Shown: piece by piece, positions 1 to 64,000 of the stretch | Layout: each line of letters opens with the position of its first letter | Position numbering within the stretch: position 1 is the stretch's first letter | NCBI GenBank assembly: GCA_030066905.1 | Contig: JASJAR010000001.1 | Coordinates: 124,001-188,000 of the forward strand | Length of the DNA stretch: 64,000 nt | Direction: 5' to 3' | Source of the DNA: Paracoccaceae bacterium | Lineage (GTDB): Bacteria > Pseudomonadota > Alphaproteobacteria > Rhodobacterales > Rhodobacteraceae | Translations under genes and position numbers: made by a program | The notes under the pieces: generated by a model | What the model was told of the DNA's origin: nothing | The model's input: the letters and a program-made list of their open reading frames with translations, nothing else | The model's database searches: none

Positions 1-35
1 CGCTCCCCATCGACGGCGGGTTCACCGCATGCTGA
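1..35 (+). CDS. C-terminal end of a short-chain dehydrogenase/reductase (partial)
   Basis: The first 35 bases read in frame 3 as LPIDGGFTAC followed by TGA. The ending DGGFTA is the usual C-terminus of classical SDR oxidoreductases, where it follows the last Rossmann strand. Only eleven codons are visible, so no substrate can be proposed. It lies about 100 bases upstream of the aldolase, Gfo/Idh/MocA and PfkB genes and is probably part of the same carbohydrate operon. Confidence 0.55.
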   Translation, partial: LPIDGGFTAC

Positions 36-135
36 CGCCGCGCCCGGCACTTCACCCCGCCGACTGGCCGAAAGCCCTGCCATTGTGCATCATTGGCGGC
101 GGGCATTCAGACATCGCACAAAGGAGGACGCGACG

Positions 136-960
136 ATGAAAGCGGCACGCCTCAACCGTCTCTTCGGCGCATCGGGCAATTGCTTTGACGTTGCCATCGA
201 CCACGGGATGTTCAACGAGAAGTCCTTCCTCGGCGGGATCGAGAACATGTCGCAGGCCGTCGACATCGTCGCCCGCGCGGCCCCTGACGCGATCCAGCTT
301 CCGCCGGGCACCGCGCCGCTTCTCCAGGCGCGCAAGGGCAAGGACCGGCCGGCACTCGTGCTGCGCACCGACATCGCCAATGTCTACGGCACCCCCCTGC
401 CCGAGGTGCTGTTCTCGGAAGTGATCGACCGACCCGTCGAACAGGCGGTGCGCCTCGATGCCGCCTGCGTCGTCGTCAACCTTCTGATGCTGCCGAACCA
501 GCCGGCGGTGCATCGCGACTGCATCAGGAACATCAACGCGCTGAAACATGCCTGCGACCTCGCCTCGATGCCGCTGATGGTCGAACCGCTGGCGATGCAG
601 GACAACGCCAAGGGCGGCTACATGGTGGACGGCGAAATCGACAAGATCCTGCCGCTCGTCCGCCAGGCGGTGGAGCTCGGCGCCGACATCATCAAGGCCG
701 ACCCTTGCGACGAGGTCGCCGAGTACCACCGGGTCGTCGAGATCGCCCAGGGCGTGCCGGTGCTCGTGCGCGGCGGCGGCAAGGTATCGGACGCAGAAAT
801 CCTCACCCGCACCAAGGCGCTGATGGCCGAAGGCGCCCGGGGCATCGTCTACGGGCGCAACGTGATCCACCACGAAAAGCCAGGCGCGATGACCCGGGCG
901 CTGATGGCCGTCGTCCACGAGAACGCCTCGGTGGAGGACGCGCTGGCGATGGTGGCCTGA
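136..960 (+). CDS. Class I aldolase of the DeoC/FbaB/LsrF family
   Basis: A 274-residue TIM-barrel aldolase. The family forms a Schiff base with a strand-6 lysine; here the candidate is Lys187 in GADIIKADP. A phosphate-binding VRGGGK follows at 211-216, and AIDHG at 20-24 matches the N-terminal strand of FbaB/LsrF proteins. I chose the ATG at 136 over the one at 85 because AAGGAGGA precedes it at 121-128 and homology begins there. Just downstream are a Gfo/Idh/MocA oxidoreductase and a PfkB kinase, so the natural substrate is probably a phosphorylated sugar or polyol produced by them. Fructose 1,6-bisphosphate is not established. Confidence 0.8.
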   Translation: MKAARLNRLFGASGNCFDVAIDHGMFNEKSFLGGIENMSQAVDIVARAAPDAIQLPPGTAPLLQARKGKDRPALVLRTDIANVYGTPLPEVLFSEVIDRPVEQAVRLDAACVVVNLLMLPNQPAVHRDCIRNINALKHACDLASMPLMVEPLAMQDNAKGGYMVDGEIDKILPLVRQAVELGADIIKADPCDEVAEYHRVVEIAQGVPVLVRGGGKVSDAEILTRTKALMAEGARGIVYGRNVIHHEKPGAMTRALMAVVHENASVEDALAMVA

Positions 961-964
961 GCCA

Positions 965-2110
965 ATGGAGACGATCCGCTTCGGCATCATCGGTTGCGGG
1001 CTCATGGGCCGGGAATTCGCCTCCGCCGCCGCCCGCTGGATGCATCTCACCGACCCCAGGGCGCGCCCCGAGATCGTCGGCGTCTGCGACACCAACGAGG
1101 CGCTCATGGGCTGGTTCACGTCCCATCTGCCGGGCGTCACCCAGACCACGACCGACTTCCGCGAGCTTCTGGCCAACCCCGAGATCGACGCGGTCTATTG
1201 CGCGGTGCCCCATGTGCTCCACGGCGACATCTACCCCCGGATCCTCGCCGCCGGAAAACACCTCCTCGGCGAAAAGCCCTTCGGGATGGATGCGCGCCAG
1301 AATGCGGCGATTATGGCCGCCATCGCCGACCGGCCCGACCTTCTGGTGCGCTGCTCCTCGGAAATGCCGTACTTCCCCGGCGCCCAGCGGGTCGTGGACT
1401 TCGTCACATCGGGGGCCGTCGGAGACATCCTCGAAGTGGAGGCGGCGTTCCTCCATTCCTCGGACATCAACCCCGACAAGGTCATCAACTGGAAGCGGAA
1501 GGTCGAGGTGAACGGGGACTACGGCTGCATGGGCGATCTCGGCATGCATGTCGCCCATATCCCCCTGCGCCTCGGGTGGCGGCCCGCAAGCGTCCATGCC
1601 GCGCTCGTCAAACGGGTGACGACCCGGCCCGACGGAACCGGCGCGCGGGTGCCCTGCGAAACCTGGGACAACGCCACGATCACGGGCCGTGTCCCGGGGG
1701 AGGACGGAGGGTTTCCGCTGGTGCTCAAGACCTGGCGGATCGCGCCGGGGGAATCGAACACCTGGTCGATCCGGGTCCTCGGCATGCGGGGCTCGGCCTT
1801 TTTCTCCACCAAATCGCCGCGCCAGTGGCAGTTCATGCAGTACGAACCGGGTGGCCCGCAGGCCTGGTCGGTGGAGGATCTCGGCTACCAGTCGCTCTTT
1901 CCCGCCATCACCGGCGGCATCTTCGAGTTCGGGTTCTCCGACGCCATCCAGCAGATGTGGGCGGCATATCTCGATGAGCTGGCCGGCGGAGATGCCAGGG
2001 GCTTCCATTGCGCCACGCCGGAGGAGGCGCGCGACCACCATGCGATCCTGACCGCCGCCCTCGCCTCGGGAACGACCGGCGAGGTGCGCACCGTGGACTA
2101 CGCGCCATGA
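965..2110 (+). CDS. Gfo/Idh/MocA family NAD(P)-dependent oxidoreductase
   Basis: A 381-residue sugar or cyclitol dehydrogenase-type protein. The N-terminal Rossmann domain has IIGCGLMG at 8-15, and the family motif EKP lies at 103-105, with the lysine expected to act in catalysis. The C-terminal domain supplies the substrate pocket and is not specific enough to name a substrate. It starts four bases after the aldolase stop and overlaps the PfkB kinase start by four bases (ATGA), so the three are surely co-transcribed. Such aldolase, dehydrogenase and kinase sets are typical of pathways for unusual sugars or inositol derivatives. Confidence 0.85.
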   Translation: METIRFGIIGCGLMGREFASAAARWMHLTDPRARPEIVGVCDTNEALMGWFTSHLPGVTQTTTDFRELLANPEIDAVYCAVPHVLHGDIYPRILAAGKHLLGEKPFGMDARQNAAIMAAIADRPDLLVRCSSEMPYFPGAQRVVDFVTSGAVGDILEVEAAFLHSSDINPDKVINWKRKVEVNGDYGCMGDLGMHVAHIPLRLGWRPASVHAALVKRVTTRPDGTGARVPCETWDNATITGRVPGEDGGFPLVLKTWRIAPGESNTWSIRVLGMRGSAFFSTKSPRQWQFMQYEPGGPQAWSVEDLGYQSLFPAITGGIFEFGFSDAIQQMWAAYLDELAGGDARGFHCATPEEARDHHAILTAALASGTTGEVRTVDYAP

Positions 2111-3087
2111 CGGCGGCCCGGTCCGGCGTGATCTGTGCGGGCAACTGGATCGTCGATATCGTCCACGACATCCCCGCCTACCCCGCCGAATCGAACCTCG
2201 CGGTGATCTCGGATGAACGCACCGGCATCGGCGGCGGGGCGGCGAATGTGGCGCTGAACCTCGCAGCCCTCGGCGGCGGCTACCCCGTCCTGCCGCTCGG
2301 CGTGATCGGTGCGGACGACCACGGCGACACCGTGATCGCGGTCTGCGGGGCGGCGGGGCTTCCGGTCGCGAGCCTCGCGCGCCGTCCGGGGGTCGCGACC
2401 GCCCATACCCATGTCATGAACGTCACCGGTGCCAGCCGGACGTTCTTCTACCATCCCGGCGCCAACGAGCATCTCGGCCCCGACGCCATCGCCGCCGGGG
2501 TCGCGGCCTTGCCCGAGGCACGGCTCTTCTATCTCGGCTACCTCACCCTCCTGCCGCGCCTCGACGCCATCGGCCCCGACGGGCGCACGGAGGCGGCCCG
2601 TGCGCTGGGGCAGGCCCGCGCGGCGGGAATGACGACCTGCCTCGATCTGGTGTCTTCCGAGAGCGCACGTTACGCGGAAACGGTCTTTGCCACCCTGCCG
2701 GAGGTCGACTGGCTCTTTCTCAACGAGATCGAAGCGGCGCGGGCGACGGGCGTGGCAATAGCGGGCGAAACCGACCGGGACGGCATGGCGGGCGCGGCCG
2801 GGGCGCTTGTCGGCGCCGGCCTCGGCAAAGGCTGCATCCTTCACACCCCGCAACTGACGCTCTGGAAGGAACGCGACCGCGAATTCTGGTTCGAGGTGGA
2901 GCCATTGCCGAAATCCGAAATCGTCAGCGCCGTCGGCGCCGGCGACGCCTTCGCGGCCGGCGTGCTGCACGGGCTCCATGAAGGATGGGCCCCCGGGGCC
3001 TCGGTCAGGCTCGGCCACAGGCTTGCCGCCGCCTGTCTCCGTGCCCCGACGGCCATCGGCGACATCCCGAGCCTCGACGCGCTCTGA
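2107..3087 (+). CDS. PfkB/ribokinase family carbohydrate kinase
   Basis: A 326-residue kinase. The N-terminal PfkB signature appears as GIGGGAANVA near residue 40-49. The ATP- and anion-hole motif GAGDAFAAG lies near residue 277; its aspartate is the catalytic base in the family. The start ATG overlaps the preceding stop (ATGA at 2107-2110), which is preferred over an upstream in-frame ATG lying inside the dehydrogenase gene. It probably phosphorylates a sugar, polyol or nucleoside-like substrate that the upstream oxidoreductase and aldolase then process. This is the last gene of the carbohydrate operon; the 136 bases that follow lead into the exopolysaccharide locus. Confidence 0.85.
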   Translation: MTAARSGVICAGNWIVDIVHDIPAYPAESNLAVISDERTGIGGGAANVALNLAALGGGYPVLPLGVIGADDHGDTVIAVCGAAGLPVASLARRPGVATAHTHVMNVTGASRTFFYHPGANEHLGPDAIAAGVAALPEARLFYLGYLTLLPRLDAIGPDGRTEAARALGQARAAGMTTCLDLVSSESARYAETVFATLPEVDWLFLNEIEAARATGVAIAGETDRDGMAGAAGALVGAGLGKGCILHTPQLTLWKERDREFWFEVEPLPKSEIVSAVGAGDAFAAGVLHGLHEGWAPGASVRLGHRLAAACLRAPTAIGDIPSLDAL

Positions 3088-3211
3088 CGACGCCCCGGGA
3101 GCCGGGCCGATCCCACCCGCCGGGTGGCGGGGTTTCGCTGACCCGGCCCCGATGGAGCTGCGCGCATTGGACAGCCGCCGCCCGAGCCGGTTACAGCCGA
3201 TGTCGGTGGGC

Positions 3212-3226
3212 AGGAGGTGAGACATC
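3212..3226 (+). promoter_or_regulatory. Strong Shine-Dalgarno followed by a probable ATC start codon
   Basis: AGGAGGTGA at 3212-3220 is a near-perfect complement to the 3' end of 16S rRNA. The next codons in the glycosyltransferase frame are GAC then ATC (3224). An in-frame TGA sits at 3218-3220, and no ATG, GTG or TTG occurs between it and the ATG at 3341. The spacing from AGGAGG to ATC is six bases, which is normal for a start codon. Confidence 0.5.
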
Positions 3227-4390
3227 GCCCGCATCGTCGTTTTCGCCTTCGATCTCACCGAAGCCTCCCAGATTCGCCGCATCCAAGGCCTGATCCGGCT
3301 TGGCCACGAGGTCTCTTCGGTCGCGTTTCGACGCGGGAACATGAACGACGGCTTCGCGCCCGACTGGCCGAACACCGATCTCGGACCCATGCCGAACCGC
3401 CGGTTCGCCCTGCGCCTCCTCCTCCTGGCGCTCGCCGTCCCGAAGGTGCTGCGCCGCGCCCGGAGGTTGGCGCAGGCGGATGTGGTCGTCGCGCGCAATT
3501 TCGACCTTCTGGTGCTGGCCGCCATCGCCCGCGCGCTGTCGTTCGGGGGCCGGCCGCGCCTCGTCTACGAATGCCTCGACATCCACGCGCTCTTTACAGG
3601 CCAGGGCCCGGCCGCGCGGCTCATGCGCGGCCTCGAACGCCTGTTCCTTGACCGGATCGACCTTCTCTGGGTCTCCTCGCCGGGCTTTCTTCGTCACTAT
3701 TTCGAACCGGTGCAGGGCTATCGCGGCCCCCATGCGCTCGTCGAAAACAAACTCTGGTTCGACGGCTCGCCGCCGCCGAGGCCCAAGGCGAGACCGCCGG
3801 TTCGCAGCGACCGCCCGATCACGCTCGGCTGGGTCGGATCGATCCGCTGCGCCCCGAGCCTTGCGATCCTCGCAGGGGCGGCCGAGCGGGCCGGGCCGGC
3901 GCTCCGCATCGCGGTCCACGGCAATATCCATCGCCACGCGGTGCCTCAGTTCGACGCGGTCGTCGCCAGCCACGACACCATCGCCTACCACGGGCCCTAT
4001 CGGTACCCCGAAGACCTCGGACGCATCTATCCCGGCTGCGATGCGGTCTGGGCGCAGGACCTCTGGCAGCGGGGCGGAAACTCCGACTGGCTTCTGCCCA
4101 ACCGCATCTACGAGGCCGGCTGGTTCGGCTGCCCGTCCATCGCCGTGGCCGGCACCGAGACCGGCCGCCGGGTCGCCGCCGGCGGGCAGGGCTTCGTCAT
4201 CGACGCGGCGACGCCCGAGGCGCTCGCCGAGCTTATCGCGCGCCTCCGTCCGGCCGATTTCGACGCCGCGGCCGCACGGATGCTGGCGGCACCGGAGCGC
4301 GCCTTCCGGCTCGATGGAGCGGAGCTCGACGCCGCACTCGCCCCGGTTCTCGATGTGGCGGGAGGCCGGGCATTGCCATCGGGGACGTGA
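3224..4390 (+). CDS. Glycosyltransferase (GT4-like), probable ATC start
   Basis: A predicted 388-residue GT-B glycosyltransferase of the exopolysaccharide locus. Reading starts at ATC 3224: the N-terminus IARIVVFAFDLTEASQIRRI is a good first beta-strand and helix of the donor-independent Rossmann domain. Starting at the first ATG (3341) would remove it. The C-terminal half carries the usual nucleotide-sugar-binding region, with LGWVGSIR and EAGWFGCPSIAVAG. The donor and acceptor sugars cannot be told from sequence. It is the first gene of the locus, 136 bases after the sugar kinase, and its own promoter would have to lie in that gap. The ATC could be a real non-canonical start or an ATG-to-ATC mutation or base-call error. 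Confidence 0.7.
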   Translation: MARIVVFAFDLTEASQIRRIQGLIRLGHEVSSVAFRRGNMNDGFAPDWPNTDLGPMPNRRFALRLLLLALAVPKVLRRARRLAQADVVVARNFDLLVLAAIARALSFGGRPRLVYECLDIHALFTGQGPAARLMRGLERLFLDRIDLLWVSSPGFLRHYFEPVQGYRGPHALVENKLWFDGSPPPRPKARPPVRSDRPITLGWVGSIRCAPSLAILAGAAERAGPALRIAVHGNIHRHAVPQFDAVVASHDTIAYHGPYRYPEDLGRIYPGCDAVWAQDLWQRGGNSDWLLPNRIYEAGWFGCPSIAVAGTETGRRVAAGGQGFVIDAATPEALAELIARLRPADFDAAAARMLAAPERAFRLDGAELDAALAPVLDVAGGRALPSGT

Positions 4391-4699
4391 GTCGCCGGCC
4401 CGGCGCGGCCGGTTTCCCCTGTGCCACTTTTCGCAGACTGCCCAAAACACCGGCAGGCCGGATCCGGGCTCTCCCCAACGCCCGTGCGGACAGGACGCCA
4501 ATATCTTGCGGGCGGGCGCCTTGCCCACCTCTAGATGTTCGAGACGCGCGCGTCCGGCCAACGCGGGATGTGTCAGTTCTGTGATCCGATCGTGGCGAAA
4601 AGCCGCCGAAATTGTTGCGGCGCAGCATCAAGGCACTGGCATCGCCCCCGGGCTTTCGGTCACGTGGACCCCGTGGGGGCTCCCGTGGGGAGCCGAACA
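4391..4699. other. Intergenic control region upstream of the priming transferase operon
   Basis: A 309-base gap without a convincing gene. An upstream in-frame extension of the next gene starting at 4535 has no ribosome-binding site and an uncharacteristic composition. The gap holds an imperfect 15-bp palindrome at 4613-4627, described separately, and AT-richer stretches around 4427-4450. I see no clear sigma70 promoter hexamers. Confidence 0.5.
4613..4627. promoter_or_regulatory. 15-bp palindrome (TGTTGC-GGC-GCAGCA), candidate operator
   Basis: TGTTGCGGCGCAGCA is an inverted repeat of six-base arms around GGC, with one mismatch between the arms. A near-identical palindrome lies at 9156-9170 upstream of another gene of the same locus. 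The core resembles the CTGC-N3-GCAG site described for PhaR-type regulators of Paracoccus and Rhodobacter. It sits about 73 bases before the GTG start of the sugar transferase. Confidence 0.45.
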
Positions 4700-5410
4700 G
4701 TGAACAACTCCAAAAGCCCTGCGCGCCGGGAGTATGTTTTGGGTTTCGCCGACGGCACCGGTGCCGGGCCGTCGGGCGGCAAGAGCAAGCGCCGTCCCCT
4801 GGGCGGCCTCACCAAGCGCGCCGCCGACATCCTCGCCGCCGCCCTCCTCGTTCTGCTCTTTCTGCCGCTGTTTCTCTTGTTGGGGATCGCCGTCAAACTG
4901 TCGTCGCGCGGGCCGATGCTCTTCGGCCATGCCCGGATCGGCCAGGGCGGCCGGTCGTTTCGCTGCTGGAAGTTCCGCACGATGGTCGCCGATGGCGAGG
5001 CGGTGCTCGCCGCCCATTTCGCCGCCCACCCCGAAGCCCGCGCCGAATGGGAGCGCGACCGGAAACTGAAGGCGGACCCTCGTGTCACGCGGCTGGGACA
5101 GGTCCTGCGCACCTATTCGGTCGACGAGTTGCCGCAGCTCATCAACGTCGTCCTCGGTGACATGAGCCTCGTCGGGCCCCGCCCCGTCGTCGACGAGGAG
5201 CTTGCCCGCTACGGACCGGCCGTCGGGGCCTATCTCGCCGCACGGCCTGGGATCACCGGGCTCTGGCAAACGAGCGGCCGCAGCGACACCGGCTACGACC
5301 AGCGCGTCGCGCTCGACAGCCGCTACGCCGCCGAATGGTCCCATGGCCTCGACCTGCTCATTCTTCTGCGGACGATCCCGGCCGTTCTCGGCGCCCGCGG
5401 CTCCTGCTGA
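4700..5410 (+). CDS. Undecaprenyl-phosphate sugar-1-phosphate transferase (ExoY/WcaJ type)
   Basis: A 236-residue membrane priming glycosyltransferase. It would transfer a hexose-1-phosphate from a UDP-sugar to undecaprenyl phosphate on the cytoplasmic face, starting each repeat unit. One membrane segment lies at about 45-67, followed by the family signature KFRTM at 91-95 and the long conserved block at 142-162 beginning DELPQL and ending VGPRP. I chose the GTG at 4700, preceded by GGGGAG, giving the usual ExoY length. The in-frame ATG at 4535 has no ribosome-binding site. It heads an operon with the flippase and pyruvyltransferase. Whether galactose or glucose is used is unknown. Confidence 0.85.
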   Translation: MNNSKSPARREYVLGFADGTGAGPSGGKSKRRPLGGLTKRAADILAAALLVLLFLPLFLLLGIAVKLSSRGPMLFGHARIGQGGRSFRCWKFRTMVADGEAVLAAHFAAHPEARAEWERDRKLKADPRVTRLGQVLRTYSVDELPQLINVVLGDMSLVGPRPVVDEELARYGPAVGAYLAARPGITGLWQTSGRSDTGYDQRVALDSRYAAEWSHGLDLLILLRTIPAVLGARGSC

Positions 5411-5420
5411 GGGTCGCAGA

Positions 5421-6905
5421 TTGACCGGTCTCGCCCGCCCCGCCCCCGCCGGCGCCTTCGCGCCGCATCCTTCCGCAGGCCGGTCGCGGGCGGCGGTTGC
5501 CGGCACGCTCTGGTCGCTGCTCCAGGCGCTTCTGCCGAGCCTTGGCGCCACTATCGTGTTCTTTGTCGGGGCCGCGTTCCTTGCGCCGGCCGATTTCGGT
5601 CATCTCGCCATCGCAACGGCGGTGGTCTCTGTCGCCATCGCACTGTCGCCGATGGCCTTCGGCGAGGCGCTCGTCCAGAAAGCGAAGCTCGATCCGTCCC
5701 ATGCGGACGCGGTGTTCTGGCTCAACGCGGTCTTCGCGGCGGGATATGCCGGAACGCTCCTCGTGGCGGCACCGTCGGCCGCCCGGTGGTTCGACGTGCC
5801 CGACCTTGCCTGGATCCTGCCGCTTCTGACCCTCAGGGTCCCCTTCGAACTTCTGGCCGCCGTCCCGTCGGCGATGATCGTGCGCCGGATGGCGTTCCGG
5901 CTCCTCGCGCTCCGCTCGGCCGTCGGTGCGGCCGTCGGCATGGCCGTGTCCCTCGCCCTGCTCCTCGGCGGCCAGGGGCTTCTGGCGCTCGTGATCGGCC
6001 AGGTGGCGGCGAGTGCCACGGGTTTCCTCGTGGCCGTCTGGACGGCCGGGTGGTGGCCCGGCCGGGCCGGGCGCGCCCGGCACCTCCGTGAGCTTGCGCA
6101 TTACGGCATCTTCTCCTCGGGCCAGCGCGTGCTTTCCATGGTGCGCCTCGACCACCTCGTCCTCGGCGCTCTCGGCGGTGCGACGCTTCTGGGCCTTCTC
6201 GTCTTCGCCCAGCGCATCTTCGTCAGCCTGTCGAGCCTCGGCAGCGGCGCGCTGGGGCAGGTGACCCATGTGGTCCTCTCCTCGATGCAGGACGAACCCG
6301 AAAAGGCGCGCCGGGCCTTTCTCCTCATCTCGTTCGCCGCCGCCGCCATCGGTTTTCCCGTCTTTGCCGGTGCGGCGATGGTCGTCGACGACATCGTCCG
6401 CCTCTACTTTGCCGAGAACTGGTCCGGCGCGGCGGCGGCGGCGCAGATCCTCTGCCTTGCCGGTCTGCTCTCCACCCCCGGCATCGTGCAGGCCGCCCTC
6501 ATCCGCAGCCGGGGCCATGCCGATTGGCTGTTCTACTACCAGCTTGCCCAGGAGTCGGCCTCCGTTCTCGCCATCGCCCTGACGTTCCGCTTCGGCATCG
6601 AGGCTGTCGTGACGGCCATCGTCCTGAAAACGCTTCTGATCTGGCCGGTCTCGGTCGCCATCTGCCTGCGGCTTCTGGCCTGCCCCCTCGCCGAGTATGC
6701 CCGCAGCTTCGCGGCACCGGCCGTCGCCACGCTTGGCATGGTGGCCGCCCTCGCCCTGCTGCAGCCCATCGCCGGCGGCGGCGGTCTCGTGCTCCATGTC
6801 ACGACGGGGGCCGCCGCCTATGCCCCGGTCGCCGCAGTCCTCGCCCGCCACCGGCTCGCCGAAGCCCGGTCCCTCCTCCGCCGCCAACCGAAGGACAGCC
6901 CATGA
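5421..6905 (+). CDS. Wzx-type lipid-linked oligosaccharide flippase
   Basis: A 494-residue integral membrane protein of the polysaccharide transporter (MATE/Wzx) superfamily, with roughly twelve to fourteen hydrophobic segments. The N-terminal pattern WSLLQALLPSLGATIVFFVG is typical of this family. It would flip the completed undecaprenyl-diphosphate repeat unit to the periplasm. I chose the TTG at 5421, eight bases after GAGGG and ten bases after the sugar transferase stop. An upstream in-frame ATG lies inside that gene. The 3' end overlaps the pyruvyltransferase start by four bases. Transported sugar is not predictable. Confidence 0.8.
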   Translation: MTGLARPAPAGAFAPHPSAGRSRAAVAGTLWSLLQALLPSLGATIVFFVGAAFLAPADFGHLAIATAVVSVAIALSPMAFGEALVQKAKLDPSHADAVFWLNAVFAAGYAGTLLVAAPSAARWFDVPDLAWILPLLTLRVPFELLAAVPSAMIVRRMAFRLLALRSAVGAAVGMAVSLALLLGGQGLLALVIGQVAASATGFLVAVWTAGWWPGRAGRARHLRELAHYGIFSSGQRVLSMVRLDHLVLGALGGATLLGLLVFAQRIFVSLSSLGSGALGQVTHVVLSSMQDEPEKARRAFLLISFAAAAIGFPVFAGAAMVVDDIVRLYFAENWSGAAAAAQILCLAGLLSTPGIVQAALIRSRGHADWLFYYQLAQESASVLAIALTFRFGIEAVVTAIVLKTLLIWPVSVAICLRLLACPLAEYARSFAAPAVATLGMVAALALLQPIAGGGGLVLHVTTGAAAYAPVAAVLARHRLAEARSLLRRQPKDSP

Positions 6906-7813
6906 AGCTCACCTATTTCGAAGGCACACCGCCCAATTTCGGCGACGCGCTCAACGCCTGGATCTGGGACGCGCTTCTGCCGCCGGGGTTTCTCGACGAC
7001 GACCCCGATGTCCTGTTTCTCGGGATCGGGTCGATCATCCAGTCGGTCTATCCGCAAAAAGCCCGGAAAGTCGTCGTGGGCTCGGGCTTTGCCGGCGCCT
7101 ATTCCTCCCTCCCCGACGTCCGTGACGGCTCGTGGGACATCCGCTTCGTGCGCGGGCCCGAGACCTGCCGGCACCTCGGCATCGACCCCGCCCTCGCGAT
7201 CACCGACGCGGCCGTGCTGTTGCGCGCGCTTAAGGTGCCGGCTCCGAGCCCCGGCATTGGGGTGGCCTTCATCCCCCATTACGAAAGCGTCGAGCGGGGC
7301 AACTGGGCAACGGTCTGCGACCTTGCGGGGGTGCGGTTCATCGACCCGACGCGACCCTCGCGGGAGGTCCTTGCCGACATTCGCGGCGCCGGTCTTCTGA
7401 TCTGCGAAGCGATGCACGGCGCCATCGTCGCCGATGCCATGCGCACCCCCTGGATCGGTGTGGAGACGATGCACCACGTCCACCGCGCGAAATGGTTCGA
7501 CTGGGCCGCCTCGCTCGGCATCGACTACCGGCCGGCCCGGCTGCGGCCATCGAACGGCCGCGAGTTCTGGGCCTACCACACCGGGCGCTGGGGCTCTGGG
7601 CCGCGCGCCCGCGCGGTGTTCGAAAGCCCCGCCTTCCGGCCCGTCGATACCGCCATCCTTCATGCCGCCGCAAAGAGCCTCGCCCGCCTCGCAAAATCGG
7701 AACCGCAGCTCAGCGACGCCCAGGCGCTTGAGCGGGCCACCGAGCGCGCCCTCGCCGCGCTCGACCGGCTCGTCGCCGATTACGCCCCGCGCGCCCGGGC
7801 GTCCCGCGCATAG
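6902..7813 (+). CDS. Polysaccharide pyruvyl transferase family protein (ExoV-like)
   Basis: A 303-residue protein that would add a pyruvate ketal from phosphoenolpyruvate to a sugar of the repeat unit, giving the polymer negative charge. The N-terminal NFGDALN near residue 12-18 matches the family's conserved GD-N loop. EAMHGAIVADA in the second half carries the conserved HG segment of the pyruvyltransferase fold. The ATG at 6902 overlaps the flippase stop. The last 34 bases overlap, tail to tail, the end of the polymerase gene on the opposite strand (7780-7813). Succinoglycan ExoV is the best-known relative; the exact acceptor is unknown. Confidence 0.8.
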   Translation: MKLTYFEGTPPNFGDALNAWIWDALLPPGFLDDDPDVLFLGIGSIIQSVYPQKARKVVVGSGFAGAYSSLPDVRDGSWDIRFVRGPETCRHLGIDPALAITDAAVLLRALKVPAPSPGIGVAFIPHYESVERGNWATVCDLAGVRFIDPTRPSREVLADIRGAGLLICEAMHGAIVADAMRTPWIGVETMHHVHRAKWFDWAASLGIDYRPARLRPSNGREFWAYHTGRWGSGPRARAVFESPAFRPVDTAILHAAAKSLARLAKSEPQLSDAQALERATERALAALDRLVADYAPRARASRA

Positions 7814-9018
7814 GCGAAGGCGGCGACGACGAGCACGGTCCTGAGGCTGAACTGAAAAAAGAGCGGCACTTCGATGAAACTGGCCATGACGACCATGAGC
7901 GTCAGCGAAAAAAACACCGCGGCAATCGCGCTGCCGGTCCGGAGCGTCCAGAGCAGGGTCAGCAGAGCGGCACCGAAGAGCACGAGGGCCTGGAGCGCGA
8001 CCCCGGCAATGCCGATCTCGACCGCGTTCGAAAGGTACATGTTGTGGAAGTTGAACCCGCTCCGGCTCTCGATCCCGAATAGGTGCCACAGCGCCTCGGC
8101 CTCGGCCTGCCCCTTCACCCAGAACGCCTGATAACCGACACCGAGAACCGGGCGCTCGGCGATCAGACCGAGGGCCACGGCCCAGAGCTCGGTGCGGCCG
8201 GTGAGCGTGAGGTCCTTGCCGGTGGCGTCGAGAAAGGCTGCGGAAATCGTTGTGAGATGGGCCGAGGCCAGGAGCCCGGCGAAGAGGGCGAGAAGGAGGC
8301 CGCCGAAGGCGACGACGAGGCCCGACAGACGCCCAAGGCGGGAGAGCCCGAGGACGGCGACCCCGGCCAGGAGCGTTGCCCCGAGAAGCGCCAGCGCGCC
8401 GACGGACTGGGCCAGGAGAACGAGGGCGATGCCCGGCAGGGCGGCGAGCAGAAACCCAAGACGGATCGCCACCCTCCCGCGCGCCATCCCAAGGCCGAGG
8501 GCGAGGATCGTGAAGGACGCCGCAGCCCCCGCGAACGCATTCTTGCTGCCGTAGATCCCGGTCCAGGCGGCAGTTTCCCCGCTCACCCCGCCGATCGCGA
8601 CGCTGGCCAGCATCGCCAGGCCCAGAAAGCCGCCGAGGGCGAGGCAGAAGGCGCGGGGCGCGAGCCGTTCGGCAATGGCCAGCGCGATGACAATGGTGGC
8701 GGTGAGCTGGAGGCCGAACCGCAGCGAGAGGGCGGGCTCCCGCGACCAGGTGAAGCTCAGCGCCGCAAAGAGAGCGATGGCGATCACCGGCCAGGCCCGG
8801 ATCGCCCGGTCGAGCACGGCCGCCGGGTTCAGAACGCAGAGCCAGGTGCCAGCCAGCAGGAAGACGACCGCGCCGATGGTCCCAAGCGCCGGGAGGAACA
8901 CCACGCCGAAGAGCGCCAGAGCCGCCAGGAGGCCTTGAAGCTCGATCTCGGCGCGGCCAAGGCGGCCGCCGCCGACGGAGACCGCAAGACGCGGATGGGG
9001 GTCGCTCAATGCGGTCAT
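7780..9018 (-). CDS. O-antigen ligase/Wzy-type polysaccharide polymerase
   Basis: A 412-residue integral membrane protein with about ten to twelve hydrophobic segments. It contains the hallmark of the O-antigen ligase/polymerase family: a large periplasmic loop with GRTELW followed by RPVLGVGYQAFW. In Wzy-dependent systems such proteins join lipid-linked repeat units; ExoQ of succinoglycan is the analogous enzyme. It is the only gene of this family in the locus, which supports a polymerase role rather than a lipopolysaccharide ligase. Its promoter must lie in the 191-base gap shared with the divergent glycosyltransferase at 9210. Its 3' end overlaps the convergent pyruvyltransferase. Confidence 0.8.
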   Translation of the reverse strand: MTALSDPHPRLAVSVGGGRLGRAEIELQGLLAALALFGVVFLPALGTIGAVVFLLAGTWLCVLNPAAVLDRAIRAWPVIAIALFAALSFTWSREPALSLRFGLQLTATIVIALAIAERLAPRAFCLALGGFLGLAMLASVAIGGVSGETAAWTGIYGSKNAFAGAAASFTILALGLGMARGRVAIRLGFLLAALPGIALVLLAQSVGALALLGATLLAGVAVLGLSRLGRLSGLVVAFGGLLLALFAGLLASAHLTTISAAFLDATGKDLTLTGRTELWAVALGLIAERPVLGVGYQAFWVKGQAEAEALWHLFGIESRSGFNFHNMYLSNAVEIGIAGVALQALVLFGAALLTLLWTLRTGSAIAAVFFSLTLMVVMASFIEVPLFFQFSLRTVLVVAAFAYARDARARGA

Positions 9019-9045
9019 GCGGGGGGCGCTGCCTCGCTCCGATTC

Positions 9046-9078
9046 CAGCCGCTACCAGAGTGGAAGAGCGAGCGGCTG
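9046..9078. promoter_or_regulatory. Inverted repeat in the polymerase leader
   Basis: CAGCCGCT at 9046-9053 and its exact reverse complement AGCGGCTG at 9071-9078 are separated by 17 bases, beginning 28 bases upstream of the polymerase start codon. It could be an operator or a leader hairpin. No regulator is known. Confidence 0.35.
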
Positions 9079-9155
9079 AAAATGTGGCATGTCAGGCCGT
9101 TGCGCCGTTTCGGCGAAACCCCGCCGAACCGCCTCGGCAGCCGTCCCCTGGCGTT

Positions 9156-9187
9156 TGCTGCGGTGCAGCTTCGCGTTAGCCTATACT
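9156..9187 (+). promoter_or_regulatory. Palindrome TGCTGC-GGT-GCAGCT with downstream TATACT
   Basis: TGCTGCGGTGCAGCT at 9156-9170 has six-base arms with one mismatch and contains an exact CTGC-N3-GCAG core. Eleven bases further lies TATACT (9182-9187), a near-consensus -10 hexamer about 23 bases before the start codon of the next gene. A repressor or activator bound here would sit over the expected -35 region. The same palindrome occurs at 4613-4627. Confidence 0.5.
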
Positions 9188-9209
9188 CCGGTCGGGGGCT
9201 AAGGATTTC

Positions 9210-11435
9210 ATGGGGATCGCCATGGCGTCTTCCGCAAGTCCCGGCACCGCTCCGGCGGTCTCGGTCGTCATGGCCAACCGCAACGGCGCGGCGCATCTCG
9301 AAGCGGCGATGCGCTCGGTCCTTCGTCAGACGCTCACGGCCCTCGAACTCATCGTCATCGACGACGCCTCGACCGACGAAAGCCCCGCGATCATCGCCAG
9401 GGTTGCGGTCGACGACGATCGCGTCGTCGCGTTGACATCGCCCGCCCGCGGCGGCCCCGGCGCCGCACGCAATCTCGGCCTTGCGCGGGCACGCGGGCAA
9501 TGGGTGTCGGTCGTCGATGCCGACGACCTCGTTCACCCCCGCCGTCTGGAGCGGCTGGTGGCAGCGGCCGAAGCTCAAGGCGCATCGGTCGTCGCGGACG
9601 ATTTGATCCATTTCTCCACCGACGCGCCCGCCGCCGCAGCACGGCTTTTCAGCGGCGCGCGGTTCGACCGGCCCCGGGCGCTGGGGCTGTCGGGGCTTCT
9701 CGACGACGACTTCGCCGGGGCTCCGAACCATATAGGCTACGTCAAACCGCTCGCGCTCAGGCGCGCCCTTGAGCCCATCGGCTACCGTGAGGACCTCATG
9801 GTCGGAGAGGATTTCGACCTTCTCCTGAGGCTTGCGGCGGCGGGGCATCCGCTCACGGTCCTGCCCGGGGCCTGGTATCTCTACCGCCGCCACCCCGCAT
9901 CGGTTTCCCACCGCCTTGATCCTGCCCACGCGGCCGCCATGGTGCGCGCGATGAAGGATTTCGCCGCCGCGGCCGGCCCGTTCGACCGCGAGGTGACCGC
10001 GGCGCTCGACCGGCGGATCGCCCGCATGGAAGCCGGGGCGCAGGAGGCAGCCGTGCTCGGACATCTCAGGGCGCGGCGCTACGCGGCGGCGGCGGCGGGG
10101 CTGATCGGCAAGCCGTCCTCCGCGCGCCCGGTTCTGGCCACCACAGCCGACGCCGCCCGCCGTCGCTTCCTGACGCCGAGCCGGTCGGAAACGCCATGCC
10201 AGCCGCTCCGCCTGCGTGCCCCCGGAGCGACCGGGGCCGCTCGCCCCGCCTCCTGGGGCGACCTCGCGCTCAAACCCCTTTCCGAGATGACCTCCGACGA
10301 CCGCGCAGCGCTTACCGCCGCGACGGCGGACCCCACGCGGACGGTGCTTGTCGAGGGCGATCCCGGCGACGACCTTCTCGGTTTCGTTCCGGAACCCGGA
10401 CGGCTCGTCGGGTCCGGCACCGCGGTCTCACCGCCTCCGCGCGTCCATATCCGCACGCCGACCTACAAGCGCCCCGAGATGCTCCGCCGCGCCCTTCGGG
10501 GTTTGCAGGCCCAGACCGTCCCGGACTGGGTCTGCGACGTCTATGACGACGACCCCGAGCAATCGGGCCGTGCCGTCGTCGAGGGCCTCGCCGATGCCCG
10601 GATCAGGTATTCGGCGAACCGGCCCCGCCGCCATGCCTCCCGGAACCTCGATTTCTGCTTTTCGCGTTACAACCCGCACGGCGCGCGGTACTTCTTCGTC
10701 CTCGAGGACGACAACCAGGTGCTGCCCCGCTTCATCGAGGACAACATCGCCCTCTGCGAGCGCGAAGGGGTCGGCATCGTGCTCCGCAATCAGTTCGTCG
10801 AGCATTGCAGCGGAACGCCGGAGGCCCGGCTCAGCGATTGGGGGCTCCTCGACACCAAGCTGCCCGAAGGCCCCTGCCCGCCCGATCTGCTGCATCTGTC
10901 GGTGATGGCGGATATGGGGGTTTCGAACGGCGGGCTGTTCTGGTCGGCGGAGGCGGCCAGCGATCTCGAAATCGGCATGCCCTGCAATGCGACGTTCCAG
11001 GAATACCTGCGCACCGTCGCAATCGTCGAGCCGGTCTATGTCGCCCTCGAACCGCTGGCGATATGGGCCGAAAACGGTGCGGACACCGCCCGCGATCTCG
11101 GCGACGGGGCGGGCTGGCTGCGCCGCGAGCTCGACCTCAAGCGGTCGGTCCAGGACCTCCAGCGGCGGGTCTGGAAGGACGCCTCGTCCGAGGCCAGGCG
11201 CGCGTTTCTCGCCAATCCCGGCTTCCGCTATCCGGCCGGCAAGCGCGCAACGGGCCTCGTCAAATCCCTGTGCCGGTTTCGCACCGGCGGGGCGCTGCCG
11301 CGCCGCGAAGTCCTGCGGCTCGCCCTGCGCGGCGCGGCGATCCGGGTCGCCGGGCGCCCCGCACGCGGCCTCGACCGGTTCGTCGAGGACCGGCTCGTCA
11401 GCCGTCGCCGTTCCGCGGCGCCATCGCCGCCTTGA
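9210..11435 (+). CDS. Two-domain GT2 glycosyltransferase
   Basis: A 741-residue protein with two GT-A-like halves. The first (about 10-230) is a canonical family 2 domain, beginning SVVMANRNGAAHL with DDAST and a VVDADDL metal-binding motif. The second, starting near residue 410 (RVHIRTPTYKRPEML), has YDDDPEQSG and an FFVLEDDNQVLP segment in the DxD position. The linker contains a short alanine- and arginine-rich stretch. It may add two successive sugars or use one domain for acceptor handling. The ATG at 9210 follows AAGGA; ATG 9222 is a weaker alternative. It is monocistronic on this strand and overlaps the tail of the ExoX-like gene by 38 bases. Confidence 0.8.
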   Translation: MGIAMASSASPGTAPAVSVVMANRNGAAHLEAAMRSVLRQTLTALELIVIDDASTDESPAIIARVAVDDDRVVALTSPARGGPGAARNLGLARARGQWVSVVDADDLVHPRRLERLVAAAEAQGASVVADDLIHFSTDAPAAAARLFSGARFDRPRALGLSGLLDDDFAGAPNHIGYVKPLALRRALEPIGYREDLMVGEDFDLLLRLAAAGHPLTVLPGAWYLYRRHPASVSHRLDPAHAAAMVRAMKDFAAAAGPFDREVTAALDRRIARMEAGAQEAAVLGHLRARRYAAAAAGLIGKPSSARPVLATTADAARRRFLTPSRSETPCQPLRLRAPGATGAARPASWGDLALKPLSEMTSDDRAALTAATADPTRTVLVEGDPGDDLLGFVPEPGRLVGSGTAVSPPPRVHIRTPTYKRPEMLRRALRGLQAQTVPDWVCDVYDDDPEQSGRAVVEGLADARIRYSANRPRRHASRNLDFCFSRYNPHGARYFFVLEDDNQVLPRFIEDNIALCEREGVGIVLRNQFVEHCSGTPEARLSDWGLLDTKLPEGPCPPDLLHLSVMADMGVSNGGLFWSAEAASDLEIGMPCNATFQEYLRTVAIVEPVYVALEPLAIWAENGADTARDLGDGAGWLRRELDLKRSVQDLQRRVWKDASSEARRAFLANPGFRYPAGKRATGLVKSLCRFRTGGALPRREVLRLALRGAAIRVAGRPARGLDRFVEDRLVSRRRSAAPSPP

Positions 11436-11589
11436 CGATCAGAAAGAGAAAATAGCCCACCTGAAGGACGACGAGCACGCCGAGCGCTCCGAGCACCGCC
11501 CCGCCCACCGTCGCCCCGCCCAAAGCCAGCGCGACCCCTGCGGCAATCGAGAAACACAGCGCAATCAGCGCGAACCTTTGCATACTCAT
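11398..11589 (-). CDS. Small membrane protein resembling exopolysaccharide repressor ExoX
   Basis: A 63-residue protein that is almost wholly hydrophobic: membrane segments at about 5-27 and 29-55, then a short polar tail. The second segment contains LQVGYF at 42-47, a feature of ExoX/PsiA-type proteins, which restrain exopolysaccharide synthesis by acting on the priming transferase ExoY. Length, topology and locus fit that role, but similarity over so few residues is weak evidence. The start is ATG 11589, with ATG 11583 as an alternative; ribosome-binding sites are poor. Its 3' end overlaps the convergent glycosyltransferase by 38 bases. Confidence 0.5.
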   Translation of the reverse strand: MSMQRFALIALCFSIAAGVALALGGATVGGAVLGALGVLVVLQVGYFLFLIVKAAMAPRNGDG

Positions 11590-11753
11590 ATCCGGTATCC
11601 CGACGACCTGTGCTGAGAACCCTCACGGCAATCCGCGGCCCCGTCAACAGCGCCGCGCACCACAGGATGCGCCGCAAACCGTCCCCAAAATATGATCGCG
11701 CCGCGGCTTTACCGGGCCCATTGCGTGGCGCGCGGGCCCCCGGCCGTGCCGGC

Positions 11754-13685
11754 TCAGGCCCTTAGCCTGCGCGGGTGCCGTCTGACCTGGTCGCGCTGAA
11801 CGCCATAGGCTCCGAGCCGACCCATGATCGTTCGGTTCAGAACCACCCCGAGGGTCTTTCTCGCCAGTTCGGGGTCGTTGGCAACCGAAGCCTGCAACGC
11901 CGAACGGGCGGTCCGGCCCCAGTCGGCGACCATGACCACCGCATCGAGGGCATTGAGCATCGCAGCGATGTCGGAGGAGTGCCCGAGCGGCTGGGTGTCG
12001 AGAACAACCAGATCGTAGCGCCGGCGCGCCTCGGCCAGGGGCGAGCCGATCTTCATGATCCCGGTCTGACCGCGATGGGCGGCCGGCACCGTGTAGGGGA
12101 GCACATCGAGCCCGGTGGCCGGCAGGACGGTCACGCAATCGCCGAGCACCGCGCGGCCCGCCAGAACGTCGTAGAGTCCGACCTCCCCGGCAAAGCCAAG
12201 CTCGGCGCTGAGCGAGGGGTTCGAGACGTCGGCGTCGATCAGAAGCGTCCGGTGCCCGCTCAGGGCGGCAAATTGCGCGAGGTTCGCCGCCAGCGTGGTG
12301 CGCCCTTCGCCGGAATTGACGCTGCCGATCGCCGCGACGCACCCCTCGCCGGGGCGCGGTTGCCGCAGGAGGCGCGCGAGCAGCCCCTTCAGCGGCTCGT
12401 TATAGGGCAGGTCCGGCGCGACGGACGGCAGATAGAGCGTCGGCGAAAAGTGCCGGCAGGGGTCGGTGGGGCTCACGGTCGTGACGACCTCCGGCGCTTG
12501 CGGCCGAACACGGGCGAACTCGACGGGCGGTATCCCTTCGAGGAGCAGCGGCTGCATCACCACTGGCCGCAGGCGCCGCAACCGGCGCTTGCGGAACCGC
12601 GGCAGGTAGCCGAGGAACGGCAGGCCGGTCAGGGCGCGCACCTCCGCGCCGGTCCGGACGCCGGTCTCGCGCAGTTCCCGCCAGACGGCGAACATCAGAC
12701 CGCCGAAGAGGCCGAGCACGAGGCCTCCGGCCAGGAGCCGCCAGGCCTTCGGCAGGGCCGCCGTCTGCGGTGTGACTGCCTCGCTCAGAAGCCGGCCGTT
12801 CGAGATCGGGTAGGACCCTTCGATGGTGATCATCTCGAGCCGTTCAAGAAGCTTTGCATGGATTTCGTTGAGCGTGACCACCCGTTGTTCGAGGGCCTGC
12901 ATGCCTTGCGGGTCGAGCGCGCGGTTCTCGGCACGGAAAGCCGCCGCCTCGCGCGCGGCCGCGTCGGCGCTGCGGCGCACGTCGTCTATGTTGCGGCGCA
13001 ACCAGTCGGCCCCGGCCGAGGACATCGCCCGGCTGGCGACCTGCCGATCGGCCAGGTAAGCTGTCGCATAAGCGTTGGCGATCTCGGCCGCGAGTTGAGG
13101 CTCGTGCAGGATCATGCTGATTTCGATGGAAAAACTCCGCCCGACCCGGGTGATCCCGACCTCCCGCTGGAGCTTCGCCGCCGCCGCGACGATCCGCTCG
13201 TCCTCGCTCGGCCCGGCGCCCTCTGCCGGCTGCTCCGGGGCGGCGACAAGCCCGCTCAGGGTGGATGCCGCATTGCCCAACGCGGTCCGGGCGAGGGAGA
13301 CCGGCGGATGCAGGAAGGCCTGGTCCTCGTGCAGAGACAGCCGGCGTGTCACGTCCTTGGCCAGTTCCAGCGAGCGCAGCACCTGCATTTCGTTGAGCGC
13401 GGCGGTTTCGTTGCGCAACAGCGGGAAGTCCGCCGTGAACTCCTCGCCGGGGTCGGTGGCGCGTTCGTCGATCAGCACGGTGGCGGCGGCATAGTACCGG
13501 TCGGGACTGGTCGCGTCGTGAAGCCCGCCGGCTATGAGCCCGAACAATGCGCCGAGGAGCAACGGCCAGCGCTGACGGCCGAGCAGGAGGAGGAGATCGG
13601 GGGCCGCGGGTCCGTCGGCATTGGAAACCGGGGGCACCGCCGCCGGGTCGGCGCCGGGGAGCCGGGCGATGTCGAGCTGGGTCAT
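11754..13685 (-). CDS. Wzc/ExoP-like chain-length protein with degenerate BY-kinase domain
   Basis: A 643-residue inner-membrane protein with an N-terminal Wzz domain (first membrane segment about 38-54), a coiled-coil-rich periplasmic part, a second membrane segment around residue 320, and a cytoplasmic ATPase-like domain. Wzc/ExoP proteins control polymer length and export through tyrosine autophosphorylation. Here the P-loop reads NSGEGRTT (about 457-464), so the lysine normally in GEGK is Arg462. Walker A' IDADV is near 483 and DTQP near 563 replaces the usual DTPP. No C-terminal tyrosine cluster is present. It may bind nucleotide poorly and act only as a co-polymerase. The ATG at 13685 overlaps the upstream stop (ATGA). 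Confidence 0.8.
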   Translation of the reverse strand: MTQLDIARLPGADPAAVPPVSNADGPAAPDLLLLLGRQRWPLLLGALFGLIAGGLHDATSPDRYYAAATVLIDERATDPGEEFTADFPLLRNETAALNEMQVLRSLELAKDVTRRLSLHEDQAFLHPPVSLARTALGNAASTLSGLVAAPEQPAEGAGPSEDERIVAAAAKLQREVGITRVGRSFSIEISMILHEPQLAAEIANAYATAYLADRQVASRAMSSAGADWLRRNIDDVRRSADAAAREAAAFRAENRALDPQGMQALEQRVVTLNEIHAKLLERLEMITIEGSYPISNGRLLSEAVTPQTAALPKAWRLLAGGLVLGLFGGLMFAVWRELRETGVRTGAEVRALTGLPFLGYLPRFRKRRLRRLRPVVMQPLLLEGIPPVEFARVRPQAPEVVTTVSPTDPCRHFSPTLYLPSVAPDLPYNEPLKGLLARLLRQPRPGEGCVAAIGSVNSGEGRTTLAANLAQFAALSGHRTLLIDADVSNPSLSAELGFAGEVGLYDVLAGRAVLGDCVTVLPATGLDVLPYTVPAAHRGQTGIMKIGSPLAEARRRYDLVVLDTQPLGHSSDIAAMLNALDAVVMVADWGRTARSALQASVANDPELARKTLGVVLNRTIMGRLGAYGVQRDQVRRHPRRLRA

Positions 13686-14614
13686 GGGCGCATGCCTCCC
13701 TCGCTCGCCCCGTAAAGCGTGATCGGCCGGGCGCCGAACAGGCCGCTCAGGGTCCCCGCATGGAGGGTGCCGCGCAGGAGTGCGCCGTTGCGCCGCGCCG
13801 CGTCGGGGGCCGCGAGCGCGGCATGGCCGAGGCAATAGAGCACCTTCAGAGCGGCCGTTCCCGCCGCGGCGGCGCGCGACGGGCCCCTCCCCGTTTCGGC
13901 AAGGAGCCGGCCATGGGTCTGTCCCGAGCGGAACCGGCGCCGCGCGAGCCAGAAGAAACGTGCCCGATGGGTCGGCACGGCTTCGCGCACAACCGCGCCG
14001 GGGGCTTCGGCGAACCGTGCCCCGCGACGGAAGGCATGGGTGAAATACGCCGTGTCCTCGCCGCCCGACCGCCCCAGCCCCGGATCGAAGCGCAGGCCGC
14101 GGAAAGCGGGGGCGGAACGATCGATGAGCACGTTGCAGGAATAGCCCGTCCGGATCGTGCCGGCCACGTCGACCGGCGCCGCCGAATGCGCGTCGAGCCG
14201 CCGCATCCAGACCGGCGCATCGGCGCTGTAGACGGCCCGCACCGGCCCCAGCACGACATCCGCGCCCGTCTCGGCCTGGGTGGCGACGAGAGCGGCGAGC
14301 CAGCCCGGATCCGCCGTCTCGTCGTCGTCGATAAAGGCCAGATACCGCCCGCGTGCGGCGTCGAGCGCCCCGTTGCGGGCAATCGAGATGTTGCCCGCAG
14401 GGCGGTGGATGTAGCGCATCGGCACCGGGGCGGTCGCCGCGAAGGCCGCGACCCGGTTTTCGCCGCTGGGGCGGTCGTCGTTGTCGACCACGAGGATCGA
14501 CATCTCCCAGCCCTCGGGAACGTTCTGGCGGGCGAGCGAGGCGAGGGTGTCGACGATCCCGGCCCGCCGATAGGTGCAGACCGCGACCTCGAGGGTCTTG
14601 CGCGCGGCACTCAT
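13682..14614 (-). CDS. GT2 family glycosyltransferase
   Basis: A 310-residue inverting glycosyltransferase. The N-terminal strand EVAVCTYRRAGIV, the VVDNDD segment and the metal-binding FIDDDE (near residue 95) are family 2 hallmarks. A GEDTAYFTHA motif near residue 190 corresponds to the ED catalytic-base region. The C-terminal part is rich in Arg and Ala and includes a possible membrane-associated helix. Start ATG 14614 overlaps the stop of the upstream glycosyltransferase by four bases, and its own stop overlaps the Wzc-like start by four. It belongs to a three-gene minus-strand operon (15615 to 11754). Donor sugar unknown. Confidence 0.8.
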   Translation of the reverse strand: MSAARKTLEVAVCTYRRAGIVDTLASLARQNVPEGWEMSILVVDNDDRPSGENRVAAFAATAPVPMRYIHRPAGNISIARNGALDAARGRYLAFIDDDETADPGWLAALVATQAETGADVVLGPVRAVYSADAPVWMRRLDAHSAAPVDVAGTIRTGYSCNVLIDRSAPAFRGLRFDPGLGRSGGEDTAYFTHAFRRGARFAEAPGAVVREAVPTHRARFFWLARRRFRSGQTHGRLLAETGRGPSRAAAAGTAALKVLYCLGHAALAAPDAARRNGALLRGTLHAGTLSGLFGARPITLYGASEGGMRP

Positions 14615-15615
14615 GCGGGGCTCGGCGCGACTGTCGCGCGGGCCCGCAGGAGGGTGGCCCAGAACCCCGCCGACCAGGCCAGATGCATCACCATCGCCAT
14701 CGGCGCGGCCACGAGCAGCGCCGGGTCGCGGCCCTTTGCCGCCAGGGACGCCGCCATCGCCGCGCAAAAAGCCGCCCAGAGCCCCCCGGGGAGGGCAAAG
14801 ACTGGGACGGCGGGGGCGAGCGCGGCTGCCGCTACGGCTGGCAGGACCGCGATGACCGCCGCCTGCCGGACCTTCGGGCGCATCCGATGCTTCAGCATGT
14901 TGCGCGCCCGTCCGCTGCCGTGGTTGAAGTATTGCCGGGCCAGACGCGGGGCGTCGCTGCGCGGAAAGTACGTCACCGCGACCCGTCCGCTGAGCCAGAT
15001 CCGGTGACCGGCCAGCGCGAGCCGATGGTCGAACTCGGCGTCCTCGTTATGGGCAAAGCCCGCGTCGTAGCCTCCCACCGCGTCGAAGGCGTCGATTGCG
15101 ATGAGCGCATGATGGCCGTGATCGACGTATTCGCCGGCCGTCGCGTTGCGGTGCTTCGAGCCGCCATTGCCGACCGGCGCGTTCTGGGCCGCAGCGATGG
15201 CGCGCTGTATGATCCCCGTGCCTTGGGCCTCCATGGTCACAACGACGCTCGCCGCCCCCGTGGCGCGGGCCTCCTCCAGCAGGATCTCGCAAAACCTCTC
15301 GGGATAGGCGCAATGGGCGTCGACCCGGACGAGGTGGGTGGCATCGGCGCCGAACCGGGCCACCGCGCGGTTGATGCCGGCACTCTGGATGCGCGCGGGA
15401 TTGTCGATCAGATGCACCTCGCGCGCGCCTGCCGCCTCGCGCCGGACGATGTCGCGGGTGGCGTCGGTGCTGCCCCCGTCGACCACCACAAGCGTGCCGC
15501 CGAGGCGGGCGGCCGCGCCGGCGAACTGGCGGATCAGCGGCCCGATATGCCGCGCCTCGTTGAGGCACGGCACGACGATCAGGGGTCGGAGCGGTGGGAG
15601 CGTGCCCGTTTGCAA
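14611..15615 (-). CDS. ExoA-like GT2 glycosyltransferase
   Basis: A glycosyltransferase of about 334 residues related to succinoglycan ExoA. It opens with LIVVPCLNEARHI and VVDGGSTDATR and has VRVDAHCAYP in the DxD position. The conserved HNEDAEFDHRL lies in the second half, followed by two or three hydrophobic C-terminal segments that anchor it to the membrane. The start is uncertain: TTG 15615 places the family N-terminus eleven residues in, whereas ATG 15711 adds 32 residues with no homology and no good ribosome-binding site. It heads the minus-strand operon; the promoter should lie in the 245-base gap shared with the divergent gene at 15861. Confidence 0.75.
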   Translation of the reverse strand: MQTGTLPPLRPLIVVPCLNEARHIGPLIRQFAGAAARLGGTLVVVDGGSTDATRDIVRREAAGAREVHLIDNPARIQSAGINRAVARFGADATHLVRVDAHCAYPERFCEILLEEARATGAASVVVTMEAQGTGIIQRAIAAAQNAPVGNGGSKHRNATAGEYVDHGHHALIAIDAFDAVGGYDAGFAHNEDAEFDHRLALAGHRIWLSGRVAVTYFPRSDAPRLARQYFNHGSGRARNMLKHRMRPKVRQAAVIAVLPAVAAAALAPAVPVFALPGGLWAAFCAAMAASLAAKGRDPALLVAAPMAMVMHLAWSAGFWATLLRARATVAPSPA

Positions 15616-15860
15616 ACCAATTCTCGCGCTTGCCGCCCCGGATGCCCGAAGACATCGGAGCCAAACGCCCGCACCCGAGAGAAAGAGTGTCCCACAGCCA
15701 GCGCTGGACAAGCGGATTCGGTCGCCGCCGGGGCGGTTCGGCGGTTTCCCGCCTTCGCAGCCCCGGCAGGCTCAATTCCTGCTCCTTTTCCGGGCAGACC
15801 GGGTGCTACGCTCGCGGCCGGGTGGGCGGCGCCGAACGCGAAAGGTTCGAGGGGCTGCCA

Positions 15861-16757
15861 ATGCGCCGCACGACGCTCATCGTCCACGATTTCAGCCAGG
15901 CTTACGTGGGGAACTTCGTCCGCTACCTTCATCAGGCACTCCGCCGGCACGCCGACCCCGAAGCCGAGCTCGTCTTCTGCAAGAGCGTCGACGACGCGGC
16001 CCACGGGCCCGGCCTCGTCTTCATCATCGGCGAGAAGTTCCCGCCGTTTCGCCGCCGCCCGGGGTGCGTCTATGCCTATCTCAACCTCTCCGTCGTCTCC
16101 CGGCTCGGCAGCCCGCTCGCCGCCAGCGTCAAAGGCCACCGGCTGATCCTTCAGAAGCGGCAATTGCTCAACGCCAAGCTCGATCTCGTCGATGTGGTCC
16201 TCGACTATTACGCGCCGCAGACCGAGGTGCTCAGCCGACAATTGCCCGTTCCGGTGATGGGGTTCGACTACGCGGTCGATCCCTCCCGTACCGGGGGGCG
16301 CCGCGAGGTTCTTTACGACGTGTGCTTCGTCGGCGGTCTGTCTGAGCGCAGGCAGACGGTGCTGGACGGGATCGCCGCGCGCGGCTTCACCCTGTCGCCG
16401 AGTTCCGGCGCGCCCATCGAGAGCATCGCCGCGGCCTCGGCCTGCTGCCTCAACGTCCATGTCCACCGCTCGAACCATCTCGAAATCCCCCGGATCGTCG
16501 CCGCGCTGGCCAATGGCTGCCCGGTCGTCACCGAGACGAGCCACGGGATCGCGGGGCTCGGCGCGGGGGAGTTCGTCACCGAACGGCCGCTCGCCGCCCT
16601 TGCCGGCGAGGTGGAGCGGCGGCTGGGCGACCGCGAAGCGCTGGCCGATCTCGGCCTCCGCAGCGTCGCCTGGTACCGCGACAGCTACCTGCCGCGCGCC
16701 GAAGCCCGGTGGCGCGAGATCTGCCGGTCGCTGGCGGAGTTTCCCCTGGCGGCCTGA
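15861..16757 (+). CDS. GT1/GT4-like glycosyltransferase (CgeB-type)
   Basis: A 298-residue protein. The C-terminal half has the donor-binding motif of GT-B enzymes: HRSNHLEIPRIVAALANG followed by CPVVTETSHG. The N-terminal half, from TLIVHDFSQAYVGNF, forms an acceptor-side Rossmann domain with little recognisable similarity. I chose ATG 15861, preceded by GAGGGG at about 15849, over the in-frame ATG at 15594. The latter would place 89 residues of low-complexity sequence across a region that should hold divergent promoters. It is the last gene of the exopolysaccharide locus and is followed tail to tail, after 15 bases, by the guanine deaminase gene. Confidence 0.7.
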   Translation: MRRTTLIVHDFSQAYVGNFVRYLHQALRRHADPEAELVFCKSVDDAAHGPGLVFIIGEKFPPFRRRPGCVYAYLNLSVVSRLGSPLAASVKGHRLILQKRQLLNAKLDLVDVVLDYYAPQTEVLSRQLPVPVMGFDYAVDPSRTGGRREVLYDVCFVGGLSERRQTVLDGIAARGFTLSPSSGAPIESIAAASACCLNVHVHRSNHLEIPRIVAALANGCPVVTETSHGIAGLGAGEFVTERPLAALAGEVERRLGDREALADLGLRSVAWYRDSYLPRAEARWREICRSLAEFPLAA

Positions 16758-16772
16758 CCGGAAGCCATCGTG

Positions 16773-18155
16773 TCAGGGCGCTGGAGCCCGTCCCGCGACC
16801 GGGGTACCGGCGACGTAGACCGACGCGATGTTCGCCTCCCCCGTCCCGTAAAGCAGCCGTTCGAGCCGGCGCTCGGGCGGGTCGTGAGCGCCCTCCTCCC
16901 AGAAGGTGAGGCCGCCGCCGGGGGCGGTCGTGTCGATGAAAAGCGCGTCGAAACTCTGCCCGGGCGCGAACCGGCCCACCGGCAGGCCCAGAACGTCCGC
17001 CCCGCCGGCAGTGGCGAGCCAGAACGCGGTGGCCGCATCGATCCGCGCCGGCCTGTGCGTGCTGCGCGCCTCCGGCGCGAGGTCGGGATCGATGCCGCTT
17101 TCGAGAAGCCGCGAGGTCTGGATCGACAGCCGCGCGGTGTCCCAGAGCGAGGCGGAGGGCCCGCCGGCAATGTCGGTGCCGAGCCCGACGCCGAGGCCGG
17201 CGTCCAGCGCCCGCCGCAGCGGAAAGGCGGCACCGCCGAAATAGGCGTTCGAGGCCGGGCAATGGGCAACGCCGGTCCCGCAGCGGATCATCGTCGCCAT
17301 GTCGCTCGGCGACAGGTAGCAGCCATGGGCCATGACCGAGCCCGGGCGCATCAGACCGAAGCCTGCAAGGGTTTCGGCATCGCTGCGGCCGAACCGTTCG
17401 AGCACGAAGGCATGTTCCCAGTCGCCCTCGGAGACGTGGCTCGTCACCGGGGTCGCAGTTTCTGCGGCCAGCGCGCCGAGCCCTGCGAGCAGACCGTCGG
17501 TACAGGCCGGCACGAAACGCGGCGCGATCATCGGGCGGACCCGGGCATCGGCATTGCCGGGATGCCCGCGGATATGCCCGATCACCTCCCGGGTGCCCTC
17601 GACCGCCGCCTCGGCGGAGGGGTCGCGGTAGTAATCGGGGCAGGTCTCGGGGTGGTCCATCGCCACCCGCCCCACAAAGGCCCGCTGGCCCTTCTCGAGG
17701 CAGACATCGGCGAGCACCTTCGTCGCCGCGTCGTGCAGCGTGGCGAAATAGACCGCCGTCGTCGTACCCCAGGCCAGGAGCCGGTCGATGAGCGCTTCGT
17801 AGACCCGCCGGGCGAAGGCGGTGTCCGCATAGCGCGCTTCGAGGGGGAAGGTGTAGGTGTCGAGCCAGTCCTCGAGCGGCAGGTCGAGCGCGGTGCCGAG
17901 TTGCGGGTATTGCGGCGCATGGACATGGAGGTCCACCAGCCCCGGCAGGAGCACCGTTCCGGGCGGCGGCGATCTGAGCCGCTCGCTGGCCCTGGCTTCG
18001 GCATGCGCGGGCGTTCCCGGCAGATGCAGGGCCGCAATCTCTCCGGCGGCGTCGAGGTCGATGACGACATCCGTGAGCGCTTCGACCCGCCCCCGCTCGG
18101 GCGTGTGGAACGCCTCGACGCAAAGCGATTGCCCTCTGAGGTCGCCAAGGCTCAT
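16773..18155 (-). CDS. guaD: Guanine deaminase (amidohydrolase superfamily)
   Basis: A 460-residue metal-dependent amidohydrolase that would convert guanine to xanthine and ammonia. The TIM barrel carries LVDLHVHAPQYP (His77 and His79 as metal ligands), HVSEGDWEH, AHGCYLS and the terminal metal ligand in GTDIAGG. PQ after HxH, and GTD followed by GG, are typical of bacterial and animal guanine deaminases. The start ATG 18155 overlaps the stop of the upstream Rieske-less oxygenase by four bases, so the two form one operon. This links that oxygenase to purine chemistry. A different but related aminated heterocycle remains possible as substrate. Confidence 0.75.
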   Translation of the reverse strand: MSLGDLRGQSLCVEAFHTPERGRVEALTDVVIDLDAAGEIAALHLPGTPAHAEARASERLRSPPPGTVLLPGLVDLHVHAPQYPQLGTALDLPLEDWLDTYTFPLEARYADTAFARRVYEALIDRLLAWGTTTAVYFATLHDAATKVLADVCLEKGQRAFVGRVAMDHPETCPDYYRDPSAEAAVEGTREVIGHIRGHPGNADARVRPMIAPRFVPACTDGLLAGLGALAAETATPVTSHVSEGDWEHAFVLERFGRSDAETLAGFGLMRPGSVMAHGCYLSPSDMATMIRCGTGVAHCPASNAYFGGAAFPLRRALDAGLGVGLGTDIAGGPSASLWDTARLSIQTSRLLESGIDPDLAPEARSTHRPARIDAATAFWLATAGGADVLGLPVGRFAPGQSFDALFIDTTAPGGGLTFWEEGAHDPPERRLERLLYGTGEANIASVYVAGTPVAGRAPAP

Positions 18156-19006
18156 CCCGCCTCCGCCGCGCCGAGGCTCGTGCCGTAGGTGTAGCCGCAT
18201 TCCTTCAGCCAGCGGCGATAGGCGACCGATGTGGCGTCGGCCCGGGTCGGGATCTCCGAGCGCGGTTCGAGGGGCAGAAGCTTCGGCCGCTGGTTTTCGA
18301 TGATGATGCGGTCCTGAAGGAAGATGAGCTGCTGAAAGGCGATGAGATCGGTCTGGTCGGAGGCCTCGTCGATGAGGAACATCACCGGGTGGGCCCGGCT
18401 GATCTCCGGGGTGACCGGCTGGACGAACAGCGCGATGACGTCCCAGCGGTCTTCCGCATTCGGGCAGGTCTTCAGAAGCACCGCCGCCAAGGGGGCGACG
18501 ACGCGGTAGATATACCGGGTGTCGATGGCCCCCTCCGCGCTCAGGGCGGCTTTCGGCTGGACGAAGCGGCAATCGGTGGCCCAGACCTCGTTTACCTCGC
18601 GCCGGATTTCGCAGGCGAACGGCAGGACCTCGGTATCGGGTTCCGCCCCCAGCACACCGGTATGGACGAAAGGGAAATGGGCCATGTCGAGAAAGTTCTC
18701 AATCACCCTCGGCCCGCTGGTGCGCACCGTGACACCGCCGCAAAGGACCAGCCGGCGATCCGCTTCGCCGGCCTCCGGGATATCGGGCACCGGCTCGCCG
18801 GGTGTACCGGGATTGGCCCAGAGACAGCCATAGCGAACGCATGTCGCCACCTCGGCTGGCCCGTTGCGCACCGCAACCGCTTCGCCGTCGCGGTAGAGAT
18901 CGAGCGTCTCCCCAAGAAGGCCGGTCCGGCTCGTGCCGGGCGGGATCTCGCCCAGCGCGCCGAGGCAATACCATTGGTCCCGCACGGCGGGCTCGGCTGC
19001 TGTCAT
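18152..19006 (-). CDS. Rieske-type oxygenase catalytic subunit lacking its Rieske domain (copy A)
   Basis: A 284-residue homologue of VanA/Ndm-type non-heme iron oxygenases. The catalytic domain is intact: ENFLDMAHFPFVH supplies Asp107, His110 and His115, and LQDRIIIENQRP supplies Asp232 as likely third ligand. The [2Fe-2S] motif CxH...CxxH is absent. Its flanks remain (LGETLDLYRDGEAVAVRNG before, VRYGCLWANPG after) and are joined directly, as if the cluster loops had been excised. Such a protein needs electrons from a Rieske cluster on another chain; a free Rieske protein is encoded divergently at 19525. By analogy with NdmC of caffeine degraders it may N-demethylate a methylated purine. I chose ATG 19006 because family homology begins there; the in-frame extension to 19117 has none. 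Confidence 0.85.
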   Translation of the reverse strand: MTAAEPAVRDQWYCLGALGEIPPGTSRTGLLGETLDLYRDGEAVAVRNGPAEVATCVRYGCLWANPGTPGEPVPDIPEAGEADRRLVLCGGVTVRTSGPRVIENFLDMAHFPFVHTGVLGAEPDTEVLPFACEIRREVNEVWATDCRFVQPKAALSAEGAIDTRYIYRVVAPLAAVLLKTCPNAEDRWDVIALFVQPVTPEISRAHPVMFLIDEASDQTDLIAFQQLIFLQDRIIIENQRPKLLPLEPRSEIPTRADATSVAYRRWLKECGYTYGTSLGAAEAG

Positions 19007-19276
19007 GGTCTGGGCATCTTTCCTCGTTCGACCCTCCGGGCAGCGTCGCGGGATGACGCGTGCATGCCAAGGCGCAGGTGCCGCGGCCGCAAGGTCGACC
19101 CCTTGGCGCACGACCATCGGTTATGAGGCCGCACAATAAAGTGGCGCGCTTGCATGCGCCTTGGGCAGCCGCCGAGCGAACCGGGGCGCCGGCCTGCGCC
19201 ACGGCCCCCATCGGCTTGAGGCCGGAATTCGCGGGGGCCAGCGTGGGTGCATCCCACCGCCCGAAGCGGAGCCCTC
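19007..19276. promoter_or_regulatory. Divergent control region of the split-oxygenase operons, with inverted repeats
   Basis: This 270-base gap separates two divergent operons, so both promoters should lie here. CCAAGGCGCA at 19067-19076 is repeated in exact inverse as TGCGCCTTGG at 19155-19164. A third related copy, CCTTGGCGCA, lies at 19101-19110. Both outer copies adjoin TGCATG. This layout would suit a dimeric regulator bridging the two promoters. An AT-rich ACAATAAA at 19133-19140 could be part of a -10 element. No regulator gene is present nearby. Confidence 0.45.
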
Positions 19277-19525
19277 ATGCGGAGCATCGTCAGTTTGGAA
19301 TTCGTCGGCCGCTTCGACCCTCAGAGCTTCGCCGCCTTCGCCGCCCACCGCGCCGAGCGCCTGTCGCTCGACCATCTGGTGGTCTCGGGCGCGCAGGAGC
19401 GAACGGTGATCCGCCTCGAAGGCCCCGACCCGCTGATCGACGCTTTCGAGATGGCGCTCAGCCTCGGCCCCGCCGATTGCCTGGTGCGCGATGTCAGGCG
19501 CCTCGAAAACGGCGCGCAGAGCTGA
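19277..19525 (+). CDS. Small acylphosphatase-like protein, first gene of the oxygenase operon
   Basis: An 82-residue protein. Its alternating pattern resembles the ferredoxin-like fold of acylphosphatases: LEFVGRFDPQSF, then DHLVVSG, TVIRLEGP, and FEMALSLGPADCLVRDV near the end. The catalytic Arg and Asn of true acylphosphatases are not obvious, so I would not assign that activity. It starts at ATG 19277 after GGAG and overlaps the Rieske gene by TGATG, which makes co-translation likely. Its constant position at the head of this operon suggests an assembly, chaperone or sensing role for the oxygenase complex. That is inference only. Confidence 0.55.
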   Translation: MRSIVSLEFVGRFDPQSFAAFAAHRAERLSLDHLVVSGAQERTVIRLEGPDPLIDAFEMALSLGPADCLVRDVRRLENGAQS

Positions 19526-20193
19526 TGCCCCCACCGCCGGTCGCCTGGACGCCCGTGGCCCTCGCCGCAGACCTCCAACCCGGTGCCGCCGCCGGCGTGG
19601 TCGTCGACGGCGCGGAGGTCGCGATCTGGCGCGACACGGCAGGTACCCCCCATGCCTGGGAAGACCGTTGCCCCCATCGCGGCATGAAGCTCAGCTTCGG
19701 CTTCGTGCGCGGCGAGCGGCTGGCCTGCCTCTACCACGGCTGGGAATACGACGGCGGCGGGCAATGCCGCTACATCCCCGCCCATCCCGACCTCGACGTG
19801 CCGGCCTCGATCTGCGTCAATCGCTACAGCGCCGCCGACGCCGCAGGGCTCCTTTGGGTGGCCTCCGGGACCGGGAGCGGCGACCTCCCCGACCCCGGGG
19901 ACCCCCTGAGCCCGCTCCGCAGCCTCTTCATCGACGCCCCCCTCGGCGAGGTTCTGAACCGGCTTGCCGCGGACGGCCTGCCGGGGCTGGGGCCGGTCGT
20001 TGAATCGGCCGAAGACGGGCCTCTGTTGAACTTCGACCAGGCGGGGCACCGGTTTGTGGTCGGACGCCACCCCACCGGCCCGTCGGGCACCGCGCTCCAT
20101 ATCCTCCTCAAGGGCGAGGTGAGCGCCGAGGCGCGGGCGGCGATGATCCCCGCAACGGCCGAACTGCGGCGGCTGGCGGAGGCGGGCCGATGA
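19525..20193 (+). CDS. Stand-alone Rieske [2Fe-2S] protein
   Basis: A 222-residue soluble protein. Cys49-x-His51 and Cys68-x-x-His71, sixteen residues apart, form a complete Rieske [2Fe-2S] site (CPHRG and CLYHGW). The domain looks like the N-terminal half of a VanA-type oxygenase, not a short ferredoxin: it continues through RYIPAHPD and GLLWVASG. The last 90 residues have no iron-ligand motif and no recognised family. It probably supplies electrons to the two Rieske-less subunits in this cluster, restoring in trans the domain they lost. The start overlaps the small upstream gene by one base and the end overlaps the GST-like gene by four. No reductase is encoded nearby. Confidence 0.85.
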   Translation: MPPPPVAWTPVALAADLQPGAAAGVVVDGAEVAIWRDTAGTPHAWEDRCPHRGMKLSFGFVRGERLACLYHGWEYDGGGQCRYIPAHPDLDVPASICVNRYSAADAAGLLWVASGTGSGDLPDPGDPLSPLRSLFIDAPLGEVLNRLAADGLPGLGPVVESAEDGPLLNFDQAGHRFVVGRHPTGPSGTALHILLKGEVSAEARAAMIPATAELRRLAEAGR

Positions 20194-20822
20194 CCCGACC
20201 GGTCCTTTGGAACTACGATCTCGACGATGCCTCCTACACCGTCCGGCTCATGGCCTCGCTTGCGGGCGTGGACGTCGATCTGCGGGCGGTCGATGTCTAC
20301 CCGGGCGCCGAACACCACTCGCCGGGCTATCTCGCCAGGCATCCGCTGGGCCGGGTCCCGCTTCTCGAGGACGGTGTGGTGCAGCTCCGGCAGGTGCCGG
20401 CGATGCTCACCCATCTTGCGCGAACCGGTCCGCGCGGGACGGGCTTTCTGCCGGCCGACCCGGTCGGGACGGCAGCGGTCGAGGACTGGCTCGCCTTCGC
20501 CTTTCGCGACTGGCTGGCGCTGTCGGCCGCGCGCAGCGCTTCGATCTTCGGCGACGGTGTCGATCTCGACCCGCTCAGAGCGGCCGCGATAGCCGCGCTG
20601 CGCGTTGCCGAGGACCGTCTTGTCGCCCAGTCGCTCCTCGGCTCGGGTTTCGTCGCGGGATCGGCGGCGAGTGTGGCCGACATCGCGCTCTTTCCCGGCT
20701 TCGCCCTCAGCCGGGACAGCAACATCGACCACGACGCCTTCCCCGCCTTGCGCAACTGGGCCCGCCGGATCCGCGCGCTTGAGGGGTTCGTGACGATGCC
20801 CGGCATCCCGGATTACCATTGA
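20190..20822 (+). CDS. GST-fold protein, probable structural subunit (NdmE-like)
   Basis: A 210-residue glutathione S-transferase-fold protein with an N-terminal thioredoxin-like half (to about residue 80) and an all-helical C-terminal half. RVPLLEDG keeps the cis-proline loop, but the next helix reads LRQVPAML where active enzymes have Glu/Gln-Ser to hold glutathione; the Ser is Val. This points to a structural role rather than catalysis. In caffeine-degrading Pseudomonas, the GST-like NdmE tethers the Rieske-less oxygenase NdmC to its electron donor. The position here, between a free Rieske protein and Rieske-less subunits, fits that model well. It overlaps both neighbours. Confidence 0.75.
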   Translation: MTRPVLWNYDLDDASYTVRLMASLAGVDVDLRAVDVYPGAEHHSPGYLARHPLGRVPLLEDGVVQLRQVPAMLTHLARTGPRGTGFLPADPVGTAAVEDWLAFAFRDWLALSAARSASIFGDGVDLDPLRAAAIAALRVAEDRLVAQSLLGSGFVAGSAASVADIALFPGFALSRDSNIDHDAFPALRNWARRIRALEGFVTMPGIPDYH

Positions 20823-22357
20823 TGGCCGGGATCGGGGACACTCTCGCTGCGACCTACGACTTCATCGTCGTCGGCTCAGGCTCCGGCGGGTCGGTGGTGA
20901 CCCGCCGGCTCGTCGAGGCGGGCCACGAGGTGCTGCTGGTGGAAGCCGGCGGCGACGGGCGCGGGGTGCCGGTGCTCGAAGACCCCCGCCGCTGGACCGA
21001 GATCGCCGGGACCGAATGGGATTGGGGGCTGTCCTACGCGCCCACTCCCGAGGTCGGTGGCCGCGCGATCGCCATCCCGCGCGGCCGCGTGCTGGGGGGC
21101 TCCGGCACGACCAACGCTATGATGTGGTATCGCGGTCATCCGTCGGATTACGACCGCTGGGTCGAACTCGGCTGCTCCGGCTGGAGCTGGGCGGACTGCC
21201 TGACGGCCTTCCGGCGCGCCGAAACCTGGGCCGGGGGCCCGAGCGACCTGCGGGGTGGTGAGGGACCCCTCCGCGTCGCGCCGCCGGCCGACCCGCATCC
21301 GCTTGCGCTGGCGATGATCGAGGCGTCCGGACAGGCGGGCCATGCGGTGCTCGACGACCCGAACGGGGCGTCCAACGAGGGCGCGGCCCCGGCGAACTTC
21401 AACATCGACGCGGGACGCCGCTTCGGCCCCGTGGAGGGCCATCTGTCGGGCATCCTCGATGCGGAGAACCTCACCGTGGCGCTGTCGACTGCGGCCCTCG
21501 CCCTCCTCTGGCAGGGCGACCGCGCGGCCGGGGTGAGATTGTGCCGGGACGGCGAGCGGCACGAGGCCCGGGCCAGCCGGGGTGTGGTGCTTGCCGCCGG
21601 GGCGTTCGAGACCCCCCGGCTCCTGATCGGGTCGGGCATCGGGCCGGAGCCGACCCTGCGCGCCCTGGGGGTGTCGGTGGTCGCGCCGCGCGCCGATGTC
21701 GGCGACAATCTCCAGGACCATCCGCTGGTCCGCGGCGTGAACTTCGCCGCGTCGCGCGCGCTGCCGCCGCCGCGGGACAATGGCGGCGGCGCGATCCTCA
21801 ACTGGCGCTCGGAGCCCACCCGCGACAAGCCCGACCTCCACGCCTTTCCCGTCGCGGCGCGAAGCGCGACGCCGGCCCTGGCCGAACGCCTGTCGAAGGC
21901 GGATTTCGCGATCTGTGTCGGGCTCATGGGCTCGAAAAGCCGCGGCAGGCTGACGCTCACCGGTGCCACGGCGGATGGGCCGCTGCACATCGACCCGGGG
22001 CTGCTGTCGCACCCCGACGACCGAAAAGCGCTGCGCCTCGGGATCGAGGCGATCAAGGACCTTGCACGCCAACCCGCGCTCGCGGCACTGACCGAACGCC
22101 GTCTCTGCCCTACCGAGGAGGACGACCTCGACGCCTTCCTCGCGCTGGCTTGCGGGACCTTCTTTCACCCCTGCGGCACCGCGCGCATGGGCTCCGACGA
22201 CGAGGCTGTGACCGACCCTCGTCTGAGGGTCAATGGCGCCGAGAGCCTCTGGGTCGCCGATGCCTCGGTGATCCCGGACATCCCAAGCTGCAACACCCAT
22301 TCGGTCGTCACCATGATCGGCGAGCGGGCGGCTGAGTTCATTCTGGAGGACGCATGA
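20822..22357 (+). CDS. GMC family FAD-dependent oxidoreductase
   Basis: A 511-residue glucose-methanol-choline oxidoreductase. FIVVGSGSGGSV near the N-terminus binds the FAD diphosphate, and GRVLGGSGTTNAMMW is the GMC signature 1. ETPRLLIGSGIG is signature 2, and the C-terminal FHPCGTARMG and CNTHSVVTMIGE regions carry the active-site histidines. It would oxidise an alcohol to an aldehyde, possibly feeding the aldehyde dehydrogenase at the end of this operon. The ATG at 20822 overlaps the upstream stop by one base (TGATG); a TTG at 20819 is also possible. The alcohol substrate is unknown. Confidence 0.85.
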   Translation: MAGIGDTLAATYDFIVVGSGSGGSVVTRRLVEAGHEVLLVEAGGDGRGVPVLEDPRRWTEIAGTEWDWGLSYAPTPEVGGRAIAIPRGRVLGGSGTTNAMMWYRGHPSDYDRWVELGCSGWSWADCLTAFRRAETWAGGPSDLRGGEGPLRVAPPADPHPLALAMIEASGQAGHAVLDDPNGASNEGAAPANFNIDAGRRFGPVEGHLSGILDAENLTVALSTAALALLWQGDRAAGVRLCRDGERHEARASRGVVLAAGAFETPRLLIGSGIGPEPTLRALGVSVVAPRADVGDNLQDHPLVRGVNFAASRALPPPRDNGGGAILNWRSEPTRDKPDLHAFPVAARSATPALAERLSKADFAICVGLMGSKSRGRLTLTGATADGPLHIDPGLLSHPDDRKALRLGIEAIKDLARQPALAALTERRLCPTEEDDLDAFLALACGTFFHPCGTARMGSDDEAVTDPRLRVNGAESLWVADASVIPDIPSCNTHSVVTMIGERAAEFILEDA

Positions 22358-23742
22358 AAGAGCCCGACACGATCCTCTCCGGGGCCGCGCTCGTTACGAT
22401 GGACCAGGCGCTTCGGGTGCTCCCCGAGGGCGGGGTCGCGCTCGCCGGCGGCGAGATCCTGGCGGTGGGTCCGCGCGAGGAGCTCGCCACAGCCCACCCG
22501 GGCGCAGAGACGCGCCACATGCCCGATTGCGTGCTGATGCCCGGGCTCATCAACGCCCATGCCCATTCGGGGTTTCTGCGCGGCACGGCCGAGCACCTGC
22601 CGGTCTGGGACTGGCTCACGATCCATATCAATCCGATGCACCGGATGCTCAGGCCCGAAGAGGCCGAAGCCGCAAGCTGGCTCGCCTATGCCGAATCGCT
22701 CCTCGGCGGGACGACCACGATCCTCGACATGTGGCGCTTCATGGACCGTTCGGCGCGCTGTGCCGAGACGCTTGGCAACCGGCTTGTCGCGGTGCCCTAT
22801 GTCGGCGCCCATCCCGATTACGACTATTTCGACACGCTTGAGATGAACGAGGCCCTGATCGGAGAGTGGCACGGGGGCGCGAACGGCCGGGTCACGGTCT
22901 GGGTCGGGCTCGAACACCTGTTCTATGCCGACGAGGCCGGCCAGGCCCGGGCGCTGGCCATGGCCAAGGCCCACGACACCGGGCTTCACACCCATTGCTC
23001 GGAAGCCGAGATCGAGGTCGCCGAGTTCGAGCGGCGCTACGGCAAGCGCCCGGTCCATGCCCTGGGCGAGATCGGCCTGCTCGACGCGCCGCGGTTTCTC
23101 ATCGCCCATGCGGTCTGGCTGGATCGAGGCGAGATCGCCAGGCTCGCCGACACCGGCGGCGCGGTCGCCCATAACCCGGTGTCGAACATGAAGCTTGCCT
23201 CGGGCATCGCTCCGGTGGAGGACATGCTGGCCGCCGGGCTCGCGGTGGGTCTCGGCACCGACGGGGAGAAGGAAAACAACAACTTCGACATGTTCGAGGA
23301 AATCAAGGGGGCCTCGCTTCTGGGCAAGCTGCGCAACCGCGACGCGGCGGCGATGGACAGTTGGGAGGCGCTGAAGCTCGCCACCATCGGCGGCGCCCGG
23401 GCGCTGGGGCTCGACGACCGGATCGGCTCCATCGAACCGGGCAAGCGCGCCGATATCATCGCCGTGCGGTGCGACACGCCCCGGATGACACCGTTCTTTG
23501 CCGACGGCGAGTGGATGAACCTGCACCACAACCTCGCCCATGCCGTGCGCGGCTCGGACGTGGCCATGACCATGGTCGACGGGCAGGTCGTGGTGGAAGA
23601 CGGCGCGCTTCTGACCGGGCGCCTTTCGGACATCATCGCCGAGGTCCGCGCCCTTGTCCCCGGCCATTTCGCCCGCCGGGCGGCCTGGCTGGCAGAGAAC
23701 CAGTCCACGCAATGGACCGACCCGGAGCGCCCTGCCCCATGA
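22354..23742 (+). CDS. ATZ/TRZ-type amidohydrolase (deaminase)
   Basis: A 462-residue amidohydrolase of the group that includes 5-methylthioadenosine/S-adenosylhomocysteine deaminase and triazine hydrolases. Metal and catalytic residues are present: NAHAHSGF, HTHCSEAE, IAHAVWL and LGTDGEKENNN. These enzymes hydrolyse amino or halogen groups from aromatic N-heterocycles. The GTDGEKENN loop and the FLRG after HxH differ from the guanine deaminase at 16773 and from the 8-oxoguanine deaminase-like proteins downstream, so it likely handles another ring. It overlaps its upstream and downstream genes by four bases each, immediately before a Rieske-less oxygenase. Confidence 0.8.
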   Translation: MKEPDTILSGAALVTMDQALRVLPEGGVALAGGEILAVGPREELATAHPGAETRHMPDCVLMPGLINAHAHSGFLRGTAEHLPVWDWLTIHINPMHRMLRPEEAEAASWLAYAESLLGGTTTILDMWRFMDRSARCAETLGNRLVAVPYVGAHPDYDYFDTLEMNEALIGEWHGGANGRVTVWVGLEHLFYADEAGQARALAMAKAHDTGLHTHCSEAEIEVAEFERRYGKRPVHALGEIGLLDAPRFLIAHAVWLDRGEIARLADTGGAVAHNPVSNMKLASGIAPVEDMLAAGLAVGLGTDGEKENNNFDMFEEIKGASLLGKLRNRDAAAMDSWEALKLATIGGARALGLDDRIGSIEPGKRADIIAVRCDTPRMTPFFADGEWMNLHHNLAHAVRGSDVAMTMVDGQVVVEDGALLTGRLSDIIAEVRALVPGHFARRAAWLAENQSTQWTDPERPAP

Positions 23743-24593
23743 CCCGGACCGACGACCCCGTCGCCCTGAACGAATGGTATGCGGTCGCCAGCCTCGACGA
23801 GCCGGGGGCCGCGCCGCAAACGACCCGCCTTCTCGGCGAGGACATCGAGATCGGCCCCGGTGGCGGCGTGAGGAGCCTCGCCACCGGCGAAGCGCTCCGG
23901 ACCTGCGAGAAATGGGGACTGCTCTTTGCCAGTTTCGGCAGGCCGCCCCGCGCGCTCTTCGACATCGCCGAAGCCCGCGAAACCGACCGCCGCTTCGTGC
24001 CCTGCGGCTGGATCACGCTCAGGGCCTCAGGGCTCCGTGTGGTCGAGAATTTCCTCGACATGGCGCATTTCCCGTTCATCCACACGGGCATTCTCGGCAC
24101 CGAGCCGCATACGGAAGTTCCCCAATATGCCAGCGAGATACGCCGCGACGTCGATGAAGTCTGGGCGACGAACTGCACGTTCTTCCAGTCCCAGATTGCC
24201 GCGACCGAGACCGGCGGCGATTTCGTGCATCTGACCTACCGGGTGCCCGCGCCCTTCGTCGTGATGCTCTACCGCGTCTGCCCGTCGGCCCCCGACCGGC
24301 TCGACGCCATCGCGCTCTTTCTGCAACCGATGGAAGAGACGCTCTGCCGGGCGATTCCGCTGATGTGGCTGGTGGATACCTCGTCGACCCACGCCGAGCT
24401 TCTGCGGTTCGAGCAGGTGATCTTCATGCAGGACCGGATCGTGGTGGAAAACCAGCGCCCGCTGCGCCTGCCGCTGGAGCCGCGCCACGAAATCCCGACC
24501 CGGGCCGACGGCTCGTCGGTGGCCTATCGGCGGTGGCTGAAGGAAAAGGGGCTGCGGTTCGGAACGACGGCGGGCGCGGAGGCGGCGGCATGA
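23739..24593 (+). CDS. Rieske-type oxygenase catalytic subunit lacking its Rieske domain (copy B)
   Basis: A 284-residue paralogue of the protein at 18152-19006, exactly the same length. It aligns without gaps from residue 91 to the end, with 111 of 194 positions identical by my hand count. Asp107, His110, His115 and Asp232 are conserved, as is ENQRP. The [2Fe-2S] ligands are missing at the same place: LLGEDIEIGPGGGVRSL runs into CEKWGLLFASFG. The shared excision means the loss happened before the duplication. It lies in the same operon as the free Rieske and GST-like proteins, so it is the most direct candidate partner. Divergence from copy A suggests a different methyl position or substrate. 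Confidence 0.85.
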   Translation: MTRTDDPVALNEWYAVASLDEPGAAPQTTRLLGEDIEIGPGGGVRSLATGEALRTCEKWGLLFASFGRPPRALFDIAEARETDRRFVPCGWITLRASGLRVVENFLDMAHFPFIHTGILGTEPHTEVPQYASEIRRDVDEVWATNCTFFQSQIAATETGGDFVHLTYRVPAPFVVMLYRVCPSAPDRLDAIALFLQPMEETLCRAIPLMWLVDTSSTHAELLRFEQVIFMQDRIVVENQRPLRLPLEPRHEIPTRADGSSVAYRRWLKEKGLRFGTTAGAEAAA

Positions 24594-27500
24594 AGGTCCT
24601 TCGTCCCGGCACGCTCGGCGAGGCACGGGCGCTTATCGCCCGGCCGGGGCATGTTGCCGTGGGCGGCGGGACGGTGCTCCAGCTCGGCTGGGCGTCAGGT
24701 GCGACGCCGCCGGAGGCGCTCGTCGATCTGTCGCGGCTCGGCCTCGGCGACATCGCGGCATCGGCGGACGGTGGCCTGACGATCGGCGCAGCCGCCACCC
24801 TTGCCGACATCGAGAACGACCCGCAACTCTCAGACACCGCGCCGCTTCTGGCCCGCGCCGTTCGCGACATCGGCGCGCCCGGCATCCGGCGGCTCGCAAC
24901 GCTCGGGGGGCAGATCGGCTGGGGGGCGGGCTGTCTTTTGCCGGCGCTGCTGGCGCTCGACGCCAGGGTCTTTGCGGCCGGCTCGACCGACCCTGTCGAC
25001 ATGCCGCTGGCCGACTGGCTCGCGGCTCCGGACGGCCTCGTTCTGTCCGTCACCGTCCCCCCGCAGGCCCCGGATGCGACCTGGACCTGGCGCAAGATCG
25101 GGCTCCGTGCGGCGTTCACGCCCTCGGTGATCGCGGTTGCGGGGCTGCGGAGCGAGGCAAGCGCCGCGCTGGGCGCCGGCGGCGGGCCGGTGCCGCCGCG
25201 GCGCCTCCCGGTCTCCGAAGCGGCGGTAGCCGAGGGGCCGGAGGCTTTGCGTCTGGCCCTCGAAGCCGAGATCGAGGCGCCCGATTGCATCCACCGCACC
25301 GGGCGGTATCGGGCCCGCGTTGCCGCCGCGGCGCTGACCCGCGGTCTCTTCGGCACGCCCCGGGCGCCGGCGGCGGAAACCAGCCTTAAAGTGCCGGCCG
25401 CCGAACCGCCGCCCGAGGGCCTTCGCAGCCTCGAAGGCGGGCCGGGCGGCCCCGAATGGCACCCCCGCCCGGACGGGCGGGCGAAGATCACCGGCCAGGC
25501 GGGCTACCTCACCGATGCCCGCGCGCCTGACATGCTAGTTGGGCGCATCCTCCGCGCCGGGCGGCCCCATGCCCGCATCCTTTCCCTCGACACTTCCCGC
25601 GCCGAGACCCTCCCGGGGGTCGCGGCCGTGGTCACCCACGCGGACGTACCGGGCCTCAACGCCTTCGGGATCATGTGGCAGGACCAGCCCGCCCTTTGCC
25701 ACGACGTCATCCGCTACGAGGGCGACCCGGTGGCCGCCGTGGCCGCTGTCGACGAGGCCACCGCCGAGACCGCGCTTCAGGCCATCGAGGTGGTCTACGA
25801 GGACCTGCCTGTCATCGCGAGCCCGGCGGAGGCGCTGGCCGAGGATGCCACGCGGCTTCATCAGGGCGGCAATCTCGCCGCCGGTTTCGACCTCGAACGG
25901 GGCGACGTCGAGGCGGGGTTCGGGGCCGCTGCGCATATCGTCGAGGCGACCTACGTCACCCCCCGCCAGATGCATGTCTTCCTCGAAACCGAGGGCGGCT
26001 GGTGCGCGCCGGGCGACGACGGCACGCTCACCGTCGCCGTGGGCGGCCAGCATGGCGGGCGCGACCGGGAGCAGCTCGCGCGCATCCTCGACATGCCCGA
26101 AGAGCGCCTCCATGTCATCACGAGCCCTACCGGCGGCGGGTTCGGCGGCAAGGACGAACTCACCGTCCAACCCGCCCTCGCCCTTCTTGCGCTGAAGGCG
26201 GGCCGGCCGGTCCGGCTCCATCTCTCCCGCGCCGAATCGGTGCTGGCAGGCGTGAAGCGCAACCCGATGACGATCCGCATGAAGACCGGCTGCGACGCGG
26301 ACGGCCGCCTCCTTGCCCAGGAGGTCGAGCTTGTGGCCGATTGCGGGGCCTATGCCTCGCTCTCGCCGGCGGTCGCCGAAACCGCCCTCGAACATGCTTT
26401 GGGCCCCTATCTCGCCCCCGCGCTCAAAACCTCGGGGCGCCTCGCCTACACCAATAACGGGGTCGGCGGCGCGTTCCGGGGCTTCGGCGCCAACCAGATG
26501 ACCTTCGCCATCGAATGCCAGTTGGACCGGCTGGCTGCGCTGACCGGGCTCGACCCCGTCGAAATCCGGCGGCGCAATCTCCGCCGGCCGGGGATGCCGG
26601 GGCTGATGGGGCACAAGGTGGCCGGCTCCGAACGGCTCGCCGAGATGCTGGCGGCGGCGGCGGCGAGCCCGCTCTGGAGCGCCCGGGCCGGTCCGGACGG
26701 CGATCCCGAAGGCACCGGCATGGCGCTCAACTTCCAGGGCAACGGGCTGGGGAGCCTGCCGCAGGACGACGGCGAGGGCGAACTCCGGCTGGCCGCCGAC
26801 GGCGCCATCGAAATCGCCAGCGGGCTCGACGAGATGGGTCAGGGCCTGGCGACCGCCTTGCAGGCGGTGGGCGCGGCGCGGCTCGGCTGCGCGCGCAGCG
26901 ACATCAGGCCCGTTTACGGCGATACGCAGGCGGCGCCCGATTCCGGTTCCACCTCGGCCTCGCGGGGGACCTTCGCCGCCTGGTCCATCGCCCGGGGCGC
27001 GGCCCCCGGTTTCGCCGAGAAGGTGCTCGCGCTGGCCGCCGACCTCACCGGCGTCGAGGCCACCTCCCTGCGGCTCGTCCCCGGCGGTGTCGCGGTCGCC
27101 GGCACCAACAGCGATGCGCCGATTGCGCGCTTTGCCGACCTGGCCCGCCATGCGGGAACCGCCTTGCCGCGCCAGAAGACCGCCTTTGCGTTCCCCAAGA
27201 CCGACTATACCGACGGCAACGCCCGCTTCATCCATTGCTACGGCGCCACCCTCGCCCGGGTCGCGGTCGACCCGGTGACCGGCGAGGTCCGCCTCCGCGC
27301 GCTCGAGATGCACACCGCCGCTGGCCCGGTGATCGACCTCGCCGCCTATCTCGGCCAGATCGAGGGCGGGCTCATTCAGGGCCTCGGCCTGACACTGACG
27401 GAAGACACGCTCTTCCGGGAGGGCCGGGTCCTGACGACAAATCTCGACGCCTATATGGTACCCTCTATCAGGGACGTCGCCCCGTCGCTCCGCGTCACCG

Positions 27501-27682
27501 CGCTGGAAGACCTCGACGCGGACGACCCCTGGGGCCCCCGCGGCGTGGGCGAGTTGGGCATCGGCGCCGTCACTCCCGCCATCGCCAACGCCGTCGCCGC
27601 AGCCATCGGAGGCTGGCCGGTGGCGGCCCCCTTCTCGCCCGAGGCGATCCTCGAGCTGGCCACCGGGAGTGCTGCGGCGTGA
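24590..27682 (+). CDS. Mo-hydroxylase: fused FAD (CoxM-like) and molybdopterin (CoxL-like) subunit
   Basis: A 1030-residue fusion. Residues 1 to about 275 form the FAD-binding subunit of xanthine-dehydrogenase-family enzymes (VAVGGGTVLQLG, ATLGGQIG). From about 295 onward is the molybdenum-cofactor subunit, with GRAKITGQAGYLTD, GGGFGGKDE, AFRGFGANQM and GVGELGIGAVTPAI, the last containing the catalytic Glu. Together with the small iron-sulphur protein that follows, it would hydroxylate a purine or related heterocycle at carbon. FAD-Mo fusion with a separate [2Fe-2S] chain is unusual; FeS-FAD fusion or three separate chains are the common forms. A trimeric caffeine dehydrogenase is known from other caffeine degraders. 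ATG 24590 overlaps the oxygenase stop by four bases. Confidence 0.85.
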   Translation: MKVLRPGTLGEARALIARPGHVAVGGGTVLQLGWASGATPPEALVDLSRLGLGDIAASADGGLTIGAAATLADIENDPQLSDTAPLLARAVRDIGAPGIRRLATLGGQIGWGAGCLLPALLALDARVFAAGSTDPVDMPLADWLAAPDGLVLSVTVPPQAPDATWTWRKIGLRAAFTPSVIAVAGLRSEASAALGAGGGPVPPRRLPVSEAAVAEGPEALRLALEAEIEAPDCIHRTGRYRARVAAAALTRGLFGTPRAPAAETSLKVPAAEPPPEGLRSLEGGPGGPEWHPRPDGRAKITGQAGYLTDARAPDMLVGRILRAGRPHARILSLDTSRAETLPGVAAVVTHADVPGLNAFGIMWQDQPALCHDVIRYEGDPVAAVAAVDEATAETALQAIEVVYEDLPVIASPAEALAEDATRLHQGGNLAAGFDLERGDVEAGFGAAAHIVEATYVTPRQMHVFLETEGGWCAPGDDGTLTVAVGGQHGGRDREQLARILDMPEERLHVITSPTGGGFGGKDELTVQPALALLALKAGRPVRLHLSRAESVLAGVKRNPMTIRMKTGCDADGRLLAQEVELVADCGAYASLSPAVAETALEHALGPYLAPALKTSGRLAYTNNGVGGAFRGFGANQMTFAIECQLDRLAALTGLDPVEIRRRNLRRPGMPGLMGHKVAGSERLAEMLAAAAASPLWSARAGPDGDPEGTGMALNFQGNGLGSLPQDDGEGELRLAADGAIEIASGLDEMGQGLATALQAVGAARLGCARSDIRPVYGDTQAAPDSGSTSASRGTFAAWSIARGAAPGFAEKVLALAADLTGVEATSLRLVPGGVAVAGTNSDAPIARFADLARHAGTALPRQKTAFAFPKTDYTDGNARFIHCYGATLARVAVDPVTGEVRLRALEMHTAAGPVIDLAAYLGQIEGGLIQGLGLTLTEDTLFREGRVLTTNLDAYMVPSIRDVAPSLRVTALEDLDADDPWGPRGVGELGIGAVTPAIANAVAAAIGGWPVAAPFSPEAILELATGSAAA

Positions 27683-28161
27683 AGGACCTCGACACGCTTT
27701 CGTTTACCCTCAACGGCGAGGACATCCGCATGGATGCCTCGCCCGAGACACCGCTGGTGCGGGTCCTGCGCGACGGGCTCGAACAGACCGGAACCAAGCT
27801 CGGCTGCGCCATCGGGCGCTGCGGGGCCTGCACGGTGCTCGTCGACGGCAAGGCGCTCAACGCGTGCCTTGTGATGCTCTGGCAGGTCGAAGGACGGTCT
27901 GTCCTGACCATCGAGGGGCTCCGCGACGACCCGGCCTACCGGCCCCTGATCGACGCGCTCGACGCGGCAAATGCCTTCCAGTGCGGCTATTGCGCCCCCG
28001 GCGTGACGCTGGCGCTTGCGGGGCTCCTGAAGGCCAACCCCGATCCCGCCGAGGACGAAATCGTGACGGCACTCGAAGGCCATATCTGCCGCTGCACGGG
28101 GTATCACTCGATCCTGCGCGGCGCGCGCCGTGCGGCCCTAGACATGAAAGGGCCCCGATGA
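27679..28161 (+). CDS. [2Fe-2S] iron-sulphur subunit of the Mo-hydroxylase (CoxS-like)
   Basis: A 160-residue protein with both iron-sulphur clusters of the xanthine oxidase family. The N-terminal plant-type cluster is bound by GCAIGRCGACTV and a following Cys in NACL. The C-terminal cluster is bound by FQCGYCAPG and ICRCTGYHSI. It passes electrons from the molybdenum centre to FAD. The start is GTG 27679, overlapping the fused subunit's stop by four bases; its own stop overlaps the aldehyde dehydrogenase start. Length matches CoxS-type subunits. No XdhC-type maturation factor is seen in the window. Confidence 0.9.
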   Translation: MKDLDTLSFTLNGEDIRMDASPETPLVRVLRDGLEQTGTKLGCAIGRCGACTVLVDGKALNACLVMLWQVEGRSVLTIEGLRDDPAYRPLIDALDAANAFQCGYCAPGVTLALAGLLKANPDPAEDEIVTALEGHICRCTGYHSILRGARRAALDMKGPR

Positions 28162-29660
28162 CCGTTGCCGCTCCGGACACCCTCTCCACCGAAACCCGCG
28201 CAGCGCTTGCGGCCCCGGGCAAGCTCCTCATCGGCGGGGACTGGGTCGATGCCGAGGGCGGCACCTTTGCGACCCACGACCCCGCAACCGGCGGGGTCCT
28301 CGCCGAGGTCGCGCGCGGCGGCCGGGGCGAGGTCGATGCGGCGGTCGGAGCCGCGAAGGAGGCCCTGGGGCGCGCCGACTGGGCGGGCATGACGCCGGCC
28401 GACCGGGGCGCCGTTCTCTGGCGCATCGCCGACCTCATCGAGGCCGAGGCGGACGTTCTGTCCGAGATCGAGGTGCTCGATCAGGGTAAGACCTACGCCA
28501 CCGCGCGGCGCGGCGAACTCCCCGGCGCCATCGCGCAGTTTCGCTACTATGCGGGGTTCGCCACGAAGATCCATGGGACCACGATCCGACCCTCCATCGC
28601 CTACCAGCCCCAAGGCAGGCAGGTGCGGGCCCACACGCTGCGCGAGCCCATCGGTGTCGTCGCCGCGATCGTGCCCTGGAACTCGCCCCTTCTGATGGCA
28701 GCGATGAAGCTGGCCCCGGCGCTCGCGGCCGGCTGCACGCTGGTTCTGAAACCGGCCGAACAGACGCCGCTGACCGCGCTGATGCTCGGGCGTCTCCTTG
28801 AACGCGCGGGGCTCCCGCCTGGGGTCGTCAACATCGTCACGGGGTTCGGCCACGAGGCCGGCGCGGCGCTCGCGGCCCATGAGGACGTCGCCAAGGTCGC
28901 CTTTACCGGTTCGACGGCCACGGGGCGGGCGCTTCTCGACGCCGCCAGGGGCAACCTCAAGAAGCTGACCCTGGAACTCGGCGGCAAATCCCCCGCGCTG
29001 GTGCTCGCCGATGCCGATCTCGACCTTGCCGTGCCGGGGCTGATGCGGGGGATCTTCGCCAATTCCGGTCAGGTCTGCGTGGCGGGCGCGCGGGTTTATG
29101 TCGACCGGAAGATCGCCGGCGCCTTCACCGACCGCCTGGCCGCCGAGGCCGACCGGCTCCGGCTCGGCCATGGGCTCGACCCGGCGAGCGACCTCGGCCC
29201 GCTCATCGGGCCGGACCATGCCGCGAAGGTCGCCGCCTATGTCGAGGCCGGAAAACGCGCCGGCGCCGAGGCCGTCGCGGGAGGGCGCCTCGCCGGGGAA
29301 GGCCCGGCCTTCTACCGCCCGACGGTGCTGACGGGCGTCCGCCCCGAGATGGCGCTGATGCGCGAGGAGATCTTCGGCCCCGTCACCGCCGTGACCCCGT
29401 TCGACGACATCGATGAAGCCCTTGCGCTGGCCAACGACACCGAATACGGCCTCGCCACCAGTGTCTGGACCGAAAGCCTGTCGGCGGCCACCCGCGCCTC
29501 CGAAAGCCTCCGCGCCGGCACCGTCTGGGTCAATTGCCACAGCTACTTCTCGCCGGAACTGCCGAAGGGCGGCCACGGGATATCGGGTTGGGGCTACGAG
29601 AACGGCGCGCCGGGGCTGGAGAACTACCTTGAGACGAAGACCGTTTGTCTGAGCGTGTAG
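28158..29660 (+). CDS. NAD(P)-dependent aldehyde dehydrogenase
   Basis: A 500-residue member of the aldehyde dehydrogenase superfamily. IVPWNSPLL and the FTGSTATG loop bind the nucleotide, LELGGKSP supplies the general-base Glu, and FANSGQVCVAG supplies the catalytic Cys. It is the last gene of the nine-gene operon beginning at 19277, overlapping its neighbour by ATGA. It may oxidise an aldehyde made by the GMC oxidoreductase or released by oxidative demethylation; formaldehyde is possible but this subfamily usually takes larger aldehydes. A 538-base convergent gap follows. Confidence 0.85.
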   Translation: MTVAAPDTLSTETRAALAAPGKLLIGGDWVDAEGGTFATHDPATGGVLAEVARGGRGEVDAAVGAAKEALGRADWAGMTPADRGAVLWRIADLIEAEADVLSEIEVLDQGKTYATARRGELPGAIAQFRYYAGFATKIHGTTIRPSIAYQPQGRQVRAHTLREPIGVVAAIVPWNSPLLMAAMKLAPALAAGCTLVLKPAEQTPLTALMLGRLLERAGLPPGVVNIVTGFGHEAGAALAAHEDVAKVAFTGSTATGRALLDAARGNLKKLTLELGGKSPALVLADADLDLAVPGLMRGIFANSGQVCVAGARVYVDRKIAGAFTDRLAAEADRLRLGHGLDPASDLGPLIGPDHAAKVAAYVEAGKRAGAEAVAGGRLAGEGPAFYRPTVLTGVRPEMALMREEIFGPVTAVTPFDDIDEALALANDTEYGLATSVWTESLSAATRASESLRAGTVWVNCHSYFSPELPKGGHGISGWGYENGAPGLENYLETKTVCLSV

Positions 29661-30198
29661 CGCGCGATGTAGACGATCTGGTTGGTCTGGGGGCCATTCT
29701 TGGCCTTGCACGGACGTTCATGCTGCGCGCACCGACCCAAAGATCCCCGCGTCCCGGGCCTGACCCGGGACCTCGACAGGCTTGGCGATTCGGCGGATCG
29801 GGTCCGGGGCGTGTTTCGCCAAGGGCTGCCGGAGCAAGAGCAGGACGTCTGCGAAAGACCAGTTGCGGTGCTGCTGCCCGTCACCGCGCCGGACCCACGC
29901 CAACGCCTTTCGCCGCCGGCCCGGATACTCCGGGGGCGGTCTGGGGCTGCCATTGTGGCGGGGAATTGCTGGTCGGGTCCCATGAAGCAGTGGATCCACT
30001 GTCACCGGTACCGCTCCGGACCGGATTTCACCCGAGACCGGAACGGCCCGAGGGCCGTCTGGCGATGCGCATCGCGGGGGAAGGTATCGCCCAGAAAAGT
30101 TGACAGGGCGTAGGACCACCGTTCGGTGGGGGGTGCGCGGGGGCGGCAGGAACGCCACCCCATCACCGTCGCATCGGGCCGGAATTCCCGGGCGCCCG
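29661..30198. other. Convergent intergenic region with palindromic repeats, no gene
   Basis: This 538-base stretch separates two operons that end toward each other. Open frames exist on both strands but none has a ribosome-binding site, family similarity or the codon pattern of neighbouring genes. It holds a REP-like palindrome at 29751-29771 and a perfect 14-base palindrome CAGTGGATCCACTG at 29989-30002. TTGACA at 30100-30105 lacks a partner -10. It may contain a decayed gene or mobile sequence, but nothing recognisable remains. Confidence 0.5.
29751..29771. repeat. REP-like palindrome GTCCCGGG-CCTGA-CCCGGGAC
   Basis: Perfect eight-base arms around a five-base loop, preceded by ATCCCCGC. 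GTCCCGGGCCTGACCCGGGAC is the style of short palindromic repeats scattered between genes in many alphaproteobacterial genomes. It lies about 90 bases after the aldehyde dehydrogenase stop and could also terminate transcription, although no T-run follows. Confidence 0.5.
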
Positions 30199-31194
30199 CT
30201 ATTTCGAGAAGTTCGCCCCGAGCCGCATCTGGATGTATTCGTGCCCCGTCATCGGCTCGTACTTGCCTTCGGGCCCCGCGATCACCGCGTCCATGTTGGC
30301 CTGGCAGAAGAACGCCAGCGAATAGCGGGGGCCGAGATACTCGTCGGGCTTCGGCATCCGCACCCGGTGGAGGTTCGACAGAAGCTTGTCGTCGGACCAG
30401 CGCATCAGCATGTCGCCGATATTGCAGGTGATGACGCCGGGCAACGGCGGGATGTCGGTCCAGGCGATGGCGCGGCCCTCGGTGTCCTTGCCGGGGCAGA
30501 GCTGGAGCCCGCCCTGGCCCGACTTCTGGTGCAGAAGCGTCAGGCAGTCGAAATCGGTATGGGCGCCAGCGCGCCAGAACCTGAAATCCTCGGGCTTGGC
30601 ACCCTCCATCCCGAGGTAATGGATCAGCCGCAGGGTCGACTGGTACTGATCGGTCATCGGGTCGTGGGCAGCGGTGAAGAAATCGGGCGGAAAGCCCAGT
30701 TTCCTGCCGAAACAGGCGAGCACCTTCATCCCCAGAGCCCAGTTGGCGCGCTCGAAGGCGAGCATCGCGGCCTTGAAGCCCGGCAGTTCCTCGCCGGTGG
30801 GCCAGAGCTTGCCCATCCGCGGCAGGGTGACCTGATAGCTCTCCTTCTGGTCGGCGGTGCCGGTGGAGGGGCGCACCTGCTCTTTGTATTCCCAGCCGGA
30901 ATTCGTCCCCGGCGCGAGCGGGTATTTCGCCTTCGTCTCAGTCGGCAGGGCGAAAAAGGCCTCGGCCAGCGCGAAGGCCTCGTCGACCTGGGCCTGGGGG
31001 ATGTCGTGGTTGATGAGCTGGAAGAACCCGATGGTCGTCGCCGCCTCCCAGAGGTCGTCGGCGATGGTGTCGAACCGGGCCGCGTAGTCGCTCATGTCGA
31101 TCTGCGGGATGTCGCGGTCGACCTCCACGCCGACCCCGCCGATGCGGGTTTCCTTCTGCAACTCGGCAAGGCCGTACTCGGTTTTTGCGGTCAT
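30199..31194 (-). CDS. Isopenicillin N synthase-family Fe(II)/2-oxoglutarate oxygenase (copy 1)
   Basis: A 331-residue non-heme iron oxygenase with a double-stranded beta-helix core. The iron triad is His212, Asp214 (AHTDFD) and His276 (NLHRV). Arg290-x-Ser292 (RYS) binds the 2-oxoglutarate carboxylate in the family. The N-terminal domain has GFFQLINHDI, as in IPNS-like proteins. It follows an amidohydrolase in an operon with an ABC importer, so a role in hydroxylating or demethylating an imported N-heterocycle is plausible; 2-oxoglutarate-dependent xanthine hydroxylase XanA is a precedent for the chemistry, though from another subfamily. I chose ATG 31194 over ATG 31206 because GGAG lies seven bases upstream. 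Confidence 0.8.
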   Translation of the reverse strand: MTAKTEYGLAELQKETRIGGVGVEVDRDIPQIDMSDYAARFDTIADDLWEAATTIGFFQLINHDIPQAQVDEAFALAEAFFALPTETKAKYPLAPGTNSGWEYKEQVRPSTGTADQKESYQVTLPRMGKLWPTGEELPGFKAAMLAFERANWALGMKVLACFGRKLGFPPDFFTAAHDPMTDQYQSTLRLIHYLGMEGAKPEDFRFWRAGAHTDFDCLTLLHQKSGQGGLQLCPGKDTEGRAIAWTDIPPLPGVITCNIGDMLMRWSDDKLLSNLHRVRMPKPDEYLGPRYSLAFFCQANMDAVIAGPEGKYEPMTGHEYIQMRLGANFSK

Positions 31195-31307
31195 GTGTGT
31201 CTCCATGTCTGACGGCCGGAACGATCCGGCCGGTGGCGGTCTATGGGAGCAATGACCCGCGTCGCCTCGGGGGGCGGCGCTGACTGCTTCTACTCCGTTC
31301 TTGGCGT

Positions 31308-32717
31308 TCAGGCTTGGGCGGCGCGGGCCCGGGTTGGCGCGCTGGCTCCTGTCATGGATTGGATGAGGTTGGCCGTGGCCCGTTCCGCCGCTGCATCGAG
31401 CCCGGCAAGGTCGATGTCGGCAAGGGCCCCGTCGCGGACAATCTCGCGGCCGGCAACGAAGCTCCGGCGGAGGTGAAAGGCGCCGCCGGAGACGATGGGG
31501 GCAAGGGTGGGGTCGTGAAGGCCCATATACCGGGGATGGGAGAGATCGATGAGAAGGATGTCGGCGGCCATGCCCGGCGCGATCCGCCCCACGGCGTCGA
31601 GACCGAGCGCCTTCGCCCCGCCGCCCGTTGCCCAGTGGAGCACGGTTTCGGGGCTGAGCGCCCCGGCCCCGGCGGCCGCACGGTTCATCGCGAACCCGGC
31701 ATAGAGGGCGGAGGCCATATCCGCCGCCTCGTTTGCCGCCGCCCCATCCACCGCCAGCGAGACCGTCCCGCCCGCCTCGTGAAGCGCGGCCGCCGGGGCG
31801 ATCCCCGAGCCGAGCCGTGCATTGGCCTGGGGGCAATGGGCCATGCCGGTGCCCGTCGCCGCAAGGGCGGCGATTTCGCCCTCGTCGATCTCCACGAGAT
31901 GGGCGAACCAGACATCCGGTCCCAGCCAGCCCTGCCCTTCGAGCCAGTCCACCGGGCGCTGGCCGTGGCGGGCAAGGCAGACATCGACGTAGGATCGGTT
32001 CTCCGACAGGTGGGAATGAAGCCGCAGTCCCCGGGCACGGGCCGCCACGGCGATCTCGCGCAGCTCCCCGGGCTCGACATTGAAGATCGGCGTCGTCGGC
32101 GCGGCGACGACCCGGGTCATCGCGTCGGCAGACGGGTCGTGCCAGCGGTCGGCGGCGCGCATCACCCCGTCGAGGAACGCCTCCAGCGGCTCCACGGGGA
32201 CCGGCGGGACCGAAGGATCGTCGAACACCCGACCTTTCGTTCCGCCGCCCCGGGCGAGAACGAACCTGAGACCGAACCGCGCGGCGGTCTCGAAGAGGAT
32301 GTCATCGGCGTCGAAATCCCAGGACGCAGGGTAGATGTAATGATGGTCGCAGACGGTCGTCGCACCCGACAGGGCAAGCTCGGCGAAGCCGATCTCGGCG
32401 GCCACCCGGAAGCTATCGGCATCAAAACGCGGCCACCATGTGAACGGCACATGCATGAGCCACGGGTCGAGGGAGAGGTTCATCCCCGCCGGCACGGCCT
32501 TGAGGAGCGACTGGAAGAGGTGGTGATGGGTGTTGACGAAACCCGGGCAGACCACGCAGCCCGTGGCATCGATCACCTCCTCGCCGGGCCTTGCCTTGAG
32601 ATCGCCCATGTCCGCGATCCGGCCGCCCTCGATCCGCAGCGCCCCGGAAAACCGCGCCGCCCCGCCCGTCTCCCCGGTGAGCCCGTGCGCGATATTGACG
32701 ATCAGCGCGTCCGTCAT
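31308..32717 (-). CDS. Amidohydrolase of the 8-oxoguanine deaminase/ATZ-TRZ group
   Basis: A 469-residue metal-dependent deaminase. Key motifs are NTHHHLFQSL (HxH metal ligands), LHSHLSEN, WFAHLVEID and AVDGAAANEAAD. The HHH and the Asp-Gly-x-Ala loop resemble the 8-oxoguanine deaminase group and its hydroxydechloroatrazine-type relatives. A second protein of this type is encoded at 36208 across the divergent promoter region. ATG 32717 overlaps the permease stop by four bases. Likely substrate: an aminated purine, pterin or triazine delivered by the transporter of the same operon. Confidence 0.75.
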   Translation of the reverse strand: MTDALIVNIAHGLTGETGGAARFSGALRIEGGRIADMGDLKARPGEEVIDATGCVVCPGFVNTHHHLFQSLLKAVPAGMNLSLDPWLMHVPFTWWPRFDADSFRVAAEIGFAELALSGATTVCDHHYIYPASWDFDADDILFETAARFGLRFVLARGGGTKGRVFDDPSVPPVPVEPLEAFLDGVMRAADRWHDPSADAMTRVVAAPTTPIFNVEPGELREIAVAARARGLRLHSHLSENRSYVDVCLARHGQRPVDWLEGQGWLGPDVWFAHLVEIDEGEIAALAATGTGMAHCPQANARLGSGIAPAAALHEAGGTVSLAVDGAAANEAADMASALYAGFAMNRAAAGAGALSPETVLHWATGGGAKALGLDAVGRIAPGMAADILLIDLSHPRYMGLHDPTLAPIVSGGAFHLRRSFVAGREIVRDGALADIDLAGLDAAAERATANLIQSMTGASAPTRARAAQA

Positions 32718-33562
32718 CGCCGTTTCTTCGGCAGGGACCAGGGGAACAGGAGCCGTTGTGCCAGCGTGACCGACTGAAAGAGCGTAAGCGACATCAGGAC
32801 GAGCACCGACAGTCCCGCCCAGGCCTCGGGGAGGCGGAACATCGAGGTCGAGAACTGGATGAAGTAACCGAGCCCCTTGTCGGCGGCGACGAATTCCGCG
32901 ACCACCGCGCCGATCACGGCAAGCGTGATCGAGATCTTCAGCGCGGCGAAGATGTAGGGGATCGCGAAGGGGAGGCGGATCTGGGTTATCTCGCGATAGG
33001 CCGGGGCCCGGAGCGAGGCGGACAGCTCGATGAGTTCGCGCGGCGTGGCCATCATCCCCGTCGCGGTGGAGACCACCAGCGGAAAGAAGGCGATCAGGAA
33101 GGTGATGACGATCCGCGGCGCGTCGCCCGCCCCGAGCACCACGATGATGATCGGGGCGACGGCGACGATCGGTGTCGATTGGATAACGACGAGAATGGGA
33201 TAGAGCGCGCGGTTGACGAATTCCGACCGGGTCAGCGCCACCGCGAGCGGGATCGCGACGAGGATCGAGATGCCGTAGCCGAGAAGAGCGACGCGCAGGG
33301 TGGACCAGATATGCTGGAACCAGCGTTCGGCGCTGACCGCATCGAACCCCGTGGCGATTCGCGAGGGGGCCGGCAACACATAGGAGGGGATCGAAAAGAC
33401 CCAGGTCGCAAATTCCCAAACCACCAGGATCGTCGCGAAGGTCAGCACCGGCAGCGCGCCCGGCACGCGCATCAGCACCGTGACAGCGCCGTCGCGCGGG
33501 ACCGGGCGGGCCGGCGGCGCCTCAGTGGCGCTTGACGAGGAGGCTGCGGAGGTGGGCGGCAT
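32714..33562 (-). CDS. ABC transporter permease (SsuC/TauC/ThiX type)
   Basis: A 282-residue permease with about six membrane segments and the binding-protein-dependent transport loop ELIELSASLRAPAYREI, which contacts the ATPase. It belongs with the ATP-binding and NMT1/THI5-type substrate-binding genes just upstream. The ATG at 33562 makes it overlap the ATPase gene by 41 bases; the first twenty residues are polar and low in complexity, so a later start after the ATPase stop is possible. The transporter family imports sulfonates, pyrimidine precursors of thiamine, or riboflavin-like and purine-like rings. Confidence 0.85.
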   Translation of the reverse strand: MPPTSAASSSSATEAPPARPVPRDGAVTVLMRVPGALPVLTFATILVVWEFATWVFSIPSYVLPAPSRIATGFDAVSAERWFQHIWSTLRVALLGYGISILVAIPLAVALTRSEFVNRALYPILVVIQSTPIVAVAPIIIVVLGAGDAPRIVITFLIAFFPLVVSTATGMMATPRELIELSASLRAPAYREITQIRLPFAIPYIFAALKISITLAVIGAVVAEFVAADKGLGYFIQFSTSMFRLPEAWAGLSVLVLMSLTLFQSVTLAQRLLFPWSLPKKRR

Positions 33563-34325
33563 AGTCGTGCATCCGGTTGTCGGTTGTGGTCTCGATCCCC
33601 CGCGGGCGCGGCAGGTCGATGGCGAGGTCCTCGATTATCCGGCCGGGGCGTTCGCTCATCACCAGCACCCGGTCGGCGAGAAGCACCGCCTCGGCGATCG
33701 AATGAGTGATGAAGAGCACCGTCTTCGGCCGCGCCTCCCAGATCTTCAGAAGCTCGAAGCCAAGCTCTTCGCGGGTGAGCGCGTCGAGGGCCGAGAATGG
33801 CTCGTCCATCAGGAGGATGTCGGGGTCCATCAGAAGCGCCCGGGCGATGCCGACGCGCTGCTGCATCCCGCCCGAAAGCTCGTCGGGCATGCGCTTGGAG
33901 AACCCCTCGAGGCCCACCGACGCGAGGATGTCGCGGGCGCGGGCCCGGTCCGCCTCCCCCACCCGGCCGGTCTTGTGGCGGATCGGGAAGACGACGTTGT
34001 CCTCGACACTGGCCCAGGAGAGAAGGGTCGGGGCCTGAAAGACGATGCCGATGTCGTCGCGCGGGCCGGTGACCGGCTTGCCGAAAACGTCGACCCGGCC
34101 CGAAGTGGGCGCGATCAGCCCCGCGATGATCCGCAACAGCGTGGACTTGCCGCAACCCGACGGTCCGAGAACCGCCACGAATTCATGATGATCCATGGCG
34201 AAGTTCACACCCCTCAGGGCTTCGAGCGGGCCTTCGTCGGTCTGAAAGACCTGGCCGGTGTTCTCGAACCGGATCGAGGGGCCGAGCGCCCTGGGGCGCT
34301 CGGCGAAGGCTGCGGCCTGGCCCAA
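33522..34325 (-). CDS. ABC transporter ATP-binding protein (SsuB/TauB/ThiZ type)
   Basis: A 267-residue ATPase with Walker A GPSGCGKST, Q-loop FQAPTLLSW, signature LSGGMQQR, Walker B ILLMDEP and switch His in FITHS. It energises the neighbouring permease. The start appears to be TTG 34325, two bases after the substrate-binding protein's stop; no ATG occurs before the ATPase domain begins at SIRFENTG. The coupling suggests translation re-initiation. It is most similar in style to the second importer of this family at 56165. Confidence 0.85.
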   Translation of the reverse strand: MGQAAAFAERPRALGPSIRFENTGQVFQTDEGPLEALRGVNFAMDHHEFVAVLGPSGCGKSTLLRIIAGLIAPTSGRVDVFGKPVTGPRDDIGIVFQAPTLLSWASVEDNVVFPIRHKTGRVGEADRARARDILASVGLEGFSKRMPDELSGGMQQRVGIARALLMDPDILLMDEPFSALDALTREELGFELLKIWEARPKTVLFITHSIAEAVLLADRVLVMSERPGRIIEDLAIDLPRPRGIETTTDNRMHDYAAHLRSLLVKRH

Positions 34326-34327
34326 GA

Positions 34328-35344
34328 TCAGGACCCCTGATCGGGCAGGAAGCTCCGGTCGACGATGGCCTCGGGGTCGAGGGCGGCCGGATCGAGCCCC
34401 TGGGCGACCGCCACCCAGTCCCAGGTCTGGGCCAGCCGCTCGGGCGTCAGCGCCCCCTGCCCGTCGGCCTCTGTGACCTCGTTGAACGCCAGCAGAAGCA
34501 TGTCGTTGACCGAGCCCACGACGTTCTCCATCTCAAGCTCCGGCACCGTTTCGACCACGGCGGCCGCAGCCGCCTCGGGGTTGTCGCGGGTGAAGGCCAC
34601 GGATTCGCGGTAGGCGTCGATAAACCGCTGGGCGACCTCGGGGCGTTCGTCGAGGAACGTCTCCGACGCGATCAGCACGAGCCCGTAAAGGTCAAGCCCG
34701 CCGGTGGACCATGGCATGATGTTGAGCTCATGGCCCGCATCCTCCGCCTGGTTGGTGTAGCGGGTAACGTCGGTCATCCAGGCGATCATCACTTCGGCCG
34801 AGCCCGACATCAGCATCGGCCCGAGCGCGCCCGGATCGGCCTTGATGAGCTCGATGTCGTCTTCGGACATGTCCATTTCCTGTAGCACGAGCGGCAGGAA
34901 CACGTTCGAAGAGGTGAAGGGCGAGGTGACGACCTTCTTGCCCTCGACCATTTCGAGGCTGTCGATGCCGGAGGATTTGAGCGTGTAGAAGGCGTGCGGC
35001 GCGCGGGTATAGACCGAGGCCACCGCCTTGACCGGCACCGCGTCATTGGCCACCGCCGCCATCAGCGCCTCGATCCCGCCCGTCCCGATGTCGGACTGGC
35101 CGGTGGCGAGGAAGGTGATCGCCTCCGAAGAGCCCCGCCCGCCGTTGATCGTGACGTCGAGCCCGTGGCTTTCGCAGATGCCCTCCTGGATGCAGACATA
35201 GATCGGCGCCTTGTCGCCGCCCGGCAGCCAGTCGAGCTGGAAGGTGACTTTGTCGAGTTCCGCGGAGGCGGCCGAGCCCATGGCGGCGAGCAGTGACATA
35301 GACATCGCAGCCGTGCGGAGGCCGGAAAAACGGGGAAATGGCAT
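34328..35344 (-). CDS. ABC substrate-binding protein, NMT1/THI5-like
   Basis: A 338-residue periplasmic binding protein with a signal peptide cleaved after AASA (about residue 28). FQLDWLPGGDKAPIYVC and the GGRGSSEAITFLATGQ segment are typical of ThiY/NMT1-like proteins, which bind pyrimidines, riboflavin and similar flat rings. With the downstream ATPase and permease it forms an importer. The cargo is probably the substrate of the amidohydrolase and Fe(II) oxygenase in the same operon. I chose ATG 35344, nine bases after AAGGA, over ATG 35353, which touches that site. Confidence 0.85.
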   Translation of the reverse strand: MPFPRFSGLRTAAMSMSLLAAMGSAASAELDKVTFQLDWLPGGDKAPIYVCIQEGICESHGLDVTINGGRGSSEAITFLATGQSDIGTGGIEALMAAVANDAVPVKAVASVYTRAPHAFYTLKSSGIDSLEMVEGKKVVTSPFTSSNVFLPLVLQEMDMSEDDIELIKADPGALGPMLMSGSAEVMIAWMTDVTRYTNQAEDAGHELNIMPWSTGGLDLYGLVLIASETFLDERPEVAQRFIDAYRESVAFTRDNPEAAAAAVVETVPELEMENVVGSVNDMLLLAFNEVTEADGQGALTPERLAQTWDWVAVAQGLDPAALDPEAIVDRSFLPDQGS

Positions 35345-35704
35345 GGCAATCATCCTTTCTGTCGGGCGGCGCCAGAGGGCGTCGCGGCTTGTGGTCGGCA
35401 CCCGGGCGAGAGGATGGGCACCGGCCTCGACATCAGGGATCGGATAGGAAGCGTGCCCCCGCAGCCCCCGGGCTGCTGCACCGTCGAGTTTTTGAGGGTT
35501 TGCCCGGCATTGCACGGGCCCGGGCGGGGAAACCACGGCCTCGCGAAGGGGATTTCGCAAAACGCTTCCCGTTTGGTCAGGCTTTCGGACGAGCTGCGCG
35601 TTTTCGGGGCGGAACCGAAACCGGCGCGCGGTCCTGCCGGCTTGCCCCCTTGCCAAACGCGCATGCTCTGCGACGCTTTCGGGAGGATCTGGCACGGGGG
35701 CGGC
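35345..35704. promoter_or_regulatory. Divergent promoter region with a GC hairpin
   Basis: A 360-base gap between two operons reading outward; both promoters should be here. It contains a two-part hairpin at 35453-35481, described separately. I found no riboswitch that I recognise and no clear sigma70 hexamers. AT-richer tracts near 35555-35600 (for example CAAAACGC) are the likeliest promoter area. Confidence 0.4.
35453..35493 (+). terminator. GC-rich hairpin followed by five Ts
   Basis: GTGC (35453-35456) pairs with GCAC (35478-35481), enclosing GCAGCCC/GGGCTGC (35461-35476) with a two-base loop. On the + strand it is followed by GAGTTTTTGAGG. It looks like an intrinsic terminator for + strand transcription, yet no + gene ends here. 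It may block antisense transcription, act as an attenuator, or be an operator for the minus-strand operon whose leader it lies in. Confidence 0.4.
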
Positions 35705-36211
35705 ATGACCGACATGGATGAGAAAGAGGCGGCGTCGGACCGCGACATCGAGCTTTTGCGCCGCACGATCGAGCTTGCGCGCACCGCCCGGGCGCGCGGC
35801 GACCACCCGTTCGGTGCGCTTCTGGCCGATGCGGACGGTGCGGTCCTGCTCGAAGCGATGAACACCTGCGGTACCGAGGGTGACCGGACGGGCCATGCCG
35901 AGCGCAACCTGATGACGGCGGCGTCGATGGCGTACGACGCCGGTTTCCTTGCAAGCTGCACCATGTACACCTCCGCCGAGCCCTGCGCGATGTGCGCAGG
36001 CTCGGTCTATTGGGCCGGGGTCGGCCGGGTGGTCCACGGGATGAGCGAGCGGGCGCTGAAGGACCTGATCGGACCGGACCCCGAAAACCTCACGATGGAC
36101 CTGCCCTGCGCAGAGGTCTTCGCCGCCGGCCAGCGCAAGGTCGATGTCGTCGGCCCGCTGCTGGCCGACGAATCGGCCAGGGTGCATGACGGGTTCTGGA
36201 CGGGCCTGTGA
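35705..36211 (+). CDS. CDA-fold nucleobase deaminase (guanine deaminase-like)
   Basis: A 168-residue zinc deaminase. GHAERN supplies the zinc His and catalytic Glu, and SAEPCAMC supplies two zinc Cys. YWAGVGRVVHGMSERAL resembles the bacterial GuaD and tRNA-adenosine deaminase branch; the length fits a free-base deaminase rather than a tRNA enzyme. It heads a plus-strand operon with an 8-oxoguanine deaminase-type amidohydrolase, an Fe(II) oxygenase and a hydrolase. ATG 35705 is preferred to upstream ATGs in low-similarity sequence. The substrate is probably an amino-purine or a related base. Confidence 0.75.
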   Translation: MTDMDEKEAASDRDIELLRRTIELARTARARGDHPFGALLADADGAVLLEAMNTCGTEGDRTGHAERNLMTAASMAYDAGFLASCTMYTSAEPCAMCAGSVYWAGVGRVVHGMSERALKDLIGPDPENLTMDLPCAEVFAAGQRKVDVVGPLLADESARVHDGFWTGL

Positions 36212-37548
36212 GGCGCTGGCTGAAGTCCCCGCTGGCGATCCTCGCCGATGGCGCCGAAGGCGGTCTCGTCGTCGACGGCGATACCATTGCCGAATGCGTT
36301 CCCGTCGGCGGGGCGCCGTCCGAGCCCGTGGACGAAACGGTCGACATGTCCGCCCATGTCGTCATCCCCGGCCTCATCAACACCCACCACCATTTCTACC
36401 AGACCCTCACCCGCGCTTTCCCGCCGGCGCTCAATCGCGAGCTCTTCCCCTGGCTGACAGCGCTCTATCCGGTCTGGGCGCGGATGACGCCGGAGGACCT
36501 CGCCCTGGGCATGCGCGCCGCCCTCGCGGAGCTTCTCCTGTCGGGCTGCACGACCACGACCGACCACCATTACGTATTCCCCGAAGGCTGCGAGGACGGC
36601 ATCGACATCGAGGTGGCCGAGGCCCGGGCGCTTGGGCTTCGGGGGGTCTTCACCCGGGGGTCGATGAACCTTTCGGTGAAGGACGGCGGCCTGCCGCCCG
36701 ACAGCGTGGTGCAGGACGAGGACACGATCCTTGCCGACAGCGAGCGGCTGCTCTCGGCCTATCACGAGACCGGCCCCGGCGCGCGCATCCAGATCGCCCT
36801 GGCGCCCTGTTCGCCGTTCTCCGTCACGCGATCGCTGATGACGGCCTCGGCCGAGCTTGCCCGCAAGCACGGCGCGCGGCTGCACACCCATCTCGCCGAG
36901 ACCCATGACGAGGAAGACTGGTGCGTCGAGACGTTCGAGATGCGCCCGCTCGACTATCTCGACGACACCGGCTGGCTCGCGGACGATGTCTGGCTCGCAC
37001 ATGGCATCCATTTCAGCGACGGGGACATCGCCCGGCTCGCCAAGGCCGGGACGGCGGTGACCCATTGCCCCTGCTCGAACATGATCATCCATTCGGGTCA
37101 TTGCCGGGTCTGCGCGCTCGAAGAGGCAGGGGTTACCGTGGGGCTCGGGGTTGACGGGTCCGCCGCGCAGGACGCCTCGAACCTGATGCAGGAGGTGCGC
37201 CAGGCGTTCCTCCTCCAGCGGCATCACTACGGCGTCTCCGCGGTGACCCATCTCGACGCGATCCGCTGGGCGACGGAAGGCTCGGCGGCGTGCATCGGGC
37301 GGCCCGATCTTGGCCGGCTCGCGCCGGGCATGGCCGCCGATCTCGCCTGTTTCACCCTCGAGGAGATGCGCTTTTCGGGCCATGGCGACCCGATCGCCGC
37401 GCTTGTCAATTGCGGCGCCCACCGGGCCGACCGGGTCATGGTGGCCGGCGAGTGGCGGGTCTGGAACGGTGAGATTTGCGGCTTCGACATTGCCGCCTTG
37501 CGGCGCGACCACCAGGCGGCGGCGGACCGGCTTCAGGCCGGCCCCTGA
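36208..37548 (+). CDS. 8-oxoguanine deaminase-like amidohydrolase
   Basis: A 446-residue enzyme closely matching the 8-oxoguanine deaminase family, which converts 8-oxoguanine to urate. Diagnostic features are NTHHHFYQTLTRA, CTTTTDHHYVFP, APCSPFSVT, HTHLAETHDEEDW and GVDGSAAQDASNL. Compared with the paralogue at 31308, it keeps more of the family's specific residues. GTG 36208 overlaps the upstream deaminase stop by four bases. Together the two would deaminate guanine and an oxidised guanine, consistent with purine salvage or catabolism. Hydroxydechloroatrazine-type activity is a known alternative in this family. Confidence 0.8.
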   Translation: MRRWLKSPLAILADGAEGGLVVDGDTIAECVPVGGAPSEPVDETVDMSAHVVIPGLINTHHHFYQTLTRAFPPALNRELFPWLTALYPVWARMTPEDLALGMRAALAELLLSGCTTTTDHHYVFPEGCEDGIDIEVAEARALGLRGVFTRGSMNLSVKDGGLPPDSVVQDEDTILADSERLLSAYHETGPGARIQIALAPCSPFSVTRSLMTASAELARKHGARLHTHLAETHDEEDWCVETFEMRPLDYLDDTGWLADDVWLAHGIHFSDGDIARLAKAGTAVTHCPCSNMIIHSGHCRVCALEEAGVTVGLGVDGSAAQDASNLMQEVRQAFLLQRHHYGVSAVTHLDAIRWATEGSAACIGRPDLGRLAPGMAADLACFTLEEMRFSGHGDPIAALVNCGAHRADRVMVAGEWRVWNGEICGFDIAALRRDHQAAADRLQAGP

Positions 37549-37573
37549 CCTTAAGGACGACAAGGAGACGACC

Positions 37574-38530
37574 ATGCCAACAAGCGACACGCCCCTTCCC
37601 ATCGTCGATATCGCCGGGCTCGCCTCGGACGATCCGGCCGCGAGAGCCGAGGTCGGCCGGGCGATCCGGGCGGCCTGCGAGGACATGGGCTTTATGTATG
37701 TCGTCGGCCACGGCATCGACGAGGGGCTCCGCGCAGACGTCCTTTCCGAGGCCGCCGCGTTCTTCGCCCTGCCGCTTGAAGAGAAGATGGCCACCGACAT
37801 GAAGAAGAGCCCCTGCAATCGCGGCTACGAAGAGATGGGCGGGCAGACGCTCGAGGCCGACGCGCCCCCCGATTTGAAGGAGAGCTTCCTGATGGGGGCC
37901 GAGCTTGCCCCGGACGACCCGAGGGTGCTGGCCGGCAAGTTCAACCAGGGGCCCAACCAATGGCCGGCCGGGCGGCCCGGTTTCGAGGCTACGATGATGC
38001 GCTATCATGGGGAGATGAACGCGCTCGGGGCGCTCATGATGCGGGGGGTGGCCTTGTCGCTCGATCTGCCAGAGGACCACTTCGCGCCGTTCGACACCGA
38101 CCCCGTGAGCATCCTCCGGCTCATCCATTACCCGCCGCAACCGCCGAACCCGCGCCCCGGGGAGAAGGGCTGCGGCGCCCATACCGACTGGGGGGCGCTG
38201 ACGCTTTTGATGCAGGACGATACCGGCGGGCTCCAGGTCAGGGCCGAGGACGGGAACTGGATCGACGCGCCCCACGTTCCCGGCAGCTTCGTCGTCAACC
38301 TCGGCGACATGATGGCCCGCTGGACGAACGACCGCTATCGCTCCACCGAACACCGGGTCATCAACGTCTCGGGGCGCGACCGCTACTCGGTGCCGTTTTT
38401 CTACGAAGGCAATGCCGACGAACCGGTCGTCTGCCTGCCGGGCTGTTCGAGCGAGGCCGACCCGCCGCGCTATGCGCCCACCACGGTCGAGGGGCATCTG
38501 AAGGAGATGTATGCCAGGACCTATGCCTGA
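37574..38530 (+). CDS. Isopenicillin N synthase-family Fe(II)/2-oxoglutarate oxygenase (copy 2)
   Basis: A 318-residue relative of the protein at 30199. The iron triad is His203, Asp205 (AHTDWG) and His260 (STEHRV), with Arg270-x-Ser272 for 2-oxoglutarate. The N-terminal IVDIAGL and GFMYVVGHGI are standard for the family. A good ribosome-binding site (AAGGAG) precedes ATG 37574. The two copies differ in length and in the active-site flanks, so they probably act on different molecules. Both sit next to an 8-oxoguanine deaminase-type amidohydrolase, a pairing that suggests successive steps on the same kind of ring. Confidence 0.8.
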   Translation: MPTSDTPLPIVDIAGLASDDPAARAEVGRAIRAACEDMGFMYVVGHGIDEGLRADVLSEAAAFFALPLEEKMATDMKKSPCNRGYEEMGGQTLEADAPPDLKESFLMGAELAPDDPRVLAGKFNQGPNQWPAGRPGFEATMMRYHGEMNALGALMMRGVALSLDLPEDHFAPFDTDPVSILRLIHYPPQPPNPRPGEKGCGAHTDWGALTLLMQDDTGGLQVRAEDGNWIDAPHVPGSFVVNLGDMMARWTNDRYRSTEHRVINVSGRDRYSVPFFYEGNADEPVVCLPGCSSEADPPRYAPTTVEGHLKEMYARTYA

Positions 38531-39293
38531 GCCTCGGCCACCGGTCCTTCTGATCCACGGCGCCTGGCAGGGGTCGTGGGTCTGGGAGAGCCAGGTCCCC
38601 GCCCTTGCAGCCGCGGGGTACAGCCCCATCGCCCTCGATCTGCCCGGCAACGGCGTCGATGGGCGGGACCCCCGGGAGGTGACTTTCGAGGATCATCTGG
38701 CCTTTGCCGGCGCCGCGATGCCGAGCGACCGGGGACCGGTCGCCATCGTCGCCCATTCCGGCGGCGGGGTGCTGGCGACGGCGCTCGCAGAAGCGCATCC
38801 CCAGCGCGTCGCGCAGATCGTCTATGTCGCGGGGATGATGCTCCCGTCGGGTGTCACCTTCCCCGAATTCTGCGCGCCCTTCGTCGCCGCCGATACCGCC
38901 GCCCTCGGCATCGCGGCGCATCTTGAAGACCTCGGCGGGGCGACGGGGGTGCCGAAAGCGGCGGCGATGGAGGTGTTCTACCACGATTGCACGCCTGCCG
39001 CGGCCAATGCGGCCGCCGCGCGGCTGACACCCCAGGGCGAGGCCGTGCGCGCGCCGCGCGTCCACTGGACGCCCGCCGGGGCCGGACGCATACCCCGCGC
39101 CTACATCCGCTGCGATGCGGACCGTTCGGTGCTCCCGGAGGTGCAGGATGCCATGGTCGCCGCCTGGCCGGGTGCGAGGCTCCACCGGCTCGGTTGCGGA
39201 CATGCGCCGATGCTGGCTGCACCCGACGAACTCGGCGACGCCCTTCTCGCGCTGTTGCGCCTGGCCGCGAGCGCCCCTTCACCGAACGCCTAA
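38511..39293 (+). CDS. Alpha/beta hydrolase
   Basis: A 260-residue protein with the alpha/beta hydrolase fold. VLLIHGAWQGSWVW forms the oxyanion loop, AHSGGG the nucleophile elbow (Ser at the tip, with Ala in place of the usual first Gly), and GCGHAPML carries the catalytic His. It is similar in layout to EstC/salicylate-esterase-type enzymes. ATG 38511 lies four bases after AAGGAG inside the end of the oxygenase gene, giving a 20-base overlap; ATG 38523 is the alternative. It may open a ring ester or amide formed by the preceding enzymes. Confidence 0.75.
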   Translation: MPGPMPEPRPPVLLIHGAWQGSWVWESQVPALAAAGYSPIALDLPGNGVDGRDPREVTFEDHLAFAGAAMPSDRGPVAIVAHSGGGVLATALAEAHPQRVAQIVYVAGMMLPSGVTFPEFCAPFVAADTAALGIAAHLEDLGGATGVPKAAAMEVFYHDCTPAAANAAAARLTPQGEAVRAPRVHWTPAGAGRIPRAYIRCDADRSVLPEVQDAMVAAWPGARLHRLGCGHAPMLAAPDELGDALLALLRLAASAPSPNA

Positions 39294-39470
39294 TCCTTGG
39301 GCATGCCCGCTTTCATTCGGGCAAAGCTCGCGCCCATCGCCCGGCCCCCCGGCCGATCCGGAGGCTCCGCTCTGGACACCGCCAAACAGCCGCGCGGTTA
39401 GTGCCCCATGAGCGAGACCATGGTGGCGCCGGTCGGACCTGGCGGGGGAAACACCACATCCGAGGGGACC

Positions 39471-41024
39471 ATGTCGCCCCAGCCCGCCGGGTCGGTGCGG
39501 CTGGGGATTTCGGGCGTTTCGAAGCAATACCCGGGCTGTCTTGCAAACGACAACGTCTCCTTCGAGGCCGGTGCCGGAGAGATCGTGGCACTCCTCGGCG
39601 AGAACGGGGCGGGGAAATCGACGCTTGTGAAGATCGCCTACGGGCTTGTCGCCCCGGATGCCGGCCGGATCGAGATCGACGGCCACCCCGCCGCACTGAC
39701 CTCCCCGGCAGCCGCGCGGGCGGCCGGCATCGGCGTGGTGTTCCAGCATTTCAGCCTCTTCGATTCGCTCACCGTCCTCGAAAACATCTCGCTGGGGCTC
39801 GATACGCCTGCCGCGCGGGCAAATCTCGCGGACCGCATCCGCGAGATCGGCACCCGCTACGGGCTCAGCGTCGAGCCCGACAGCATCGTCGCCGATCTCT
39901 CCGTCGGCGAACGGCAGCGGGTCGAGATCGTGCGGGTGCTGCTTCAGGACCCTTCGATCCTGATCTTCGACGAGCCGACCTCGGTGCTGACCCCGCAAGC
40001 CATCGAGGGGCTTTTCGGCACGCTGAGGCAGCTTCGCGACGAGGGCCGCGCCATCGTCTTCATCTCCCACAAGCTCGACGAGATCATGTCGCTTTGCGAC
40101 CGCGTGACGGTGCTCCGGGGCGGCCGGGTCGTCGGCAGCGTCCCGATCGGCGAGACGAACACCAAGGCGCTGGCACAGATGATGATCGGCCATGAGGTGC
40201 CCGACGTCGCCCAGCGCCGGGACCTCGCCGGGGGTCCGGTGCGCCTTGCGGCCCGGGGCCTTACGATGAGCTCGCAGAACCCCCATGCCCCGGGGCTTCA
40301 AAACGTCACGCTGGAGGCGCGGGGCGGGGAAATCCTCGGCATCGCCGGGGTCGCCGGAAACGGCCAGGAGGACCTGCTGGCGGCCCTGTCGGGGGAACGC
40401 CTCGCCGCAACCGAGACCGCCATCGAGCTTGAGGGGGCACCGGTCGGGCGCCTCGGCCCGGGCGCGCGCCGCAAGGCGGGCATGGCCTTTGTCCCCGGCG
40501 AGCGGCTCGGGCGCGGCGCGGTGCCGCCGATGAGCCTTTCCGACAACGGGTTTCTCACCGCCCATTGGCGCCTGCCGCTCGTCCGGCGCGGGGTTCTGTC
40601 GGCCCGCGCCGGCGCCGAGTTCGCCGACCGTGTGATCGAGCGGTTCCAGGTCGCCACGCGGTCGCGCGCCACCGCCGCCCAGGCCCTGTCGGGCGGCAAT
40701 CTCCAGCGCTTTATCGTCGGCCGCGAGGTGCTTTCTGAGCCGAGCGTGCTGATCGTCGCCTACCCCACCTGGGGCGTCGATGTCGCGGCGGTCGCGGCGA
40801 TCCACGAGGCGCTGATCGGACTTCGCGACGCCGGCGCGGCGATCGTTCTGATGTCGGAAGACCTCGACGAGCTCCTGGCGCTCTCGGACCGGATCGCGGT
40901 GCTCTATAGCGGGCGGATGTCGGCGCCGCTGCCGATTGCCGATTGCGGCAAGGAGCGGCTGGGGCTTCTGATGAGCGGGGCGACCGACGCCGAGGCCGCT
41001 GGCGGAGCGAGCCATGCCGCTTAG
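39471..41024 (+). CDS. ABC transporter ATP-binding protein of a BMP-type nucleoside importer
   Basis: A tandem ATPase of about 517 residues, as in ribose and nucleoside (BmpA-dependent) importers. The first cassette is complete, with GENGAGKST, LSVGERQRVE, ILIFDEPTSVL and FISHK. The second is degenerate: its P-loop reads GVAGNGQED and its Walker B region VLIVAYPTWG, as is usual for the C-terminal half. ATG 39471 is preceded by GAGGGG and gives the family N-terminus; ATG 39408 would add 21 residues of GT-rich sequence without similarity. Genes for two permeases and the binding protein follow. Likely cargo: a nucleoside or purine. Confidence 0.8.
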   Translation: MSPQPAGSVRLGISGVSKQYPGCLANDNVSFEAGAGEIVALLGENGAGKSTLVKIAYGLVAPDAGRIEIDGHPAALTSPAAARAAGIGVVFQHFSLFDSLTVLENISLGLDTPAARANLADRIREIGTRYGLSVEPDSIVADLSVGERQRVEIVRVLLQDPSILIFDEPTSVLTPQAIEGLFGTLRQLRDEGRAIVFISHKLDEIMSLCDRVTVLRGGRVVGSVPIGETNTKALAQMMIGHEVPDVAQRRDLAGGPVRLAARGLTMSSQNPHAPGLQNVTLEARGGEILGIAGVAGNGQEDLLAALSGERLAATETAIELEGAPVGRLGPGARRKAGMAFVPGERLGRGAVPPMSLSDNGFLTAHWRLPLVRRGVLSARAGAEFADRVIERFQVATRSRATAAQALSGGNLQRFIVGREVLSEPSVLIVAYPTWGVDVAAVAAIHEALIGLRDAGAAIVLMSEDLDELLALSDRIAVLYSGRMSAPLPIADCGKERLGLLMSGATDAEAAGGASHAA

Positions 41025-42096
41025 GCTCGTTCCCCGCACACGACCCTCGCGGCTTGCGCAATACGGCGCGCCGGTCCTCGCGCTTGTGTTCACCGTCGCC
41101 TTCGGGTTCGTGCTGTTCCTCAGCATCGGGCGCGATCCATGGGCCGCACTCCATGCTTATTTCGTCGCCCCCATCTCCTCGGCTTTCGGTCTGAGCGAGC
41201 TGCTTCTGACGGCCCTGCCGCTGGCGCTGATCGGGCTCGGGCTTGCCATCGGCTTTCGCGCCAATGTCTGGAACATCGGCGCCGAGGGCCAGCTTCTCCT
41301 CGGCGCCATCGGCGGCGGCGCGGTGGCGCTCGCACTCTGGGGCGAAGGCGTGCCCGGCACCTTCGTGCTCGTCTGCCTCACCGGCGCGCTGGCCGGCATG
41401 GCCTGGGCGGCGATCCCGGCGTTTCTGAAGACCCGGTTCAACGCCAACGAGATCCTCACGAGCCTGATGCTGATCTATGTCGCCGACCACCTTTTGAGCT
41501 GGCTCGTCCACGGTGCGCTGAGAAACCCGCAAGGGTTCGGCTTTCCCGAAAGCCGGCTCTTCAGCCCCGAAGCGCTGATGCCGATCCTGTGGCCCGGCAC
41601 ACGGCTTCATATCGGCTGGCTCCTGCTGCCGGTTGCCGCGGTGGCGATCTGGTTCATGTCGCGCCACACGCTCGCGGGGTATCGCCTGCGCGTCTCCGGC
41701 CTGTCGCCCAACGCCGCCGCCTATGCAGGGTTCTCGCAGCCGCAATCGGTGTGGATTTCCTTTCTTCTGACCGGCGCGCTCGCGGGGCTCGTTGGCGCGA
41801 TGGAGGTCGCGGGACCCGTCGGCCAGCTTCTCCCCGAGATCAGCCCGGGCTACGGCTTTGCCGCGATCATCGTCGCCTTCCTCGGCCGGCTCTCCCCCCT
41901 CGGGGTGGTGCTCGCCGCCCATCTTCTCGCACTGATCCTGATCGGCGGCGAGAACGTCCAGCTTCTGGGCGTGCCCATCGCGGTCGCCCAGCTTTTCCAG
42001 GGCGTCCTCCTCGTCGCCGTCCTCGCCAGCGACGTCCTTGTCCGCTACCGGATCGTGCGCATCGGCCAGCTTGAAACCGACGAGGCGGCGGCATGA
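41014..42096 (+). CDS. BMP-type ABC transporter permease 1
   Basis: A 360-residue membrane protein with about nine segments, of the branched-chain/ribose-type permease family found with BmpA binding proteins. IGLGLAIGFRANVWNIGAEGQLLLGA is the characteristic segment in which the NIGAEGQ loop faces the ATPase. It overlaps the ATPase gene by 11 bases and the second permease by four. The pair forms the channel of the nucleoside-type importer. Confidence 0.9.
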   Translation: MPLRLVPRTRPSRLAQYGAPVLALVFTVAFGFVLFLSIGRDPWAALHAYFVAPISSAFGLSELLLTALPLALIGLGLAIGFRANVWNIGAEGQLLLGAIGGGAVALALWGEGVPGTFVLVCLTGALAGMAWAAIPAFLKTRFNANEILTSLMLIYVADHLLSWLVHGALRNPQGFGFPESRLFSPEALMPILWPGTRLHIGWLLLPVAAVAIWFMSRHTLAGYRLRVSGLSPNAAAYAGFSQPQSVWISFLLTGALAGLVGAMEVAGPVGQLLPEISPGYGFAAIIVAFLGRLSPLGVVLAAHLLALILIGGENVQLLGVPIAVAQLFQGVLLVAVLASDVLVRYRIVRIGQLETDEAAA

Positions 42097-43022
42097 TCGA
42101 CGGCGCGCTCATCGTTGCGATGCTGGTGGCGGCGATGCGGACCGCGACGCCGCTCATCTTCGCCGCCCTCGGCGAGCTTATCGTCGAGAAGGCGGGCTGC
42201 GTGAACCTCGGCGTCGAGGGGATGATGCTCGTCGGCGCGGTCACCGGGTTCGCGGTGGGCTACACGACGGGCAATTTCGCGCTGGCCTTCGCGGTGGGCG
42301 CCATTGCCGGCGCGGTATTGTCGATGATCTATGGGGTGTTGGTCCTTCATCTTCATGTCAATCAATACGCCGCCGGGCTTGCGCTCACCATCGTCGGCGG
42401 CGGCGCCTCGGCGTTCTGGGGGCAGGCCTGGCAGGGGCTGAACATGCGCGGGATGGGGCCCCTCGAAATACCCGGGCTCAGCGCCTTGCCGACCCTGGGC
42501 GACCTCTTCTCCCGGCTCGACGCGATGGTCTATCTCGCGCTTCTGGCCGCCGCCGCCATCGCCTATGTTCTCACCCGCACCCGCCTCGGCCTCATCATCC
42601 GCGCGGTGGGCGAAAACCACGACAGCGCCCATGCGCTCGGCGTCTCGGTGATCGGCGTCCGCTACGGCGCCATCGCTTTCGGCGGCGCGATGGCCGGCAT
42701 CGGCGGGGCCTATCTGTCCTGCGTGATGACCCCGCTCTGGATCGAGGGGATGACCGCCGGCCGGGGCTGGATCGCCGTCGCCCTCGTGGTCTTCGCCACC
42801 TGGCGGCCGGCGCGTCTGGTGCTCGGCGCCTGGCTCTTCGGGCTGGTGACGATCATGCAGCTTCACGGGCAGGGCTTCGGCCTCGCCGTGCCCTCCCAGA
42901 TCCTTGCGATGCTGCCCTATCTCGTGACCATCCTCGTCCTCGTCCTCATCAGTCGGGATGCCACCCGCATCCGGCTCAACGCTCCGGGATCGCTCGGAAA
43001 ACCGTTCCAACCTACCGCCTGA
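42093..43022 (+). CDS. BMP-type ABC transporter permease 2
   Basis: A 309-residue permease with about eight membrane segments. EKAGCVNLGVEGMMLVGA is the counterpart of NIGAEGQ in the first permease and is diagnostic for this transporter class. GRGWIAVALVVFATWRP is the conserved C-terminal loop. It overlaps the first permease by ATGA and is followed after 24 bases by the binding protein gene. Confidence 0.9.
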   Translation: MIDGALIVAMLVAAMRTATPLIFAALGELIVEKAGCVNLGVEGMMLVGAVTGFAVGYTTGNFALAFAVGAIAGAVLSMIYGVLVLHLHVNQYAAGLALTIVGGGASAFWGQAWQGLNMRGMGPLEIPGLSALPTLGDLFSRLDAMVYLALLAAAAIAYVLTRTRLGLIIRAVGENHDSAHALGVSVIGVRYGAIAFGGAMAGIGGAYLSCVMTPLWIEGMTAGRGWIAVALVVFATWRPARLVLGAWLFGLVTIMQLHGQGFGLAVPSQILAMLPYLVTILVLVLISRDATRIRLNAPGSLGKPFQPTA

Positions 43023-43046
43023 AACGCAACCCAACGGGAGTATTCA

Positions 43047-44108
43047 ATGACAAAGAGACTGACACTTGCCGCCACCGCGCTCAGCCTCGCGCTCGGCACG
43101 GGGGCCATGGCCCAGGACGAACCGCTGAAAATCGGCTTCGTCTATTCGTCGCTCATCGGCGATGCGGGCTGGACCTTCATGCACGACCAGGGCCGGCTGA
43201 TGCTCGAAGAGGAGTTCGGCGACGCGATCGAGACCGCCTATGTCGAAAGCATCGACGGCGGGGCGGATGCCGAACGGGTGATCCGGCAGTTCGTCGCACA
43301 GGATTTCGACCTGATCTTCGGGACCTCATTCAACCACATGAACCCGATGGCGAAGGTGGCCGCGCAGAACCCAGACATCGCCTTCGAGCATGCCACGGGC
43401 TACACCCAGGCCGACAACCTCGCGATCTACCACACACGCGCCTATGACAGCCGCTACCTCGTCGGCATGGTCGCAGGGGCGATGGGCGATTCGATGGGCG
43501 TCGTCGCCTCCTACCCGATCCCCGAGGTGCTGCGCGGGATCAACGCGATGACGCTGGGGGCCCGCGAGGTGAACCCCGACTTCACCACGAAGGTCGTCTG
43601 GATCTCGACCTGGTTCGACCCCGGTGCCGAACGCACGGCGGCCGATGCGATGCTCGACCAGGGCGTCGATGTGCTGGCGCATTTCACCGACAGCCCGGCC
43701 GTGGTGCAGGCCGCCGAGGATCGCGGCAAGTTCGTCGTCGCTCTCGGCGACATGAGCCAGTACGGCGAAACTGCGCATCTGACGGCGCTCGACTACAACT
43801 GGGGGCCCTATTACGTCGAACGCACCCGCGCGGTCCTCGACGGCACCTGGGAGACCGACAACACCTGGGAAGGCATCGCCGCCGATCTGATGACCATCGC
43901 ACCCTTCGCCGACAGCGTGCCCGAGGACGTGCGCGAGATGGTCATGGTGCGGAAGGAGGAAATCCGCTCCGGCGCCTTCCACCCGTTCCAGGGCCCGCTC
44001 GTCAAACAGGACGGCTCCATTGCCGTCGCCGAAGGCGAAATCCCCGATGACGGCATGCTCCTTTCCATGGACTTCTATGTCGAAGGCGTCGAGGGCAGCC
44101 TGCCCTGA
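43047..44108 (+). CDS. BMP family substrate-binding protein
   Basis: A 353-residue periplasmic protein (signal peptide cleaved after AMA, about residue 22) of the basic membrane protein/PnrA family. KIGFVYSSLIGDAGWTFMHDQGR and the later DLIFGTSFNHMNPM match its first and third strands. Relatives bind nucleosides or purines, which fits neighbouring deaminases. It is the last gene of the importer operon and is followed by a very stable hairpin at 44119-44142. Confidence 0.85.
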   Translation: MTKRLTLAATALSLALGTGAMAQDEPLKIGFVYSSLIGDAGWTFMHDQGRLMLEEEFGDAIETAYVESIDGGADAERVIRQFVAQDFDLIFGTSFNHMNPMAKVAAQNPDIAFEHATGYTQADNLAIYHTRAYDSRYLVGMVAGAMGDSMGVVASYPIPEVLRGINAMTLGAREVNPDFTTKVVWISTWFDPGAERTAADAMLDQGVDVLAHFTDSPAVVQAAEDRGKFVVALGDMSQYGETAHLTALDYNWGPYYVERTRAVLDGTWETDNTWEGIAADLMTIAPFADSVPEDVREMVMVRKEEIRSGAFHPFQGPLVKQDGSIAVAEGEIPDDGMLLSMDFYVEGVEGSLP

Positions 44109-44118
44109 CGAGGCGCGG

Positions 44119-44142
44119 GCGGCGCGCCGGACGGCGCGCCGC
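44119..44142 (+). terminator. Perfect 10-bp hairpin after the BMP binding-protein gene
   Basis: GCGGCGCGCC and GGCGCGCCGC flank a GGAC loop, ten bases after the stop codon. No T-run follows, so it is more likely a 3' mRNA stabiliser or a Rho-assisted terminator than a classical intrinsic terminator. A similar hairpin follows another binding-protein gene at 47224-47250. Confidence 0.5.
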
Positions 44143-44340
44143 ACCACCTGCCACGGGGCTCGACCCCGGGGCCTCGCGCCACCGGGGTGCAGACCCGACC
44201 GAGGTTCCGGATCGAGCCCCGGGCGGATGGTTCGGAGAGCGGAACCCGAGCCTGTTGCCAGCGCAATTCGGCCCCTTCGGCGCAGCCTGTCGGAGGTCCG
44301 CTCTGGTCTTGCCCTGCTCCGGCGCGTAAGGAACCGCCCC

Positions 44341-45375
44341 ATGTCCGACCGCCCCGACCGCGCCACCGAAGAACCCCAGACCGACGCCGAGCGACGCCGC
44401 GCCGCCGGGGAGTTCGTGCGCGGCCGCAGCGGTTTTCGCACCGCCATCGGCGAGGACGGGGATTTCCCGCCCGAGCCTGGCCGCTATCACCTCTTCGTCG
44501 CCCTCAATTGTCCCTGGTGCCACCGGGTGACCCTGGCCCGGTCCTGCCTCGGGCTCGAAGACGCGATCAGCCTCGATGTGGCGTTTCCGAACCGCACCCT
44601 CGACGACGACCCGGCGGGCCCGGGCCTTTGGGAATTCAACCCCGGCCGCATCGCGACGCTGACCGGCGAGACCCTCCCCGAATGCACAACCGAACGCGCG
44701 ACCGGACAGGGCTACCGGCTGGCGAAGTCGATCTACGAGGCGGAAGGATCGGAGGAGAAAAGCCTGCCCGTTCTCTACGACAAGGTCGCGCGGCGGATGG
44801 TCTCCAACGAAAGTGCCGAGATCGTGCGGATGTTCGGGCGCCATGCCGCCGCCCTCGGCTCGGCCCTGCCCGGGGACGCCCGGCCGGACCTCTATCCCGA
44901 CGACGCCGCTCTTAAGGCCGAGATCGACCGCCTCAACGAGACGATCTACGTCACCATCAACAACGGCGCCTACAAGGCGGGGTTTTCGTCGGATCAGGCG
45001 GTCTATGCGGCTGCCTTCACCGACTATTTCGCGACACTCGACGCGCTTGAGGAACGGCTTGCAGACGGGCGCGCGTTCCTCACCGGAGACCGGTTCACCG
45101 AGGCCGATCTGAGGCTCTTTCCCACGCTCTACCGCCATGACCCGGTCTATTTCGTCCGCATGAAGCTCAACGGTGCCCGGATGCTCGACTATCAACGTCT
45201 CTGGCGCTGGCTCTGCCGGGTCTACGCCCTGCCCGGGGTCGCCGATGCCGGATCGCTGGTGCATTGCCGGCAGGGCTATTTCGGGCGGAGCTGGAACAAT
45301 GTCGTCCCGCTCGGGCCCGAAAGACCGATGCCCTATCCCGAGGCCTACCGGCACCCCGACCTCGCGGGCGCCTGA
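44341..45375 (+). CDS. Glutathionyl-hydroquinone reductase (xi-class GST, YqjG/EcfG-like)
   Basis: A 344-residue glutathione transferase of the xi class, which reduces glutathionyl-hydroquinones. Cys57-Pro-Trp-Cys60 in LNCPWCHRV is the hallmark active site. ADLRLFPTLYRHDPVYFVRMKLN and YPGV-like C-terminal segments match the family. It is unrelated in detail to the GST-like protein at 20190. It stands alone, 232 bases after the nucleoside importer, in a gap that also contains GC palindromes. Its presence may reflect quinone or electrophile stress during heterocycle oxidation. Confidence 0.85.
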   Translation: MSDRPDRATEEPQTDAERRRAAGEFVRGRSGFRTAIGEDGDFPPEPGRYHLFVALNCPWCHRVTLARSCLGLEDAISLDVAFPNRTLDDDPAGPGLWEFNPGRIATLTGETLPECTTERATGQGYRLAKSIYEAEGSEEKSLPVLYDKVARRMVSNESAEIVRMFGRHAAALGSALPGDARPDLYPDDAALKAEIDRLNETIYVTINNGAYKAGFSSDQAVYAAAFTDYFATLDALEERLADGRAFLTGDRFTEADLRLFPTLYRHDPVYFVRMKLNGARMLDYQRLWRWLCRVYALPGVADAGSLVHCRQGYFGRSWNNVVPLGPERPMPYPEAYRHPDLAGA

Positions 45376-45582
45376 CCCGCCGGGCACGACGCAGAGGCTC
45401 GCCGGAACCTCGATCCTGCAGTCCGCGGCAGCCTCCGACACGCGCCAGATTTTGGGCAGGCCGCCCGCGTTCCGCCCATTTGGCGGGCAATGGCCTTCGG
45501 TGCGGGAACCGCTCCGCGCCGGCCGTTTGACAGCGCCCACCGCCTGTTCCCAGCCTGTCGGCCGGCGGTCGGGGGACACGGG

Positions 45583-46056
45583 GTGGAAGACGACAAGACC
45601 TTCATGGCGCGCGCGCTTGAGATCGCGCGGGACGAGATGCTGGGCTCCGGCGCGGCGCCGTTCGGCGCGGTCATCGTCAGGGACGGCAAGATCGTCGGCG
45701 AGGGGGTGAACCGGGTCGTGACCGCCCACGATCCGACCTCCCATGGCGAGGTCGAGGCGATCCGCGACGCCGGGCGAAACCTCGGCACCTGGGACCTTTC
45801 GGGCTGCACCCTCTACACCACCTGCGAGCCCTGCGAGATGTGCGTCGCGGCGATGTACTGGGCGAAGATCGACGCGATGGTCTACGCCTGCCGGCTGTCC
45901 GACGCGGAGGCCATCGGCTTCGACCTTCAGCCGCTCACCAAACTCGTCCGGAGCGACCTCGCCGACCGCGACCTGCCTGCCCGCCAGATGATGGCCGACG
46001 AAGGCCGCGCGGTGCTGAAGCTTTGGACCGAACAGCCCGATTTCGGGACTTTCTGA
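45583..46056 (+). CDS. CDA-fold guanine/nucleobase deaminase
   Basis: A 157-residue zinc deaminase. SHGEVEAIRD provides the zinc His and catalytic Glu, and TCEPCEMC the two zinc Cys. The segment MYWAKIDAMVYACRLSDAEAIGFD resembles Bacillus-type guanine deaminase, where a similar loop closes over guanine. I chose GTG 45583, six bases after GGGGGA; ATG 45604 would remove the first helix. TTGACA at 45527-45532 could be a -35 element but no good -10 is found. It precedes a polyamine-type importer by 25 bases and may be co-transcribed with it. Confidence 0.75.
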   Translation: MEDDKTFMARALEIARDEMLGSGAAPFGAVIVRDGKIVGEGVNRVVTAHDPTSHGEVEAIRDAGRNLGTWDLSGCTLYTTCEPCEMCVAAMYWAKIDAMVYACRLSDAEAIGFDLQPLTKLVRSDLADRDLPARQMMADEGRAVLKLWTEQPDFGTF

Positions 46057-46081
46057 CACCAACAGCAAGGGGATGAACCAC

Positions 46082-47215
46082 ATGACACGTCTACTGAAAC
46101 CGAAATCCGGCCTCATCGGCCGCCGCCGGGTGCTTCAGGGGATGGGTGCGGGGGCGACGCTGCTGGCCACGCCCTCCATCGTCCGTGCCCAGGACGACGA
46201 CATGACGCTCAATATGCTGACCTGGCCCGGCCATACCGATCCGGCGGTGATCGGACCCTTCGAGGAGGCCACGGGCATCAAGGTCGTCGCCAAGGAATAT
46301 GTCGGCGGCGACAACATGGTCGCCCTCGTCAACCAGTCGCCGCCGGGCACCTATGACGTGATCCTCTCGGATGCCGAATTCGTCATCGCGCTCCGCGACG
46401 GCGGCTTCATCGAGCCGATGACGCCGGCGGATTACCCGTTCGAGGATTTCTTCCCCGAATTCCAGGAATTCCCAGGTCACTGGCTCGACGGCGAGCTTTA
46501 CTCGGTAATCGTCCGCTACGGCTTCCTCGGCCTCTCCTACCGGACCGACGTGCTGAGCCAGGAGGAGGTGGACACCTACCAGATCCTGCTCGACGAGAAG
46601 GTCGCAGGCAAGGTCGGCTATTTCGACTGGTACCTGCCGTCCATGGGCTGCCTCTCCTGCGGGGCGGGCCATGTGGGCCACCCCTATGACATCACTTCAG
46701 ACGAGTTCGACGCGCTATTGGCGTTCATGGACCAGGTGAAGGGCCAAACCAGCGGGTTCTACTCGATGGCCGACACCTTCTCCTCGCTGACCAACGGGGA
46801 CGCCGCCGTGATCCCCGGCGTCGGGGACTGGATCACCCAGCTTCTCGCCGCCGACGGCGTGCCGGTGGCAAGTTGGGTGCCGCGCGAAGGCGGGGTGCAA
46901 TGGACCGAGTCGTTGTCCATCGGCGCCGGGTCGTCGAAACAGGAGATGGCCAAGCAGTTCATCCAGTACATGACCTCGCCGCAGGGTCAGGCGCTCTCGG
47001 CGGTGATGCCCGCCTATAACGCCTCGATCCCGTCCCGGGCCGGCTGGGAATACCTCAACGCCAACATGCCCGAAGACGCCGTTCGCCTGAGGATGACCTT
47101 CGAGGACAACAACGTCATGGACGATTACGCCCAGGGCAAGATCAACATCCGCAAGACCCCGGTCCAGCAGCCCATCGAGGACTGGACGGATGCCTGGACG
47201 GACTTCAAGGCCTGA
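46082..47215 (+). CDS. ABC substrate-binding protein, spermidine/putrescine (PotD) type
   Basis: A 377-residue binding protein with a twin-arginine-like signal: RRRVLQGMGAG at about 14-24, cleavage after VRA (about 36). LNMLTWPGHTDPAVIGPFEEATGIKV is the standard opening of PotD-family proteins. PotD relatives bind polyamines, and others bind opines, guanidino acids or thiamine-like cations. The creatininase and ureohydrolases downstream make a cationic guanidino compound an attractive cargo. ATG 46082 lies nine bases after AAGGGG; ATG 46073 touches that site. Confidence 0.85.
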   Translation: MTRLLKPKSGLIGRRRVLQGMGAGATLLATPSIVRAQDDDMTLNMLTWPGHTDPAVIGPFEEATGIKVVAKEYVGGDNMVALVNQSPPGTYDVILSDAEFVIALRDGGFIEPMTPADYPFEDFFPEFQEFPGHWLDGELYSVIVRYGFLGLSYRTDVLSQEEVDTYQILLDEKVAGKVGYFDWYLPSMGCLSCGAGHVGHPYDITSDEFDALLAFMDQVKGQTSGFYSMADTFSSLTNGDAAVIPGVGDWITQLLAADGVPVASWVPREGGVQWTESLSIGAGSSKQEMAKQFIQYMTSPQGQALSAVMPAYNASIPSRAGWEYLNANMPEDAVRLRMTFEDNNVMDDYAQGKINIRKTPVQQPIEDWTDAWTDFKA

Positions 47216-47223
47216 CCGGCCAC

Positions 47224-47250
47224 CGGGCGCCCGCTCGCCGCGGGCGCCCG
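47224..47250 (+). promoter_or_regulatory. Perfect 11-bp hairpin between binding-protein and permease genes
   Basis: CGGGCGCCCGC and GCGGGCGCCCG flank a TCGCC loop, nine bases after the PotD-type stop and 13 before the permease start. Hairpins at this place in importer operons usually protect the upstream mRNA from 3' exonucleases, giving more binding protein than permease. Confidence 0.6.
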
Positions 47251-47262
47251 ACGCTTGACGAC

Positions 47263-48135
47263 ATGACCGACCGCACGTCCCAACGCCGCCGCCGGATCGA
47301 CGGGTTCGCCCTGTTCTGGGGCGCACCCTCGTTTCTCTGGCAAGGGGTGTTCTTCCTGGCCCCGCTGATCGTCCTCGTGGCGATGAGCTTCTGGGTGGTG
47401 CGGAATTTCCGCCTGACCCCGGATTTCGTCTTCGGCAACTGGGAGCGGATGCTCACCCGGGACTACTTCTGGGCCGGTTACGGCTATACCTTTCAGCTTG
47501 CGCTTCTCGTGGCTTTGCTTGCGAGCCTCATCGCCTTTCCGGTGGCGCATTATCTCGCGTTTCGCGCTCGTCCCGGGATCCGGCGACTGGCGATCTTCCT
47601 TCTCATCACGCCGTTCTTCACGAGCTATCTCGTGCGCATCTATTCGTGGAAGATCATCCTCTCCACCGAAGGTGTGCTGAACGTTATGTTCGGCTGGCTC
47701 GGGCTCGGGCCGTTCGGCATGATCGACAACGCCTTCGGCGCCGTGGTGGGCTATCTCACGCTCTGCCTGCCGCTCGTCATCATCATCCAGGTCTTCGCCC
47801 TCTCCGCGGTGGGCCGCGCCCTGATCGGGGCGGCCCACAACCTCGGTGCGCCGCCGCTCAGAACGACGCTGACCGTGACCATACCCGCCGCGCGGATCGG
47901 GCTCATCCTCGCGGCGACCTTCGCCTTCATCCTGTCGTTCGGCGATTACGTGAGCCCCACCTATCTCGGCGGGGGCACGCCGCCGACGATGTCGATCCTC
48001 GTCGTCGACCAGACGAAATCGGGCAATCACTGGCCGCGCGCCTCGGTGGTTGCGGTGACGATGGTGCTGACCCTCGTAACGGTGCTCTTCGCCGCCCTCT
48101 TCGCCGCCTATGGCCGGCCGGGAAAGAAGACATGA
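47263..48135 (+). CDS. PotB-type ABC transporter permease
   Basis: A 290-residue permease with about six membrane segments. The cytoplasmic coupling loop GRALIGAAHNLGAPPLRTTLTVTIP contains the EAA-like motif. It pairs with the permease at 48132, which it overlaps by four bases, and with the PotD- and PotA-type components. Like other PotB proteins it has a longer N-terminal periplasmic loop after the first segment (VVRNFRLTPDFVFGNWERML). Confidence 0.85.
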   Translation: MTDRTSQRRRRIDGFALFWGAPSFLWQGVFFLAPLIVLVAMSFWVVRNFRLTPDFVFGNWERMLTRDYFWAGYGYTFQLALLVALLASLIAFPVAHYLAFRARPGIRRLAIFLLITPFFTSYLVRIYSWKIILSTEGVLNVMFGWLGLGPFGMIDNAFGAVVGYLTLCLPLVIIIQVFALSAVGRALIGAAHNLGAPPLRTTLTVTIPAARIGLILAATFAFILSFGDYVSPTYLGGGTPPTMSILVVDQTKSGNHWPRASVVAVTMVLTLVTVLFAALFAAYGRPGKKT

Positions 48136-48914
48136 GCGGCGCGCGCGGCGGCTTGCAGGCGGTCTGGACCGTGGCGGTGTTCGTCTTCATCCTCACCCCG
48201 ATCGCGTCGCTAGTGGTCTTTTCGTTCAACGCCGACCGGTTCCCGAGCCTGCCCTGGGGCGGATTTTCCCTCGTCTGGTACGAGGCGATCCTCGAAGATC
48301 AGACGGTGCGCGACGCGATGTGGCGGAGCCTGAGGGTGTCGGCATCGGTGTCGGTTCTTGCGACCTTCATCGGTTTCGCCGCCGCCTATACCGACTACCG
48401 CTACAACTTCACCGGCAAGATGCCCTATCTGGCCCTCGCCGCCCTGCCGCCGACGGTGCCGGTCCTGATCCTCGGGCTCGGGATGCTGTCGTTCTTTTCC
48501 ATGATCGACCTCGTCGGCACGCTCAGGGCCGTGATCGCAGGCCATGTGGTGATCTGCGCGCCTTTTGCGATGGCGCTCATCCGGATGCGGCTGGCGGACA
48601 TGTCGCCCGATCTCGAACCGGCGGCCTGGAATCTCGGCGCGAGCCGCTGGCGGACGATGGCGACAGTCACCCTGCCCTGGTGCCTCCCCTCGATCTTCGC
48701 CGCGCTGGCGATCACAGCGGCCGTCTCCTTCGACGAGTTCATGATTGCCTGGTTCGTCTCCGGGCTCGAAGAAACCTTGCCTGTCCGCATTCTGGCGCTC
48801 CTTCAGGGCCAGGTCAGCCCGCGGATCAACGCCATCGGGTCGCTCGTCTTCTTCGTCTCGGGGCTCTTGGTGGTGATCGCCCAGCTTCTGACCTGGCGGC
48901 GCGGGGCGACATGA
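48132..48914 (+). CDS. PotC-type ABC transporter permease
   Basis: A 260-residue permease with six membrane segments and the coupling loop PDLEPAAWNLGASRWRTMATVTLP. FSFNADRFPSLPWGGFSLVWYEAIL after the first segment is typical of PotC proteins. The start ATG overlaps the first permease by four bases and the end overlaps the ATPase by four. Confidence 0.85.
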   Translation: MSGARGGLQAVWTVAVFVFILTPIASLVVFSFNADRFPSLPWGGFSLVWYEAILEDQTVRDAMWRSLRVSASVSVLATFIGFAAAYTDYRYNFTGKMPYLALAALPPTVPVLILGLGMLSFFSMIDLVGTLRAVIAGHVVICAPFAMALIRMRLADMSPDLEPAAWNLGASRWRTMATVTLPWCLPSIFAALAITAAVSFDEFMIAWFVSGLEETLPVRILALLQGQVSPRINAIGSLVFFVSGLLVVIAQLLTWRRGAT

Positions 48915-49981
48915 CGACGATCCTCACCCTCGACAAGGTCGAAAAGCGCTTCGGCGACACCGTGGCGCTGGAGCCCACCTCGCTCGGGCTCGAAAAGGGC
49001 GAGTTCCTCGCCCTTATGGGCCCCTCGGGCTGCGGGAAGTCGACCACGCTGCGGATGATCGCGGGGCTCGAAGCGGCCAGCGGCGGGACCATCCGCCACT
49101 GGGACCGCGACATCACCGATCTCCCGCCCTGGGAGCGCGACATGCCGATGGTCTGGCAATCCTACGCGCTGTTCCCGTTCCTGACAGTGCGCGAAAACGT
49201 CGAGTTCGGGCTCAAGCAGAAACGCCGCGCGACGGCGGTGGACCGGCGGAAGAAATCCGGCGAATGGCTCGAACGGCTCGGGATTTCCGACCTCGCCGAC
49301 CGCAAGACCGATCAGCTCTCGGGCGGCCAGCGCCAGCGGGTCGCTCTTGCGCGCGCCCTCGTGCTCGAACCCGAAATCCTCCTCCTCGACGAGCCGCTTT
49401 CGGCCCTCGACGCCCATCTGCGGCTTCGGATGCAATCGGAACTCAAGCGCCTCCACGGCGATCTCGGCATCACCTTTCTCTACGTCACGCACAGCCAGTC
49501 CGAGGCCTTCGCCATGGCCGACCGCGTGGCGATCCTCAATGCCGGGCGGCTCCAGCAGTTGGGGCCTGCGCGCGAGGTCCATGCGGCCCCCGCCAACCGG
49601 TTCGTCGCCGAGTTCGTCGGCGGCAGCACGATCCTTACCGGCACCGCCAGGGGCGAAGGGCGGATCGAAACGCCGATGGGCCTTCTCACGGCGCTGGCCG
49701 GATACCCGGCCGCCCCCGGCGAGACGGTCTCGTTTCTCGTGCCGTCGAACCGGGTGGGCCTGTCGGAGGCCGCAACGGGAGCGCCGAACGAGGTCGCCGC
49801 CCGGCTCCTGACAGAGGAATTCACCGGCAGCTTCGTCACTGTCTATCTCGAACTCGCCGACGGAACCGAGATGAAGGTGCAGCTTCAGCAAAGCGACCTC
49901 GACGCGCTGTCGCTCGCCCCCGGAACGCCGCTCTACGCAAGCTGGCCGGCCGAGGCCGGCTACGTCCTGAAGGAGGTTTGA
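48911..49981 (+). CDS. PotA-type ABC transporter ATP-binding protein
   Basis: A 356-residue ATPase. Residues 1 to about 235 form the ATPase domain: GPSGCGKST, QSYALFPF, LSGGQRQRVALARAL, ILLLDEPLSALDA, and the switch His in VTHS. The remaining residues form a TOBE domain, which in this family senses or regulates transport. It completes the polyamine-type importer. A strong AAGGAGG near its stop serves the amidohydrolase gene four bases downstream, tying import to degradation. Confidence 0.9.
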   Translation: MTTILTLDKVEKRFGDTVALEPTSLGLEKGEFLALMGPSGCGKSTTLRMIAGLEAASGGTIRHWDRDITDLPPWERDMPMVWQSYALFPFLTVRENVEFGLKQKRRATAVDRRKKSGEWLERLGISDLADRKTDQLSGGQRQRVALARALVLEPEILLLDEPLSALDAHLRLRMQSELKRLHGDLGITFLYVTHSQSEAFAMADRVAILNAGRLQQLGPAREVHAAPANRFVAEFVGGSTILTGTARGEGRIETPMGLLTALAGYPAAPGETVSFLVPSNRVGLSEAATGAPNEVAARLLTEEFTGSFVTVYLELADGTEMKVQLQQSDLDALSLAPGTPLYASWPAEAGYVLKEV

Positions 49982-49985
49982 ACCC

Positions 49986-51500
49986 ATGTCACTCGCGATC
50001 AGGGGCGCAGACGTCCTTACCCTTGCGGACGGCGCCGGAGCAAAGCCGGTCACCGCCGACATCCTGATCGACGGAGACCGGATCGCCGCCATCGGCGCGG
50101 GGCTCGACCTCTCGGCGGCCGAACGGGTCATCGACGGTACCGGCAAGCTCGTCATGCCAGGCCTCGTCAACGCCCATATGCATTCGCCCGAGGCGCTCTA
50201 CAAAGGCCGCTACGACAACATGCCCCTCGAGGTCTGGATGCTTTACGCCTATCCGATCCTCGGGGCGCAGACGCTGTCGCCAAGGCTCGTCTATCTGCGC
50301 ACCGCGCTTTGCGCCATCGAGTCGCTGAAGACCGGCACGACCTGCGTCACCGACGACGTCTACGAAAGCCCCCGCCAGACGCCCGAGCAGCTCGACGCGG
50401 TGTTTCAGGCCTACGAAGACGTGGGGCTCAGGGCCACGATCTCGGGCCATGTGGTGGACCGGCCGTTCCTCGACACGATCCCGTTTACCCGCGACTTCGT
50501 CGACCCCGCGCTCGCAGCGGAGGCCGATGCCCTCGGCGCGGCGGATATGGACGACTGGCTCGCCCATTGCCGCCATGCCTTCGAGACCCATCACGGCCGG
50601 TCCGGGCGGCTCAACTTCATGGTTGCGCCCTCGGCCCCTCAGCGCTGCACCGTGGAGCTCATGCAGGCCGCGATGGAACTTGCCGAGACCCATGACGCGC
50701 CGTTCCACACCCATATTCTCGAAACCAAGCTCCAGGCGGTGACGGGCCAGGAGTTCTACGGCGAGACGCTTATCGCCTATATGCACCGCCACGGGCTGCT
50801 GCGGGAGCGGACGACCATCGCCCATTCGATCTGGGTCACCGATGCCGATATCGAACTCATGGGCGACGCAGGATGCTCGATTGCCCATAACGTGATCTCG
50901 AACCAGAAGCTCGGCGCCGGGATCGCGCCGGTGCGGCGGCTTCTCAAGGCAGGGGTGAATGTCGGGCTCGGCTCGGACGGGGTCTCGACATCGGACACGA
51001 CGCGGATGTTCGCGGTAATGCATGCGGCGGGGCTGATCCACAATGTCCAGACGCCGGACGCCGCCTACTGGCTTTCGGCCGAAGACGTACTCCGCGCCGC
51101 GACGTCGGGCGGGGCGAAGAGCGCATGCCTTGCGGATGTCGGCGCACTCGCACCGGGGATGAAGGCCGATATGCTGGTGATCGACCTTTCCACCGTGGCG
51201 TTCACGCCGCGCAACGACATCGCCAACCATCTCGTCTACTGCGAGACCGGAAGTTCGATCGCCTGCACAATCGTCGGCGGCGAGGTGATGGCGGAGGGTG
51301 GCCGCTGCCTCCATGTCGACGAGGACTATCTCCTGAGGGAGTTGCGCGAGGAAATGCCCGCCTTTCTGGCCGCTCATGAAGAAACCGAGCGGCTCAACCG
51401 GGCCTTCGAGGCGGCGTTCTGGGAGGTCCACAAGAAAGCCAATGCCCGCGATGTCGGCGTCCACCGCCTCGGCCGGGAACCGGCCTGGGGGGCGTCATGA
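49986..51500 (+). CDS. ATZ/TRZ-type amidohydrolase of unknown substrate
   Basis: A 504-residue metal-dependent hydrolase. Ligand motifs are NAHMHSPEALYKG, HTHILETKLQ, AHSIWVTD and GSDGVSTSDTTRM. It differs from the other four amidohydrolases in this window by the SPEALYKG segment after HxH and a longer C-terminus. It stands between a polyamine-type importer and a creatininase, four bases after the former and overlapping the latter by ATGA. A deaminase acting on creatinine or another cyclic guanidine is a reasonable guess from context; the sequence alone says only amidohydrolase. Confidence 0.75.
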   Translation: MSLAIRGADVLTLADGAGAKPVTADILIDGDRIAAIGAGLDLSAAERVIDGTGKLVMPGLVNAHMHSPEALYKGRYDNMPLEVWMLYAYPILGAQTLSPRLVYLRTALCAIESLKTGTTCVTDDVYESPRQTPEQLDAVFQAYEDVGLRATISGHVVDRPFLDTIPFTRDFVDPALAAEADALGAADMDDWLAHCRHAFETHHGRSGRLNFMVAPSAPQRCTVELMQAAMELAETHDAPFHTHILETKLQAVTGQEFYGETLIAYMHRHGLLRERTTIAHSIWVTDADIELMGDAGCSIAHNVISNQKLGAGIAPVRRLLKAGVNVGLGSDGVSTSDTTRMFAVMHAAGLIHNVQTPDAAYWLSAEDVLRAATSGGAKSACLADVGALAPGMKADMLVIDLSTVAFTPRNDIANHLVYCETGSSIACTIVGGEVMAEGGRCLHVDEDYLLRELREEMPAFLAAHEETERLNRAFEAAFWEVHKKANARDVGVHRLGREPAWGAS

Positions 51501-52270
51501 GCGGGCGGCTGAGCGACCTGACCTGGCGCGAGCTCGACGCCCGGGTCGCCGAGGGCCCGCCGATCCTCTTTCTGCCCACCGGGGCGCTGGAGCAGCACGG
51601 GCCGCACCTGCCGCTGGGGACAGACGCTATGCTGCCCGCGCTCCTCGCCGAGCGGGTGGCCGCCGAAATCGGCGGGCTCGTTGCGCCGACCCTGCCCTAC
51701 GGCTACAAATCCCAGCCGAAATCGGGCGGCGGCAATCACATGCAGGGCTGCGCCTCGCTCGATGCGAACACCTACATCCTGATGGTCCGCGACCTCATCT
51801 GCGACTTCGCCCGCCACGGGCTCACGCGGATTGTCCTGTTCGACGGGCATATGGAAAACCAGATGTTCCTCACCGAAGCCGCCGACCTGGCCTTGCGGGC
51901 GCTGAAGGGCGAAGGCATCGAGGAGGTGCGGATCGTCAAACTCGGCTATTGGGTGATGATCGACGAGCCGCTGGAGGAGACGCTTTTCCCCGAAGGTCTG
52001 ATCTCGTGGGAGCTCGAACATGCCGCCGTGATGGAGACCTCGGTAATGCTGCACCTGAGACCCGATCTCGTCCGCACGGACCTGATACCGGACCATCCGC
52101 CGGCCGCGTTCCCGCCCTACGACGTCTACCCGTTCGACCCGGGCTCAGTCTGTCATTCCGGTGCACTGTCCTCGGCGGCGGGGGCGACGGCGGAGAAAGG
52201 CCGCGCGGTGGTCGAGGGGCTCGTCCCCGCCCTCGCGCGCCAGATCGCCGAGGCCTTCCCCGCGCCGTGA
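51497..52270 (+). CDS. Creatininase (creatinine amidohydrolase)
   Basis: A 257-residue enzyme strongly resembling Pseudomonas creatininase, which interconverts creatinine and creatine. LEQHGPHLPLGTD, YGYKSQPKSGGGNHMQG, FDGHMENQMF and SWELEHAA contain the expected metal ligands (Glu, His, Asp, His, Glu). DHPPAAFPPYDVYPFDP near the C-terminus is characteristic of true creatininase rather than of the broader family (MftE, ArfB). From memory, the residue after the ligand His in GHxEN is Tyr in Pseudomonas creatininase; here it is Met, which could change substrate. No creatinase gene follows; two ureohydrolases do. Confidence 0.8.
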   Translation: MSGRLSDLTWRELDARVAEGPPILFLPTGALEQHGPHLPLGTDAMLPALLAERVAAEIGGLVAPTLPYGYKSQPKSGGGNHMQGCASLDANTYILMVRDLICDFARHGLTRIVLFDGHMENQMFLTEAADLALRALKGEGIEEVRIVKLGYWVMIDEPLEETLFPEGLISWELEHAAVMETSVMLHLRPDLVRTDLIPDHPPAAFPPYDVYPFDPGSVCHSGALSSAAGATAEKGRAVVEGLVPALARQIAEAFPAP

Positions 52271-52298
52271 CGGACACGACAGGAAAGGAGGCCGCGCC

Positions 52299-53255
52299 AT
52301 GGCCCATGGATACGACAGCGGCAGGCTGAACCTGCCCTTCGTCGGCATCGCGACCTTCGGCAAATACGCTTACGTCGAGGATTGGGACGCCATCGATGCC
52401 GATGTCGCCGTCCTCGGGGCGCCCTTCGATTTCGGCACCCAATGGCGTGCCGGCGCGCGGTTCGGCCCGCGGGGCATCCGCGAAGCCTCGACGCTCTTCG
52501 CCTTCGGCCATGCCGGCGCCTACGACCACGAAGACGACGTCACCTATCTCGACGGCGCACGGATCGTCGACCTGGGCGACGCCGACATCGTCCACACCGA
52601 CACCGAAGGCAGCCACCGCAACATCGAGTACGGCGTGCGGAAGATCCTCGCCGCCGGAGCGCTGCCGGTGGTGCTCGGCGGCGACCATTCGGTGAACATC
52701 CCCTGCATCAACGCCTTTTCGGAGTTCGGCCCGATCCACATCGTCCAGATCGACGCCCATCTCGACTTCGTCGACGAACGCCACGGGGTGCGCTACGGCC
52801 ATGGCAACCCGATGCGGCGGGCCGCCGAGAAACCCTATGTGAGCGGGCTCAGCCAGTTCGGCATCCGCAACGTCTCCTCCACTGCGAAGGAAGGCTATGA
52901 CGACGCCCGCGCGCGGGGCTCCGACATCCTGTCGGTGCGCCAGATCAGGGCGATGGGGCCGGTCGCGGCCGCCGAGCGGGTGCCCGAGGGTGCCGATCTC
53001 TACGTCACCATCGATATCGACGGGTTCGATCCCTCCATCGCGCCGGGCACCGGCACGCCGAGCCATGGCGGATTTCTCTATTACGAGGTGCTGGAGCTTA
53101 TCGCTCATCTCGCCCGGCGCCAGCGGATCGTCGGTATCGATCTGGTGGAGGTGGCCCCGGATTACGACCCGACCGGAAGCACCCAGATTCTCGCCGCGCA
53201 GCTTCTTCTCAACACCATCGGCCGCGTGCTCCATGCCCGGAAAGGACACCCATGA
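52299..53255 (+). CDS. Agmatinase-family ureohydrolase (copy 1)
   Basis: A 318-residue binuclear-metal ureohydrolase that would release urea from a guanidino compound. The three metal signatures are complete: LGGDHSVNIP, QIDAHLDFVDE and DIDGFDPSIAPGTGTP. The N-terminal FDFGTQWRAGARFGPRGIR is the usual substrate-loop region. ATG 52299 follows AAAGGAGG. It comes 28 bases after creatininase and overlaps the second ureohydrolase by four bases. Agmatine, guanidinobutyrate, guanidinopropionate, guanidine or creatine-like substrates are all possible; the family is not resolved by motif alone. Confidence 0.85.
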   Translation: MAHGYDSGRLNLPFVGIATFGKYAYVEDWDAIDADVAVLGAPFDFGTQWRAGARFGPRGIREASTLFAFGHAGAYDHEDDVTYLDGARIVDLGDADIVHTDTEGSHRNIEYGVRKILAAGALPVVLGGDHSVNIPCINAFSEFGPIHIVQIDAHLDFVDERHGVRYGHGNPMRRAAEKPYVSGLSQFGIRNVSSTAKEGYDDARARGSDILSVRQIRAMGPVAAAERVPEGADLYVTIDIDGFDPSIAPGTGTPSHGGFLYYEVLELIAHLARRQRIVGIDLVEVAPDYDPTGSTQILAAQLLLNTIGRVLHARKGHP

Positions 53256-54202
53256 CCTACCGCCCGCCCGCCACGCCCGACCGGTTCGCACCGCGCTTTG
53301 CCGAGCTGGCCACCTTCATGCGCGCGCCCCTCGCCGCCGCCCTCGACGAGGTGGATATCGGCATCTTCGGCGTGCCCTATGACGGGGCGCTCACCAACCG
53401 GCCCGGCGCCCGGCACGGGCCCCGGGAGGTGCGCAACCAATCCTCGCTGATGCGGGCGATCAACCATGCCACCGGGGTCAGCCCGTTCGAACTTGCCCGG
53501 GTGCGCGACACCGGGGACGTGCCGTTCACGGGCATTTTCGACATCGAAACCGCCCATCGCGAGATCGAGGCCTTCGCCGCGCTCCATGTCGCCGCCGGGA
53601 TCATGCCGCTCGCCATCGGCGGCGACCATTCGGTGAGCCTGCCGCTGCTGCGCGCGGTCGCCAGGGACGGCCCCGTCGCGCTCATCCATGTCGATGCCCA
53701 TACCGACACCTGGGACAGTTTCCAGGGCTCGAAGTTCAACCATGGCGCCCCGTTCCGGCGCGCCGCGGAGGAAGGGCTCATCGACCCCGAGGCAACCGTT
53801 CAGATCGGCATCCGCGGCACCCAGAACCTGCCAGAGGGCTGGGAGTATTCGAAGGCCAGCGGCATGCGGGTGGTGTTCTGCGAGGAGTTTCACGAGGCGG
53901 GGCCGGCCGCCATCGCGGCCGAGGCCCGGGCGCTCGTGGGCGACCGGCCGGTTTATCTCACCTACGACATCGACAGCCTCGATCCGGTCTATGCGCCCGG
54001 CACCGGTACGCCGGAAATCGGCGGGATGACGACCTACCAGGCGCAGGTCCTGCTCCGCGGGCTCAGGGGGCTCGACTGGATCGGCGCCGATCTCGTCGAG
54101 GTCGCCCCGCCCTTCGATAACGGCTACATCACGTCGCTCGCCGGTGCGGGGCTTGCCTTCGAAATCCTCTGCCTTCTCGCCGAACGGGTCGCCGCGCGGT
54201 GA
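53252..54202 (+). CDS. Agmatinase-family ureohydrolase (copy 2)
   Basis: A 316-residue paralogue with IGGDHSVSLP, HVDAHTDTWD and DIDSLDPVYAPGTGTP. The N-terminal region PYDGALTNRPGARHGPREVR resembles guanidinobutyrase and guanidinopropionase more than the first copy does. Copies 1 and 2 differ in spacing and in loop residues, so they could act on different substrates or form a heteromer, as reported for some guanidine-type hydrolases. Translational coupling by ATGA supports joint function. Confidence 0.85.
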   Translation: MTYRPPATPDRFAPRFAELATFMRAPLAAALDEVDIGIFGVPYDGALTNRPGARHGPREVRNQSSLMRAINHATGVSPFELARVRDTGDVPFTGIFDIETAHREIEAFAALHVAAGIMPLAIGGDHSVSLPLLRAVARDGPVALIHVDAHTDTWDSFQGSKFNHGAPFRRAAEEGLIDPEATVQIGIRGTQNLPEGWEYSKASGMRVVFCEEFHEAGPAAIAAEARALVGDRPVYLTYDIDSLDPVYAPGTGTPEIGGMTTYQAQVLLRGLRGLDWIGADLVEVAPPFDNGYITSLAGAGLAFEILCLLAERVAAR

Positions 54203-54354
54203 GGGCTCTGCGCGAAACTTAGGCAACACCGCCGCATTCGCCGCCAAACCGGGCGAACCCAAGGGCCGGGATGCGCAAGACCCCGCTCCACGGTCGCTCC
54301 GCGATACGCGGCGATCTAGGTAAATCGATGCTGACTTGCAGGGGTGGAACAACC

Positions 54355-55368
54355 ATGGACATGACATTCGGACGGCGGGTCACCGCCATTCTCGGAACCG
54401 CGGCCGTCGCACTGACGCTGGCCCCCGCCACGGCGCGGGCGCAGGACACGATCAACTGCGTCTTCCCGTTCTGGTTCGGCTTCGCGCCGGTCTTTGTCGC
54501 CGACAAGAAGGGCTATTTCGCCGAAGAAGACCTCACGGTGACCTGGGCCTTCGACAATGACAGGGCGAACGTCCTGCCCGCGCTGGAGACGGGCGCGATC
54601 GACTGCACCATGCGCACCATCGGCGAAAGCATGGCCCGGCCGCGGACGCCCGAGACCTCCGGCACGATCATCGGCACCATCGACGTCTCGGTCGGCGCCG
54701 ACGGCGTCGTCGCGGGCCCCGGGATCGAGAGCGTGGAAGACCTCATCGGCAAGACCTTCGCCGGCGAGATCAACCATCCCGGCACGGTGCTCATTCAATA
54801 CGCGCTGAGCGAGATGGGCCGCTCGATCGACGACCTCGACATCCGGCTCATCAACACCGACGATTCCATTGCCGTCTTCGAAGACGACAGCGTCGCGGCC
54901 GTCGCCACCTGGGAGCCGATGCTGAGCCAGATCGTGAACAACACCTCCCGCGAGGGCTCCACCGTGCTTCTCGACTCGGGCGATTACGAAGGGCTCATCA
55001 CCGACGTCATCATCGTGCGCACCGACGATCTCGAAGCGAACCCCGAGAAGTACCGGAAGTTCCTGCGCGGCATCTATCGCGCCATCGACGACTACATGAG
55101 CGACCCCGACGATTTCATCGCCCTCTCCGCACCCGAATACGGGGTGCCGGATGCGGAGATGAAGGAGGCGCTCGAAGGGGTGAAATACACCACCTACGAA
55201 GACACGCTCGCCTACATGCCGATGACCGGCGACGGCACGCTCCGCGAGGTGTTCGACGCCTTCAACGAAATCAACATCTCGCTCGATCTCCAGGACGCGC
55301 CGCTTCCCTATGAGCCCTATATCGACGGGGCCCTCCTCGACGGGCTCTTTGAGGGGTTCGAACGCTAG
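54355..55368 (+). CDS. ABC substrate-binding protein, NMT1/THI5-like (second importer)
   Basis: A 337-residue periplasmic protein with a signal peptide cleaved after ARA (about residue 29). FPFWFGFAPVFVADKKGYFAEE opens the mature part, as in the ThiY/SsuA group. ALETGAIDCTMRTIGESMARPR is the second ligand-binding segment. The 152-base gap upstream contains AT-richer sequence (CTAGGTAAATCGATG at 54316-54330) that could hold a promoter. ATG 54355 follows AGGGGTGG. It starts an importer and enzyme set running to the cytosine deaminase gene. Confidence 0.85.
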   Translation: MDMTFGRRVTAILGTAAVALTLAPATARAQDTINCVFPFWFGFAPVFVADKKGYFAEEDLTVTWAFDNDRANVLPALETGAIDCTMRTIGESMARPRTPETSGTIIGTIDVSVGADGVVAGPGIESVEDLIGKTFAGEINHPGTVLIQYALSEMGRSIDDLDIRLINTDDSIAVFEDDSVAAVATWEPMLSQIVNNTSREGSTVLLDSGDYEGLITDVIIVRTDDLEANPEKYRKFLRGIYRAIDDYMSDPDDFIALSAPEYGVPDAEMKEALEGVKYTTYEDTLAYMPMTGDGTLREVFDAFNEINISLDLQDAPLPYEPYIDGALLDGLFEGFER

Positions 55369-55385
55369 GACCGGGCCGAACCCCC

Positions 55386-56162
55386 GTGTGGGTCTTTCGC
55401 AAGCCCATTCCCCGTCAGACCGAAATCCTCCTCGGTCTGGCGGGGCTCCTGACGTTTCTGGGCGCCTGGCAGCTCGTGGCCGTCTCGGGCTGGGTACGGC
55501 CGCAATTCCTGCCGACCCCGGCGGCCGTGGTCGAGGCCTTCGGGCGGCTCTTCACCGAACAGGATTTCGCCATCGATATCGGCATCTCGGTGGGCCGGGT
55601 CTGGTTTGCCTTCCTGCTATCGGTGCTCGTCGCCGTCCCGCTGGGGCTGGCGATGGCCTGTTTCCGCGCGGTGGGGGCGTTCCTCGAACCCTTCGTGGAC
55701 TTTGTCCGCTACCTGCCCGTCCCCGCCCTCGTGCCGCTTCTGATCATCTGGTTCGGCGTGGGCGAAGCCTCGAAGATCGCCGTCCTCGTGATGGGGACGT
55801 TCTTCCAGCTCCTGCTCCTCATCGTCGACGACACCAAGCGGGTGCCGGCAGAATATGTCGAGAGCGGGTTCACGCTGGGGGCCTCGAAGTGGCAGATCAT
55901 CCGCGACATCATCTTCCCCGCCGCCCTGCCGAGCATGGTCAACAATCTGCGCATAACCCTCGGGTGGTGCTGGACCTATCTCATCATCGCCGAGATCGTG
56001 GCGGCCTCGTCGGGGATCGGCCATGTCATCTGGTCCTTGCGGCGCTTTGTGAAGACGCCCGAGGTCATGGCCGGGATCGTGGCCATCGGCATCATCGGGC
56101 TTTTGACCGACCAGGCCTTCCGGCTGCTCCACCGCCGGGCCTTCCGGTATCTGGAGCGCTGA
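55386..56162 (+). CDS. ABC transporter permease (SsuC/TauC type, second importer)
   Basis: A 258-residue permease with six membrane segments and the coupling loop EYVESGFTLGASKWQIIRDIIFP. It begins at GTG 55386, 17 bases after the binding-protein gene, and stops two bases before the ATPase start. Together with its neighbours it forms an importer of the nitrate/sulfonate/pyrimidine-precursor class. Confidence 0.85.
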   Translation: MWVFRKPIPRQTEILLGLAGLLTFLGAWQLVAVSGWVRPQFLPTPAAVVEAFGRLFTEQDFAIDIGISVGRVWFAFLLSVLVAVPLGLAMACFRAVGAFLEPFVDFVRYLPVPALVPLLIIWFGVGEASKIAVLVMGTFFQLLLLIVDDTKRVPAEYVESGFTLGASKWQIIRDIIFPAALPSMVNNLRITLGWCWTYLIIAEIVAASSGIGHVIWSLRRFVKTPEVMAGIVAIGIIGLLTDQAFRLLHRRAFRYLER

Positions 56163-56164
56163 GG

Positions 56165-56971
56165 ATGGCCTATCTCGACCTCGCCCGAGTTTCGAAGACC
56201 TTCCTCAGCGAGGGCCGCGCCGTCGAGGCGGTCACGCCGGTGACCCTCGGCATCGAGGCGGGCCAGATCGTGACCTTCGTCGGCCCCTCGGGCTGCGGCA
56301 AGACCACGCTGATGCGCATGGTCGGGGGCCTCGAAACGCCTTCGGGCGGCGAGATCCGGCTCGCCGGCGACCTTCTCGGCGGGCCCGACCGGCGGCGGGG
56401 GATGGTGTTCCAGTCCTACGCCGCCTTCCCCTGGAAGACCGTGGCGGGCAACATCGCCATGGGCTTCCGGTACCGACGGGACCTCGGCGGCGCGGAAAAG
56501 GCCGAGGGGGCGCGGCGGCTCATCGACCTCGTGGGGCTGAGGGGCTTTGAGGACAGTTACACCAACCGGATCTCGGGCGGCATGCGCCAGCGCGTCGCCA
56601 TCGCCCGGACGCTGGCGGCCAATCCGGACGTTCTGTTGATGGACGAACCCTTCGGCGCGCTCGATGCGCTGACGCGCGAACACCTCCAGTCCCAGCTTCT
56701 CAGAATCAACCGGACCGAGGAGAAGACCACGATCTTCGTCACCCACGACGTCGAGGAGGCGATCCTCGTCGCGCACCGGCTGGTGGTGTTCTCCGCCCGG
56801 CCTGCGCGGGTTCTCGACGATATCGACGTCGCGGCGATCCTTCCCGTGGCCGACCGCGACCAGTCGATCCGCGACGCGCCCGACTTTCTCGCGCTGCGCC
56901 GCCAGGTGCAGGCGGTGCTCCGGGCCGAGCAGCGGCGCGCCGAACGGCAGGAGGGCGACAATGCCGCCTGA
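56165..56971 (+). CDS. ABC transporter ATP-binding protein (SsuB/TauB type, second importer)
   Basis: A 268-residue ATPase with GPSGCGKTT, FQSYAAFPW, ISGGMRQRVAIAR, VLLMDEPFGALDA and VTHDVEEA. ATG 56165 follows the permease stop by two bases, with GAGG as ribosome-binding site. It overlaps the SDR gene by 11 bases, so import and oxidation genes are translationally linked. Confidence 0.85.
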   Translation: MAYLDLARVSKTFLSEGRAVEAVTPVTLGIEAGQIVTFVGPSGCGKTTLMRMVGGLETPSGGEIRLAGDLLGGPDRRRGMVFQSYAAFPWKTVAGNIAMGFRYRRDLGGAEKAEGARRLIDLVGLRGFEDSYTNRISGGMRQRVAIARTLAANPDVLLMDEPFGALDALTREHLQSQLLRINRTEEKTTIFVTHDVEEAILVAHRLVVFSARPARVLDDIDVAAILPVADRDQSIRDAPDFLALRRQVQAVLRAEQRRAERQEGDNAA

Positions 56972-57734
56972 CTTCACCGGCCGGCGGGTGCTCGTGACGG
57001 GGGGCAATATGGGGCTCGGTGCCGGGGTCGCGCGGGCGTTTCTGGCCGCCGGGGCGGAGCTTGTCATCGCCGGGATCGAGCCGGACGTGTCCGACACCGC
57101 CCGCGACTGGTCGGAGGAAACCGGACGCCCGGTGCGGGGGATGTCCTGCGACATAGCAAATCCGGAGGATGTCGCGCGGCTGGCCTGGGCCGCAGGGCCC
57201 CTCGACGTCCTCGTCAACAATGCCGGGCTCGAGCTGATGACCCCCATCGCGGACCCCGACCCCGGCGTCGACGCGACCTTCCGGCGGATCGTCGAGATCA
57301 ACGTGATCGGAACGTTCTCGGTCACCCGAGCGCTCCTGCCGCACCTCGCCGACGGCGCGCGCATCGTCAACACCGCCTCGATGTGGGGCAAGACCGCGGT
57401 CGCCGATTTCTCCGCCTATTGCGCCTCGAAACACGCCGTCATCGGGCTCACCCGGTCGCTGGCGCAGGAACTCGCCCCGCGCGGCATTTCCGTCAACGCC
57501 GTCTGCCCCGGATGGGTGCGCACCGCGGCCTCGATGCGTTCGCTGAAGGCGATGGCGGTGCGGAGCGGCGAGACCGAGGAGGCGCTTCTGGCAGAGATCG
57601 TCGGGGCGCAGGCCCTGCCGGGGCTGATGGAACCCGGGGACATGGCGGATATTTATCTCTTCCTTGCCTCGGAGGCGGCGCGCAACATCACCGGGCAAGC
57701 GTTCACGGTGGACCGGGGGGAACTCATGCAATGA
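56961..57734 (+). CDS. Short-chain dehydrogenase/reductase 1
   Basis: A 257-residue NAD(P)-dependent oxidoreductase. VTGGNMGLGAG binds the cofactor, NNAGLE is the structural motif, and the catalytic Ser-Tyr-Lys lies in NTASM and YCASKHAV. Classical SDR length. It overlaps the ATPase by 11 bases and the second SDR by four. The substrate is unspecified; its place between an importer and hydrolases suggests redox processing of the imported compound or its ring-opened product. Confidence 0.85.
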   Translation: MPPDFTGRRVLVTGGNMGLGAGVARAFLAAGAELVIAGIEPDVSDTARDWSEETGRPVRGMSCDIANPEDVARLAWAAGPLDVLVNNAGLELMTPIADPDPGVDATFRRIVEINVIGTFSVTRALLPHLADGARIVNTASMWGKTAVADFSAYCASKHAVIGLTRSLAQELAPRGISVNAVCPGWVRTAASMRSLKAMAVRSGETEEALLAEIVGAQALPGLMEPGDMADIYLFLASEAARNITGQAFTVDRGELMQ

Positions 57735-58420
57735 GCCTTGCGGGCAGGATCGCGCTGGTGACCGGGGCGGCCAGCGGCATCGGCCGGGCGACGGCGGCGG
57801 CGCTTGCCGAAGCGGGGGCAGAGGTCACCGGGGCCGATCTGGCCGGGTTCGCCGGCGGGGAGCGGGTCGATGTGTCCGACGAGGGCTCGGTTGCCGCGCT
57901 CTTTGCGCGCATCCCTCCCCCCGACATCGTCGTCAACGCCGCCGGCATCCTGATCGAGACCCCCACTGTCGGGTCGGAGGTCGACCATTTCGACCGCCAG
58001 ATCGCGGTGAACCTGCGCGGGTCGTTTCTCGTCGCCCGGGCGGCGATGGAAGCGATGGCCGGAACCGGGACCAACGGCCGGATCGTGCTTGTCGCCTCCG
58101 AACTCGCCCATCTCGGCCGGGCGGGCTTTGCCGGCTACTGCGCCTCGAAGGCCGGCGTCATCGGCCTCACCCGCGCGCTTGCCCGGGAAGCGGCGCCGGG
58201 TATCCTCGTCAACGCCGTGGCGCCGGGGCCTACCGACACGCCGATGCTCTCGCCCGACACGATGTCCCCCGAAGCCCTCGCGCTCGAGACCCAGAACCCG
58301 ATGGGCCGGATCGGGACGCCCGAGGAAATCGCCGCCGCCGTGCTCTTTCTCGCCTCGCCGGGCGCGAGCTTCATGACCGGGCAGACGATCTGCCCCTCGG
58401 GCGGGGCGGTGATGCTGTGA
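57731..58420 (+). CDS. Short-chain dehydrogenase/reductase 2
   Basis: A 229-residue SDR, slightly shorter than its neighbour. VTGAASGIGRA, VNAAGIL, VASEL and YCASKAGVIGL hold the cofactor and catalytic motifs. The C-terminus ends in ICPSGGAVML, close to the usual DGG ending. The strand-2 region ADLAGFAGGERVDVS is shortened, which accounts for the length. It overlaps SDR 1 by ATGA and stops ten bases before the deacetylase-fold gene. Confidence 0.85.
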   Translation: MSLAGRIALVTGAASGIGRATAAALAEAGAEVTGADLAGFAGGERVDVSDEGSVAALFARIPPPDIVVNAAGILIETPTVGSEVDHFDRQIAVNLRGSFLVARAAMEAMAGTGTNGRIVLVASELAHLGRAGFAGYCASKAGVIGLTRALAREAAPGILVNAVAPGPTDTPMLSPDTMSPEALALETQNPMGRIGTPEEIAAAVLFLASPGASFMTGQTICPSGGAVML

Positions 58421-58430
58421 GGAGCCGCAC

Positions 58431-59369
58431 ATGATCCAGAACCCGATTCCCTGGCCCAACGGGGCCAAGCTCGCCGTCGCCATCACCTTCGACATGGATG
58501 CCGACAGCCTCATCCATATCGAGAAGGGAAGGGCGGCGCCGGCCTATCTCTCGACGATCTCGATGCTCCGCTACGGACCCGAGGTGGCGATCCCGCGCAT
58601 TCTCGACGGCTACCGCCGCTTCGGTCTCAGACAGACCTTCTTCATCCCCGCCTGGTGCATCGAACAGCACCCCAGGGCCGTGGAGTCGATCGTCGAGGGC
58701 GGGCACGAGGTGGGGTTTCACGGCTACATCCACGAGGCGCCCAACGCGCTGCCGCCGGCCGAGGAGCGGTACTGGATGGAGCGGTCCATCGACGTGATCG
58801 AGCGGTTCACGGGGCAACGCCCCCGGGGCAACCGCTCCCCGCTTTACAACATGTCCGACCGCACGCCGGGGTTTCTCGCCGAGGCGGGCTTTCTCTACGA
58901 CAGTTCGCTGATGGGCGACGATGTGCCTTACGTTCTCGCCCCGCCCGAAGGCGAGATCGTCGAACTCCCGGTGAGCTGGGCCACCGACGACTGGCCGCCT
59001 TACGTCCATTCCATCGACCTCGACTACATGTTCCAGATCATGGCCCCCGACCGGGCGATGGAGGTCTTCATGGCCGAGTTCGAGGCGATGCGGCGGGCCG
59101 GCGGGGGGCTCTGGATCGGGGTCTGGCATCCGTTCGTGTCGGGCCGGCTGTCGCGCTGGCAGCGGATCGAGCGGATGATCGAGGAGATGCAGGCCACCGG
59201 CGAGGTCTGGTTCGCCACGCTCGAAGAGATCGCCGCCCATTGCCTCGCCGCCGAGACCGAGGGCAGGCTCACCCTCAGGCGCGAGCCTCTGCCCCATTAC
59301 GGCGGCAGGAGCCCCCTGCCCGACCGGTTGCCCTCGTCGATGCCCGGCGCCGATGAAAACGCCAAGTGA
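58431..59369 (+). CDS. Polysaccharide-deacetylase-fold amidase (PuuE allantoinase/cyclic imidase group)
   Basis: A 312-residue NodB-fold hydrolase. PIPWPNGAKLAVAITFDMDADS replaces the classical TFDDGP opening and is typical of PuuE-type allantoinases and related cyclic imide hydrolases rather than chitin deacetylases. GHEVGFHGYIHE supplies the metal His pair, and RGNRSPLYNMS the conserved Arg loop. No signal peptide is present, so it is cytoplasmic, which also argues against a cell-wall substrate. Its neighbours (importer, SDRs, cytosine deaminase) fit opening of a hydantoin-, uracil- or allantoin-like ring. Confidence 0.75.
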   Translation: MIQNPIPWPNGAKLAVAITFDMDADSLIHIEKGRAAPAYLSTISMLRYGPEVAIPRILDGYRRFGLRQTFFIPAWCIEQHPRAVESIVEGGHEVGFHGYIHEAPNALPPAEERYWMERSIDVIERFTGQRPRGNRSPLYNMSDRTPGFLAEAGFLYDSSLMGDDVPYVLAPPEGEIVELPVSWATDDWPPYVHSIDLDYMFQIMAPDRAMEVFMAEFEAMRRAGGGLWIGVWHPFVSGRLSRWQRIERMIEEMQATGEVWFATLEEIAAHCLAAETEGRLTLRREPLPHYGGRSPLPDRLPSSMPGADENAK

Positions 59370-59381
59370 AGGAGCCCGGCC

Positions 59382-59834
59382 ATGCTCACCGAGACCGACA
59401 GAAAACTTCTCCGCATCGCCTATGACGAAGCGCTTGCGGGGTTCGACGAAGGCGGCTGCCCGATCGGGTCGGTCCTGGCGCGCGGCGGCGAGGTCGTCGC
59501 CCGGGGCCGCAACCAGCGGGTACAGGCCGGCGACCCCATCGCCCACGGCGAGATGGACGCTCTGCGGAAGGCCGGGCGCCAGCGCACCTACCGCGACACC
59601 GTGCTCTACACCTCGCTCAGCCCCTGCATGATGTGTTCTGGCACCATCGTGCAGTTCGGCATCCCCCGGGTGGTGATCGGTGAAAACACCACCTTCGGCG
59701 GCAACGAGGACTTTCTCCGGTCGCGCGGGGTCGAGGTGATCGTGGCCGACGACGCCGATTGCAAGGCTCTGATGACCCGGTTCATCGAAGAACGGCCGGA
59801 GCTCTGGGCCGAGGACATCGCCGAAGACCATTGA
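59382..59834 (+). CDS. Yeast-type cytosine deaminase (Fcy1-like)
   Basis: A 150-residue CDA-fold zinc deaminase. HGEMDAL carries the zinc His and catalytic Glu; SLSPCMMCSG carries the zinc Cys pair. GIPRVVIGENTTFGGNEDFLRSRG and the ending RPELWAEDI closely resemble fungal cytosine deaminase, distinguishing it from the two guanine-type deaminases in this window. It would convert cytosine (or a related amino-pyrimidine or creatinine-like ring) to uracil. A GAAGGAG site precedes ATG 59382. It is the last gene of the operon that began with the importer at 54355. Confidence 0.8.
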   Translation: MLTETDRKLLRIAYDEALAGFDEGGCPIGSVLARGGEVVARGRNQRVQAGDPIAHGEMDALRKAGRQRTYRDTVLYTSLSPCMMCSGTIVQFGIPRVVIGENTTFGGNEDFLRSRGVEVIVADDADCKALMTRFIEERPELWAEDIAEDH

Positions 59835-59961
59835 CCATTGCGCCCCGGGGCGAGAGGGTCGAAGCCCGTGACGGCGAAGTCCGCCGCGGCCTGTCGGCGG
59901 TGGGGTCGCCCGGGGCGGTCGCCCCAGCGCCGCCGACCCTCGGTTTGAAAGGCCCTTCGCG

Positions 59962-61164
59962 ATGAAAGATACATCCGGCCCGTCGCTCGCGCCCTTCGAC
60001 TGGGCCGATCCGTTCCACCTTGGCGATCAGCTCAGCGACGAGGAGCGGATGATCGCCGACAGCGCGAGGAGCTTTGCCGAAGCCGAGCTCGCGCCCCGCG
60101 TCACGGAGGCCTACCTTGGCGAAAGCGTCGCCCCGGAGATCTTTGAGAAAATGGGGAAAATGGGGCTTCTGGGGGTGACGATCCCGGAAGCGTACGGCGG
60201 CCTCGGGGCGGGCTATGTCGCCTACGGGCTCGTCGCCCGCGAGATCGAGCGCGTCGATTCGGGCTACCGGTCTATGATGTCGGTGCAATCCTCGCTGGTG
60301 ATGTACCCGATCCATGCCTACGGATCGGACGCCCAGCGGCGAAAATACCTGCCCGGCCTCGCCGCCGGCACGCTGATCGGCTGTTTCGGTTTGACCGAGG
60401 CGGAGGCCGGCAGCGACCCGGCGGGGATCAAGACCGTGGCCCGGAAGACCGGCGGCGGCTACCGGCTGACCGGCTCGAAGATGTGGATTTCGAATGCCCC
60501 GATCGCCGATGTCTTCGTCGTCTGGGCGAAATCGGAGGCCCATGGCGGCGCGATCCGGGGCTTTGTGCTCGACAAGGGCCTGCCGGGCCTCTCGGCCCCC
60601 AAGATCGCCGGCAAACTCTCCCTGCGGGCTAGCGTAACCGGGGAGATCGTGATGGACGGGGTCGAGGTCTCCGAAGAGGCGTTGTTGCCGGGGGTCGAGG
60701 GGCTGAAAGGGCCCTTCGATTGCCTCAACCGCGCCCGCTACGGCATCGCCTGGGGGGTGATGGGCGCGGCGGAAGACTGCTGGTACCGGGCCCGGAGCTA
60801 CGGGCTCGACCGGGTTCAGTTCGGCCGCCCCCTCGCAGCCACCCAGCTTTTCCAGAAGAAGCTCGCCGATATGCAGACCGAGATCGCGCTCGGACTTCAG
60901 GGCGCGCTCCGCACCGGGCGGATGCTTGACGACGGCACCTGCGCCCCGGAGCTTATCTCTCTGATAAAGCGCAACAATTGCGGCAAGGCGCTCGATGCGG
61001 CGCGCAGCGCTCGGGACATGCATGGCGGTAACGGGATCATGGCGGAGTATCATGTCATGCGCCATGCCCAGAACCTCGAAACCGTGAACACCTACGAAGG
61101 CACCCACGACATCCATGCGCTGATCCTCGGCCGTGCCCAGACCGGCTTGCAGGCCTTTTTCTGA
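59962..61164 (+). CDS. gcdH: Glutaryl-CoA dehydrogenase
   Basis: A 400-residue acyl-CoA dehydrogenase. FDWADPF at the N-terminus, [33 protein letters not shown] and [16 protein letters not shown] (with the catalytic Glu) are typical of GcdH, which oxidatively decarboxylates glutaryl-CoA to crotonyl-CoA in lysine and tryptophan breakdown. It is preceded by a 127-base gap with GC palindromes, so it probably has its own promoter and does not belong functionally to the heterocycle island. Confidence 0.9.
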
Positions 61165-61178
61165 CACCGGCACCGTCG

Positions 61179-63422
61179 ATGGACCGCGCCCGGATCGTCC
61201 ACGAGAACTTACTCCGCCGGGTCGCCCACGGCGACCTCCCCCACGGCCGGGCGCCCGCCGGACCGCTCCCCGCCGATCTGGCCGTGGCGCTCTACCGGGC
61301 GGGCTGTCTTTCCCGGGCGCTCGACCTTCAGGCGCGTGCGATGCAGAAGGCCGGAGAGGGCTTCTACACCATCGGGTCCTCGGGCCATGAGGGGATGGCC
61401 GCCGTCGCCGCGGCACTCCGGCCCACCGACATGGCGTTTCTCCATTACCGCGATGCCGCCTTTCAGATCGCCCGCGCCGGTCAGGTGGCGGGGCAGGACC
61501 CGGTTCGCGACATCGCCCTCAGCTTCGCCGCCTCGGCCGAAGACCCGATCTCGGGCGGGCGCCACAAGGTGCTCGGCAGCCGCGCCCTGATGATCCCGCC
61601 GCAGACCTCGACCATCGCCTCCCATCTGCCCAAGGCCCTCGGTGCGGCCTACTCCATCGGTGCCGCCCGCCGCCACAGCCCCGAACACCGCATCCTGCCC
61701 GACGACGGCCTCGTCATCTGTTCGTTCGGGGACGCCTCGGCCAACCATTCGACCGCGCAAGGGGCGTTCAACACCGCCGGCTGGACCGCCTACCAGTCGA
61801 TCCCCCTGCCGCTCCTTCTCGTCTGCGAGGACAACGGGATCGGGATTTCGGTGAAGACCCCGGCGGGCTGGATCGAGGCCGGGTTCTCGCAGCGGCCGGG
61901 TCTGAGATACTTCGCCTGCGACGGGCTCGACCTCTACGACACCTACCGCGTGGCGACCGAAGCCGCCGCCTTCGTGCGACGGGAGCGCCGGCCGGCCTTT
62001 CTCCATATCCGCACCGTGCGCCTGTTCGGCCATGCCGGGGCGGATGTGCCCACAAGCTATCTCTCCCGCGCCGAGGTCGAGGCCGATGAGGCGAACGACC
62101 CGCTCCTCCATTCGGTCCGGCTCTTGCGCGACGCTGGGGCGCTCGACCCCGCCGGGGCGCTTGCGATTTATGCCGACGCCCGCGACGAGGTAACCCGGGC
62201 CGCCGACGACGCGGTCACCCGGCCGAGGCTGACGGCGGCCCGCGAGGTCATGGCCTCGCTGATCCCGCCCCCCCGGGCCTGCCGGCCGACGAACGGGCCG
62301 GCGCCCGAGGCCCGGGCGCGCGCCTTCGGACCCGACGCCAAGGCGTTGGGCGCGCCGCAGACGATGTCGCGCCTGATCAACTGGGCGCTCGCGAACGCGA
62401 TGCTCGAACATCCAGAGATCGTGCTGATGGGGGAGGATATCGGCCGGAAGGGCGGTGTTTACGGGGTGACCCAGAAACTTCAGGCCCGCTTCGGGCCCGA
62501 CCGCGTCATCGACACGCTGCTCGACGAACAGTCGATCCTCGGTCTCGCCATCGGCATGGGCCATAACGGTTTCATACCGGTGCCCGAAATCCAGTTTCTC
62601 GCCTATCTCCACAACGCCGAGGACCAGATTCGCGGCGAGGCGGCGACGCTGCCGTTCTTCTCAAACGGCCAGTTCGCCAACCCCCTGGTGGTCCGGATCG
62701 CCGGGCTCGGCTACCAGAAGGGCTTCGGCGGGCATTTTCACAACGACAATTCCCTCGCCGTCCTGCGCGACATCCCCGGACTCATTCTGGCCTGCCCCTC
62801 CGACGGCGCCGACGCGGCGATGATGATGCGCGAATGCATCCGGCTGGCGCGGGAAGAGCAGCGGGTCTCGGTATTTCTCGAACCCATCGCGCTTTACGCC
62901 AGGCGCGATCTCCTCGCAGAGGGCGACGGGGGGTGGCTCCGGCCCTATCCCGAGCCCGGCGCGCAGATCGGCCACGGCGAGGTCGGCGTCACCGGCGACG
63001 GGCCGCTGGCGCTCGTGAGCTTCGGCAACGGCCACCTCCTCTGCCGGCAGGCCCAGGCCGCCCTCAACGGGGAGGGGATCGCCACCCGGGTCATCGACCT
63101 GCGCTGGCTGTCGCCCCTGCCCGAGGACGGGCTCCTTGCCGCCCTCGCCGGGTGCGACCGGGTCCTCGTGGTCGATGAAACGCGCCGCAGCGGCGGGGTG
63201 GCCGAAAGCCTCGTCGCCCTCCTGAGCGAACGCACCGCCCTGCCCAATGCCCGCCTTACCGCCGAGGACAGCTTCATCGCGACCGGCCCGGCCTTTGCCG
63301 CGACGCTACCCTCGGTTGCGGGGATCGTCGCCGCGGCGCGGGCGCTCGTCGAGGGCACGGCGATCTTACCGGGCCGTGGCGACCGGAGCCATCAGGATTC
63401 CCGGAACGCCCGCCCGAAATAG
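61179..63422 (+). CDS. Fused alpha-beta E1 component of a 2-oxoacid dehydrogenase
   Basis: A 747-residue thiamin-diphosphate enzyme in which the E1 alpha and beta chains are joined. The alpha half has the ThDP-binding FGDASANHSTAQGAFNTA and CEDNGIGISV; the beta half starts near residue 390 with TMSRLINWALANAMLEHPEIVLMGEDIG. Two-chain E1 enzymes of the branched-chain type are usual in this group, but fused forms also exist. It follows gcdH by 14 bases; the pair suggests CoA-ester metabolism of amino acid-derived 2-oxoacids. No E2 or E3 is present. Its 3' end overlaps the convergent HlyD-type gene by 31 bases. Confidence 0.85.
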   Translation: MDRARIVHENLLRRVAHGDLPHGRAPAGPLPADLAVALYRAGCLSRALDLQARAMQKAGEGFYTIGSSGHEGMAAVAAALRPTDMAFLHYRDAAFQIARAGQVAGQDPVRDIALSFAASAEDPISGGRHKVLGSRALMIPPQTSTIASHLPKALGAAYSIGAARRHSPEHRILPDDGLVICSFGDASANHSTAQGAFNTAGWTAYQSIPLPLLLVCEDNGIGISVKTPAGWIEAGFSQRPGLRYFACDGLDLYDTYRVATEAAAFVRRERRPAFLHIRTVRLFGHAGADVPTSYLSRAEVEADEANDPLLHSVRLLRDAGALDPAGALAIYADARDEVTRAADDAVTRPRLTAAREVMASLIPPPRACRPTNGPAPEARARAFGPDAKALGAPQTMSRLINWALANAMLEHPEIVLMGEDIGRKGGVYGVTQKLQARFGPDRVIDTLLDEQSILGLAIGMGHNGFIPVPEIQFLAYLHNAEDQIRGEAATLPFFSNGQFANPLVVRIAGLGYQKGFGGHFHNDNSLAVLRDIPGLILACPSDGADAAMMMRECIRLAREEQRVSVFLEPIALYARRDLLAEGDGGWLRPYPEPGAQIGHGEVGVTGDGPLALVSFGNGHLLCRQAQAALNGEGIATRVIDLRWLSPLPEDGLLAALAGCDRVLVVDETRRSGGVAESLVALLSERTALPNARLTAEDSFIATGPAFAATLPSVAGIVAAARALVEGTAILPGRGDRSHQDSRNARPK

Positions 63423-64000
63423 TCGGTCAGGGGTTTGGTGAGGTAGGACAGCGGCGTACGGTCCTCGGTCCGGATGAACGCCTCCACCGGCATCCCCGGC
63501 AGGAGGACCTCGCCGTTCAGCCGGTCAAGCTCCTCTTCGAGCGGCGAAAGATCGACGCTGTAATAGGACGCCCCGGTCACCTCGTCGCGAAAGACGTCCG
63601 CCGAGACGGTAACGACCTCACCGGTCACCTCCGGCGTCAGGCGCTGGTTGAAGGCGCTGAACCGGAGCGTGGCGGGCTGCCCGACATGGAGCTGGTCGAT
63701 ATGGATCGCCTCGACCTGCGCCTTCACGATCAGCGGCTGGTCCTGCGGGATGATGTACATCAGCGGTTCGGCGGGCTGGACAACGGCGTTCTGCGCAAAC
63801 ACGGTCGAGCCGAGGACGACGCCCGACACCGGGGCCCGGATGTCGAGCCGGTCGATCCGTCGCAGCAGCGTCAGCCGCTGCTCGTCGAGTTCGAGTTCGC
63901 GGAACTGGATGTCGCGCAACTCGCTGATCGCCGCTTCGCGCCGGGCGTTCTGGGACCGTACCCGCTCGATTTCGAGCTCGGCGATCTCGCCGCTGAACCG
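63392..64000 (-). CDS. HlyD-family type I secretion periplasmic adaptor (partial)
   Basis: The C-terminal 202 residues of a membrane fusion protein; the gene continues past the window edge. IAELEIERVRSQNARREAAISELRDIQ forms the end of the coiled-coil hairpin. RLDIRAPVSGVVLGSTVF is the lipoyl half-motif, and the rest is the beta-barrel and membrane-proximal part ending in PLTDYFGRAFRES, a common end for HlyD/PrtE adaptors. It links an inner-membrane ABC exporter to an outer-membrane channel. The reading frame is open to position 64000. Neighbouring exporter genes should lie beyond. Confidence 0.85.
   Translation of the reverse strand, partial: RFSGEIAELEIERVRSQNARREAAISELRDIQFRELELDEQRLTLLRRIDRLDIRAPVSGVVLGSTVFAQNAVVQPAEPLMYIIPQDQPLIVKAQVEAIHIDQLHVGQPATLRFSAFNQRLTPEVTGEVVTVSADVFRDEVTGASYYSVDLSPLEEELDRLNGEVLLPGMPVEAFIRTEDRTPLSYLTKPLTDYFGRAFRES

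Follow-up and report, generated by a model that had tools for sequence, protein, structure and literature searches.

In Rieske oxygenases, electrons are transferred between neighbouring subunits. The NdmC/NdmD/NdmE system of Pseudomonas putida CBB5 combines a Rieske-less iron subunit and a GST-like partner with a Rieske domain supplied by another protein, as does the locus described here. Its published activity relies on parts analogous to ours, and a 2015 review terms the system very unique (PMC4408171). For the related NdmA/NdmB enzyme a table of PMC12445004 gives the assembly as alpha3alpha'3. The preliminary description of this locus took NdmCDE as the sole precedent, which has to be given up: the chlorophyllide a oxygenase of Micromonas pusilla also occurs as two polypeptide chains (PMC9615114). 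Among the entries listed in searches of an open-access library, there was no earlier report of a free-standing Rieske chain accompanying Rieske-less subunits.

The window, i.e. the whole stretch of 64,000 nucleotides analysed, encodes two catalytic subunits (ROX1 and ROX2) and a separate Rieske protein (RSK). We read ROX and RSK as dissimilar chains that together make up a single Rieske oxygenase, and give this reading, with all the steps set out further below, a probability of roughly 0.85. The features are the following:

16773..18155, minus strand: guanine-deaminase-like amidohydrolase (TIGR02967, 358.8 bits, just below the cut-off of 375.4), accompanying ROX1-type subunits
18152..19006, minus strand: ROX1, Rieske-less catalytic subunit of 284 aa, iron motif DMAHFPFVH
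19277..19525, plus strand: small protein of 82 aa, acylphosphatase-like family (by profile comparison of the family)
19525..20193, plus strand: RSK, Rieske protein of 222 aa, Rieske domain at residues ~8-123
19894-20190, plus strand: RSK tail (residues ~124-222), predicted shrunken catalytic domain without iron motif
20190..20822, plus strand: GST-like protein of 210 aa (PF02798, E 3e-5), NdmE-like in fold and company
20819..22357, plus strand: GMC oxidoreductase, in the RSK operon
22354..23742, plus strand: TRZ/ATZ-type amidohydrolase, accompanying ROX2-type subunits
23739..24593, plus strand: ROX2, Rieske-less catalytic subunit of 284 aa, iron motif DMAHFPFIH
24590..27682, plus strand: FAD and molybdopterin subunit of xanthine-dehydrogenase (XDH) type, 3' of ROX2
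27679..28161, plus strand: small 2Fe-2S subunit of a xanthine-dehydrogenase-type enzyme (Fer2 match at window 27703-27852, contig 151703-151852)
36208..37548, plus strand: 8-oxoguanine deaminase (NF006055, 650 bits, cut-off 532)

From the small gene through RSK, the GST-like gene, the GMC oxidoreductase, the amidohydrolase and ROX2 to the XDH gene, each gene overlaps the next by 1 or 4 bases: the stop of the small gene runs into the start of RSK (TGATG), while RSK and the GST-like gene, and likewise the amidohydrolase stop and the ROX2 start, share 4 bases. ROX1 is divergent from this operon, and its stop and the start of the guanine-deaminase-like gene also overlap by 4 bases. The GST-fold gene beside RSK and the purine-type catabolic setting, both proposed earlier, are borne out by Pfam and profile matches. 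The 82-aa gene at 19277-19525 had been overlooked; the profile of its family matches 1v3z (E 6.8e-5), and PF00708 is matched by 5 of 13 family members, the window's own member not being among them. Across the 80 loci that we kept, out of at least 544 found in a scan of named genomes, a GST-profile match is present in 72 and a match to the small acylphosphatase-like family in 50. A TRZ/ATZ-type amidohydrolase lies near 25 of 28 ROX2-type subunits, and a guanine-deaminase-like gene near 18 of 34 of the ROX1 type. Relatives of the 8-oxoguanine deaminase, mostly distant ones, are found near many modules.

ROX1 and ROX2 are 51% identical, and the only Pfam families they match (E up to 1) are VanA_C and, weakly, KshA_C. 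Of the hallmarks of a single-chain alpha subunit, both have D-x-x-H-x4-H and a later Asp (D232, which we take to be the third iron ligand by analogy with dicamba monooxygenase), and both lack CxH...CxxH; the lengths, coordinates and iron site given in the preliminary description are correct. Its claim that the Rieske loops had been excised, leaving the flanks, likewise stands: when 7 undivided relatives are aligned together with 14 ROX and 17 RSK sequences, one block is gone from ROX, corresponding to residues 46-96 in undivided-relative numbering (exact borders depend on the alignment), with both cluster-ligand loops inside and the flanks retained. The predicted ROX2 model (residues 2-277) superposes on SxtT (1-334) with Z 32.8, at 1.8 Å over 270 aligned residues.

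RSK, which lies between the two subunits, indeed has the complete Rieske site attributed to it (PF00355, E 6.6e-23, residues 8-90). Its relatives show the Rieske motif in 82 of 82 cases and the iron motif in none. This set was filtered by length and score, leaving out an RSK-like protein of locus L059 without one cluster Cys, fusions, single-chain oxygenases, a broken copy in L054, and one copy truncated by the edge of its locus. There is more to RSK than a Rieske domain: the predicted fold of its ~100-residue tail is that of a shrunken catalytic domain. The AF2 model of residues 3-222 superposes on SxtT 5-288 (Z 19.6, 3.0 Å, 218 aligned), so that both ROX2 and RSK models follow, over nearly the whole of their own length, the alpha-subunit fold of a Rieske domain followed by a helix-grip domain; hhalign of the tail against the catalytic domain gives a weak match (E 0.0011, probability 20%). 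By sequence, the nearest solved relatives of ROX2 and RSK alike are SxtDIOX and SxtT. From these models, RSK looks like a decayed full-length oxygenase subunit and not a freed Rieske domain, its tail may well descend from a catalytic domain, and ROX and RSK alike resemble full-length subunits that have undergone complementary losses. The preliminary description had called the Rieske protein an independent polypeptide; this holds insofar as RSK is a free 222-aa ORF, but it is not a bare domain.

An improbable alternative is that RSK is an ordinary Rieske-type ferredoxin with an unrelated tail, shuttling freely from a reductase to ROX or to some other enzyme. In favour are its existence as a polypeptide of its own and the presence of Rieske ferredoxins among its PDB matches (2qpz, E 2.5e-6), but the best PDB matches are oxygenase subunits (SxtT, 1e-24; NdmA, 2e-17), and such ferredoxins are small single-domain proteins, whereas the tail of RSK is predicted to be catalytic-like and recurs in NdmD-like RSK-reductase fusions. 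In the Rieske tree, RSK and these fusions are split from the full-length oxygenases (99/97), the fused set standing beside the free set and not within it, and ROX itself carries no cluster with which to accept electrons. As a bare Rieske ferredoxin, RSK was rejected on its tail and its nearest relatives.

The two chains travel together, so that the lack of co-occurrence by which the preliminary description could have been refuted is not seen. Among 295 genomes of the family sample, ROX or RSK occurs in 23 and both in 21; RSK is present in 21 of the 22 with a strong ROX match (Fisher p 7e-30, relatedness ignored). In the phylum sample all 15 genomes with Rieske-less subunits have RSK, free or fused, and for all 80 loci kept RSK is in the same genome: within the locus in 62, on the same contig in 4, and by genome search in 14. 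The exceptions are one genome (74% complete) with ROX and no RSK, and another (84% complete) with RSK, GST and small gene but no ROX, at a contig start.

This co-occurrence bears on a second alternative, still less probable than the first, in which the ROX proteins are paralogues with no activity or with a purely structural role, or take electrons straight from a ferredoxin, RSK playing no part. ROX does miss the cluster that known subunits use, and pseudo-subunits occur in many enzyme families. Against this, D107, H110, H115 and D232, and with them the iron motif, are intact in 106 of 106 ROX relatives, ROX co-occurs with RSK, and the genome has exactly two VanA_C matches, ROX1 and ROX2 themselves, hence no other protein of that family for them to support. 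That a normal gene was split by a sequencing or assembly error, an artefact for which we found no supporting point, is practically ruled out by conservation: the frameshift that the preliminary description had raised does not account for ROX because the Rieske motif is missing from all 106 relatives as from all 81 ROX ORFs of the loci kept, each of which has the iron motif, and Rieske-less ROX with RSK recurs in all 80 and on named plasmids.

One RSK seems to be common to two different catalytic partners. All five contigs on which two ROX loci were kept have a single RSK-GST set between them, and in S. meliloti (L063) and in L221 two tandem ROX genes are followed by one RSK-reductase fusion. 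This strengthens the earlier proposal of one Rieske protein for two subunits without making it universal: in L059 each of two modules has an RSK-like gene to itself, and one genome (G304) has two RSK matches. Among the 10 candidates scored out of 55 in the window's genome, a single one matches RSK with E up to 1e-20. A shared cluster protein suggests a natural mix-and-match system by which purine-like heterocycles would undergo N-dealkylation or C-H oxidation.

The architectures among the relatives are undivided, split, RSK-ferredoxin and RSK-reductase (NdmD-like). RSK is fused to a complete reductase in some, and to a plant-type ferredoxin domain alone in L220, while a separate reductase gene, of VanB type in L222, adjoins the module in L222 and L059; these arrangements hint at the electron route into RSK. 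In the window's own genome there are three matches to NAD_binding_1, none with the look of a VanB-type reductase; by eye they resemble NqrF, an Fpr-type ferredoxin reductase and a fusion of flavodoxin-reductase type. Fer2 gives 11 matches, some within larger enzymes, and our guess is that the donor to RSK is among these. As for the catalytic chains, a branch with support 90/84, which is not starred, sets apart the ROX proteins with fused partners, and a single clade of ROX with free RSK is not rejected (AU p 0.157 and 0.306). The first tree used 16 of 19 full-length oxygenases (omitting the second L053 copy, L029 and L164); the second dropped eight rows of the first, namely the divergent L059 ROX and seven full-length oxygenases that were distant or on long branches. 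The modules of L059 and L062 also have full-length oxygenases with both motifs in their vicinity.

In the two-chain reading, ROX and RSK would each derive from full-length oxygenase subunits, ROX having shed the portion of its Rieske domain that binds the cluster and RSK its iron site and much of the catalytic domain, each retaining the shell of the lost half. In the usual trimer-type contact, RSK would probably sit where the neighbouring subunit does, and we infer that electrons pass from a 2Fe-2S ferredoxin or reductase to RSK, and over the interface, via the invariant Asp of D-x-x-H-x4-H, to the ROX iron. The GST-like protein would probably be a structural partner, like the role postulated for NdmE, and one RSK/GST set would feed two catalytic subunits with different deaminase partners. 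Judged by the neighbouring genes, the cluster probably degrades purine-like nitrogen compounds, and the reaction would most likely be oxidative removal of N-alkyl (methyl) groups from purine-type heterocycles, followed by deamination. The GMC, ALDH and XDH genes are equally compatible with side-chain or ring oxidation. Since electrons cross between subunits in this enzyme class, a split system allows single metal sites to be changed, titrated or swapped; with one metal site per chain, subunit stoichiometry and electron gating become directly testable. On balance we also favour a broader interpretation: a bacterial two-chain Rieske oxygenase that arose by complementary decay of duplicated subunits, with an iron-only chain and a cluster-only chain bearing a vestigial catalytic domain. 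The cluster chain would then be a shared plug-in donor for several iron chains of differing specificity, NdmCDE a branch in which it was joined to a reductase, and the RSK-ferredoxin fusion another stage.

Among the known systems, SxtT and GxtA (SxtDIOX) come nearest to both halves among solved structures, in sequence as in fold, but carry both metal sites on a single chain and have another substrate. The undivided relatives L210-L216, whose open frames span 329-400 aa and contain both motifs, reach 180-223 bits against the ROX profile and 100-137 bits against the RSK profile. They also differ in having both sites in one chain, and within their 16-kb stretches nothing matches the GST profile at 30 bits or above. 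NdmA/NdmB likewise unites unlike oxygenase subunits in one assembly, yet each has both metal sites. The Micromonas enzyme is, as here, a single oxygenase split over two chains, each of which reportedly retains one metal site, both being required (Kunugi, 2013); it differs in being eukaryotic and concerned with chlorophyll, and we know of no GST-like partner for it. ROX1 and ROX2 match VanA_C and KshA_C instead, with no match to the chlorophyllide a oxygenase C-terminal family (Pfam, E up to 1). NdmCDE shares the Rieske-less subunit with a GST-like partner, but in NdmD the extra Rieske part is joined to an FMN/NADH/2Fe-2S reductase, whereas RSK is free, no reductase is adjacent, and one set comes with two catalytic subunits plus the small acylphosphatase-like gene; this comparison is one of architecture. 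The preliminary description is further amended in that NdmCDE-type loci belong to this family: their ROX homologues (from the P. putida and Klebsiella plasmids L061 and L062, and from S. meliloti, L063) lie within the ROX clade, and NdmCDE thereby gains a wider family of undivided, split and fused members.

The two 284-residue oxygenase subunits and the 222-residue Rieske protein lie where the preliminary description had placed them, and a small gene absent from that description lies directly upstream of the latter:

18152-19006 (-): ROX1, Rieske-less catalytic subunit
19277-19525: small gene, 82 aa, acylphosphatase-like family
19525-20193 (+): RSK, Rieske protein
20190-20822 (+): GST, GST-like gene next after RSK
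23739-24593 (+): ROX2, second Rieske-less catalytic subunit

ROX1 and ROX2 are 51% identical and both match VanA_C, the catalytic family of vanillate demethylase; RSK matches the Rieske family. Each gene overlaps the next by 1 or 4 bases in the series of the small gene, RSK, GST, a GMC oxidoreductase gene, an amidohydrolase gene, ROX2 and a xanthine-dehydrogenase-type gene, and ROX1 runs in the opposite direction with a guanine-deaminase-like gene, these two overlapping by 4 bases. The small gene often accompanies the module (in 50 of 80 loci of relatives), and its product apparently lacks the usual acylphosphatase active-site loop.

Among relatives collected with profiles made from such proteins, the CxH...CxxH cluster motif occurs in none of 106 ROX and in all 82 members of an RSK set filtered on length and score; the mononuclear-iron motif D-x-x-H-x4-H occurs in all 106 of the former and none of the 82. 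Of the 64 RSK open frames in the 80 loci that scored over 60 bits, the filter kept 61, dropping two single-chain oxygenases and one frame truncated by the edge of its locus, and from other loci it excluded fusions, a broken copy (L054), full-length oxygenases and a protein missing one cluster Cys (L059). When ROX and RSK are aligned together with undivided relatives, one block is missing from ROX, residues 46-96, with both cluster loops in it, and RSK retains its Rieske domain and some portions of the catalytic domain, most of the remainder being gone. The predicted RSK structure (mean pLDDT 90.9) superposes with 218 of its 222 residues on residues 5-288 of SxtT, a solved single-chain Rieske oxygenase (Z 19.6), and that of ROX2 (pLDDT 90.7) with 270 of 284 on residues 1-334 (Z 32.8). 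The two models agree with two halves of one enzyme. From sequence alone, hhalign gives only a hint that the RSK tail descends from a catalytic domain (E 0.0011, probability 20%).

A standard Rieske oxygenase moves electrons from the cluster in one subunit to the iron of the adjacent one, about 12 Å away, according to an excerpt of PMC12445004. RSK would take the place of the neighbouring subunit, its cluster passing electrons to the iron of ROX. Because each chain retains the shell of its lost half, a mixed ring of RSK and ROX chains would be plausible, but in a three-membered ring with two chain types RSK can face ROX in the productive orientation just once. As for electron donors to RSK, no VanB-type reductase was recognised by eye among the three NAD_binding_1 proteins of the window's own genome, which has eleven Fer2 matches, some within larger enzymes; some of the eleven may be free ferredoxins.

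ROX2 is matched at E <= 1e-3 in 33 of the 295 genomes of the window's family, 22 strongly (E <= 3.3e-30) and 11 weakly (E 2.6e-12 or worse). Leaving out the window's own, RSK and GST are found near ROX in 20 of the 21 strong genomes, the exception being G033; two of these 20 (G241, G280) have RSK fused to a reductase, and the module genes of G123 are interrupted by frame changes. In a profile search with the best 10 candidates per genome scored, 20 of the 295 have RSK matched through to its end, and a further two have it as a fusion. ROX and RSK occur together in 21 family genomes (Fisher p 7e-30 over the 295, kinship ignored); G033 has only ROX, and G117 only RSK, which there sits at the start of a contig. 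In a phylum-wide sample the ROX profile at E <= 1e-40 matched 22 of 398 genomes, 7 with single-chain oxygenases and 15 Rieske-less, and all 15 of the latter hold RSK, free or fused. A scan of named genomes confirmed at least 544 relatives; for the best 80 of them, kept as loci, RSK lies within the locus stretch in 62; another 4 have it on the contig of the locus, and for the remaining 14 it is present in the genome. By their record titles these 80 are mostly Rhizobiales and Rhodobacteraceae, together with Acetobacteraceae, Granulosicoccaceae and two Rhodococcus records. Matching plasmid records (E <= 1e-5) number 304, full-length oxygenases counted in, and are mostly from Rhizobium and Sinorhizobium. 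The ROX2-type subunits of the Rhodococcus records (L088, L090) are 61-62% identical to the window's, a resemblance pointing to transfer between phyla or contamination.

Judged by gene make-up, the architectures of the relatives form a graded series:

Undivided single chains (L210-L217): open frames of 329-400 aa with good scores to the ROX profile and the RSK profile alike, which may be undivided cousins
Free RSK + ROX + GST: the window's own form
Free RSK + ROX + GST + separate VanB-type reductase: L222, and two modules on a kombucha Komagataeibacter plasmid
RSK fused with nothing more than a plant-type 2Fe-2S ferredoxin domain (L220:7104-8417, -): FMN and NAD domains absent, intermediate in composition between NdmD and a free RSK
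RSK fused with a complete reductase, as in NdmD (L051, L052, L061-L063, L219, L221)

The NdmD-like fusions also carry the RSK tail, and in the Rieske tree RSK and the fusions stand together on one side of a branch with support 99/97. All ROX, those of NdmCDE-type loci included, fall on one side of a well-supported branch in two trees (100/98 and 100/99). On plasmid pKNA08 of Komagataeibacter nataicola, from kombucha, the CxxH loop of an RSK-like protein (L059:5814-6347) reads GVYH, its Cys being lost; the protein adjoins a divergent ROX, GST and a separate VanB-type reductase, and may serve as a structural chain with no cluster.

The window's genome, 94.7% complete, contains exactly two VanA_C matches, ROX1 and ROX2, and one RSK match; G046 likewise has two ROX and one RSK. 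In the named scan, all five contigs on which two separate ROX loci were kept have a single small-gene/RSK/GST set between them, and a sixth, short one (L121) has two ROX, one GST and one weak RSK; L063 and L221 carry two tandem ROX followed by one RSK-reductase fusion. Contrary to such sharing, the two modules of L059 each have their own RSK-like gene, and RSK is matched twice in G304. Among same-strand neighbours up to 3.5 kb away, the amidohydrolase of 22354 accompanies 25 of 28 ROX2-type subunits (at least 58% identical to ROX2) and the GMC gene 27 of 28, and the guanine-deaminase-like gene accompanies 18 of 34 ROX1-type subunits. This pattern is consistent with a single electron-transfer chain feeding two catalytic specificities.

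The surrounding cluster encodes an 8-oxoguanine deaminase (650 bits, cut-off 532), the guanine-deaminase-like protein (359 bits, just below the cut-off of 375), further amidohydrolases, xanthine-dehydrogenase domains and a binding protein that weakly matches the BMP family, as well as:

30199-31224 (-): 2OG-Fe(II) oxygenase, DIOX_N/2OG-FeII_Oxy type
37595-38530 (+): 2OG-Fe(II) oxygenase of the same type
49986-54202: successive genes for an amidohydrolase, a creatininase and two agmatinase-family proteins, the creatininase (NCBIfam) and both agmatinase-family proteins over cut-off

The last group suggests a creatinine or guanidine nitrogen pathway adjoining the purine cluster. Our best guess for the reaction, at about even odds, is N-dealkylation of purine-type or guanidine-type heterocycles followed by deamination.

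Our search of the open-access literature returned no account of a free-standing cluster chain that retains a vestigial catalytic domain, of one cluster chain common to two iron chains, or of a graded series of undivided, split and fused relatives. The principle of dividing a Rieske oxygenase over several chains is already known. The named precedent, NdmCDE, takes the N7 methyl off 7-methylxanthine, as stated in an excerpt of PMC4408171. Genes annotated as 2OG-Fe(II) oxygenases, such as those in the window, are also present in NdmCDE-type loci on plasmids of P. putida and Klebsiella, and the ROX homologues of these loci group with all other ROX in our trees.
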